Positions 1-32,500 of a stretch of 32,500 nucleotides of DNA are shown here, piece after piece. Each line of letters starts with the position of its first letter. Position 1 is the first letter of the stretch. The translations under genes and the position numbers were made by a program. The notes under the pieces are model-generated. The model did no database searches. It worked only from the letters and a program-made list of their open reading frames with translations, and was not told the DNA's origin. This DNA comes from an uncultured Pelagibacteraceae bacterium (GTDB taxonomy: Bacteria > Pseudomonadota > Alphaproteobacteria > Pelagibacterales > Pelagibacteraceae), in contig CACFBW010000010.1 in the NCBI GenBank assembly GCA_902564565.1, positions 1 through 32,500 of the forward strand, written 5' to 3'.

Positions 1-709
1 TTTTTTTATATTTTTTACCAATTATCTTAGCAATTTTTGTTAATTTTGTTTTTTTACCAGATGCAATATTAACTGTGCCTTTAATTTCTTTTTTTGAAAA
101 ATTAAGTATAATTTTTCCTATATCGTCAACGGATATAAAGTCTCTATAGTGGTTTAAATTTTCTAATGTTATTTGTTTTTTTGAATTCTTAATTTTTTTT
201 TTTAAGTCTGGAACAAGATAGTTTTTACGTTGATTAGAATTTGTTGTACTAAATATGCGACCTATACAAAATTTAATTTTTTTTAATTTCAATCTTTTAA
301 TTTGTTTTTCACCTAAATATTTAGTCTTTCCATAATAAGTAATTGGTTTAATAGGAAAATTTTCTTTAATTTTCTTTTTTGAAGATGAATAAACATGAGA
401 AGTGGATGCAAAAAAAAACCATTTTATTTTTTTTTTCTTTTTTAAAATTGAATCTACTAAATTTTTAGTACCTGTTACATTTACATCAAATGCCATTTTT
501 TTATTTCTATTAACTAATTTTATTGGAACTATTGCTGCTAAATGTATTATTAAATCAAAATTATTTTTATTTACCCAATTTTCAACTTCCTTTTTTTTTG
601 TAATATCTCTCTTAAAATAAAAAAACTTAAAATTTTTTTTATTTTTAATTAAATTTTTACCAATAGAACCAGTATGACCTGTTATTCCACAAGTTATTTT
701 TTTTTTCAT
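1..709 (-). CDS. NAD-dependent epimerase/dehydratase (extended SDR), C-terminus beyond window
   Basis: The frame opens at an ATG (709-707) and runs off the left edge, showing 236 residues. Residues 11-17 give the Rossmann glycine motif GHTGSIG, an HLAA segment lies at 56-59, and Y125-G-K-T-K129 is the YxxxK catalytic pair of extended SDR enzymes. An STS segment at 101-103 stands at the usual catalytic serine position. The RDF segment after residue 180 resembles sugar-nucleotide epimerases/dehydratases. It starts 19 bases after the stop of the upstream GT4 gene and is probably the last visible gene of the 5263-to-1 operon. The likely role is epimerisation or dehydration of a nucleotide sugar in the cytoplasm. 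The exact substrate cannot be told, and the C-terminal substrate-binding part is partly missing. Confidence 0.85.
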   Translation of the reverse strand, partial: MKKKITCGITGHTGSIGKNLIKNKKNFKFFYFKRDITKKKEVENWVNKNNFDLIIHLAAIVPIKLVNRNKKMAFDVNVTGTKNLVDSILKKKKKIKWFFFASTSHVYSSSKKKIKENFPIKPITYYGKTKYLGEKQIKRLKLKKIKFCIGRIFSTTNSNQRKNYLVPDLKKKIKNSKKQITLENLNHYRDFISVDDIGKIILNFSKKEIKGTVNIASGKKTKLTKIAKIIGKKYKK

Positions 710-728
710 TTATTCAAGTCCATTTTTT

Positions 729-1868
729 TTAAGATAAATAGTTTTCTAACGCAGTAGTATGTCTAAAAATACTATATTTTCTTACATTTTTTTTTACATA
801 TATTTTTTTTCTTAAAACGTTTTTTTCATTATCATTGATAAATAAATTAAATTTTTTATTTAAAGAAATTAAATCATTACTATCAAATAAATAACCACCA
901 TCTTCATTTTTACCTATAATTTCTTCTGGTCCACTTTGACAATTGCTTGATAAAATACTTATATTATTGATTGCCGATTCAACTAAAACAAAACCCGGAT
1001 CTTCCCAAAGTGAAGTCAAAATAAACAACTTGCTGTTCGCTAAGTATTTGTAAATATTTTTTTTATGTCCAAGAAAAAATATTTTCTTATCTAAATTATA
1101 GATTTTAATTTTTTTTTTTAGATTGCTTTGCATTTCTCCCTCACCTAAAATAAAAACTTTATACTCTTGATATAAATCTTTATTTTTTCTATAGGCTTCT
1201 AAAATCAAACCAAAATTTTTTTGTTTAGTAATTCTACCTACTAAAATAATATTATTTTTTTTAAAATTTTTATCTTTAATTTCTTCTTTTTGTAGGTGTT
1301 TAATTTCTTTAATACTAAATATTGGATCATGAAGAACAAAAACTTTACTTTGGTCAAAAATTTTTTCCTCAATTAAAACATTTCTAGTTTCTTCTGTTGG
1401 ACAAAAAACCTTAAAAACGTTTTTTGATGTTTTTTTCCATAAAAACTTTCTAAAAAAATTTAATTTAGGTTTTCCAGAAATTCTTATAACTAATTTTGTA
1501 TTAAATTTATAAATTGAGAATAATATCAATGGCAAAGAAATCATTAAATGAGCTATAAAAAAATCTGGTCTATACTTTAACAAAATTTTTTTTAAAGGAT
1601 TAAAGCAAAGTATAAAAATTAAAATATATGAAATTCTACTTTTGACAAAGCCATACCTTGGTAATTTGTTTATAATGTTTAATTTTGAGTTTAAAAAAAA
1701 TTTATTATTAATTTCATCAATTTTATAATTCCATTCACCCAAACTATTTACAATATATGCATTATAATTTTTAGAATATTTATTAATTCCTGCTACAGAG
1801 TTATAGATTGCCTTAACGGTTGCAATTCTATTATCTAAAAATGGCCCCCAATAAAATATTTTTTTCAT
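729..1868 (-). CDS. Glycosyltransferase family 4 (GT-B)
   Basis: This 379-residue protein has the two-Rossmann GT-B layout. The C-terminal donor domain shows GRITKQKN (211-218), GEGE (242-245), a FLGH segment (265-268) and SLWEDPGFVLVESA (286-299). The last contains the E-x7-E motif (E289, E297) that binds the nucleotide-sugar diphosphate in retaining GT4 enzymes. The N-terminal acceptor half is poorly conserved, as usual. No signal peptide is seen, so it acts at the cytoplasmic face of the membrane. It is cotranscribed with an FkbM methyltransferase upstream and an SDR enzyme downstream, which suggests addition of a modified sugar to the lipid-linked repeat unit. The start ATG at 1868 directly abuts the stop of a possible 23-codon ORF. 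Donor and acceptor are unknown. Confidence 0.9.
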   Translation of the reverse strand: MKKIFYWGPFLDNRIATVKAIYNSVAGINKYSKNYNAYIVNSLGEWNYKIDEINNKFFLNSKLNIINKLPRYGFVKSRISYILIFILCFNPLKKILLKYRPDFFIAHLMISLPLILFSIYKFNTKLVIRISGKPKLNFFRKFLWKKTSKNVFKVFCPTEETRNVLIEEKIFDQSKVFVLHDPIFSIKEIKHLQKEEIKDKNFKKNNIILVGRITKQKNFGLILEAYRKNKDLYQEYKVFILGEGEMQSNLKKKIKIYNLDKKIFFLGHKKNIYKYLANSKLFILTSLWEDPGFVLVESAINNISILSSNCQSGPEEIIGKNEDGGYLFDSNDLISLNKKFNLFINDNEKNVLRKKIYVKKNVRKYSIFRHTTALENYLS

Positions 1869-1940
1869 TTAACTTTTTTTTAAAAAAATAAATAAATCAT
1901 AAAAACCAAAATTAAAAATTGCCTTTAATTGGATTAACAT
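1869..1940 (-). CDS. Possible 23-residue small ORF in the FkbM-GT4 gap
   Basis: In the 89-base gap between the FkbM gene and the GT4 gene, an ATG at 1940-1938 follows an AGGAAG ribosome-binding-like sequence (about 1952-1947) with a six-base spacer. The frame reads 23 codons to a TAA (1871-1869) immediately followed by the ATG of the GT4 gene (TAAATG). The same abutting TAAATG junction occurs at 30926-30931 and at the asnB/ABC junction near 20520. The product would be hydrophobic and aromatic-rich (F, I, L, Y). It could be a leader coupling translation into the GT4 gene, a remnant of a lost gene tail, or chance. No homologue is recognised. Confidence 0.25.
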   Translation of the reverse strand: MLIQLKAIFNFGFYDLFIFLKKS

Positions 1941-1957
1941 TTTTTTCTTCCTATAAG

Positions 1958-2671
1958 TTATGATGTTTTTGTATTCTGATAGATATACTCAAAACTTTTT
2001 CTAAAAAACATCTTTAATTTAAAAACCTTTGTAAATCCATTTTCCATTAAGTAACTATTAATCATTGAAAATGTATATCCTTTTTTAATCATATCATCAT
2101 AATGATGTTCAAAATATATGTAATCTACAATTTTTATTTTTTTACTTAATCCTTTAATAACTCTCAATTCATATCCTTCGGTATCAATTTTTAATATATC
2201 TATTTTTTTTATATTATTAGAATCAATAAAATCAGATAACAAAATTGGCTTTAACTTAAATTCTATAGTTTTTGATTTTCCCAAAGAAAACAAATTAATT
2301 AAAAAAGTCTTTTTTTTATAATACTTTGAATCATGGTTAATTTTATTCATAGTTGAAGAAGATGACTCATCAAGTTGATAAAAATCAGTTTCTTCTTCAC
2401 TGTTTCCAGCTGCTTTATTTATAATATTGATATTGTTTTTATTTAATTTAAATATTTTTTTTTCCAAAAATTTGAAATTGATAGGACTTGCTTCAAATGC
2501 ATAATAGTTTTTAACTTTAAAATTATTATAAAATAAATCAAGAGTTTCTCCTCTATGTGCGCCAATATCAAAGATCATATCAATGTTTATAAACTTTGAT
2601 TTAAAAAAATTTAAAATTTTCCTCTTATTAAAAAAATCAAAAATTGAAAGTAATAAAATTGTTATTTTCAT
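1958..2671 (-). CDS. FkbM family SAM-dependent methyltransferase
   Basis: The 237-residue protein has the FkbM (Methyltransf_21) signature. DIGAHRGET at 35-43 is the SAM-binding glycine loop, FEASP at 59-63 follows beta-2, and KIDTEGYE at 161-168 is the family's diagnostic beta-4 motif. Length is normal for the family. These enzymes O-methylate hydroxyls of small molecules and, in polysaccharide clusters, of sugars. Its start overlaps the stop of the upstream membrane-protein gene by one base (TAATG at 2671), which indicates translational coupling. The likely role is O-methylation of a residue of the surface glycan. The acceptor is not determinable from sequence. Confidence 0.9.
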   Translation of the reverse strand: MKITILLLSIFDFFNKRKILNFFKSKFINIDMIFDIGAHRGETLDLFYNNFKVKNYYAFEASPINFKFLEKKIFKLNKNNINIINKAAGNSEEETDFYQLDESSSSTMNKINHDSKYYKKKTFLINLFSLGKSKTIEFKLKPILLSDFIDSNNIKKIDILKIDTEGYELRVIKGLSKKIKIVDYIYFEHHYDDMIKKGYTFSMINSYLMENGFTKVFKLKMFFRKSFEYIYQNTKTS

Positions 2672-4098
2672 TATTTAAAAAATTTTTCAATACCTCTGGA
2701 TGTAAAAAAGAGTAAAAAAGGCATACAAGGTGTAAAATATCTAGGATTTCCCATCCACCCACTTACTAACAAAAAATAAGCTATAATTAATATAAAAAGC
2801 ATATAAATCAAAAAAAGATTTTTGGGCAAAATCTTTTTTCTAAAATCTGAAATAATTGAAACTAAACCAACTAATGAAATAAAATAAATTATTAGTGAAT
2901 ATATTATTACGATACTAAGATAAAAATAATACTTTTTACTTTTAAGTTTCCAATATCTTGTGCCTTCTTTTTTTCCTTTAGTTTTATCTAAATTCATGTC
3001 TTTTATTACTTGAAATGGATCAATCATCATTGTTTGAAAGGTTTTCCATATATGATATCTCGCTGATTCAAAAGGATATTTTAAAATAATTTTGATCGCA
3101 TAGTCATTTTGTAAATTATATAATTTTATTTTTGCACTTTCATATTCTAAGTTTAATTTATTTCTTTCTATCCAATTTTTATTAAGTTTCTTTTTATACT
3201 CTTTGACTTCATCAAGATTTATATTTTCTTTTTTAGAAATTAATTTATTTATAAAATAATGAAAAAGTGCAGATTTCGCTTGATAAGGTGTAACATAAAA
3301 TGTGTCTGATCTTTTAAAATTTGTATAACCAATGTAAGAAACAATTATTAACATTCCAAGCATCAAAAAAATTATAGGCTTGTAAGATTTATCTCTAAAT
3401 ACATAAATTATATAAAAAATTATTGGAAGCCAAAGACCTATGGATATACTTCTTTGCGCATACATAAAACCTAATAATAAACCAAAAAAGAAATAACCTA
3501 TATAACTTAATTCAAAACTAAATATAAATATTAATAAAATTATTATAAATGATAAATAAATAGACTCTGTAAAAAATGATGAGTGATATTGTATAATGGT
3601 TGGTTCTAAACTTAAAAATAAAAATAAAATTGTCAAATATCTTGAAGAAAATCTACTTTTTAATTTTTTAAATAAAAAAAATAGACAAGAAAAATATAAA
3701 ATCGATTGTAATGCTAAAAAGCCAAATTTTGAGTTTTTTGATTTATGAATTTTTATTTTTTTATTTTCGCCTGTATTTTTATCTAAAATATTAACTGTTT
3801 CATAAATTTCTTCATTTATAAAATGATAATAAAGACCAACAAAAATTTGAGGTAAAAAACTTCTATAATATTCTTTATCAAATTTAAAAAATTCATTTTT
3901 TTCTAAGTTTTTTTTATAGCTATCAGCGTAATCAAATATTCCAGCAATATCAGATCTTACAATTGAATGTATATATGTCCCATCTTCTCTAATTCTGATA
4001 TTGTCATATTTGTTAATTATAAAATTTGAAAAAATAATACTTATAGTCAGTCCTGCTAGAAATATAAAAAAAAAATTTTTGTTATAAATTTTACGCAT
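2671..4098 (-). CDS. Polytopic membrane protein, possible GT-C glycosyltransferase
   Basis: This 475-residue protein begins with a short basic N-terminus and a transmembrane segment (about 9-28). A soluble loop of about 100 residues follows, containing an acidic IREDGTY segment (36-42) and SFLPQ (80-84). Then come many hydrophobic helices separated by lysine-rich loops and a final helix pair near the C-terminus. A first loop with acidic residues followed by a bundle of helices is the plan of GT-C enzymes that use polyprenyl-phosphate sugars, but I see no decisive family motif, so this is a structural guess. It overlaps the upstream polymerase/ligase gene by eight bases and the downstream FkbM gene by one, so it is tightly coupled to both. 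The alternative is an uncharacterised assembly protein. Confidence 0.75.
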   Translation of the reverse strand: MRKIYNKNFFFIFLAGLTISIIFSNFIINKYDNIRIREDGTYIHSIVRSDIAGIFDYADSYKKNLEKNEFFKFDKEYYRSFLPQIFVGLYYHFINEEIYETVNILDKNTGENKKIKIHKSKNSKFGFLALQSILYFSCLFFLFKKLKSRFSSRYLTILFLFLSLEPTIIQYHSSFFTESIYLSFIIILLIFIFSFELSYIGYFFFGLLLGFMYAQRSISIGLWLPIIFYIIYVFRDKSYKPIIFLMLGMLIIVSYIGYTNFKRSDTFYVTPYQAKSALFHYFINKLISKKENINLDEVKEYKKKLNKNWIERNKLNLEYESAKIKLYNLQNDYAIKIILKYPFESARYHIWKTFQTMMIDPFQVIKDMNLDKTKGKKEGTRYWKLKSKKYYFYLSIVIIYSLIIYFISLVGLVSIISDFRKKILPKNLFLIYMLFILIIAYFLLVSGWMGNPRYFTPCMPFLLFFTSRGIEKFFK

Positions 4099-5263
4099 TC
4101 TGTTTATAATTAATTAAAAGTGAATAGTTTATCCAAAAAATTGTAGCTGTATAGCTAGTAAAAAAACTACCTGAAGGGAGCAAGGGTATTAAAGTTGCAA
4201 CTAAAAACAAAATACTACCAATTTTATAAAAATTATTTTTTAAATATTTTCTTCTCCATAACAAAAATATAATATTAGATAAAATTAAAATATAACCTAT
4301 GAGACCCAATTCTGATAATAATTCAAAATGTGTTTGATGTGGATGAGTGGTCGCGACATTTTTTTCGTATCTAAATTTTTTCAAACCAACACCATACCAG
4401 ACATTATCTTTAAAAATAACTAATGCATCATTATAATGACGAAAATAATTATTCTTTTTAATTAAATTTTCTTTATTTAGTTTTTCTTCTTTAAATAATT
4501 GAATAACATCTTTAAATATATGATGATAAAATTTACTTTTTAGCACTGGAGAGTTTATAATTATGAAAATACTAATTAAAGCAAAAATAACAAATGCTAA
4601 AAATTTTTTATAAAATGGTTTTTTATAAACTACAAATACAAAAATAAAACACATTAAAGTTATTTTTAAAAAATTTGACCTTTCTCCAATTAATAGCGAA
4701 GTAATTAAAAAAGTTATTAATAAAATAAAAAACAATTTTTTATTAAAATTATTAAAATAAGATAAAGCAAGAAATATAAAACCAAAGTAATATCCGCCAA
4801 TTTTAAGTTCATCGCCGGTGAAGCCTGCCAATCTACCTGGGTAATTTGCTGAAAATCCTAGAATATTTTGACCATTAAAATATTCTAACATCAAATCAAT
4901 ACTTACAATTAAAAAAATAAATGACCAAAATTTTATAATTTTATTTTCATTTTTATTCAAATAAAAAGAAATTGCGTAAGCTAGTAAAATAAAACGAATA
5001 AAACCAAAAGCTCGTATTATACTTTCATTATTTTCAGCTATAAAAATTGCATTATAAATCAAATATAAATATATAATTATAAGGAAACGAAAATTATAAT
5101 CCTTAAGAAAATAAAAGTTTTTTTCTTTAAAACATACTAATAGATAAAAAAATACAATTATAATTATCGTTAAATTGCTTATCAATGTTCCCACAAATAA
5201 GCTGATTGGTAAGAAGCAAATCAAATAAATATTGAGATTATTAAGACTAATTTCTTTTTTCAC
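4091..5263 (-). CDS. O-antigen polymerase/ligase family membrane protein (Wzy/WaaL-like)
   Basis: This 390-residue protein is almost entirely hydrophobic, with about ten predicted transmembrane segments and one larger periplasmic loop in the C-terminal half. In that loop, GVGLKKFR (about 292-299) followed by THPHQTHFELLSELGLIGY (about 307-325) matches the Wzy_C/O-antigen ligase signature (PHN/PHQ, then an E-x-G-LxG helix). Such proteins polymerise lipid-linked repeat units or ligate glycan to lipid A or another acceptor in the periplasm. Polymerase and ligase cannot be separated by sequence alone. It is the first gene of the 5263-to-1 operon and lies 23 bases downstream of a decayed GT2 tail (5287-5466), so its original upstream neighbour was probably replaced. 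Confidence 0.85.
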   Translation of the reverse strand: MKKEISLNNLNIYLICFLPISLFVGTLISNLTIIIIVFFYLLVCFKEKNFYFLKDYNFRFLIIIYLYLIYNAIFIAENNESIIRAFGFIRFILLAYAISFYLNKNENKIIKFWSFIFLIVSIDLMLEYFNGQNILGFSANYPGRLAGFTGDELKIGGYYFGFIFLALSYFNNFNKKLFFILLITFLITSLLIGERSNFLKITLMCFIFVFVVYKKPFYKKFLAFVIFALISIFIIINSPVLKSKFYHHIFKDVIQLFKEEKLNKENLIKKNNYFRHYNDALVIFKDNVWYGVGLKKFRYEKNVATTHPHQTHFELLSELGLIGYILILSNIIFLLWRRKYLKNNFYKIGSILFLVATLIPLLPSGSFFTSYTATIFWINYSLLINYKQNA

Positions 5264-5286
5264 ACTATTAATTTATTAACTTACTA

Positions 5287-5466
5287 TTAAGACAAAAATA
5301 TGTTTTTAAATTTGTTAATTATTTTTAACAAAAATAGAAATATTATATAAAGTGGATTTTGACCATTATCAATCCTAATTTTTGACTCTATAAAATAAAT
5401 TTTGTAAAAAGGAACGTTGAATGAAATTCTATTTAAATCTAATTTACCCACTGCTTTCTTCGATAT
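5287..5466 (-). pseudogene. Decayed 3' tail of a GT2 glycosyltransferase gene
   Basis: On the minus strand, 59 codons plus a TAA stop read open from 5466 to 5287, bounded upstream by an in-frame TAA and without a start codon. The peptide aligns with the C-terminus of the intact GT2 gene at 22591-23331. Matches include the GK-DL step, VPFYK, the K-I-R-[IL]-DNGQN block and a hydrophobic tail rich in I, L and K. At DNA level the two share, for example, a 15-base run reading attttgaccattatc on the plus strand (5355 and 22667 areas). This is a truncated remnant left after replacement of the gene that once stood upstream of the Wzy/WaaL-like gene. It could not encode a working transferase, because the GT-A domain is gone. 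Confidence 0.85.
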
Positions 5467-5486
5467 TTATGTCTTCTACTTTCTAT

Positions 5487-5516
5487 CTTTTATCTATAAT
5501 ACTTTTATCTATAATA
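5487..5516 (+). repeat. Perfect 15-bp tandem duplication carrying two TATAAT boxes
   Basis: The 15-base unit cttttatctataata occurs twice back to back (5487-5501 and 5502-5516). Each copy contains a perfect sigma-70 -10 hexamer TATAAT (5495-5500 and 5510-5515), 43 and 28 bases upstream of the epimerase ATG at 5543. No good -35 hexamer stands 16-18 bases upstream of either box. The element is the best promoter candidate for the isolated plus-strand epimerase gene. Duplication of a -10 box could alter its expression, and the repeat could expand or contract by slippage. The repeat is certain; its promoter role is inference. Confidence 0.6.
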
Positions 5517-5542
5517 ACATTAATTAAATCTAAATTTAAATT

Positions 5543-6487
5543 ATGAAAATTTTAATCACTGGAAGTTGTGGGTTTATTGGATTCAACCTATCTTTATTTT
5601 TATTAAGAAAAGGATATAAAATATATGGAATTGATAACATAAATAATTACTATGACGTAAAAATTAAATACAAAAGACTTAAAATTCTTAAAAAATTTAA
5701 ATTATTCAAATTTTATAAATTTAACTTAGAAGATGAAAAAAAATTAATAAAAATTTTTAAAAATAAATTTGACGCCGTTATTCATTTGGCAGCTCAAGCC
5801 GGTGTAAGGTATTCTATAAGTAATCCAAAAAAATATATCCAAAGTAATGTATTAGGTTTTTTTAATATATTAAATGCATGCAGATTAAAAAATGTAAAAA
5901 AAATTTTATACGCATCATCAAGTTCAGTTTATGGAGATAAAAAAAAATTTCCATTAAAAGAAACTGATATAATAAATCCAAAAAATCTTTACGGTCTTAC
6001 AAAAAAGAACAACGAAGAAATGGCGGAAATATTTAAAAATTTTTATAATTTAAATTTAATTGGATTAAGATTTTTTACAGTTTATGGAGAGTATGGAAGA
6101 CCAGATATGTTTATGATGAAGTATTTAAATTCAAAGAAATTTTTTGATCTATACAATTATGGAAATCATTATAGAGACTTTACATACATAAAAGATGTGA
6201 ATGAAATTATATTAAAATTATTAAATAAAAGAAATCGCGGTCACTTAATTCTAAATATTTGTAGCAACAAAACAATTAAAATCACAAAAATTATATATGA
6301 GATAAACAAGTATGTGAATAAAAAAAATTTACATATTAATAAAATAAACCTTCAAAAAGCTGACGTTGTAAAGACTCATGGTCAAAATAAAAAAGTAAAA
6401 GAATTAACTAATTTTAAAAATTTTACCTCTATTAAGTCAGGAATTAAATTTTTAACAGATTGGTACAAAGAAGATATGAAAAATTAA
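5543..6487 (+). CDS. UDP-glucuronate 4-epimerase-like SDR enzyme
   Basis: This 314-residue extended SDR shows GSCGFIG (7-13) for NAD binding, then D31 with the NINNYYDV stretch typical of UDP-glucuronate 4-epimerases (CapI/LspL type). SSSS sits at 125-128 and the catalytic Y150-G-L-T-K154 follows. RFFTVYGEYGRPDM (176-189) is also characteristic of that subgroup, and YRDFTYIKDV (210-219) contacts the nucleotide. The likely reaction is UDP-GlcA to UDP-GalA in the cytoplasm; the identity of the uronic acid is an inference from motif similarity. It is slightly shorter than the usual roughly 335 residues. It is a single plus-strand gene between two minus operons, with a duplicated TATAAT element upstream and a four-base convergent overlap with the next gene. 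No clear Shine-Dalgarno is seen. Confidence 0.85.
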   Translation: MKILITGSCGFIGFNLSLFLLRKGYKIYGIDNINNYYDVKIKYKRLKILKKFKLFKFYKFNLEDEKKLIKIFKNKFDAVIHLAAQAGVRYSISNPKKYIQSNVLGFFNILNACRLKNVKKILYASSSSVYGDKKKFPLKETDIINPKNLYGLTKKNNEEMAEIFKNFYNLNLIGLRFFTVYGEYGRPDMFMMKYLNSKKFFDLYNYGNHYRDFTYIKDVNEIILKLLNKRNRGHLILNICSNKTIKITKIIYEINKYVNKKNLHINKINLQKADVVKTHGQNKKVKELTNFKNFTSIKSGIKFLTDWYKEDMKN

Positions 6488-7575
6488 AGACTATTAAAAA
6501 TTTTTTCATATATTTTTGCACTTCTTTTTTTTTCAAATTTAAAAAGGTGCCTCTTAGACATTGATGCTTTTTTTCTTAATCTTGAAGGATTATTCAAAAA
6601 TTTATTTATTTTTAAAACTAAGCTTTGTGGTTTATTTATATCAAACAAATCTCCATAACATCCATTTTTTAAAATTTCATAAATTCCACCATTGCTTTTT
6701 GAACAAATTACTGGAACCGATTGACTCAGTGCCTCAACTACAACATTGGGAAAACCTTCAAAAAAAGACGTATTTATGAGCAAATCACTTTTTTTTAAAT
6801 AAGGAAAAATATCCTCTTTAAATCCTAATAATTTAATTTTATTTTTCAACCCGTAATTTTTAACTTTAGTCTCAATTTTTTTTTTCAAAGGTCCATCTCC
6901 AATAATATTTAAATTATATTTTCTTTTGTCAATGCCTTGAAACGCATCTATTAATATTTCTAACCCTTTCTCCTCAGATAGTCTGCCGATCCAAATAATA
7001 TTTTTAGGAATTCTATCTTTATATTTTTTTTTTTTAAATTTACTGAATGAACCCGGGTATACAAATATTGATTTAGATCTTGAATATAAACTTACTTTTT
7101 TTGCAACTCTCTTTGAATTTGCGATTATTAAATCTGCTTTTGTATAAACAAGTTTTATTAAAAATTTTATTATACTTTTTTTAAAAAAATCTATTAAACC
7201 AAAATAAATAAATAGTTCGCTTAAAGTTGTTCTTTCAGTAAATATAAACTTAATATTGTCTTGCTTTTTTTGGAATAATCCAATTAATACATTCGCATGA
7301 AATAAATTTGATATAAATATTGTTTTATATTTACTTTTAGCTATTTGACTAATAATTCTAGCAATTTCACTTTGGGCAAATATTGTTTTACTTTTTTTAA
7401 TTTCATAAACTTTTGCAATATTGCTTAGTTCATATTTATATTCGCATTTATCTAGACATAAAATATTTAAATTAAAATTTTTTTTGTTAAGATTTTTACA
7501 TAAGGAAAAAATGGAATTCCCAGCTCCTCCTTTCACGAATTCAGGTAAAAAAAAAATTAAGTTTTTTTTTTTCAT
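6484..7575 (-). CDS. Glycosyltransferase family 4 (GT-B)
   Basis: The protein is 363 residues. The N-terminal acceptor domain contains KGGAGNS (15-21), the glycine loop seen in many GT4 enzymes. The donor domain shows GRLSEEKG (197-204), IIGDGPL (224-230) and an EGFPNVVVEAL motif (273-283) with the E-x7-E pair. These are all canonical for retaining GT-B transferases of lipopolysaccharide and capsule synthesis. It is the last gene of the 10345-to-6484 operon and overlaps the TviB-like dehydrogenase gene by four bases (ATGA), so it plausibly uses the uronic-acid UDP-sugar made by that neighbour. Its 3' end overlaps the convergent epimerase gene by four bases, leaving no room for an intergenic terminator. 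Confidence 0.9.
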   Translation of the reverse strand: MKKKNLIFFLPEFVKGGAGNSIFSLCKNLNKKNFNLNILCLDKCEYKYELSNIAKVYEIKKSKTIFAQSEIARIISQIAKSKYKTIFISNLFHANVLIGLFQKKQDNIKFIFTERTTLSELFIYFGLIDFFKKSIIKFLIKLVYTKADLIIANSKRVAKKVSLYSRSKSIFVYPGSFSKFKKKKYKDRIPKNIIWIGRLSEEKGLEILIDAFQGIDKRKYNLNIIGDGPLKKKIETKVKNYGLKNKIKLLGFKEDIFPYLKKSDLLINTSFFEGFPNVVVEALSQSVPVICSKSNGGIYEILKNGCYGDLFDINKPQSLVLKINKFLNNPSRLRKKASMSKRHLFKFEKKRSAKIYEKIFNSL

Positions 7576-8780
7576 TTGGAAAAATAATTAAATATATCTA
7601 GATATTTGAACTTATTTTTTTTATAGTCTCTATAAAATTTATTTTTAAAATTTTTATGGTTTACAAGAGGTATAATCAAATCATAATTATTCATTTTTTT
7701 AATTTTATTTAAAGTATTAAATTTTTTCGATTGTAATTTATCTATCTTTGGATCATATGCGTTAATTTTATTCTTAAATTTTTTTTTAAGTTTCAAATAA
7801 AGATTCAATGCAAGAGAATTTCTGAGGTCAGATACTTGCGCTTTATAGCTCACTCCCAAAATTAAAATTTTTTTTAATTTTTCACTCTTTATTTTTTCTA
7901 CAATTTTTTTAAAAATAAAATATTCTAATTCATCATTTACTTTTCTTCCTGAAAGCATAAATTGAGCATTATGACCTTTGGTTTTTGCATAATGATAAAA
8001 ATAATATGGATCGACAGGCAAACAGTGTCCGCCGACTAAACCTGGCGAAAAATCCAAAAAATTCCATTTAGTTTTTGCAAGCTTGATCACCTCTTTAAAA
8101 TTTAAATTTGATTTTTTGCAAACCATAAATATTTCATTCATGAAAGCTATATTTATATCTCTTTGGATATTCTCAATCACTTTTGACATTTCGGCATTTT
8201 CAATTGATTTTGAAAAAACTATATTATTTGAAATTGTATTATAAACTTTTGAAATATTTTTTTTAATAATATTAGGACAACTGTCATAAGAAACGATTTT
8301 TTTAATTTTTTTAATTGTATTAACCTTATCTCCCGGATTAAGCCTTTCAGGGCTATAACCTAAAAAAATTTTTTTGTTTTTAAAATATCTATTTTTAAAA
8401 GATCTTATTAAACCTGGATATACAGTGGACTCAAAAAAAATTATATCTTCATTTTTTATAACTTTATTTAAAATTTTACATGATTTTTCAAGCGGTCTAA
8501 GATCAGGTTTTTTATTAGGATATATTGGCGTAGGGACAGTAATTATATAAAAATTACTGTCATTAAGATCAGAAACCTTGTTTGAAAATTTTGACTTTTT
8601 ATTCAATTTTAAATCATTAAAAGAAAATTCTTTATTAACGTCAAATCTATTTTTTAGTTGATAAATTCTGTCTTTATTAATATCAAAACCTACACAGATG
8701 AACTTTTTTTCCAACCGCAAGTAAGTTGGAAGACCAACATAACCAAGGCCAATTACTGCAATTTTTATTTTTCTATTCAT
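7572..8780 (-). CDS. tviB: Nucleotide-sugar 6-dehydrogenase, UDP-HexNAc dehydrogenase (TviB-like)
   Basis: This 402-residue member of the UDP-glucose/GDP-mannose dehydrogenase family has NAD-binding GLGYVGLP at 11-18. The TVPTP segment is at 81-85, ESTVYPG at 117-123 and GYSPERLNPGD at 141-151, with IENIQRDINIAFMNE in the helix bundle. LVGGHCLPVDPYY holds the catalytic C253. The PGLVGGHC-x-x-VDPYY and SPER-x-NPGD versions match the TviB/WbpO/CapL branch, which oxidises UDP-GlcNAc or UDP-GalNAc to the uronic acid, better than they match Ugd. An amidotransferase (20520-22400) elsewhere in the window could amidate the resulting uronate. It overlaps the downstream GT4 gene by four bases and follows the alcohol dehydrogenase gene by 16 bases. 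The symbol reflects family resemblance, not proven substrate. Confidence 0.9.
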   Translation of the reverse strand: MNRKIKIAVIGLGYVGLPTYLRLEKKFICVGFDINKDRIYQLKNRFDVNKEFSFNDLKLNKKSKFSNKVSDLNDSNFYIITVPTPIYPNKKPDLRPLEKSCKILNKVIKNEDIIFFESTVYPGLIRSFKNRYFKNKKIFLGYSPERLNPGDKVNTIKKIKKIVSYDSCPNIIKKNISKVYNTISNNIVFSKSIENAEMSKVIENIQRDINIAFMNEIFMVCKKSNLNFKEVIKLAKTKWNFLDFSPGLVGGHCLPVDPYYFYHYAKTKGHNAQFMLSGRKVNDELEYFIFKKIVEKIKSEKLKKILILGVSYKAQVSDLRNSLALNLYLKLKKKFKNKINAYDPKIDKLQSKKFNTLNKIKKMNNYDLIIPLVNHKNFKNKFYRDYKKNKFKYLDIFNYFSK

Positions 8781-8796
8781 TTAAATTTAAATTAAA

Positions 8797-9915
8797 TTAA
8801 ATAATTTCCTTAAAAATATTATAAATATCTTTTTTTTCAATTAATACTGGGTTATTCGTAAGTCTTTGAACATTCACATTTTTTAGAATTAAATCTAAGC
8901 TAGATGGTATTTTTTTATTAATAATAGAGAGTTTTTTTTCTAATGACAGGTTTGATCTAATTTGGTCTATTTTAAAAATTAATTCATTAATATTTCTCAC
9001 TTTTAATAATTTAAATAAAAAAGTATATCTTTCATTTAAGTTATACTTTGCAGTTGATTTTTGTAAATTCAAATAATTATGTTGTAAAAAATTATTAAAT
9101 GTTAATGAAACTGCATGACCATGATTAATATTAAAGTGAGATGTAAATGGATAAGATACCGCATGTGGTGCTATTGTTTTTGAAATTGAAATAGCTTTGC
9201 CAGAATAATAAGCTGCAAGAGATAATAAATAAGCTTTTTTGCGTGTTTTATTTTTTAAAAAATTCTCATAATTTTCTGTAAAAATTTCAATTGATTTTTT
9301 TGAATATTCTAAGCTTTTTGCGGTAGATTTTACTGAAAACATTGACTCAACTGATTGAGCAAAACAATCAAAAGCACTAGATGTTATAACATTAATTTTT
9401 TTATTGTTAATTACAAGTTCAGGAAATAACGCCATATTATTTGGCTTAATTAAATTGTGCTCAATGCTATATTTTTTTTTATCTATATACAAAACAGCAT
9501 TAGTTGTTACCTCGGCTCCAGTACCAGCTGTTGTTGGAATAGCTATTATATCACAAAATCTTTTTTTAATTTGATAATTATTTTTAATTATTTTTTGTTT
9601 AATATTATTTACATCAAACATTGTATTGGCAATTTTTGATAAATCTAATACAGCGCCTCCACCAATAGCTAATATTAGATTGGGTTTGTGTTTTTTTATT
9701 TTTTTTATTAAAATCATTAACTCACTTATCTCAGGTAATTTTTTTTTTTTAAGATATAAAATTTTTTTCTTATTAACTGTAAGTTTTTGAATTATTTTAT
9801 TTGCATTAGAACTATAGTAAGATTTATTTCCACCAATAATTAAAACATTTTTATAATTTTCGTTAATAATTATTTTGTTCAAATTTCTAAAATTATAGTT
9901 ATCTACTAACTCCAT
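8797..9915 (-). CDS. Iron-containing alcohol dehydrogenase, probable phosphonoacetaldehyde reductase (PhpC-like)
   Basis: The protein is 372 residues. GGGAVLD (85-91) and PTTAGTGAEVT (127-137) are the nucleotide-binding motifs of group III (Fe-dependent) alcohol dehydrogenases. Metal-ligand candidates are D183, H251 and H265/H267 in the PH-x-x-SYPFTS-x-F-x-x-x-HGH stretch. At the usual DxxxH ligand pair this protein has D183-C-F-A-Q187. The combination of SYPFTS and a glutamine there resembles PhpC-type phosphonoacetaldehyde reductases, from my memory of the family. With PEP mutase and decarboxylase genes nearby, the inferred reaction is phosphonoacetaldehyde to 2-hydroxyethylphosphonate. Start choice: ATG at 9915 is preceded five bases upstream by AAGGA, lying inside the 3' end of the upstream cytidylyltransferase gene (17-base overlap). 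The alternative is a reductase of another aldehyde. Confidence 0.85.
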   Translation of the reverse strand: MELVDNYNFRNLNKIIINENYKNVLIIGGNKSYYSSNANKIIQKLTVNKKKILYLKKKKLPEISELMILIKKIKKHKPNLILAIGGGAVLDLSKIANTMFDVNNIKQKIIKNNYQIKKRFCDIIAIPTTAGTGAEVTTNAVLYIDKKKYSIEHNLIKPNNMALFPELVINNKKINVITSSAFDCFAQSVESMFSVKSTAKSLEYSKKSIEIFTENYENFLKNKTRKKAYLLSLAAYYSGKAISISKTIAPHAVSYPFTSHFNINHGHAVSLTFNNFLQHNYLNLQKSTAKYNLNERYTFLFKLLKVRNINELIFKIDQIRSNLSLEKKLSIINKKIPSSLDLILKNVNVQRLTNNPVLIEKKDIYNIFKEII

Positions 9916-10345
9916 ATTTCCTTTTAATTTTTTTTTTAATCGATGATGACGATATTCTTAAGGTGTATCTAGGTTCAATCAATTTACCATTCCATTTCTT
10001 CAAGATTTTTAGAGCATCTTTTCTAGTTTTTTTTTGTACACCTTTTTTCCAATCGTCACCATGAATTACATAATCAGGTTTTATTTTTTTTAAATTTGGA
10101 ACATAATCTAAAGTATTTTGTTTAACAATTTTATTTACGTATTTAATGCTTTTCAAAACAACTTTCCTTTGATTATAATTTAGTATTGGTGGTCGCTTAT
10201 ATTTTTTAATTGCAAAATCAGTTAATAATCCAACAATTACATTTCCATATTTACTTCCTATTTTTAAAATATTTATATGTCCCGGATGAATTATATCTGC
10301 GCTCATTGCACAATAAACTTTGAGTCTCTTTTTTTTATTTTTCAT
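9899..10345 (-). CDS. Cytidylyltransferase (TagD/GCT-like), stand-alone copy 1
   Basis: This 148-residue nucleotidyltransferase has HPGH (20-23), the HxGH motif that binds the CTP phosphates, HGDDWK (95-100), and ISSSS (131-135) in place of the ISTT signature. Its sequence is strikingly like the N-terminal domain of the PEP-mutase fusion at 13602-14906. Both have GLLTD-x-AI, LNY-x-QRK, DY-x-PNL-x-KIKPDY and HGDDWK, so the two probably share substrate class. The inferred job is to join CMP to a phosphonate (hydroxyethyl- or aminoethylphosphonate), by analogy with glycerol-3-phosphate cytidylyltransferase. Its 3' end overlaps the PhpC-like reductase gene, which supports a hydroxyethylphosphonate substrate. 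It is the first gene of the 10345-to-6484 operon and diverges from the glycerophosphotransferase-like gene. Confidence 0.85.
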   Translation of the reverse strand: MKNKKKRLKVYCAMSADIIHPGHINILKIGSKYGNVIVGLLTDFAIKKYKRPPILNYNQRKVVLKSIKYVNKIVKQNTLDYVPNLKKIKPDYVIHGDDWKKGVQKKTRKDALKILKKWNGKLIEPRYTLRISSSSIKKKIKRKYGVSR

Positions 10346-10451
10346 TTATTAATTATATAATATATATTCATACAAATTTTAATATTAATTAGTTTGCCAA
10401 ATCCAATAATGTTCTTATAAGGTATAAATATTTTAGTGTTTAAAATTTGAT
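10346..10451. promoter_or_regulatory. Divergent promoter region between cytidylyltransferase and phosphotransferase-like gene
   Basis: These 106 bases separate two head-to-head genes, so each must start from here. For the plus gene, TTGCCA (about 10393-10398), a 16-base spacer and TATAAG (about 10415-10420) form a plausible sigma-70 promoter, with a second AT-box TATAAA just downstream. For the minus gene, the alternating TATAATATATATT stretch near 10356-10368 may hold a -10 box. The two genes are the predicted CMP-phosphonate maker and user, and a shared control region would keep them in step. The motifs are weak evidence in such AT-rich DNA. Confidence 0.35.
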
Positions 10452-11504
10452 ATGAAAAAAAAAGTTACATTTTATTATCATGATTTACACCAAAAACATT
10501 TATTTAAGTATGTTTCCAGACATTTAAATAAGAAAAAGTTTAATATTTTTTTTACCAAAAATTTAAGTCAAAAAAGTGATATTGGTTTTTATGCTGAAAA
10601 CTCTAATAACATTAAGAAAATAAAATCAAATATTTCTTTTATTAGTATTGGTGGCATGGATCAAGGAAAATTATTTTGGCCAAATTTGTGGATAAAGGAA
10701 AGTTGGAAAAATTTTGATTTTGGAATATTGCCAGGTACGCATTGGGCAAATATGTGGAAGAAATCTTCATGGTATGACAAATCATTACCAAAAAAAGGAA
10801 TGCTTTTGACCGGCTGGCCAAAAACTGAGTATTTAAATAATATAAAATTAAAAAAAAATAAAAAAAAAACAATTCTATATGCGCCATGTTTTGAGACAGA
10901 CAACAAAGGGATTGAGGTCGTAGATGCAATAAAAAATCTTAATGTTAAATTATTAATAAAACATCTTCCATGGAACCATAAATGGCAAATTGTAAAATTT
11001 AAAGATGTAAGAGATAATATAAAAAAAATGACACACTATGCAAAGCTGAAACTTAACAATAAAGTCGATGTTATAGATTCTAAAGAAAATATCATGAAGT
11101 ATTATAATAAAGCAGATATTTTAATTACTGATGAATCTAGTGTTATGTATGAAGCTTTATTATTTAATTTACCAACACTAAGTTGTGAAGATTGGCCAAT
11201 GAGAACAAACAATACAAATAGACCTCGTGCAATACATAAAGATGAAACGGTATGCAACTATGTGTCAAAAGATAATCTAAGAGAAAAAATACTTGAAATG
11301 TTTAAAAAAAATAAACTATTTAAAAGAAATATTAAAAAAAAAAAAAATTTTCACTTTTCATACATTAATAATAGTGCAAAAAATTTATCTATTTTTTTAG
11401 AAAACTACCTAGAAAAGAAAAAAATTAAATTTCAAATAAAACCTCTATATAAAAAAAATTATATCAAAAGCAGAACTGTGGAAATTTTAAATTTTTTTAA
11501 TTAA
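10452..11504 (+). CDS. CDP-glycerol glycerophosphotransferase-like protein (TagB/TagF family)
   Basis: This 350-residue protein carries the hallmarks of the Glyphos_transf family. They are GWPKTEYL (121-128), ILYAPCFE (141-148), IKHLPW (169-174) with the conserved K-x-H type contact, and the C-terminal nucleotide-binding stretch ADILITDESSVMYEALLF (221-238). The family moves glycerol- or ribitol-phosphate from CDP-alditol to a glycan or lipid at the inner face of the membrane. No glycerol-3-phosphate-specific context is present. Instead the gene sits between two halves of a phosphonate pathway with CMP-transferring enzymes. The inference is transfer of a phosphonate from its CMP ester onto the surface glycan. 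It overlaps the convergent transaminase-like gene by eight bases. The alternative is a true CDP-glycerol enzyme fed by cytidylyltransferase copy 2. Confidence 0.85.
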   Translation: MKKKVTFYYHDLHQKHLFKYVSRHLNKKKFNIFFTKNLSQKSDIGFYAENSNNIKKIKSNISFISIGGMDQGKLFWPNLWIKESWKNFDFGILPGTHWANMWKKSSWYDKSLPKKGMLLTGWPKTEYLNNIKLKKNKKKTILYAPCFETDNKGIEVVDAIKNLNVKLLIKHLPWNHKWQIVKFKDVRDNIKKMTHYAKLKLNNKVDVIDSKENIMKYYNKADILITDESSVMYEALLFNLPTLSCEDWPMRTNNTNRPRAIHKDETVCNYVSKDNLREKILEMFKKNKLFKRNIKKKKNFHFSYINNSAKNLSIFLENYLEKKKIKFQIKPLYKKNYIKSRTVEILNFFN

Positions 11505-12483
11505 CAATTTTAATCGAATCAATTATTTTTCCTGTTGCTTTTCTTTTTAAGTGAACTTCACCTAGGTGACATACCACTGAACCAAATATATCCGCTCTAG
11601 TTTTGTATAGAATCACTTTTTTATTTTTTTTAAAAACTTTCTTATTTATTAAAGTGCATAAATTTGGTTGATTATATTTCTTATAAACTAAATGTTCTTT
11701 CATTTTTTTTAAAAAGTATTTCTTATTTACCATTACTGCATATTTAAATTCATTATAATTTAATAAAACATCGTTTAAAGAACATATTGCATGATAAGGT
11801 CCAGTCATTTTTTTTTCTAGGTGATTAAATATATTTAAATTGAATTGTTTTACTTTATTTTCTGGCATTTTGTTAAATGCAACAAAAGCTCCGCCTGTTA
11901 AACCGAATAAACCTTTACATGAACTATAACTTAAAATATCAGCAAAATAATGGTTTTCCTCCAAACCTATAGATGCTGTTGCATCTAAAGCTAATTTTGC
12001 ATTACATTTTTTTTTTAATATTTTAAATTTTTCTATTGGGATTTTTAATCCTATGCTTGTTTCCACTGGGCAACCAATTACCCAGTCATATTTTTTACTA
12101 ACAAAATTCATTTTTTGATAATTTATATAATCTATTTCTTTTATTTTTTTATAAATTTCTTTATTCACTTTTGACATATAAAATAATCTGTCAGAATAAA
12201 ATCCTGTCTTTATTATAAGAACATTTCCATATAAAAAATTACTAACCATTATTTCTAATGCTAAACTTGCAGAACCTTGCATCCTAGCAAGATATTTATG
12301 TCCACTAATTTTTTTTAATTTATTTAAAACGTTTTTTTCTATTTTTTCATACTCTACATCGCCTCTACCAAAGCACGGTTGAATTGAGGTAATATTCTCT
12401 TTTAAAAGGCTTGCCGGTCCAGGAGTAAAAATCTCTTTTCTACTATTTTGGAATTTTACAAATTTTTCTAAGTATTTTTTCAT
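11497..12483 (-). CDS. Class V PLP aminotransferase, 2-aminoethylphosphonate:pyruvate transaminase-like
   Basis: At 328 residues it is a little shorter than typical PhnW (about 365). TPGPAS (20-25), QGSAS-x-ALE (69-77), CPVETS-x-G (138-145), the PLP-ring aspartate D167 in LDATAS, and the Schiff-base lysine K190 in SSCKGLFG all match class V fold-I enzymes of the PhnW group. In synthesis the reaction would run toward 2-aminoethylphosphonate by aminating phosphonoacetaldehyde. The ATGA overlap with the phosphonopyruvate decarboxylase gene upstream strongly supports that substrate. The amino donor is not known. The presence of a PhpC-like reductase in the neighbouring operon means the aldehyde may have two fates. 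Confidence 0.85.
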   Translation of the reverse strand: MKKYLEKFVKFQNSRKEIFTPGPASLLKENITSIQPCFGRGDVEYEKIEKNVLNKLKKISGHKYLARMQGSASLALEIMVSNFLYGNVLIIKTGFYSDRLFYMSKVNKEIYKKIKEIDYINYQKMNFVSKKYDWVIGCPVETSIGLKIPIEKFKILKKKCNAKLALDATASIGLEENHYFADILSYSSCKGLFGLTGGAFVAFNKMPENKVKQFNLNIFNHLEKKMTGPYHAICSLNDVLLNYNEFKYAVMVNKKYFLKKMKEHLVYKKYNQPNLCTLINKKVFKKNKKVILYKTRADIFGSVVCHLGEVHLKRKATGKIIDSIKIVN

Positions 12484-13598
12484 TTTAAAACTGATTTTAT
12501 AAATTTTTCTTTCAAAAGATTCATTTTTTCTGATGGTCTAGAGATATTTTTTCTGTGACCTTTGTTTAATATAATTTCAATAAAAAAACTATTCTTAGAC
12601 TTAATAGATTTTTTAAGTGCATTAATCACATGTTCATCTTTCCAGCATAATAAATATTTTTTATATCCAAGTTCTTTGGCTAGTCTGTAAAATTTTACAT
12701 GCTTAGCTGAATTGTCATGACCTCCTACCGATTCATGACTATAATTGTTAAAGAGAATATGAACTAAATTATTAAATTTTGAACTAGTTGCTAGTGAACC
12801 CAAATGCATTGTGATTGATCCATCACCATCAAAACAAAATATTTTTTTATTTAACTTGTTTGCCATACCAGTAGCAATGGATATCGCATGTCCCATACCG
12901 CCAACACACATAAAATTATTTATTTTATTATTATTTTTTTTTACTATCTCGTTCAGTTCTCTTGAAAGAATACCAGTTGTTGAAACTACTATAGAATTTT
13001 TTGGAAGTTTACTTACCAATAACTCAAGTATTGGTTCTCTTAAAAATAATTTTTTATTTTTATTTTTATTTTTTATTTTTGTTAATTTTTTAAAAGAATT
13101 TTTTTTAACAAGAAGAGCTACGCTTTTTTGTTTTTTTTTTGCATAATCTTTTAATCTTTTTATTTCAAATTTAAAATTTGAATTTGCATCGATAATTTTA
13201 TACTTAATATTTAGATTGTTGAGAAATTTTTCTGTTACTCTACCCTGAGTTATATGTTGAGGCTCATCAATAAAATTTTTATGTTTTTCGCCTCTCCAGC
13301 CTATTATGAGAAATAAGGGAATTTTATATACATTTTCATCTGCTAAAGATATTAATGGATTTATAGCATTTCCTAATCCTGAATTTTGCATATAAACAAT
13401 TGGTATTTTTTTTGTAGATAAATAATATCCAACACCAATACCAACTGCAGAGCCTTCATTAGCTGCGGTAATATGGTTTTTCTTATACTTTTTCTCAAAA
13501 CTATAACATAGATCTTTAAAAATTGAGTCTGGAACTCCAGAGCAAAAATTTAAATCATTTTTTATTAACTCTTTGATAAAACTTTCAATTTCTATCAT
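12480..13598 (-). CDS. ppd: Phosphonopyruvate decarboxylase
   Basis: This 372-residue thiamine-diphosphate enzyme has the expected order of parts. The PYR domain carries the catalytic glutamate E48 in ANEGSAVG, then QNSGLGNAINPL (71-82) and a RGE/DEPQH-x-x-QGR segment (102-120) typical of phosphonopyruvate decarboxylases. The PP domain has GDGSI (258-262), the metal-binding aspartate, and FNNYSHESVGGH (283-294). It decarboxylates phosphonopyruvate to phosphonoacetaldehyde, the step that pulls the unfavourable PEP mutase equilibrium forward. The two domains are joined by a lysine/asparagine linker (about 173-183) encoded by an ATTTTT microsatellite. It lies three bases after the PEP mutase gene and overlaps the transaminase gene by four bases, so the order is mutase, decarboxylase, transaminase. 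Confidence 0.93.
   Translation of the reverse strand: MIEIESFIKELIKNDLNFCSGVPDSIFKDLCYSFEKKYKKNHITAANEGSAVGIGVGYYLSTKKIPIVYMQNSGLGNAINPLISLADENVYKIPLFLIIGWRGEKHKNFIDEPQHITQGRVTEKFLNNLNIKYKIIDANSNFKFEIKRLKDYAKKKQKSVALLVKKNSFKKLTKIKNKNKNKKLFLREPILELLVSKLPKNSIVVSTTGILSRELNEIVKKNNNKINNFMCVGGMGHAISIATGMANKLNKKIFCFDGDGSITMHLGSLATSSKFNNLVHILFNNYSHESVGGHDNSAKHVKFYRLAKELGYKKYLLCWKDEHVINALKKSIKSKNSFFIEIILNKGHRKNISRPSEKMNLLKEKFIKSVLK
13048..13080. repeat. (ATTTTT)n microsatellite inside ppd
   Basis: About five units of T5-6A run in tandem within the decarboxylase gene. On the coding strand they give alternating Lys-Asn codons in the linker between the two thiamine-enzyme domains. Six-base units keep the frame when whole copies change, while the two seven-base units could shift it. 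The present copy number leaves the gene intact. Confidence 0.6.
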
Positions 13599-13601
13599 TT
13601 A

Positions 13602-14906
13602 TTATTTTGTTCCCGGAATTAACTCTAATATTTCTTTAATACTCAACAATGACCTGTCTATTTCGTGAGATCTTCCATATTTTAAAATATCTAATGCTGT
13701 TTTTCTCATTGCTGGATAAGACGCTCTCAACATGTGGTTAGCATATATTACTATATTAAAACCATGATCAATTAATTGTTTTTCTTTGACAATGTTAAAG
13801 CTTGAAGGAACAGCCACCAAAGGAATTTTTGGATAATTTTTTTTAAACTTTTGGGCAAAAGCAAAAACTTTTTTAGGGTCTTTGTCTTTGCTATGAATCA
13901 TGATTCCATCTGCTCCACTATCAATATAACTATCAGCTCTTCTTAAAGCGTCAGCAATAGGTTTGTTAAGTATTAAGCTTTCTATTCTTGCTATTATCAT
14001 TAAATTAGATGAAGAAGATTTTTTTCCAGCATGAATTTTTTTTGAAAATTCTTTTGTATTTTCTTGTTCTTGTTTTACTTCTGTGCCAAAAAGGGAATTT
14101 TTCTTTAACCCTTTTTTATCTTCCATGATAACAGCTGATATTCCCATTCTGTCAATTGTTTTGATATTTATTTCAAAGTGCTCTGTCTTTCCACCAGTGT
14201 CTATGTCTATGATTAAAGGTTTTGTTGTTACATCAAAAATATCGTTAATATTTGAAAGTCTCTGATTTAAATCTAAAACTTCAATATCTGGTTTTCCTCT
14301 TAATGTAGAATCTGTTAAGGAGCTTGACCAAAAACCGTCGAATTCTATTTTTCTTCCGTACTTATTTTTATAAAAAACCTTTTCAGCGATAATGGCTGAT
14401 AAAGGGCTATGAGTTTCCAGAATTCTACAAACATCATTTGCATCAATCAATCTTTTTAAAAGATTTTGTCTATTTGAAGGAATAAGACCCTGTTCATACA
14501 TTATACTTTTCATATTTGAGCTTGAAATATTTTTAGTATGAGGAATTTCAATTATCTTTGCAGCAATTTTTTTTAAAGTAATAAGTGTTTTTTTTCTAAG
14601 ATCCTTATCTCTTCCTTGTTTCCAGTCATCACCGTGTACCATATAATCAGGTTTTATTTTTAGTAGGTTTGGAGAATAATCCCATTCTTTTTGTTCAACA
14701 ACTTTATCTATTCCATCTATACTTTGTAAAATTTTTTTTCGTTGGTCATAATTTAATAAAGGCAATCTTTTATTTGATGCAATTGCTTTATCCGTCAAAA
14801 GACCAGCTGTTATTGAACCAAATTTCTTAGCATGATTTATTAAATTGATATGTCCATGATGAAGAATATCTATCGATAGCGATATATATACAATTTTTTT
14901 TTTCAT
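13602..14906 (-). CDS. pepM: Bifunctional cytidylyltransferase-phosphoenolpyruvate mutase
   Basis: The protein is 434 residues with two domains. Residues 1 to about 135 are a TagD-like cytidylyltransferase: HHGH at 16-19, HGDDWK at 91-96, ISSS at 127-130. Residues from about 147 form a PEP mutase/isocitrate lyase barrel with GFWSSSLTDS (191-200), the Mg-binding DIDTGG (234-239), and EDKKGLKKNS (262-271). The last is a perfect match to the EDKxGxKxNS signature that separates true PEP mutase from lyases. It isomerises PEP to phosphonopyruvate, forming the C-P bond. The fused head domain presumably activates the end product with CTP. The start overlaps the upstream cytidylyltransferase gene by four bases and ppd follows three bases later. 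Such fusions are known from phosphonate producers. This is the strongest functional call in the window. Confidence 0.96.
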   Translation of the reverse strand: MKKKIVYISLSIDILHHGHINLINHAKKFGSITAGLLTDKAIASNKRLPLLNYDQRKKILQSIDGIDKVVEQKEWDYSPNLLKIKPDYMVHGDDWKQGRDKDLRKKTLITLKKIAAKIIEIPHTKNISSSNMKSIMYEQGLIPSNRQNLLKRLIDANDVCRILETHSPLSAIIAEKVFYKNKYGRKIEFDGFWSSSLTDSTLRGKPDIEVLDLNQRLSNINDIFDVTTKPLIIDIDTGGKTEHFEINIKTIDRMGISAVIMEDKKGLKKNSLFGTEVKQEQENTKEFSKKIHAGKKSSSSNLMIIARIESLILNKPIADALRRADSYIDSGADGIMIHSKDKDPKKVFAFAQKFKKNYPKIPLVAVPSSFNIVKEKQLIDHGFNIVIYANHMLRASYPAMRKTALDILKYGRSHEIDRSLLSIKEILELIPGTK

Positions 14907-15295
14907 GATTTTTTTATTATTATTTTTGATGATTTTTTTCTTAAAATACTAGAACTTATATTCTTAGTTCTTTTAAAATTAATAGTTTTTGTTTTAAATT
15001 TTCTTTTTTTATAATCTCCACCACTTACTAAAATATCTATATTATTTTTATTTAAAAATTTTTGAGTAATTAACCATTTAGATGGAATGATTTTTTTTAC
15101 AGATTTAAATTCTTTTAAAATTTCTTTACGGAATCTATATTGAAGTTCTGGCATATATTTTTTATGTTTTAAAATCTGTCTGTCTGTTGTTAGTGCAACT
15201 ATTACATCTCCATATTTACTTGCTTTTTTAAGCAGTCTAACATGTCCATGATGAATTATTGATGCAGATAGGTCAACCATTACTTTTTTTTTCAT
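14903..15295 (-). CDS. Cytidylyltransferase (TagD/GCT-like), stand-alone copy 2
   Basis: This 130-residue protein is the normal length of glycerol-3-phosphate cytidylyltransferase. HHGH at 15-18 is the CTP-binding HxGH and RTKNISSS at 109-116 corresponds to RTxGISTT. It differs from copy 1 and from the PepM head domain in its middle: SGGDYKKR (91-98) replaces HGDDWK, and the DY-x-PNL-x-KIKPDY block is absent. It therefore probably activates a different alcohol or phosphonate; glycerol-3-phosphate, an amino sugar alcohol and aminoethylphosphonate are all possible. It overlaps the GT4 gene upstream and the pepM fusion downstream by four bases each, so all three are translationally coupled. Confidence 0.8.
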   Translation of the reverse strand: MKKKVMVDLSASIIHHGHVRLLKKASKYGDVIVALTTDRQILKHKKYMPELQYRFRKEILKEFKSVKKIIPSKWLITQKFLNKNNIDILVSGGDYKKRKFKTKTINFKRTKNISSSILRKKSSKIIIKKS

Positions 15296-16503
15296 TTTAA
15301 TTGATTACTTTTTTCTAAAATGTTTTCATAAACTTTTAAATAATCTTTGGCAATTAAATTTATATCAAATTTTTCTTTTACAATTTCTCTACAGTTTGAA
15401 AATGCTAAATCATTATTTTCAATCTGATTAAAAACCCAAAAAATACCATTTGCATAATCATTTATGTCGTTTTTACTTGCAATATAACCATTTTTTTTAT
15501 GAATAATTGTTTCTGATAAACCATTATTCTCAAATATTACAGAAGGGGTATTGCACGCCGAAGCCTCCAATGCAACTAGTCCGAATGCTTCTTCTCTGCT
15601 TGGTACAGCCAAAACATCCGATGCACTATATAATAATCTTCTAGTAATTAAATCTTTTGGGTTATCAAAAAATTTAACATTTTCTTTTTTTAAAGACTTT
15701 GGAAATTGATCTCCTGCTATAATAAGTTCAAAATCAACATCTATTTTTTTTATAGATTCAATTAATAAATCAAAACCTTTTCTTGGATTATTGCCACCCA
15801 TTGAAATAAATAAAATTATTTTTTTATTTTTATTCAAAGAAAGCATTTTCCTTGATAGGATTTTTTCCTCTGGGTACCACTTTTTAAAATCTATAGCACA
15901 AGGAATTTTAGAAATTTGATGATCTTGAAATAAGTTTGAATTAGTTATTTCATTTTTCATCCACTCTGATGTTGGAATAAATCTAATTTTTTTTTTTTTC
16001 AAATCTTCTTTTTTTTTAAGAAAAAATTTATTTAAATTATTAGATATGCCTAAAAAAGAAGATTTATTTATTTGATCATTTTGAGATCGATAATGTTCTA
16101 TAGGAAGAAATACCCACATATCATGAAGCGTCCACACAATAGGAACATCAATTTTTTTTATTTCATTTAGAGACAAAAATTCATTACCAACCCAATGTAA
16201 ATTAATTATATCAGGTTTAATTTTTTTAATTATTTTCTCTATTTCAAATGATTTAAATATGCCCAAAGTAATTGTTTGTTTTTTATGGAAAAAAAATTTA
16301 TTAAAAATTTTTTTTATAATGATTTTAAAAATTGAATGAATTTTAAAAAAAATTGAACTTGGGTTAATTGAATTATTTATATTTCTTTTTTTTGGCAAAT
16401 ATATAAAAGACTCTATTTTTTGATCAGTCAATTTTTCATGTAAATCGATAATAAAATTCGTTGTACCACCATATGCAGTTCCATTTATATGAAGTATTTT
16501 CAT
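15292..16503 (-). CDS. Glycosyltransferase family 4 (GT-B)
   Basis: The protein is 403 residues. The N-terminus MKILHINGTAYGGTTNF carries the acceptor-side glycine loop. NLHWVGNEF and WTLHDMW in the first half are typical of a group of GT4 transferases in O-antigen clusters. The donor domain shows ISMGGNNPRKGFD (about 233-245), an IIAGD segment, and REEAFGLVALEAS with the E-x7-E motif. No signal peptide is present, so it is cytoplasmic or membrane-associated. It sits between the P-loop protein (one-base TAATG overlap) and cytidylyltransferase copy 2 (four-base overlap), inside the phosphonate operon. That position suggests it adds the sugar that carries, or neighbours, the phosphonate. Donor sugar unknown. 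Confidence 0.9.
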   Translation of the reverse strand: MKILHINGTAYGGTTNFIIDLHEKLTDQKIESFIYLPKKRNINNSINPSSIFFKIHSIFKIIIKKIFNKFFFHKKQTITLGIFKSFEIEKIIKKIKPDIINLHWVGNEFLSLNEIKKIDVPIVWTLHDMWVFLPIEHYRSQNDQINKSSFLGISNNLNKFFLKKKEDLKKKKIRFIPTSEWMKNEITNSNLFQDHQISKIPCAIDFKKWYPEEKILSRKMLSLNKNKKIILFISMGGNNPRKGFDLLIESIKKIDVDFELIIAGDQFPKSLKKENVKFFDNPKDLITRRLLYSASDVLAVPSREEAFGLVALEASACNTPSVIFENNGLSETIIHKKNGYIASKNDINDYANGIFWVFNQIENNDLAFSNCREIVKEKFDINLIAKDYLKVYENILEKSNQLK

Positions 16504-17153
16504 TATTTTAAACAGTTAAATAAATTTTTAAGATTTTTGTTTGCATTATTTTTATTATTTTCAAATATTAATAGTTTAGATTTTCTTTCTTTCTTATAAA
16601 AAATTTTAATTCTTTTTAATATTCTAAGTTGTTTCTCATAATTTTTTATATCATTTTTAGAATATTTATATCCTTTTTTCCTTGAGTTGACTCTTGTGAT
16701 ATTTTGTTTTTTAGAAGAATTTAATACTATTTTAATATCTGTTTTTGGTATAATTTTTAAATAATTATTTAAATGCATTCTTTTACATTTTTTTTGAAAA
16801 TAAAAAACAGCTCTATAATTAAATCCCTCACTGTTAATAAATACACATTTTCCTTTACAGTTTTCAAAAAATAACCAAAGTGCAATTTCATTATAAAAAT
16901 AATAAAAATATCTTTTTTTTAGATCTTTTTTTTCTTTAGATGAAATTAATAAAATCATAGTTTTTAGAAAAAAAATTGGATATTTTATTAAAAACAATAA
17001 TATATATAGAATTTTTTTTTTACCCAAAAATCTAAAATCATTAGTAATAATTTTATAATCTTTAAAAAAATTTTTTTTAATAATCATTTTTTGATAATAA
17101 GTTTTCCCAGATCCTGGCATTCCAAGAAACTCGATGCTTATTTTCTTATTCAT
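16503..17153 (-). CDS. P-loop NTPase/kinase-like protein of unknown role
   Basis: The 216-residue protein opens with a clear Walker A motif, GMPGSGKT (11-18), in the style of small-molecule kinases. FINSEGF in the middle may mark a Walker B-like strand. A basic SRKKGYKYSKND stretch in the last third could be a lid. The family is not recognised, and length and layout fit a sugar or nucleotide kinase or a degenerate sulfotransferase-like fold. It is the first gene of the 17153-to-11497 operon, coupled by TAATG to a GT4 gene. That makes it a candidate for phosphorylating an intermediate for cytidylyltransferase copy 2; this is inference only. Confidence 0.7.
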   Translation of the reverse strand: MNKKISIEFLGMPGSGKTYYQKMIIKKNFFKDYKIITNDFRFLGKKKILYILLFLIKYPIFFLKTMILLISSKEKKDLKKRYFYYFYNEIALWLFFENCKGKCVFINSEGFNYRAVFYFQKKCKRMHLNNYLKIIPKTDIKIVLNSSKKQNITRVNSRKKGYKYSKNDIKNYEKQLRILKRIKIFYKKERKSKLLIFENNKNNANKNLKNLFNCLK

Positions 17154-17225
17154 AAAAATTGTTTAGCGATAGTAATTTGATTGAATTAATACATTAAATA
17201 ATGTTTAAACTGTGATTATCTAAAT

Positions 17226-17753
17226 ATGAAAAAAAAAAATAAAGCAAAATGCATAATTATTTTTGGCCTTTCTGGCGCTGGAAAATCATCTATTTCAAAA
17301 TTAATTCATAAAAAAGTTGAAAAAAAAATTGGCAAAACAGTTCTTCTAGATGGAAATGAAGTAAGAGAATTATTTAAAGCCATAGGGAAAAAATATGGCT
17401 TTGAAAAAAAAGAAAGAAATAAAACAGCAAACCCAACACTAAAAGTTCTAAGACTATTTCTAGATCAAAATATAAACGTTATTTATAATAATGTTTGTCT
17501 TAATAAAACAGCTTATGAAACTTGGAAAAAAGGGATAAATGAATTGGTTTATGTTTATATAAAAGCAGATGTTAAAAAGATAATAAAATTTGGAAAAAAA
17601 AAAAAAATTTATAATTTAAAAAAAAATGTTGTCGGGCTTCATATAAAACCTGATATACCAAAAAAACCTAATATAATTATTAAAAATAATTTTGACAGAA
17701 GCATAAAAGAAATGTCGAAAGAATTGATAAGAAAATTAAATAGAAAATTATAA
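17226..17753 (+). CDS. Adenylylsulfate kinase-like protein (CysC family)
   Basis: This 175-residue protein has GLSGAGKS at 14-21, the P-loop version typical of APS kinase, and LDGNEVR at 41-47 aligning with the LDGDNxR motif. Near the C-terminus, NVVGLHIKPDIPKKPNIIIKN corresponds to the NVVG-x-x-x-x-x-D-PP-x-P segment of CysC. The usual GFSxxDRxEN block appears only as GFEKKERNKTA, and the protein is a little short, so the acceptor may not be APS. If it is APS kinase it makes PAPS, the donor for the sulfotransferase encoded 60 bases away on the opposite strand. No ATP sulfurylase gene is in the window. It is a single plus-strand gene with a short divergent leader shared with the P-loop gene. 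Confidence 0.75.
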   Translation: MKKKNKAKCIIIFGLSGAGKSSISKLIHKKVEKKIGKTVLLDGNEVRELFKAIGKKYGFEKKERNKTANPTLKVLRLFLDQNINVIYNNVCLNKTAYETWKKGINELVYVYIKADVKKIIKFGKKKKIYNLKKNVVGLHIKPDIPKKPNIIIKNNFDRSIKEMSKELIRKLNRKL

Positions 17754-17815
17754 TATAAATTATTACTTTTTAATTAGTTGGCACAACTTTACAACAAAAT
17801 AAAATCTTTTGATCA

Positions 17816-18832
17816 CTATAGATTGTATAAATTTATTATTTTTTTGTAATATTCGTCTATACCGCTAGAATTTAATTTTTTCTTTAATTCAATTCCTATT
17901 TCTTCATCAATCTTTTTTTTATTAGCATCTACTGAAAATCTAGTTCCTTTAAATTCATGTTCCATATTTTTTAAAGTAAATTCTTTTGAATTTATATTTA
18001 TACATCTTTGAATTTTTTCATCTTCAATAGGCAATTTAAAAAATTTGCAAATATTTTCAAAACTTTTCTTAGAATTATTAATTAAATTTTTATAATCTAA
18101 CACCATATATTCAGAATGATTTTTGTTTTTAAGATATGAAAACCAAAAATCTGTAAATTTTTTATATCTTTTAATAGAATCTTTTATAATCTTTTCATTT
18201 ATACTTTCGGTATTAAAATTTTTATAAAAAGAATTTTTTAATTGATTGTTATAAATTGATAAAATCCAATCATAAGGCTCTCTGATTAAAATTAAAGGAA
18301 AAACATTCTCAATTTGAAATAAATCAATATTTTGAAGTGGGTATCTACTCATTCCAATTCTTTCCTTTAAAAATATTTCTTCGTTATAAAACAACCATTC
18401 TTCTTCTTTTTTAATATCCTCTAAAACTATATTATTAAAAAGATCACCTCTTATAATTGGAGTATCAGAATACATCCATCGATTAGTTGAATAATTATCA
18501 AATTTAGGAATACCATTACCAATTTTATACCTTAACTCAAAATAGGAAGAAAAAAAATTTCTTACATAATTACTCCCTGATGAAGGTGGGGAAAATATAA
18601 AATTCACTTTTAGATTTTGTGATTTAGAAATTTTATAAATATTTTTATTTATATATTTTTTTTTTTTAAAAACCTTCTCAAAAAAAATTAGATTAAAAAT
18701 AATTCGATAATAAAAACTTCCAAATCCACTAGTTTTAAAATAATTTGGGTATAGATTTATACCTAACTTTTTAGAAATTCTTTTAAGTTTCCATCTAATA
18801 TCAAGTTTTAAAAATCGTTTAATATTAATCAT
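17816..18832 (-). CDS. Sulfotransferase (PAPS-dependent)
   Basis: The protein is 338 residues. SPPSSGSNYVRNFF (81-94) corresponds to the 5'-phosphosulfate loop (usually PKSGTTW), and R184-EPYDWIL-S192 is the RxxxxxxxS 3'-phosphate-binding motif. A VLDYKNLINN stretch (about 243-252) matches the region before the PAPS-contacting helix. No membrane segment is evident, so it would act in the cytoplasm on a nucleotide sugar, lipid-linked sugar or small molecule. It overlaps the ABC flippase gene by eight bases and faces the CysC-like gene tail to tail, which supports sulfation of the glycan before export. The acceptor is unknown. Confidence 0.85.
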   Translation of the reverse strand: MINIKRFLKLDIRWKLKRISKKLGINLYPNYFKTSGFGSFYYRIIFNLIFFEKVFKKKKYINKNIYKISKSQNLKVNFIFSPPSSGSNYVRNFFSSYFELRYKIGNGIPKFDNYSTNRWMYSDTPIIRGDLFNNIVLEDIKKEEEWLFYNEEIFLKERIGMSRYPLQNIDLFQIENVFPLILIREPYDWILSIYNNQLKNSFYKNFNTESINEKIIKDSIKRYKKFTDFWFSYLKNKNHSEYMVLDYKNLINNSKKSFENICKFFKLPIEDEKIQRCININSKEFTLKNMEHEFKGTRFSVDANKKKIDEEIGIELKKKLNSSGIDEYYKKIINLYNL

Positions 18833-20519
18833 TTAAATTTATAGTTTTATCACACATTTTTAATTTTTCTTTATTATGAGAAATAAATATTATCGTATAA
18901 CTTTCTTTAAAAAGACGTGAAAGAATCTCATCTTCAGATTTTTTATCTAATGAATTAGTAGCTTCATCTAAGATAAAAATTGGTCTATTTGAATATATGG
19001 CTCTTGCAATTCCAATTCTTTGTTTTTGTCCGCCTGAAACCTTGCTGGCTAAAAAGCCTACATTTGTATTATCTTTATTTGGAAATTGCTGGATAACTTC
19101 ATCTAAACCTGAAATTTGAAGAGATCTAATATAAAGTTCATTATTAACTTTTGAATTATTTAAGTTAAAACAAATATTATTTTTAATACTATCATCAAAT
19201 AAAACTACATTCTGAGGCACATAAGTTAAAAGTTGTCTCCAACCATAAATATCTTTCGAAATTTTTATTCCATCGCAATTTACTTCACCGTCGGTTGGTT
19301 TTAACAGGCCTAATATTATATCCGATAGAGTAGTTTTGCCCGATCCAGATTTACCAAATAATGCAACTTTTTCGCCTTTTTTAATTTTAAAGTTTATTCC
19401 GTTAATTATTTTTTTGTTTTTTTCATATTCAAAACAAACCTGATTTAATTCAATTTCATTTTTAAATGTCTTTATTAGTTTTGGAGAATTATCTTGAACA
19501 AAATTCTCCTTATTTTTTTTCCATTCTAATATCTCATTATTTATTTTTTCTATTGTGTGTAGATTAAATTTAATATTGCTTAAATTAATTGATATTTGGC
19601 TGAAAGAAGGTATCATTCTGACTGCAGCCAAAACGATTAAGGTTAATAACGGAATTATTTCTGAAAAATTCGAATAGCTTGTAATATTAATTGCTATAAA
19701 AATAATCACAAATAATAAACTTGAAAACTCTAAAATTACTCTAGGCAGTGTATTTATAATTGATAACTTAACTTCCTGTTTTTGAGAAACTTTATTTTTA
19801 TTAACAAAATCATCAACTATTTCATTCTCATTATTTTGGATCTTTATATATTTTATATTCAAAAAACCTTGGGATATACTTTTATGAGAAAAAATCCTGT
19901 AGTTTCTCGCAATTATTCCAATATTTTTAATTATATTTTTTAAGTAGAAAAATAAAAACGTCATTGGAACAATTATAAAAGCAAATAAATATAAAAAATT
20001 AGAGGGACTGGCTATGAATACTGCAACAATAATTAAACAAAGTAAAATTGAATCCTTAAAAATATTTAAGTAAGAAAAAATCACGCTTGTTGAACGTATT
20101 GAGTCATTCATATTTTGTATTAAAGAAGAAGAGCTATTATTTACGTGAAATATATATGGTTTGTTAAGATAGGAAGAATAAAGTTTCTTTGAATTTTGAA
20201 CATTTATTTTATATCTAGTTCTATAATCAAACCAATTAACAAAAATAATAAATAATGCTCTAAATAAAAATATAAATACAATAGCCACAGCTCCTAAAAA
20301 AACTCTTTCTTCAATATTTTTTTCTATTAAAAAATTATAAACATTATCGTTAGGTAAAAAATTTTTTACTTTATCTGGTTCGCTAATAAGCATAACGAAT
20401 CCAGGAATAGAAGTAATGCTGAAAGCTTCAATAAAATTTAAAGGAAAGTATAAAATAAATAAAAATAAAATATTTTTTTTACTATTCTTGTCTAATATGC
20501 CTAAAAATTTATTAAACAT
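18825..20519 (-). CDS. ABC transporter, lipid-linked oligosaccharide flippase (PglK/MsbA-like)
   Basis: This is a 564-residue half-transporter. The N-terminal exporter domain has about six transmembrane segments (roughly 17-38, 73-97, 148-170, 175-194, 262-282, 286-302). The nucleotide-binding domain shows Walker A GKSGSGKT (389-396), the signature VSGGQKQR (494-501), Walker B IFILDEA (514-520) and switch H548. Length and the moderately short NBD fit PglK, which flips undecaprenyl-linked oligosaccharide. No Wzx-type flippase gene is in the window, so this is the best exporter candidate for the repeat unit. It starts at the base after the asnB stop and overlaps the sulfotransferase gene. MsbA-like lipid export is the alternative. 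Confidence 0.9.
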   Translation of the reverse strand: MFNKFLGILDKNSKKNILFLFILYFPLNFIEAFSITSIPGFVMLISEPDKVKNFLPNDNVYNFLIEKNIEERVFLGAVAIVFIFLFRALFIIFVNWFDYRTRYKINVQNSKKLYSSYLNKPYIFHVNNSSSSLIQNMNDSIRSTSVIFSYLNIFKDSILLCLIIVAVFIASPSNFLYLFAFIIVPMTFLFFYLKNIIKNIGIIARNYRIFSHKSISQGFLNIKYIKIQNNENEIVDDFVNKNKVSQKQEVKLSIINTLPRVILEFSSLLFVIIFIAINITSYSNFSEIIPLLTLIVLAAVRMIPSFSQISINLSNIKFNLHTIEKINNEILEWKKNKENFVQDNSPKLIKTFKNEIELNQVCFEYEKNKKIINGINFKIKKGEKVALFGKSGSGKTTLSDIILGLLKPTDGEVNCDGIKISKDIYGWRQLLTYVPQNVVLFDDSIKNNICFNLNNSKVNNELYIRSLQISGLDEVIQQFPNKDNTNVGFLASKVSGGQKQRIGIARAIYSNRPIFILDEATNSLDKKSEDEILSRLFKESYTIIFISHNKEKLKMCDKTINLND

Positions 20520-22400
20520 TTAATTATATTTTTTGAAATATTTATAAAAATTAATAAAAGTTAAAATTTGAAATAATTGAAAGCTAGTATTATTAGACTT
20601 ATTTTTACAAAATAATTTATAATTTCTAATTACTTTCTTGTGATCAAAAAATTCAATTTGCCTGAAATAAGATGAATATAGATGATCAAAGACAAATTCT
20701 TTAAGATTATTAGACAACCAAAGACTTTGGGGATCCGCTATTGAAAATTTTGTTTTGTTAAAAATAATTTTATTTTTTGTAACCTTTTTTAATACTTTTT
20801 TAAATATATATCGTGTATTTAAATTTTTAATTTTAAATTTATCATTTAAATTAAAACCTTGGCTAGCAAAATGATGGTCCAAAAAAGGAATTCTAGCCTC
20901 TATACCATACAACATGGATATCCTATCTTTATACTTTAATGCTCTTGGCAATTTTGTCCTATAAATATCTATATATTGTGACTTTTTTAAGTCTGAAATC
21001 GAACTAAATTCTTTTTCAAGTTCATCTTTGTAGAATAACTCGTCTAAATTAGAGTTTAAAAAATCTTTATTAAACACATCAATATTTATAAATGGTGTAC
21101 CATCTGAGGTAGATCCATATTGATAAGAATTTGTAATCAATAAATTTTTTACTATTTGATATTGGTCTTTAAAATTTTTTTTTTTTAAATTCGCAAATTT
21201 AAATAAGTCTGAGATTATATTGTTAATCTTTTTCTTTTTTTTTTTATATTTTCCCATTAAATAAGGAAAAATATTATAATCATATCCACCAAAAAGCTCG
21301 TCCCCACCGTCGCCTTCTAAAATAACTCTTATATCTGTATTTCCTATATGCTTATAAAGAGCTTCTATTCCAAATAGTCTGATTGATGTAAAAGGACTTT
21401 CTAAAGTAGAAACCATTTTTTCCATATTATTCTCAACATACTTTTCACTGATTTCATAATAAGTATTTTGAATATTTAAATTATTTATTGTATGTTTGGC
21501 TTTTTTAATTTCGGAAAATTTTATATCATTTTTAAACCCGTACGTGAAAGTTGAAAAATTTCCAGCAAGTCTTTTTGCTAACATGTGAGCTAAAGCAGTA
21601 CTATCAGTACCTCCGCTCAAAAATAATCCAATTTTTCTGTCAGAAATTATATGTTTATCAATTGACTTTTCAAAAAGTTTTTCAATAACACCTAAAATTT
21701 TATTTTCATTTATTAATTTTTTTTTATTTATTAAAGACCAATATTTTTTAATTTTTAATTGATTTTTATTTATTACTCCATATTGGCCGGGGCATAATGA
21801 TTCCACAGATTCGAAAAAAGTTTTTTTACCATGATCCATTGAACCTTTTAAAAAAAAATCAAAAACAGCTCTTTGGTTAATTGTGTTATCTTTTTTAAAC
21901 TTTATTATAGGTTTAATTTCTGATGAAAAAATAAAACTATTCTTTTCATAATTATAATATAACGGTTTAATTCCAAACCTATCTCTCGCGAATATTATTT
22001 TTTTTTTTTTTAAATCAAAAAATACAAAACTAAACATTCCATCTATATAATTTAATGCTTTTTCTTTATATTTTATCAACATATTAAATAAGGTAGATGT
22101 ATCAGAGCTAAGATTAAATTTTTTATCTGACAAATGTGATCTGTTCAAATCTTTAAAATTATAAATTTCCCCATTAAAAATAAGTAAATAATTTTTATTA
22201 ATATCTATCATGGGTTGCATTGCATGATCTGACAAGTCTAAGATTTTTAGTCTAAAAAATTTACAAAACAAATTTGAACTTGAATAAACTCCTGCTTTAT
22301 CTGGTCCTCGATGTTTCAGTCGATCAGCAGCTGAATTTAAACTTTTAAAAGAAGATTGAATTTTTTCTTTAGCATTATAAACAGCAAAAAAACCACACAT
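20520..22400 (-). CDS. asnB: Glutamine-dependent asparagine synthetase-type amidotransferase
   Basis: The protein is 626 residues. Cys2, exposed after removal of Met1, is the glutaminase nucleophile. HRGPD (30-34), NGEIY (76-80) and GMFSF (121-125) complete the class II amidotransferase domain. SGGTDS (262-267) is the ATP pyrophosphatase loop of the synthetase domain, and GDGGDELFGGYDYN follows at about 354-367. The reaction is amide transfer to a carboxylate with ATP. In polysaccharide clusters such proteins amidate uronic acids of the glycan rather than aspartate, and a TviB-like UDP-sugar dehydrogenase that would supply a uronate is present. It is followed without gap (TAAATG) by the flippase gene. 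Thirteen bases upstream lies a decayed 3' tail of a capsule-type gene. Confidence 0.92.
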   Translation of the reverse strand: MCGFFAVYNAKEKIQSSFKSLNSAADRLKHRGPDKAGVYSSSNLFCKFFRLKILDLSDHAMQPMIDINKNYLLIFNGEIYNFKDLNRSHLSDKKFNLSSDTSTLFNMLIKYKEKALNYIDGMFSFVFFDLKKKKIIFARDRFGIKPLYYNYEKNSFIFSSEIKPIIKFKKDNTINQRAVFDFFLKGSMDHGKKTFFESVESLCPGQYGVINKNQLKIKKYWSLINKKKLINENKILGVIEKLFEKSIDKHIISDRKIGLFLSGGTDSTALAHMLAKRLAGNFSTFTYGFKNDIKFSEIKKAKHTINNLNIQNTYYEISEKYVENNMEKMVSTLESPFTSIRLFGIEALYKHIGNTDIRVILEGDGGDELFGGYDYNIFPYLMGKYKKKKKKINNIISDLFKFANLKKKNFKDQYQIVKNLLITNSYQYGSTSDGTPFINIDVFNKDFLNSNLDELFYKDELEKEFSSISDLKKSQYIDIYRTKLPRALKYKDRISMLYGIEARIPFLDHHFASQGFNLNDKFKIKNLNTRYIFKKVLKKVTKNKIIFNKTKFSIADPQSLWLSNNLKEFVFDHLYSSYFRQIEFFDHKKVIRNYKLFCKNKSNNTSFQLFQILTFINFYKYFKKYN

Positions 22401-22412
22401 AAAGTCTATTAA

Positions 22413-22517
22413 TTATTTAGCCTTAAATTCATTTAAAATTTTGGATTTAAAATTTTTATACATTATATCTTTAAAAATTGAATTACTCTTTAACTTAATA
22501 TTAAAATTTAAGCAAAT
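22413..22517 (-). pseudogene. Decayed 3' tail of the capsule-type GT-B gene
   Basis: Thirty-four codons and a TAA stop read open on the minus strand from 22517 to 22413, bounded upstream by an in-frame TAA and with no start. The peptide matches the very C-terminus of the intact protein encoded at 25617-27188. Shared features are L-x-N-x-x-LK-x-NSIF, then D-x-M-x-KNFK-x-KILNEFK. The shared stretch ends at nearly the same residue as the gene itself. It is therefore a truncated copy of that gene's 3' end, left directly upstream of asnB. The rest of the copy is gone, and an unrelated GT2 gene now stands in its place. Confidence 0.85.
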
Positions 22518-22590
22518 TTATCTCTTTATGAGCAAGATTTAATGTTGCTTGTAATAATTAAGTAATGATTTTATTATTTTTTTTCATATT

Positions 22591-23331
22591 TTATCTAAAA
22601 AATAATAATTTATTCCTTAACTTATTTAATATTTTAACAATATATAAAATGATCAAATAAAATAAATTTTGACCATTATCTAATCTTATTTTCATTTCAT
22701 AAAAATAATGTTTGTAAAACGGTACTCTGGATGAAATTCCTTTCAAATCAAACTTTCCAATTACATCTTTCTTTTTAGTAGAAATTCCTTTCATGTTTTT
22801 TTTTACAATCATTTTATAGAACATGTCGTAATCAGCACAATATTCATAATTCACATTATAATAACCTATTTTTTTTTGCGCACTAGATTTTATAAAAAAA
22901 CTACAAGAATGTGATGGATAAATGTTAAATCTATAAAAAATTTTTTCAGGTTCAAATTTGTAATAAATTTTTTTCTTTTTTACTGCTCCAAATAAAAAAT
23001 CTATTGAATTATTATTAAAATATTCATTAATAGTTTTTAAAGCATTGGGATAAAAAATATCCTTTGAGTTTAGTACACCAATTATATCACCTTTTGACAT
23101 TTTTATTCCTCTATTTACAGCATCCCATAAGTTTTTATCTCTTCTTGAAATTAATTTTATTTTTTTTTTATATTTTTTTAGAATTTCTAAAGTTCCGTCT
23201 GTAGAATTTCCATCAACTACCAAATGTTCATATTTTCTATATGTTTGATTGGATAAACTTTTAACTGTTCTCTCTATATTTTTTTTGTCATTTTTAACTG
23301 GAGTAATTATTGTAAACTTATAGTTCTTCAT
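22591..23331 (-). CDS. Glycosyltransferase family 2 (GT-A)
   Basis: The protein is 246 residues. TIITPVKND (7-15) opens the GT-A fold, VDGNSTDGT (39-47) binds UDP, and NLWDAVNRGIKMSKGDIIG (67-85) precedes the DXD position, which here reads LNSKD (87-91) rather than LN-x-DD. This WcaA-like subgroup commonly has YDAMNKGI before that site, so the fit is good. The last third (VPFYKHYFYEMK, DNGQN) is also seen in the remnant at 5287-5466. Its start is 58 bases from the divergent plus-strand gene. It is followed by the decayed tail and asnB, and may be transcribed with them. Sugar donor unknown. Confidence 0.88.
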   Translation of the reverse strand: MKNYKFTIITPVKNDKKNIERTVKSLSNQTYRKYEHLVVDGNSTDGTLEILKKYKKKIKLISRRDKNLWDAVNRGIKMSKGDIIGVLNSKDIFYPNALKTINEYFNNNSIDFLFGAVKKKKIYYKFEPEKIFYRFNIYPSHSCSFFIKSSAQKKIGYYNVNYEYCADYDMFYKMIVKKNMKGISTKKKDVIGKFDLKGISSRVPFYKHYFYEMKIRLDNGQNLFYLIILYIVKILNKLRNKLLFFR

Positions 23332-23389
23332 TTAATTATATTGATTTGACAATACTTCTACTGTATTTAAATACAAAAAATTTTGCAAC
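23332..23389. promoter_or_regulatory. Divergent leader with a consensus -35 hexamer
   Basis: The 58 bases separate head-to-head genes. On the plus strand a perfect TTGACA (23346-23351) is followed, after 16 bases, by TAAATA (23368-23373), leaving about 16 bases to the ATG at 23390. The -10 box is a weak match, so the call rests on the -35 hexamer and on the need for a start here. Confidence 0.3.
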
Positions 23390-24190
23390 ATGAGACTGCC
23401 GCTTAAAAAAATCACTGATCTAAAAATTATTATTATTTTAATTTTATTTATCATTTTATTTAAAAATTTAAATTTTTTTAAAAGTGGCTATTTTCTTTTT
23501 ACTAAAAATATCAATGAAAGACAGCAAAACTATGCCTATGATTTTTGTGAAAATAATTCTAGTGGATATGTCTTTTATATTAAAAATAAATTTAACCTTA
23601 AAGAAAAACCATTAATCATAAACTATCATATAGAACCTCAACAAGATTGGATTTTTAAAAAAGATAACATTTATAGTAATTCAAATAAAATAATTCTTTT
23701 AAATTATAAAAAAAATAAAACTTATAATTTTGTAAAAATCAAAGATTTGGATTATTGGATTTCTTATGACATGGCAACTCCAAACACTTCAAAAGGTGGT
23801 AAATTTTTTGAATTTATTGGGGATCTTAAAAATTTAGACACTGAATATAAAGCAAATTTTTATAAGAAAGAAATTGCAGTACTAGATAATGTAAAAGAAA
23901 TAAAATTTGATTATAAAAAAAATATCAAAGATTATGATTTTACACCTGGTAGCTCAAGTTTGGGATCCGTAACCTTTGGTCTTTTAAAAGAAGGTGAAAA
24001 GTATATCTTGAGCAAGAACAATATTAATTTTGATGATCACGATAGCATAAAATTTATAAAATTTGACAATAGTTTTGATGATAAAAATATAACAGAAATA
24101 AGATTACACCTTCATGACAACATAGATTTATCTAAATTTAAAATCTTAGACAATCACAATAATGAATGTTTTTTAATACAGAAACAATGA
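23390..24190 (+). CDS. Unrecognised protein with one N-terminal membrane anchor
   Basis: The protein is 266 residues. A basic start (RLPLKK) is followed by one hydrophobic helix (about 12-28) without an obvious signal-peptidase site. About 235 mostly hydrophilic residues follow that would lie in the periplasm. Two cysteines (C53 and C260) could pair. Aromatic-rich patches such as DYWISYDMA (about 123-131) and a late segment IRLHLHDNIDLSKFKI suggest a beta-rich, possibly carbohydrate-binding fold, but no family is recognised. It shares an ATGA overlap with the following polytopic membrane gene, so the two proteins are probably partners. It stands apart from the minus-strand operons on both sides. 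Confidence 0.8.
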   Translation: MRLPLKKITDLKIIIILILFIILFKNLNFFKSGYFLFTKNINERQQNYAYDFCENNSSGYVFYIKNKFNLKEKPLIINYHIEPQQDWIFKKDNIYSNSNKIILLNYKKNKTYNFVKIKDLDYWISYDMATPNTSKGGKFFEFIGDLKNLDTEYKANFYKKEIAVLDNVKEIKFDYKKNIKDYDFTPGSSSLGSVTFGLLKEGEKYILSKNNINFDDHDSIKFIKFDNSFDDKNITEIRLHLHDNIDLSKFKILDNHNNECFLIQKQ

Positions 24191-25476
24191 CTGAATTTAT
24201 TTTATTAATTGGTACAATTTTTATTTTTTTATTAATTACAATCGTTCCATTCAATTATATTTCGCGTACAGATAAAAATATTTCATATTTTGATTCGAGA
24301 ATATTCAATTTAGTATTTTTTGTAAATCTCCTTTTGCTTCTTAACTTAATGAATTTAGAATTAACAATAATAAAGAATACATTTTACTTAATATTGTTAT
24401 TAACAATTTTTTTTAATTTCTACTTATATTGCGATGAGAAAAAAATAAAAACTTCAAATAATGATTACCTTTATTTTGTTTTAATATTTGTTTGTTTAAC
24501 AATATCGATAAGCATTGCGTATGCACCAACACTAAGTTGGACGGCTCAAAATGTGTGGATTGAAAAAACAATTTTATTTTTGCAAAATAAAAAAATAATT
24601 TCATTGCAATTTTCACCAGCTTCGGAATTACCAATTTTGTTACCAGTTATATGGAGTTTTTTCTGGGACTTATTTAATTCTAATTATGAATATTTAGGAA
24701 GATTATTTTTTGTTTTTTTATATTTATTTTCAATTTTAAATTTTCTTGAAATATTTAATTTAAAAGTTTTGAAAAAAATAATTGCTTTTCTTATTTTGGT
24801 TTTAGCAAGTTTAAAAATTGATCTTTTTCAAGGTGATCCTTCTATTTTAGGTTTTTCATTAATATTGCTTTCTATGAAATATTTATATGAAATAATATTG
24901 AACAATAATGCTTCTAGATTTAATATAATTTTGTTATTCCTTATTGCTAACTTAATTGTTTGGTCATTAAATGAAGGAATATTTTATGCATTTTTTATTA
25001 TTAGCTCCTTGGCTTTTTTTTCAAAAACACCAAAAATAAAAAATTTTGGAATTTTAGTTTTGATTGGTTACGTATTTATTATACTTTTTAGAATTTATAT
25101 TTATAAATTTTATAATATTGAATTTAGATTAAATTCAGATGATTATGCATTACATAATTTTAAAGAAAATTTTAATTTAAGTAATATTTTGCTAATTTCA
25201 AAGTACATACTGTTTAATATCCTTAGAACAGATTTGCTAATTTTTACTATTCCACTTATTTTTTATTATTATGCATTCCTAAAAGATAATAAAGGTTTTA
25301 GGTTAACTATGTACATAATTTTAATAAATATTCTATTTATTTATTTTTACTTTTTATTTAATGGTGAAACAATGGAAGGTATGCTTAAACAAAAAATGAT
25401 TCCACTACTATTTATGTCATCTCCTTTTTATCTTTTGCCAGTTGCAATATTTATAAAGTCTAAATTTAAACTATAA
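24187..25476 (+). CDS. Unrecognised polytopic membrane protein
   Basis: I start this gene at the ATG at 24187, which overlaps the TGA of the upstream gene by four bases (ATGA), giving 429 residues. An in-frame ATG at 24166 would add seven residues but create a 25-base overlap. The protein has about ten to twelve transmembrane segments. A loop after the third or fourth helix reads YAPTLSWTAQNVWIEK and another LQFSPASELP. A conserved-looking polar set (W, N, E, D) near membrane boundaries and a late ETMEGMLKQKM stretch recall GT-C or O-antigen assembly proteins. No diagnostic motif is present, so function is open. It is likely to act with the anchored periplasmic protein encoded just upstream. 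Confidence 0.75.
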   Translation: MTEFILLIGTIFIFLLITIVPFNYISRTDKNISYFDSRIFNLVFFVNLLLLLNLMNLELTIIKNTFYLILLLTIFFNFYLYCDEKKIKTSNNDYLYFVLIFVCLTISISIAYAPTLSWTAQNVWIEKTILFLQNKKIISLQFSPASELPILLPVIWSFFWDLFNSNYEYLGRLFFVFLYLFSILNFLEIFNLKVLKKIIAFLILVLASLKIDLFQGDPSILGFSLILLSMKYLYEIILNNNASRFNIILLFLIANLIVWSLNEGIFYAFFIISSLAFFSKTPKIKNFGILVLIGYVFIILFRIYIYKFYNIEFRLNSDDYALHNFKENFNLSNILLISKYILFNILRTDLLIFTIPLIFYYYAFLKDNKGFRLTMYIILINILFIYFYFLFNGETMEGMLKQKMIPLLFMSSPFYLLPVAIFIKSKFKL

Positions 25477-25490
25477 CTCATCGAGATTAA

Positions 25491-25604
25491 TCAAAATTTT
25501 ACAGTATTTAAAACTTTGTTATAGTTTTTCGTACTATGAATTTTATCAAATTTCTTGATGTTTTTATTTGTGTTAATTGCTTTGGCGTTGAATACATAGA
25601 GCTT
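25491..25604 (-). pseudogene. Possible decayed gene tail between convergent genes
   Basis: Downstream of the stop of the 25617-27188 gene on the same strand, 37 codons plus TGA read open (25604 to 25491), bounded by an in-frame TAA and with no start codon. The peptide is lysine/asparagine-rich and ends in NYNKVLN-T-V-K-F, like tails of proteins in this island. An open run of this length is not expected often in DNA this rich in stop codons, but a plus-strand frame is also open here. Unlike the other two tails, no parent gene is recognised in the window. Chance remains quite possible. Confidence 0.25.
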
Positions 25605-25616
25605 TTAGTGAAATTT

Positions 25617-27188
25617 TCAATTTTTGTTCTTAAATTCATTCAAGATTTTGAATTTAAAATTTTTAAACATCATATCCTCAAAAATTGAATTATTTTTTAA
25701 TCTACTGTTAAGATTAAAAAGATAGTCATCTACAGCTGATTTTTTACTGCTTTTTTCTTGTTTTATTGTTTTGCTCCTAAGATTTATATTTATATAATTT
25801 TTTATAGGAAATATTTTTGATGTAATAGATGAATTTTTAAAAGCTTGAGAATAAAAAGCCTTTTCAGCGAGAATTATTCCTGATTTAGTTAACTTATTGT
25901 CAAATATTTTCATAATAAGCTTTTCATATTCTTTTATATTTTTTGGATTATAAGTTAAGCCCAAATCTGAATAAAAAGACTCACCTGCTAGAATCGCTTT
26001 TCTTCCAAAACAAGCCGACTCAAGTCCTATGGACCCCCTGCCTGTTACAAAAATATCTGCTGCAATAATTGCTGATTTAGGAGTTATATCTTCTGGACAT
26101 AAAAATACATTTTCATAATTTAGTTTTTTAAGTTTATTCTCTACCAGCCCTTCTTCGTTAAAATAATGACTTGCAGGGTGTGGCTTAACCATCCATAAAG
26201 TTTTTTTATCTTTATTTATAATTTTTAAGGTTTCTGTAAAATGCGTATAATAATCTTTAAAGATCATTTTTCCCATTCCATGGTTTGTATCCGAAAATGA
26301 GTGTGGAGCAAATAATCCCAATCTTGAATATTTTGATTTCTTTTTATTAAGAATATTCATCAATTGAATCTTTGTATAATCTTTCTTTTTTAAGTATGCA
26401 TGTCTTGCAGTTGGATAAAGTATTTTTCCTTTAAGTCTATTATTTAAATAAATATCAAATTTCTTTTTCCAATTTTTATCATTTGATATTTCATCAATAG
26501 TACTCTTATAAATATGTATGTTCGACTTTAATGAATCTTTATAATGTTTAAATATTCTAAGGTTATTACTAATAAGATTGATTACCCTAATTTTTTTTTT
26601 TAACGCTACACGCATTGCAATTGCTGAAACTGACACATAGGTATGTGTGCCAGATATTACAGCTTCATATGTATCTTTATTAATTAATGCATCAATATAA
26701 TAAAATTCATAGATTGCTATTAGCAATAATTTAAAAAACTTTAATTCTAAAAAAGATTTGTTCAGAAAACTAAAATCTTTTCTCACATATTGATCATAAG
26801 TTAAATCTCCAAGATAAACACCTTTTAGAGAAAATTTTTTAATGAACCATAATTCACCAAATAATTTTATTTTTAAAATAGTTATGAAAAAAGTTAAAAG
26901 TGATCTTATTATTAAAGTTAAATTAAAAATACTTACTTTTAACTGTAGTGAATAAATCTTTTTTATATTAAATCCATTATATATTTTAATTAAATCATTT
27001 TTAGTAGTTAAATTTGTAAGAACCTCTACATCATATTTAAGATACTTATTAAAAATATATCCCGCTAAAGAATGTAGTACAACATGTTCTGGTAGAGCCC
27101 TATCTGCGATTAAAATTTTTTTTTTTGAATTTAAAAAGTTTATTTTTAATTGATTATTTTTTATAAATTTCCTAACTTCAGGCTTCAT
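25617..27188 (-). CDS. Capsule polysaccharide biosynthesis-type protein (GT-B like)
   Basis: The protein is 523 residues. ILIADRALPEH (25-35) opens an N-terminal Rossmann-like half. SGTHTYVSVSAIAMRVA (179-195) is a conserved loop. The C-terminal half carries MVKPHPAS (333-340) and GRGSIGLESACFGRKAIL (383-400). The KPHP and GRGS-x-GLE-x-A motifs are those of the capsule synthesis/surface carbohydrate GT-B group related to KpsC/KpsS and TagF. The exact reaction is unknown; transfer of a charged sugar such as Kdo or another nonulosonate is possible. It is a single minus gene with its own divergent promoter region toward the nonulosonate operon. A second, decayed copy of its 3' end lies at 22413-22517. 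Confidence 0.8.
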   Translation of the reverse strand: MKPEVRKFIKNNQLKINFLNSKKKILIADRALPEHVVLHSLAGYIFNKYLKYDVEVLTNLTTKNDLIKIYNGFNIKKIYSLQLKVSIFNLTLIIRSLLTFFITILKIKLFGELWFIKKFSLKGVYLGDLTYDQYVRKDFSFLNKSFLELKFFKLLLIAIYEFYYIDALINKDTYEAVISGTHTYVSVSAIAMRVALKKKIRVINLISNNLRIFKHYKDSLKSNIHIYKSTIDEISNDKNWKKKFDIYLNNRLKGKILYPTARHAYLKKKDYTKIQLMNILNKKKSKYSRLGLFAPHSFSDTNHGMGKMIFKDYYTHFTETLKIINKDKKTLWMVKPHPASHYFNEEGLVENKLKKLNYENVFLCPEDITPKSAIIAADIFVTGRGSIGLESACFGRKAILAGESFYSDLGLTYNPKNIKEYEKLIMKIFDNKLTKSGIILAEKAFYSQAFKNSSITSKIFPIKNYININLRSKTIKQEKSSKKSAVDDYLFNLNSRLKNNSIFEDMMFKNFKFKILNEFKNKN

Positions 27189-27373
27189 AGTAACTTTTAT
27201 AATATGTTTATAATTTTTTAAATATTTTATTTATTGTTTTTAAATTTTTAAAATGTATATAACTTAATTGTCAATGAATAAACTATGGTCAAAATAAGAT
27301 TTATATAAAATAGTGATAACTTATATATAAATCTTATTTTGAACAAGTTTTTTTGTTTTATAAGGATCTACCA
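27189..27373. promoter_or_regulatory. Divergent regulatory region of the nonulosonate operon
   Basis: The 185 bases lie between head-to-head genes. For the minus gene a perfect TTGACA is present (plus-strand tgtcaa at 27269-27274), followed by AT-rich boxes without a clear -10. The plus gene must also start here. The region contains the long perfect inverted repeat at 27289-27342 and, just before the plus gene, AAGGA at 27362-27366 with seven bases to the ATG at 27374. Confidence 0.4.
27289..27342. repeat. Perfect 18-bp inverted repeat with 18-base spacer
   Basis: The arm tcaaaataagatttatat (27289-27306) is repeated exactly in inverted form at 27325-27342. One further A-T pair extends the stem by a base on each side. 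The RNA could fold into a long hairpin with a loop of about 16 bases. It ends 31 bases before the ATG at 27374 and belongs to no gene end, so it is not a normal terminator. Options are a two-site operator, a 5' leader hairpin, or the scar of a small inverted-repeat element. The repeat is seen directly; its function is unknown. Confidence 0.85.
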
Positions 27374-28681
27374 ATGAGAATCTTAAATAAGAAAATGTCT
27401 GAACCAGAACGTTTGGCACATGAGCTCTTTCCTTTAAATAGAACGTTGGCAGGAAAAGATAATATTACATCTTTAAAAATTCTTAAAAAATATAACAACA
27501 AATTACAAATAAAAAGTTTTAAATCAGGAACTAAATGTTTTGATTGGAAAATTCCCCATGAATGGAATGTTAAAGATGCTTATATTGTTAAACCAGATGG
27601 AAAAAAAATCTGCGATTTTAAAAAAAATAATCTTCATTTAGTTGGCTACAGTCACAGATTAAAAAAAACAATTCCTTTGAAAATACTAAAAAAAAATTTA
27701 CATAGTGTTAAAAATCACCCAGATGCAATACCTTATGTAACATCTTATTATAAAAAGACTTGGGGTTTTTGTATTGAATATAGAAAAAAAAAACTTCTTA
27801 AAAATGGAAATTATAAAGTTTTAATAAATTCTTCTTTTAAAAAAGGTAAAATGCACTATGGAGAAATTTTTATTAAAGGAAAATCAAAAAAAGAAATTAT
27901 ATTTACAACTTATATTTGTCATCCATCATTGGCTAATAACGAAATCTCTGGCCAAGTTGTAAATTTATTTTTATCAAAACATATATCTGTAAAAAGAAGG
28001 AGATACAGTTACAGATTTTTGTTTATGCCTGAAACAATCGGAGCAATAGCTTACATATCAAAAAATTTAAATAATTTAAAAAAAAATACAATTGGTGGTT
28101 TTATACTAACATGCGTTGGTGATGAAAGATGTTTTTCTTATGTTCCTAGCAGACATGGTGATACAATTAGTGATAAAATTGCATTAAAAGTTTTTAAAAA
28201 AATTAAGACAAAAAAAAAAATTTATACCTGGCTTGATCGAGGTAGCGATGAAAGACAATTTTGTTCTCCAGGAGTAGATCTTCCTTTCTGCTCGATTATG
28301 AGATCCAAATATCATACTAGTGGTTATCCAGAATATCATACATCATTAGATAGAATAGGATCAGTGGTGACTTCAAAAGGTTTAAATGGCTCCATATCAT
28401 TATACAAAAAAATAATTCAACAATTTGAAAAATCATTTTTTCCTTTATCAGCTAAAAAATGTGAACCATTTATGACTAAGTATAGACTGTATCATACATT
28501 AAATGATAAATTTGATTGGAAATCTAACGATGTGAAAAAAACGAGAGATATAATGAACTTTATATCTCATTGTGATCAAAAACATTCGATAGAGGAAATT
28601 TCTAAAAAACTTAACTTAAGATTAGATTACACAAAAAAAATTTTTATTTTTTTATTAAAAAAAAAACTAATACATGTTTAA
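27374..28681 (+). CDS. DUF4910/aminopeptidase-like polysaccharide biosynthesis protein with C-terminal winged helix
   Basis: I place the start at ATG 27374, which has AAGGA seven bases upstream. The frame also permits a TTG at 27353, but that has no ribosome-binding site. This gives 435 residues. Motifs (numbered from this ATG) are CHPSLANNEISG (182-193), PETIG (219-223), DRGSDERQF (288-296) and YHTSLD (321-326). They mark the M28-peptidase-like core (DUF4910/DUF2172 group) found in surface-polysaccharide operons. Many relatives have D where this one has the second N of ANNE. The last 65 residues look like a winged-helix segment. The family often accompanies NeuA/NeuB genes. A hydrolase acting on an amide of a sugar or aminoacyl intermediate is plausible, but not established. 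Confidence 0.85.
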   Translation: MRILNKKMSEPERLAHELFPLNRTLAGKDNITSLKILKKYNNKLQIKSFKSGTKCFDWKIPHEWNVKDAYIVKPDGKKICDFKKNNLHLVGYSHRLKKTIPLKILKKNLHSVKNHPDAIPYVTSYYKKTWGFCIEYRKKKLLKNGNYKVLINSSFKKGKMHYGEIFIKGKSKKEIIFTTYICHPSLANNEISGQVVNLFLSKHISVKRRRYSYRFLFMPETIGAIAYISKNLNNLKKNTIGGFILTCVGDERCFSYVPSRHGDTISDKIALKVFKKIKTKKKIYTWLDRGSDERQFCSPGVDLPFCSIMRSKYHTSGYPEYHTSLDRIGSVVTSKGLNGSISLYKKIIQQFEKSFFPLSAKKCEPFMTKYRLYHTLNDKFDWKSNDVKKTRDIMNFISHCDQKHSIEEISKKLNLRLDYTKKIFIFLLKKKLIHV

Positions 28682-28689
28682 CTAATTAA

Positions 28690-29685
28690 ATGAACATTCT
28701 AACTAAATATAATAGATGTATTTATTGTAATTCAAAAAAATTAATAAAAAATAAAAAGCAAGATCATTTTAAAAATTTCTACGTTAAAGCAATTATGTCA
28801 GATCTTAAAATTTCTAACCAAACACTTAAAAAAATTAAAGTTTTTAAATGTAACAATTGCAAATTACTTCAAAACAACCCCTGGTTTTCTGAAGAAGTTT
28901 CTCAAAAAATCTATTCAAATATTTATGGTCAACATAACCGAGGGTGGGCTAATTTACTTAATTTCTTAAAAAAAGGATCGCTACCTAATCACGGTAACCT
29001 TTTTAAAATATTAAATAGAATTATAAAAATAAGAAAATATGCAGAATTTAACAGCCCTTTTATGGGTATTTTAATTAATTTTTTTTCTCAAGAATATAAA
29101 AAGGATCTATTTTTTTATAAAAATTTACTTAAAAATATAATTAATTATTTAACATTAAGACAAGTTGCGGGTAAATCAAAAATATATCAAAAATTATCCT
29201 TTGAAAGATCAAAAAAAATTTTTAATCAACTAAATACAATAAAAAATAAAAATTTAAAAAAAAGAAAAATCGATAAATATTTATTTGTAGATCACTCAAA
29301 TTTATGCTGGGGACAAAATGATAATTATAAATCTGTAAACAGCAAATCTTTCGCAACTGAAATGTTTGATTTAAAAATTTTAGATTTAAATAGAAAAAAT
29401 TATAAAATTAAATTTGATTTATTTGGTATATTTCATACACTTGATCACACATTTACTCCAAGTAAAATTTTAAATTTTGCTTTAAATGTTAGCAAATATG
29501 TTGTTGTTTATTGTCATGTTAATCCAAGTTTAAGTAAACAACACTTATTTAGTGTTACTCAAGAATTTTTAAAATATCTAAATAAACAAAAAATTTACAC
29601 CTTAGACCTTACCCATCAAATTGACAAAAAATTTAATTCTCCAGAATTATATTTCTTGTGTTCTAAAAAAAAAATATATATTTAA
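28690..29685 (+). CDS. Zinc-finger methyltransferase-like protein
   Basis: The protein is 331 residues. CIYC (10-13) and CNNC (54-57) form the two halves of an N-terminal zinc site like that of sugar C-methyltransferases (Methyltransf_13/23 type). A late segment FDLFGIFHTLDHTFTPSKIL (about 259-278) resembles the motif after the SAM domain, where relatives have an E-H-x-x-x-P sequence. The typical glycine-rich SAM loop (ExGxGxG) is not visible: the corresponding region reads KYLFVDHSNLCWGQN. It may therefore be a divergent or inactive member. It begins eight bases after the aminopeptidase-like gene and ends six bases before the GT2-NeuA gene, so it belongs to the nonulosonate operon. Confidence 0.7.
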   Translation: MNILTKYNRCIYCNSKKLIKNKKQDHFKNFYVKAIMSDLKISNQTLKKIKVFKCNNCKLLQNNPWFSEEVSQKIYSNIYGQHNRGWANLLNFLKKGSLPNHGNLFKILNRIIKIRKYAEFNSPFMGILINFFSQEYKKDLFFYKNLLKNIINYLTLRQVAGKSKIYQKLSFERSKKIFNQLNTIKNKNLKKRKIDKYLFVDHSNLCWGQNDNYKSVNSKSFATEMFDLKILDLNRKNYKIKFDLFGIFHTLDHTFTPSKILNFALNVSKYVVVYCHVNPSLSKQHLFSVTQEFLKYLNKQKIYTLDLTHQIDKKFNSPELYFLCSKKKIYI

Positions 29686-29691
29686 TTTATA

Positions 29692-30928
29692 ATGATAGCT
29701 TCAATAATAATAACTAATTATAATTATGAGAAATTTCTTGGAAGATGCATCAGAAGTTGTTTAAATCAAGTTATTTCTGATAAATACGAAGTAATATTAG
29801 TTGATGATTGCTCCAAAGATAGATCAATTAAAGTTGCAAATGAATTTAAACATTTTCCTAATTTTAAAATTATACAAAACAAAAAAAACATTGGTGTGGC
29901 TGCGTCTGCAAATATAGGTTTTTTAAAAGCAAAAGGTAAATATGTTGTACGTATTGATGCGGATGATTATGTATCGAGAAATTTTTTATTTTTCTTAACA
30001 TATTACTTAAAATTAAATCCAAAAAAAATTGGTGTAGCTTCAGACTATATTTTAATTGATAATAATCAAAAAATTTAAAAAGAGAATATGCAATGATAAA
30101 GCCGATTGCTTGTGCTATTTTATATAACAGAAAAAAATTAAAAAGTTATGGTTTTTATAATAAAAATTTTAGACATAGAGAAGAAGAAGAACTTAGGGCA
30201 AGAATTGGTGAAAATTATAAAATTGGTTATTTAGGAATACCTCTCTATAGATATAGAATGCACATTAAAAATAAAACTAAAAGTAAAGATTATAAGCTTA
30301 TTTTTAAAAAAAAAATTGAAGAAATCCATTTAAGAAATATTTTTAAAAAAACAAATAAAAATAAAAAATTAAAAAAAAAAATTATTGCTATAATTCCTGC
30401 AAGATCTGGATCAAAAAGATTGAAAGGTAAAAATATAAAAAATATATTAGGTTTGCCTATGATTGCATGGGTTATAAAAGCTGCAAAAAATTCAAAATTT
30501 ATATCTGATATTTATGTAACTTCTGATAGCAATAAAATTATTCGTATTGCAAAAAATATAAAGCTAAAACAATTTTAAGACCTGCTAAATTTGCAAAATA
30601 TAATGTCCCAAAAATTGATGCCATTAGACATGCTGTGAATATCATAAGTAAGAAAAAAAAAATTGATATAGTGGTAAGTTTACAAGCTAATTCTCCTAAT
30701 TTAAGCTCAATGGATATTGATCAATGTATAAGTGATCTAATATTAAAAAATAAAAAAGAAGTTGTTTCAATAGATAGTGAGCTAAATCAAAATGGAGCTA
30801 TTAGGGTAATGAAAAAAGATACTGTTTTCAATAATTTTCTAAGCACTCACTTTTCATGTACAATTAATAATGCAGTGGATATACATGTTAAAAAAGACCT
30901 AACTAAAACAATTAAACTAATGAAATAA
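29692..30928 (+). pseudogene. GT2-NeuA fusion gene interrupted by two single-base frameshifts
   Basis: The first segment (29692-30078) is a GT2 GT-A domain with VDDCSKDRS (37-45) and RIDADD (87-92). It stops at TAA 30076-30078. The next frame (one base missing in the A/T run at 30068-30080) continues the same domain as LKREYA-M-IKPIACAILYN and FRHREEEELRARIG. That frame runs straight into an acylneuraminate cytidylyltransferase, IIAIIPARSGSKRLKGKN (from about 30381), until TAA 30576-30578. A second missing base in the A6 run 30551-30556 restores the frame at AKTILRP, continuing as PKIDAIRHA and VVSLQANSPN to 30928. Adding two bases gives 1239 bases, exactly 412 codons plus stop. NeuA makes CMP-nonulosonate. 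The NeuA part is about 190 residues, shorter than usual. It may be a pseudogene, an assembly error or a recoded gene. Confidence 0.85.
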
Positions 30929-31648
30929 ATGCTAAATAAAAAAAATTTAAAAATAATTGCAGAAATTCACCCTCAACACAAAGGTTCTATGAATGAAATT
31001 AAGAGAATGATCTTGCAGTGTAAAATTTCTGGAGCAGATATAGTAAAGGTGCAGCTTTATGATAGTAAAAAACTTTTTGATAATGATGATAGAAAATATC
31101 TCGAAATTTCCAAAGATGAATTGGCTGAAATTAATGATTTCTGCATAAAAAATGATATTGAATTATCTGCCTCTATATTTGATTTAAAAAGAGTAGATTG
31201 GTGCAGTGAATTAAATTTTAGAACCTACAAAATAGCTAGTAGGTCAGTAGAGGATAAAGAATTATGTGAAAAAATTATTTCATTAAACAAAAAAGTAATT
31301 ATTTCCTTAGGAATGTATGATTTTACTAATAAGGAGCTACCCTACAAAAAAGATAATATAGAATATTTATATTGTGTTTCCAAATATCCAGCAAGCTATG
31401 AAGATATTAAAATGCCAGATTTTAATAATTCTTTTTTTTCAGGATATAGTGATCATACAATAGGTATTGGATCTTGTTTATTTGCTGCTTCAAGAGGAGC
31501 TAAAATAATTGAAAAACATTACTCTAACAACAAATCGTTAAATACAAAAACAGAAATGGCGCATGTGTGCAGTATGGATCAAAATGATTTGCTTACGCTT
31601 AGAAATTTAAGTGATAGCTTAAACTTACTTCAGTCCTTTAAGAGCTAA
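30929..31648 (+). CDS. neuB: Nonulosonic acid synthase (NeuB family), short form
   Basis: The protein is 239 residues. AEIHPQHKGS (11-20) matches the N-terminal AEIG-x-NH-x-G motif, KVQLYDSKKL (40-49) the K-x-Q-x-x strand, YPAS (153-156) the YP-[TA] substrate loop, GYSDHTIG (172-179) the S-D-H-T-x-G motif, and EKHYS (195-199) the metal-binding EKH. It condenses PEP with a hexose (ManNAc or a diamino-dideoxy sugar) to a nonulosonic acid. Full-length NeuB is about 340-350 residues; the C-terminal SAF (antifreeze-like) domain is wholly absent, yet the TIM-barrel motifs are complete. It abuts the NeuA stop (TAAATG) and overlaps the convergent methyltransferase gene by 24 bases. Which nonulosonate is made cannot be told. 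Confidence 0.85.
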   Translation: MLNKKNLKIIAEIHPQHKGSMNEIKRMILQCKISGADIVKVQLYDSKKLFDNDDRKYLEISKDELAEINDFCIKNDIELSASIFDLKRVDWCSELNFRTYKIASRSVEDKELCEKIISLNKKVIISLGMYDFTNKELPYKKDNIEYLYCVSKYPASYEDIKMPDFNNSFFSGYSDHTIGIGSCLFAASRGAKIIEKHYSNNKSLNTKTEMAHVCSMDQNDLLTLRNLSDSLNLLQSFKS

Positions 31649-32500
31649 TTTTTTATTAAATGCTTTAATATTTTTATTTGATTGATCAAAATTATTTATA
31701 AAATTTTTTAAATATTCGTTAACAACATTATGCCTACCGATTTTTTTTGATTTTTGATAATACTCAGATTCTTCCATTACAAGAGGCCTAGTGAACTGAT
31801 AAAGACCTATGCACAAAGAACTTACATCTATTTGATTAATTTTTTTAGCTTTATATTTTTTTTTTATTAATTTAATTAATTTAATGTTTTGATTGATTAT
31901 ATTCTCTTTATATTTGATGTCAGTAATTTGATTTTTTCCATTAAGTGTCCTTAATTTCTTTTTAATCACAGATTCTTTGATTAATTTACTAAATTTTTTT
32001 TTTATATATATCCTATCGCCACCTATAGAAAAGTAAGAACTTCCTGAGTGACTATATTCCCTAAAATCATTATCAAAATAAAAAATTTTTCCTCCTAACA
32101 ATTTAATATCATGAATAATGTCTCTTGGATGAAAATTATGTTTTTTGGGAACAAAAAAGTCATCCATAACTCTTGAAGATTGATAATGATTAAACTCTCC
32201 TAAAGTAAACAAAATAGCATTTAAATTCCTTATTTCTGAAAGCTGTTTTTTTTCTAATATGAATCGTATTGCATCTACAATAAAATATTTAAATTCACCA
32301 CTTCTATAAAAGCCCATATACATTAACCCGTCCTTCTTTAGAGCATTTATAAATTTTACTAATGCTAAAGCTGGAACATTAATATGTTGATAAATGCCTG
32401 ATAAAAAAATTATGTCATATTTGTCTACACCAATTTTGGCTGTCTCTATATCTGATGAAAATGAAAATACTTTTTTCTTATTTTTTTTGGCCCAATTATT
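31625..32500 (-). CDS. SAM-dependent methyltransferase, N-terminus beyond window
   Basis: The frame is open to the right edge, showing 291 residues. An internal ATG at 32323 is not the real start, because the upstream codons continue a methyltransferase fold. KYDIIFLSGIYQHI, a stretch of hydrophobic residues and KKDGLMYMGFY give the beta-4/beta-5 pattern of class I methyltransferases (fDlI...vL.Hi...p...l-kpgG-l). The SAM-binding glycine loop would lie beyond 32500. The rest (for example FNHYQSSRVMDDFF and GGDRIYIKKKF) is of a type seen in methyltransferases of surface-glycan islands. Its 3' end overlaps neuB by 24 bases on the other strand, so the two units converge. Substrate unknown. Confidence 0.75.
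   Translation of the reverse strand, partial: NNWAKKNKKKVFSFSSDIETAKIGVDKYDIIFLSGIYQHINVPALALVKFINALKKDGLMYMGFYRSGEFKYFIVDAIRFILEKKQLSEIRNLNAILFTLGEFNHYQSSRVMDDFFVPKKHNFHPRDIIHDIKLLGGKIFYFDNDFREYSHSGSSYFSIGGDRIYIKKKFSKLIKESVIKKKLRTLNGKNQITDIKYKENIINQNIKLIKLIKKKYKAKKINQIDVSSLCIGLYQFTRPLVMEESEYYQKSKKIGRHNVVNEYLKNFINNFDQSNKNIKAFNKKLALKGLK

Follow-up and report, generated by a model that had tools for sequence, protein, structure and literature searches.

Candidate amino and hydroxy phosphonate arms on a shared trunk in a Pelagibacter surface-glycan island

The window analysed here, a 32,500-nucleotide stretch of contig CACFBW010000010.1, holds a phosphonate gene cluster that sits in a surface-glycan island of a Pelagibacter (SAR11) genome. 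According to family profile searches, positions 8797-16503 encode a PEP mutase (PepM), a phosphonopyruvate decarboxylase (Ppd), a divergent transaminase-like enzyme related to 2-aminoethylphosphonate (AEP) transaminases (AepT), an iron alcohol dehydrogenase (Fe-ADH), and three cytidylyltransferase (CyT) domains, including one joined to the PEP mutase as a Fom1-like fusion. Among relatives, the amino arm (AepT) and the hydroxy arm (Fe-ADH) are alternatives seldom found in one genome, and each appears to have its own cytidylyltransferase: CyT_s accompanies the amino and CyT_H the hydroxy arm. Probably, the window combines a shared PepM-Ppd trunk with one arm leading to CMP-AEP and another leading to CMP-2-hydroxyethylphosphonate (CMP-HEP), for the phosphonate tailoring of a surface glycan. 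The headline idea of a SAR11 phosphonoglycan linked to pepM has been published before (Acker et al. 2022, PMC8931226); new here are the near-exclusive arms among relatives, the few two-armed loci and the CyT-arm pairing.

Trunk and glycan setting

Coordinates below refer to the minus strand unless a plus strand is indicated. The trunk starts with a 434-residue CyT-PepM fusion (13602-14906; PF01467 and PF13714), whose top PDB matches are 5unc and 5x3d. Its N-terminal CyT domain (approximately residues 1-136) carries the HxGH motif as HHGH at residue 16, while its PepM domain (approximately residues 147-434) scores 379 bits with TIGR02320, above the curated cut-off of 319.6, and contains the PEP mutase motif EDKKGLKKNS at residue 262. 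The adjacent single-chain Ppd (12480-13598) has a DGDGS motif and exceeds the curated cut-off of TIGR03297 (374 against 312.5 bits). Both enzymes are thus present as an earlier note on this DNA had claimed, and the commitment of PEP, via phosphonopyruvate, to phosphonoacetaldehyde, as predicted from family scores and synteny in relatives, is well supported.

The surface-glycan setting is likewise well supported by the family scores of the island genes and by synteny in relatives. The island includes an O-antigen ligase/polymerase (Wzy_C) protein (4091-5263; PF04932, 1e-13), a nucleotide-sugar dehydrogenase (7572-8780; TIGR03026, 322 bits, cut-off 189.8), and two family 4 glycosyltransferases. 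One of these (6484-7575; PF00534, 3e-34) has PglJ as its top NCBIfam match (NF050063, 120 bits, far under the cut-off of 500); the other (15292-16503; PF00534, 8e-24) overlaps CyT_s by 4 bases. An ABC exporter of the lipid-linked glycan flippase type (18825-20519; PF00005, 1e-30) is PglK-like, although its top NCBIfam score (NF050066, 254.7 bits) lies under the cut-off of 1000. The earlier note had placed the phosphonate genes at 9899-14906, a range that takes in most of the genes it named but starts after nearly all of Fe-ADH (8797-9915). It was silent on two features inside that range, the CyT-PepM fusion and a plus-strand PF04464 gene (10452-11504), and an additional CyT (14903-15295) lies past its end.

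Distribution of the arms among relatives

PepM, called at E ≤ 1e-60, was found in 43 of 399 Pelagibacter genomes sampled from a larger group. AepT alone occurs in 13 of them, Fe-ADH alone in 24, both in two (the window's own genome and G191), and neither in four; since the genomes are incomplete, absent arms may be unsequenced. The avoidance is significant when relatedness is ignored (Fisher p 5e-6). A third two-armed locus (L042) comes from a named single-cell genome, AG-422-A05. In L042 and in the G191 locus (L196), Fe-ADH, CyT_H, AepT, CyT_s, PepM, and Ppd are held together as in the window, with altered gene order and with proteins 53-70% identical to those of the window. The earlier note listed transaminase and dehydrogenase as one set; in the relatives they are alternative arms, seldom found together. 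The survey of pepM neighbourhoods that it proposed recovers the full set in L196 and L042, but most pepM genomes are one-armed.

Amino arm

AepT (11497-12483, 328 aa) is a divergent, short class-V aminotransferase and a candidate for AEP formation, as suggested by its fold and a weak TIGR03301 match. The Pfam scan gave no match at E ≤ 0.001, and the protein falls well under the PhnW/AepZ cut-offs (TIGR03301, 50.6 against 360.8 bits; TIGR02326, 41.7 against 400.8 bits). The AlphaFold (AF2) model (pLDDT 91) nevertheless shows a class-V aminotransferase fold, and a Foldseek search against the PDB places AEP transaminases (7e7g, 6pd1/6pd2, 1m32) at ranks 2, 4, 5, 7, 8, and 9, with a tRNA-synthetase ancillary domain ranking first and other class-V aminotransferases scoring about equally. 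The transaminase-like label of the earlier note is therefore upheld by the fold and the PDB matches, if not by Pfam or the PhnW models. Lys190, which we take to be the PLP lysine, and Asp167 and Thr142, presumably also PLP-associated, are invariant in A2 and A4. Where canonical Bacteroidota AEP transaminases have a C-terminal Arg (NTFRL in the alignment), presumably the substrate Arg, AepT rows mostly have Val or Ile; a different Arg, upstream of the canonical position, is retained in the AepT rows displayed. Given this replacement and the wide margin to the PhnW cut-offs, the substrate of AepT is uncertain.

CyT_s (14903-15295; PF01467) is a small stand-alone enzyme and a candidate CTP:aminophosphonate cytidylyltransferase, judging from its clade and its co-occurrence with AepT. 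Among 111 loci with called PepM, in which those outside Pelagibacter were taken from the top 80 of no fewer than 537 matches, 19 contain AepT with CyT_s, two AepT alone, two CyT_s alone, and 88 neither. CyT_s is thus present in 19 of 21 AepT loci; of the two exceptions, one lies at a contig end and the other is divergent, while both loci with CyT_s alone are broken by contig ends. In three Bacteroidota (L062, L067, and L100) the two proteins are fused, and all three fusions fall inside the 26-row CyT_s clade of the tree (SH-aLRT 100).

Hydroxy arm and comparison of the cytidylyltransferases

Fe-ADH (8797-9915; PF00465, 5e-26), a candidate phosphonoacetaldehyde reductase, overlaps CyT_H by 17 bases; in reductase-type Pelagibacter loci it comes after PepM-Ppd. 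The family match agrees with the iron alcohol dehydrogenase of the earlier note, there called PhpC-like, but the PsrA cut-off is missed (TIGR03405, 95.9 against 423.7 bits). Asp183, Gln187, His251, and His267, which we assume to be the metal-ligand sites, are invariant across three Pelagibacter enzymes, with Gln at a conserved position where Cvir-Hbd2 has His. CyT_H (9899-10345) is a stand-alone Fom1-like enzyme (PDB ID: 5x3d, E 1e-43) and a candidate CTP:2-hydroxyethylphosphonate cytidylyltransferase. It is 69% and 66% identical to the PepM-fused CyT domains of two reductase-type loci. In the tree, the CyT_H sequences of the window, L196, and L042 cluster in a single clade (96) nested in a 27-row group (83), where CyT domains from PepMs of reductase-type Pelagibacter loci make up 18 rows. 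As the three two-armed loci share a single CyT_H clade, the addition may have happened once.

All three CyT domains of the window match PF01467 (CTP_transf_like; 8e-15, 1e-14, and 1e-12), and the Fom1 CyT domain (PDB ID: 5x3d) is their top PDB match (2e-37, 1e-43, and 8e-13), with glycerol-3-phosphate cytidylyltransferase (PDB ID: 2b7l, 1e-12) equally near to CyT_s. The earlier label of TagD-type cytidylyltransferases is correct as to the CyT domains and otherwise loose, with TIGR01518 scores (52, 67.6, and 53.6 bits) all under the cut-off of 165.4. The PntC family (PF12804) was matched by none of them in Pfam. The fused CyT has an intact HxGH motif in 61 of 63 reductase loci (L213 and L215 have HSAH instead), as against 17 of 36 transaminase loci. 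Of the 19 transaminase loci that have lost it, 16 belong to a single, mostly Bacteroidota clade of 17, and these losses may go back to one event. Every CyT of the window, L196, and L042 keeps the motif. Retention of HHGH in the PepM-fused domain of the window leaves three cytidylyltransferases for two arms, one too many.

Proposed pathway and alternative readings

In the proposed pathway, the PepM domain would convert PEP to phosphonopyruvate and Ppd would yield phosphonoacetaldehyde. AepT would then form AEP, to be activated by CyT_s as CMP-AEP, while Fe-ADH would reduce phosphonoacetaldehyde to HEP, to be activated as CMP-HEP by CyT_H and possibly also by the PepM-fused CyT domain. Transfer from CMP-AEP to a sugar could most likely be ascribed to the PF04464 protein (10452-11504, plus strand; 1e-9), a CDP-glycerol:glycerophosphotransferase-like candidate for moving the phosphonyl group of the CMP donor onto the glycan. 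Its match is partial (130-290 of 367) and scores 38.3 bits, above the gathering cut-off of 22.1. Of 57 loci, 10 have such a gene no more than eight genes from PepM; all 10 bear AepT (8 A and 2 DUAL), and none of the 25 reductase-only loci is among them. In the two-armed L042 it is nine genes away. The PglK-like exporter and the island ligase might export the decorated glycan.

The near-exclusivity of the arms in relatives might instead mean that a single product is made, the other arm (most likely Fe-ADH and CyT_H, 8797-10345) having been added and being unused or on its way to loss. Fe-ADH and CyT_H indeed form a separate minus-strand unit, with a plus-strand gene between them and the trunk, and the similar island of L034 (16 of its 19 frames have counterparts among the window proteins) has neither. 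We regard this as decidedly unlikely, as both arms have open frames, the six-gene set is kept in three loci of differing order, and HxGH is intact in all their CyTs. Also unlikely, though a little less so, is that AepT has another substrate, either a different oxo-phosphonate (e.g., phosphonopyruvate, giving phosphonoalanine) or a phosphonate sugar, with CyT_s activating the resulting product. The very low PhnW scores and the absence of the canonical Arg are compatible with such a substrate, as is L033, in which PepM adjoins AepT without Ppd; however, the genome concerned (G019) does carry its sole Ppd match on a different contig, and in every other Pelagibacter locus examined with PepM and AepT, Ppd is at most three genes away from PepM. 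The retained PLP residues and the fold ranks of AEP transaminases also argue for AEP, even if other class-V enzymes score alike.

As to the destination of the phosphonate, decoration of a glycan, as suggested earlier, is the best reading of the gene context. In a culture of Prochlorococcus SB, phosphonate was found in the high-molecular-weight protein fraction and the polysaccharide fraction was without it, which the authors reconcile as glycans on proteins (PMC8931226). That the phosphonate instead ends up in a lipid or is secreted as a small molecule, with no glycan involved, could be argued from Fom1, the nearest PDB match of the CyT domains, which belongs to fosfomycin biosynthesis (PMC6697681). 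It seems very unlikely, since late-fosfomycin-type families were not found (30 window proteins by Pfam, 20 by NCBIfam) and the genes overlap or interleave with glycosyltransferases, the nucleotide-sugar dehydrogenase, the PglK-like exporter, and the O-antigen ligase; L034 and L196 are likewise flanked by glycan genes.

Relation to known systems

The SAR11 and Prochlorococcus clusters described by Acker et al. 2022 (PMC8931226) share with the window a pepM near glycan assembly genes (within 5 kb in SAR11), an occurrence in a minority of cells, and a proposed surface phosphonoglycan. In the main text of that paper the words "transaminase" and "nucleotidyl" are absent and the proposed destination is a glycoprotein; two arms, a feature of the window, are not described in its abstract or its sections 5 and 11. 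Fom1 of fosfomycin biosynthesis (PDB ID: 5x3d) similarly has a CyT N-terminally fused to PepM, which acts on HEP to make CMP-HEP (PMC6697681); unlike Fom1, the window has CyT_H as a separate gene, an extra amino arm, and a glycan-island setting. PntC and PntC-AEPT (Rice et al. 2019, PMC6697681; PDB ID: 6pd1/6pd2) provide CMP-AEP for surface tailoring and include a nucleotidyltransferase-transaminase fusion. As PntC belongs to PF12804 (MobA-like) and CyT_s to PF01467, the Bacteroidota CyT_s-AepT fusions look like the same solution via another enzyme family.

SAR11 is a major potential producer of ocean phosphonate (PMC8931226), and the phosphonate type of each lineage is hard to tell from genomes. 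The AepT and CyT_s pair could mark amino-type producers overlooked by PhnW models, and the reductase with a Fom1-like CyT could mark HEP-type producers. With the arms split in this way among the 43 pepM genomes, the origin of AEP and HEP in the sea becomes testable, and two-armed loci are a natural place to ask if one cell displays two phosphonates.

Kinase-like and sulfotransferase-like genes

Beyond the cluster lie an adenylyl-sulfate-kinase-like P-loop kinase (17226-17753, plus strand; PF01583, 2e-13), under the APS kinase cut-offs (TIGR00455, 51.3 against 138.7 bits; PRK05541, 93.8 against 127 bits), and a sulfotransferase-like protein (17816-18832; PF00685, 4e-8), a candidate transferase or true sulfotransferase. 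The kinase belongs to a 12-row clade with all rows from pepM-positive genomes, and it is present in all six of the 80 genomes tested that have the sulfotransferase-like gene. The latter protein conserves R(E/D)PxDWIxSxY, a type of motif that presumably binds the donor 3'-phosphate, while its first loop reads SSG(S/G)N, at a site where we take sulfotransferases to have lysine. Tentatively, and as a reading more likely wrong than right, a PAPS-like logic might be proposed, with the kinase as a candidate 3'-kinase making 3'-phospho-CMP-phosphonate and the sulfotransferase-family protein moving the phosphonyl group onto the glycan. Cj1415 of the Campylobacter jejuni Cj1415-Cj1418 set is an APS-kinase-like enzyme. 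That O-methyl phosphoramidate donor pathway also uses a CTP-activated phosphorus group, and its product, CDP-phosphoramidate 3'-phosphate, is the likely donor of the capsule modification (PMC11800397); it concerns P-N chemistry without PepM, whereas the window concerns C-P, and a kinase acting on CMP-phosphonate is a proposal here. On this view, members of the same family as the window kinase would also act in the CDP-phosphoramidate cassettes of sister SAR11 genomes. If true, this reading would add an unrecognised activated-phosphonate donor, and C-P, P-N, and S-O surface groups would have one activated-donor chemistry in common.

It is quite possible, if somewhat short of an even chance, that the two genes (17226-18832) form a conventional PAPS sulfation pair and share the island by chance. 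ATP sulfurylase occurs in six of 40 kinase-bearing genomes, four of them with PepM (G354, G211, G153, and G398); it adjoins the kinase in G164 and lies about 2 kb or less away in G153 and G398, inside the PepM neighbourhood. Moreover, the sulfotransferase-like gene of L197 is next to a second kinase, outside the PepM clade, a relative of which shares a contig of G354 with a sulfurylase. On the other side, neither ATP sulfurylase type was found in the window's own genome (84.8% complete); across the 40 genomes CysD occurs in none and PF01747 in six, and nine of the ten that are at least 90% complete have neither. The nine top matches to the window kinase in the 399 genomes (its own excluded) are all in PepM genomes, and it has no WN[RK]KN motif, present in the two sulfurylase-linked kinases displayed.

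Between CyT_s's neighbouring glycosyltransferase and the kinase, a small P-loop protein with a GMPGSGKT motif (16503-17153), which gave no match in Pfam and NCBIfam scans, is associated with AepT-bearing loci, occurring in six (3 A and 3 DUAL).

Organization of the phosphonate locus

The window (G+C content 22.5%) is part of contig 10 of a genome of 1.06 Mb that is 84.8% complete, and the closest named relatives of its PEP mutase (PepM) come from uncultured Pelagibacteraceae, which identifies it as SAR11. The region 8797-16503 encodes an iron alcohol dehydrogenase (Fe-ADH, 8797-9915, minus strand), a stand-alone cytidylyltransferase (CyT_H, 9899-10345, minus), a plus-strand PF04464 protein (10452-11504), a transaminase-like protein (AepT, 11497-12483, minus), phosphonopyruvate decarboxylase (Ppd, 12480-13598, minus), a CyT-PepM fusion (13602-14906, minus), a small cytidylyltransferase (CyT_s, 14903-15295, minus) and a family-4 glycosyltransferase. 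Adjacent genes here mostly share 1 to 17 bases or are separated by no more than 16, an arrangement suggestive of two minus-strand units: 17153-11497, carrying the trunk (CyT-PepM and Ppd) and an amino arm (AepT and CyT_s), and 10345-6484, with a hydroxy arm (Fe-ADH and CyT_H) and two glycan genes. The proposed products of the arms are CMP-aminoethylphosphonate (CMP-AEP) and CMP-hydroxyethylphosphonate (CMP-HEP), respectively. Scans for promoter-like sites (97 against 97.5 expected from shuffles, hence no excess) and terminator-like sites (4 against 2.8) were not used. The flanks contain glycan genes (nucleotide-sugar epimerases, a dehydrogenase, family 2 and 4 glycosyltransferases, an O-antigen ligase and a PglK-like exporter) together with genes for an asparagine-synthase family protein, a sulfotransferase-like protein and an APS-kinase-like protein. 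A small P-loop protein with the motif GMPGSGKT (16503-17153) has no Pfam or NCBIfam match; it occurs near PepM only in AepT-bearing loci (6 of 57, a table that retains some repeats, e.g., L040 of L195).

PepM and Ppd, as proposed in the earlier note, score above their curated cut-offs and possess their motifs. The same note described the cytidylyltransferases as TagD-type, an assignment that was rejected because they fall below the TagD curated cut-off. The N-terminal part of the PepM chain is a Fom1-like CyT domain; such fusions are common, and in one survey 23.6% of the PEP mutases were of this kind (PMC6697681).

The general pathway type is already known. In earlier reports, pepM was found near glycan genes in SAR11 and Prochlorococcus, with phosphonoglycoproteins proposed (Acker et al., PMC8931226), pepM, aepY and phpC were found together in Pelagibacterales (Lockwood et al., PMC9381506), and CMP-activation of AEP was shown (Rice et al., PMC6697681). 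No description of a two-armed SAR11 locus, a CyT_s-AepT pair or a CMP-phosphonate kinase was found in literature covered mainly at the level of titles, abstracts and passages, with few subscription papers and no supplements. Of the matches listed for phosphonoglycans and enzymes of the cytidylyltransferase, APS-kinase or sulfotransferase type, only PMC6697681 contains the word phosphonoglycan.

Distribution of the two arms

PepM, AepT and Fe-ADH were searched in 399 genomes of Pelagibacter, the genus of the window, sampled from a larger group. AepT is the only arm gene in 13 of the 43 PepM-bearing genomes and Fe-ADH in 24; 2 genomes carry both and 4 neither. The arms avoid each other (Fisher p 5e-6, a value that ignores relatedness and comes from genomes of which many are incomplete). 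The table excludes three genomes (G121, G128 and G236) with an arm gene and no PepM match, and G329 (E 1e-12) was removed from the AepT set. In this survey of pepM neighbourhoods, of the kind that the earlier note had put forward as a check, the two-armed set does recur, but most genomes carry a single arm. Both arms are present in the window's own genome and in G191 (locus L196), and a third two-armed locus (L042) belongs to the single-cell genome AG-422-A05. Gene order differs among the three, yet their CyT_H genes form one clade, so the Fe-ADH and CyT_H pair may have been gained once, with later rearrangement of the islands. L034 is an island with one arm in which 16 of 19 frames have matches among the window proteins; its AepT and sugar dehydrogenase genes are separated by just one unrelated gene, where the window has the PF04464, CyT_H and Fe-ADH genes. 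In G019 (G019:C2:51650-52723, L208), PepM and AepT lack an intervening Ppd, and the sole Ppd match is on a different contig, in surroundings resembling those of L226, where a PepM is adjacent.

Pairing of cytidylyltransferases with the arms

Among 111 loci in which a PepM was called, AepT and CyT_s occur together in 19, AepT alone in 2, CyT_s alone in 2 and neither in 88. This count does not include the window itself, takes its non-Pelagibacter loci from the best 80 of at least 537 matches, and does not score canonical long transaminases or three CyT-AepT fusions as AepT. Both loci with CyT_s alone are cut by contig ends; of those with AepT alone, L043 is cut likewise and L207 has a divergent AepT. 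The three fusions, all from Bacteroidota (L062, L067 and L100), join CyT_s and AepT in a single protein of 460-461 aa, and in the tree their CyT domains group with CyT_s (support 100). Co-occurrence and fusion together provide strong evidence that CyT_s acts on the AepT product. The module is also found in three Methylotenera genomes and one Pseudomonadales genome.

The CyT_H proteins of the three two-armed loci form a clade (support 96) nested in a group of 27 rows (support 83), 18 of them CyT domains from Pelagibacter PepMs of the reductase type; the window's CyT_H shares 69% and 66% identity with two such domains. The fused CyT keeps an intact HxGH motif in 61/63 reductase, 17/36 transaminase, 8/10 neither-type and 1/1 both-type loci. 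Arms were counted here up to six genes from PepM, so that L042 counts as transaminase and L196 as both. This pattern (Fisher p 1e-8, relatedness ignored) suggests that the fused CyT works in the HEP route and can be dispensed with where a transaminase is present. However, the window and nearly half of the transaminase loci retain the motif, and two reductase loci (L213 and L215) have HSAH instead. Transaminase loci show 19 losses, of which 16 (HPGL and variants) fall within a single, mostly Bacteroidota clade of 17 rows and may represent one event. The losses in Pelagibacter loci L199, L203 and L204 look like separate events, and the HHAH of L199 may still be functional. HxGH is kept in all 36 stand-alone or AepT-fused CyTs of the motif table, as well as in the window's two.

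The CyT tree, motif counts and co-occurrence count leave out L038, L040, L041, L045 and L047, judged to be repeats or near repeats of the genomes searched, and loci where ORF calling produced no PepM of expected length; L172, L208, L236 and L237 are additionally absent from the co-occurrence count.

The AepT protein

AepT has no Pfam match, and its assignment to PhnW was rejected since its very low scores are below the cut-offs. Its structure model is confident (pLDDT 91) and retrieves class-V aminotransferases, with AEP transaminases at ranks 2, 4, 5, 7, 8 and 9; the top match is an ancillary domain of Mycoplasma methionyl-tRNA synthetase, and alanine-pyruvate, aspartate and other transaminases score similarly to AEP transaminases. 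A 17-row alignment shows no variation at Lys190, Asp167 and Thr142. Another residue, Val or Ile in most rows, takes the place of the canonical C-terminal Arg, and a different Arg upstream is kept in the aligned rows shown. Given the fold, the low PhnW scores and the missing Arg, AepT is predicted to work like an AEP transaminase but is not classed as PhnW.

Candidate phosphonyl transfer enzymes

The PF04464 family is associated with CDP-glycerol chemistry. By this analogy, the PF04464 protein is a natural candidate for passing the phosphonyl moiety of the CMP donor on to a sugar, and we infer a putative phosphonyl transferase. Such a gene lies within eight genes of PepM in 10/57 loci, all with AepT, and in 0/25 reductase-only loci; in L042 it is nine genes away. 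Amino-type loci without it must rely on other means.

A second candidate system involves the APS-kinase-like protein (17226-17753, plus strand) and the sulfotransferase-like protein (17816-18832, minus strand). The kinase family is present in 22/43 PepM genomes versus 37/356 others (odds ratio 9), an association that shared membership in a variable glycan island could partly explain. With its own genome excluded, the window kinase finds its nine best matches in the 399 genomes exclusively in PepM genomes, and a 39-row tree places it in a 12-row clade (support 96/94) entirely from PepM genomes. The clade is weaker evidence than it sounds, because PepM loci or genomes supplied 24 of the 39 rows, among them G121, which has no PepM match; the tree covers 15 of the 37 PepM-lacking kinase genomes. 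The kinase gene directly follows CyT_s in L199, L200, L201 and L203. A B12-binding radical SAM gene (L201:4050-5567, 505 aa, one member tested; relatives in L199, L200, L203 and L053) directly follows the kinase in L200, L201 and L203.

Cj1415 is presumably the kinase of the Campylobacter jejuni Cj1415-Cj1418 set. This set is reported to yield CDP-phosphoramidate 3'-phosphate, the likely donor of a capsule group (PMC11800397). By analogy, a CMP-phosphonate may be the substrate of the window kinase. The window's genome (84.8% complete) yielded neither type of ATP sulfurylase; in 40 of the 59 kinase-bearing genomes, which were searched, CysD is found in 0/40 and PF01747 in 6/40. In a comparison of the window kinase with 21 relatives, the motif WN[RK]KN is absent from the kinases of the PepM clade and kept in 6/6 that are linked to a sulfurylase or to phosphoramidate genes; the latter two groups cannot be told apart by their PRK05541 scores. 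The sulfotransferase-like protein was searched in the same 40 kinase genomes and 40 of the 340 others and occurs in 6 of these 80, all with the kinase (6/40 versus 0/40). Five have PepM, and the sixth (G208) carries the gene beside a phosphoramidate cassette. Sulfotransferases carry a lysine where this protein has SSG(S/G)N; R(E/D)PxDWIxSxY is kept. Its model, from three sequences, is poor (pLDDT 52), and a viral scan with its alignment found no relatives.

In the full scheme, the kinase would 3'-phosphorylate the CMP-phosphonate and the sulfotransferase-like protein would transfer the phosphonyl group onto a glycan. We regard this scheme as rather unlikely, owing to counter-cases with a sulfurylase or a second kinase. 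Four of the six ATP-sulfurylase genomes have PepM (G354, G211, G153 and G398); the sulfurylase is within about 2 kb of a kinase in G153 and G398, and adjoins the kinase in G164. G354 has three kinases, one of which, not placed in the kinase tree, shares a small contig with a sulfotransferase-like gene, and in L197 such a gene adjoins a kinase outside the PepM clade.

Related cassettes

In four PepM-lacking Pelagibacter genomes (G424, G208, G251 and G002; loci L271, L273, L274 and L277), BLAST clustering places the kinase family, alongside homologues of a glutamine kinase and a glutamine amidotransferase, in a cassette that resembles the CDP-phosphoramidate one of Campylobacter, which suggests P-N surface groups in SAR11. 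One member of each family was tested: the glutamine kinase homologue exceeds the NF004508 cut-off (779 against 501 bits), the best NCBIfam match of the glutamine amidotransferase, gamma-glutamyl-CDP-amidate hydrolase, stays below its own cut-off (114 against 250 bits), and a MobA-like nucleotidyltransferase is present in 3/4 cassettes. The sole match to a search for SAR11 phosphoramidate literature was, by its abstract, a Campylobacter study.

A PhyH-type dioxygenase (PF05721, one member tested; L200:3642-4406 and relatives in 9 loci) recurs near PepM, with none near PepM in the window; it is a possible phosphonate hydroxylase. Of the 32 IMG/VR loci matched by the PepM alignment, 25 (L296-L319 and L324, some seemingly repeats of one another) encode a whole CyT-PepM. 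In most of them its neighbours are a short Fe-ADH-like frame and a Ppd divided over two short genes, which amounts to a cassette of HEP type on predicted viral contigs.
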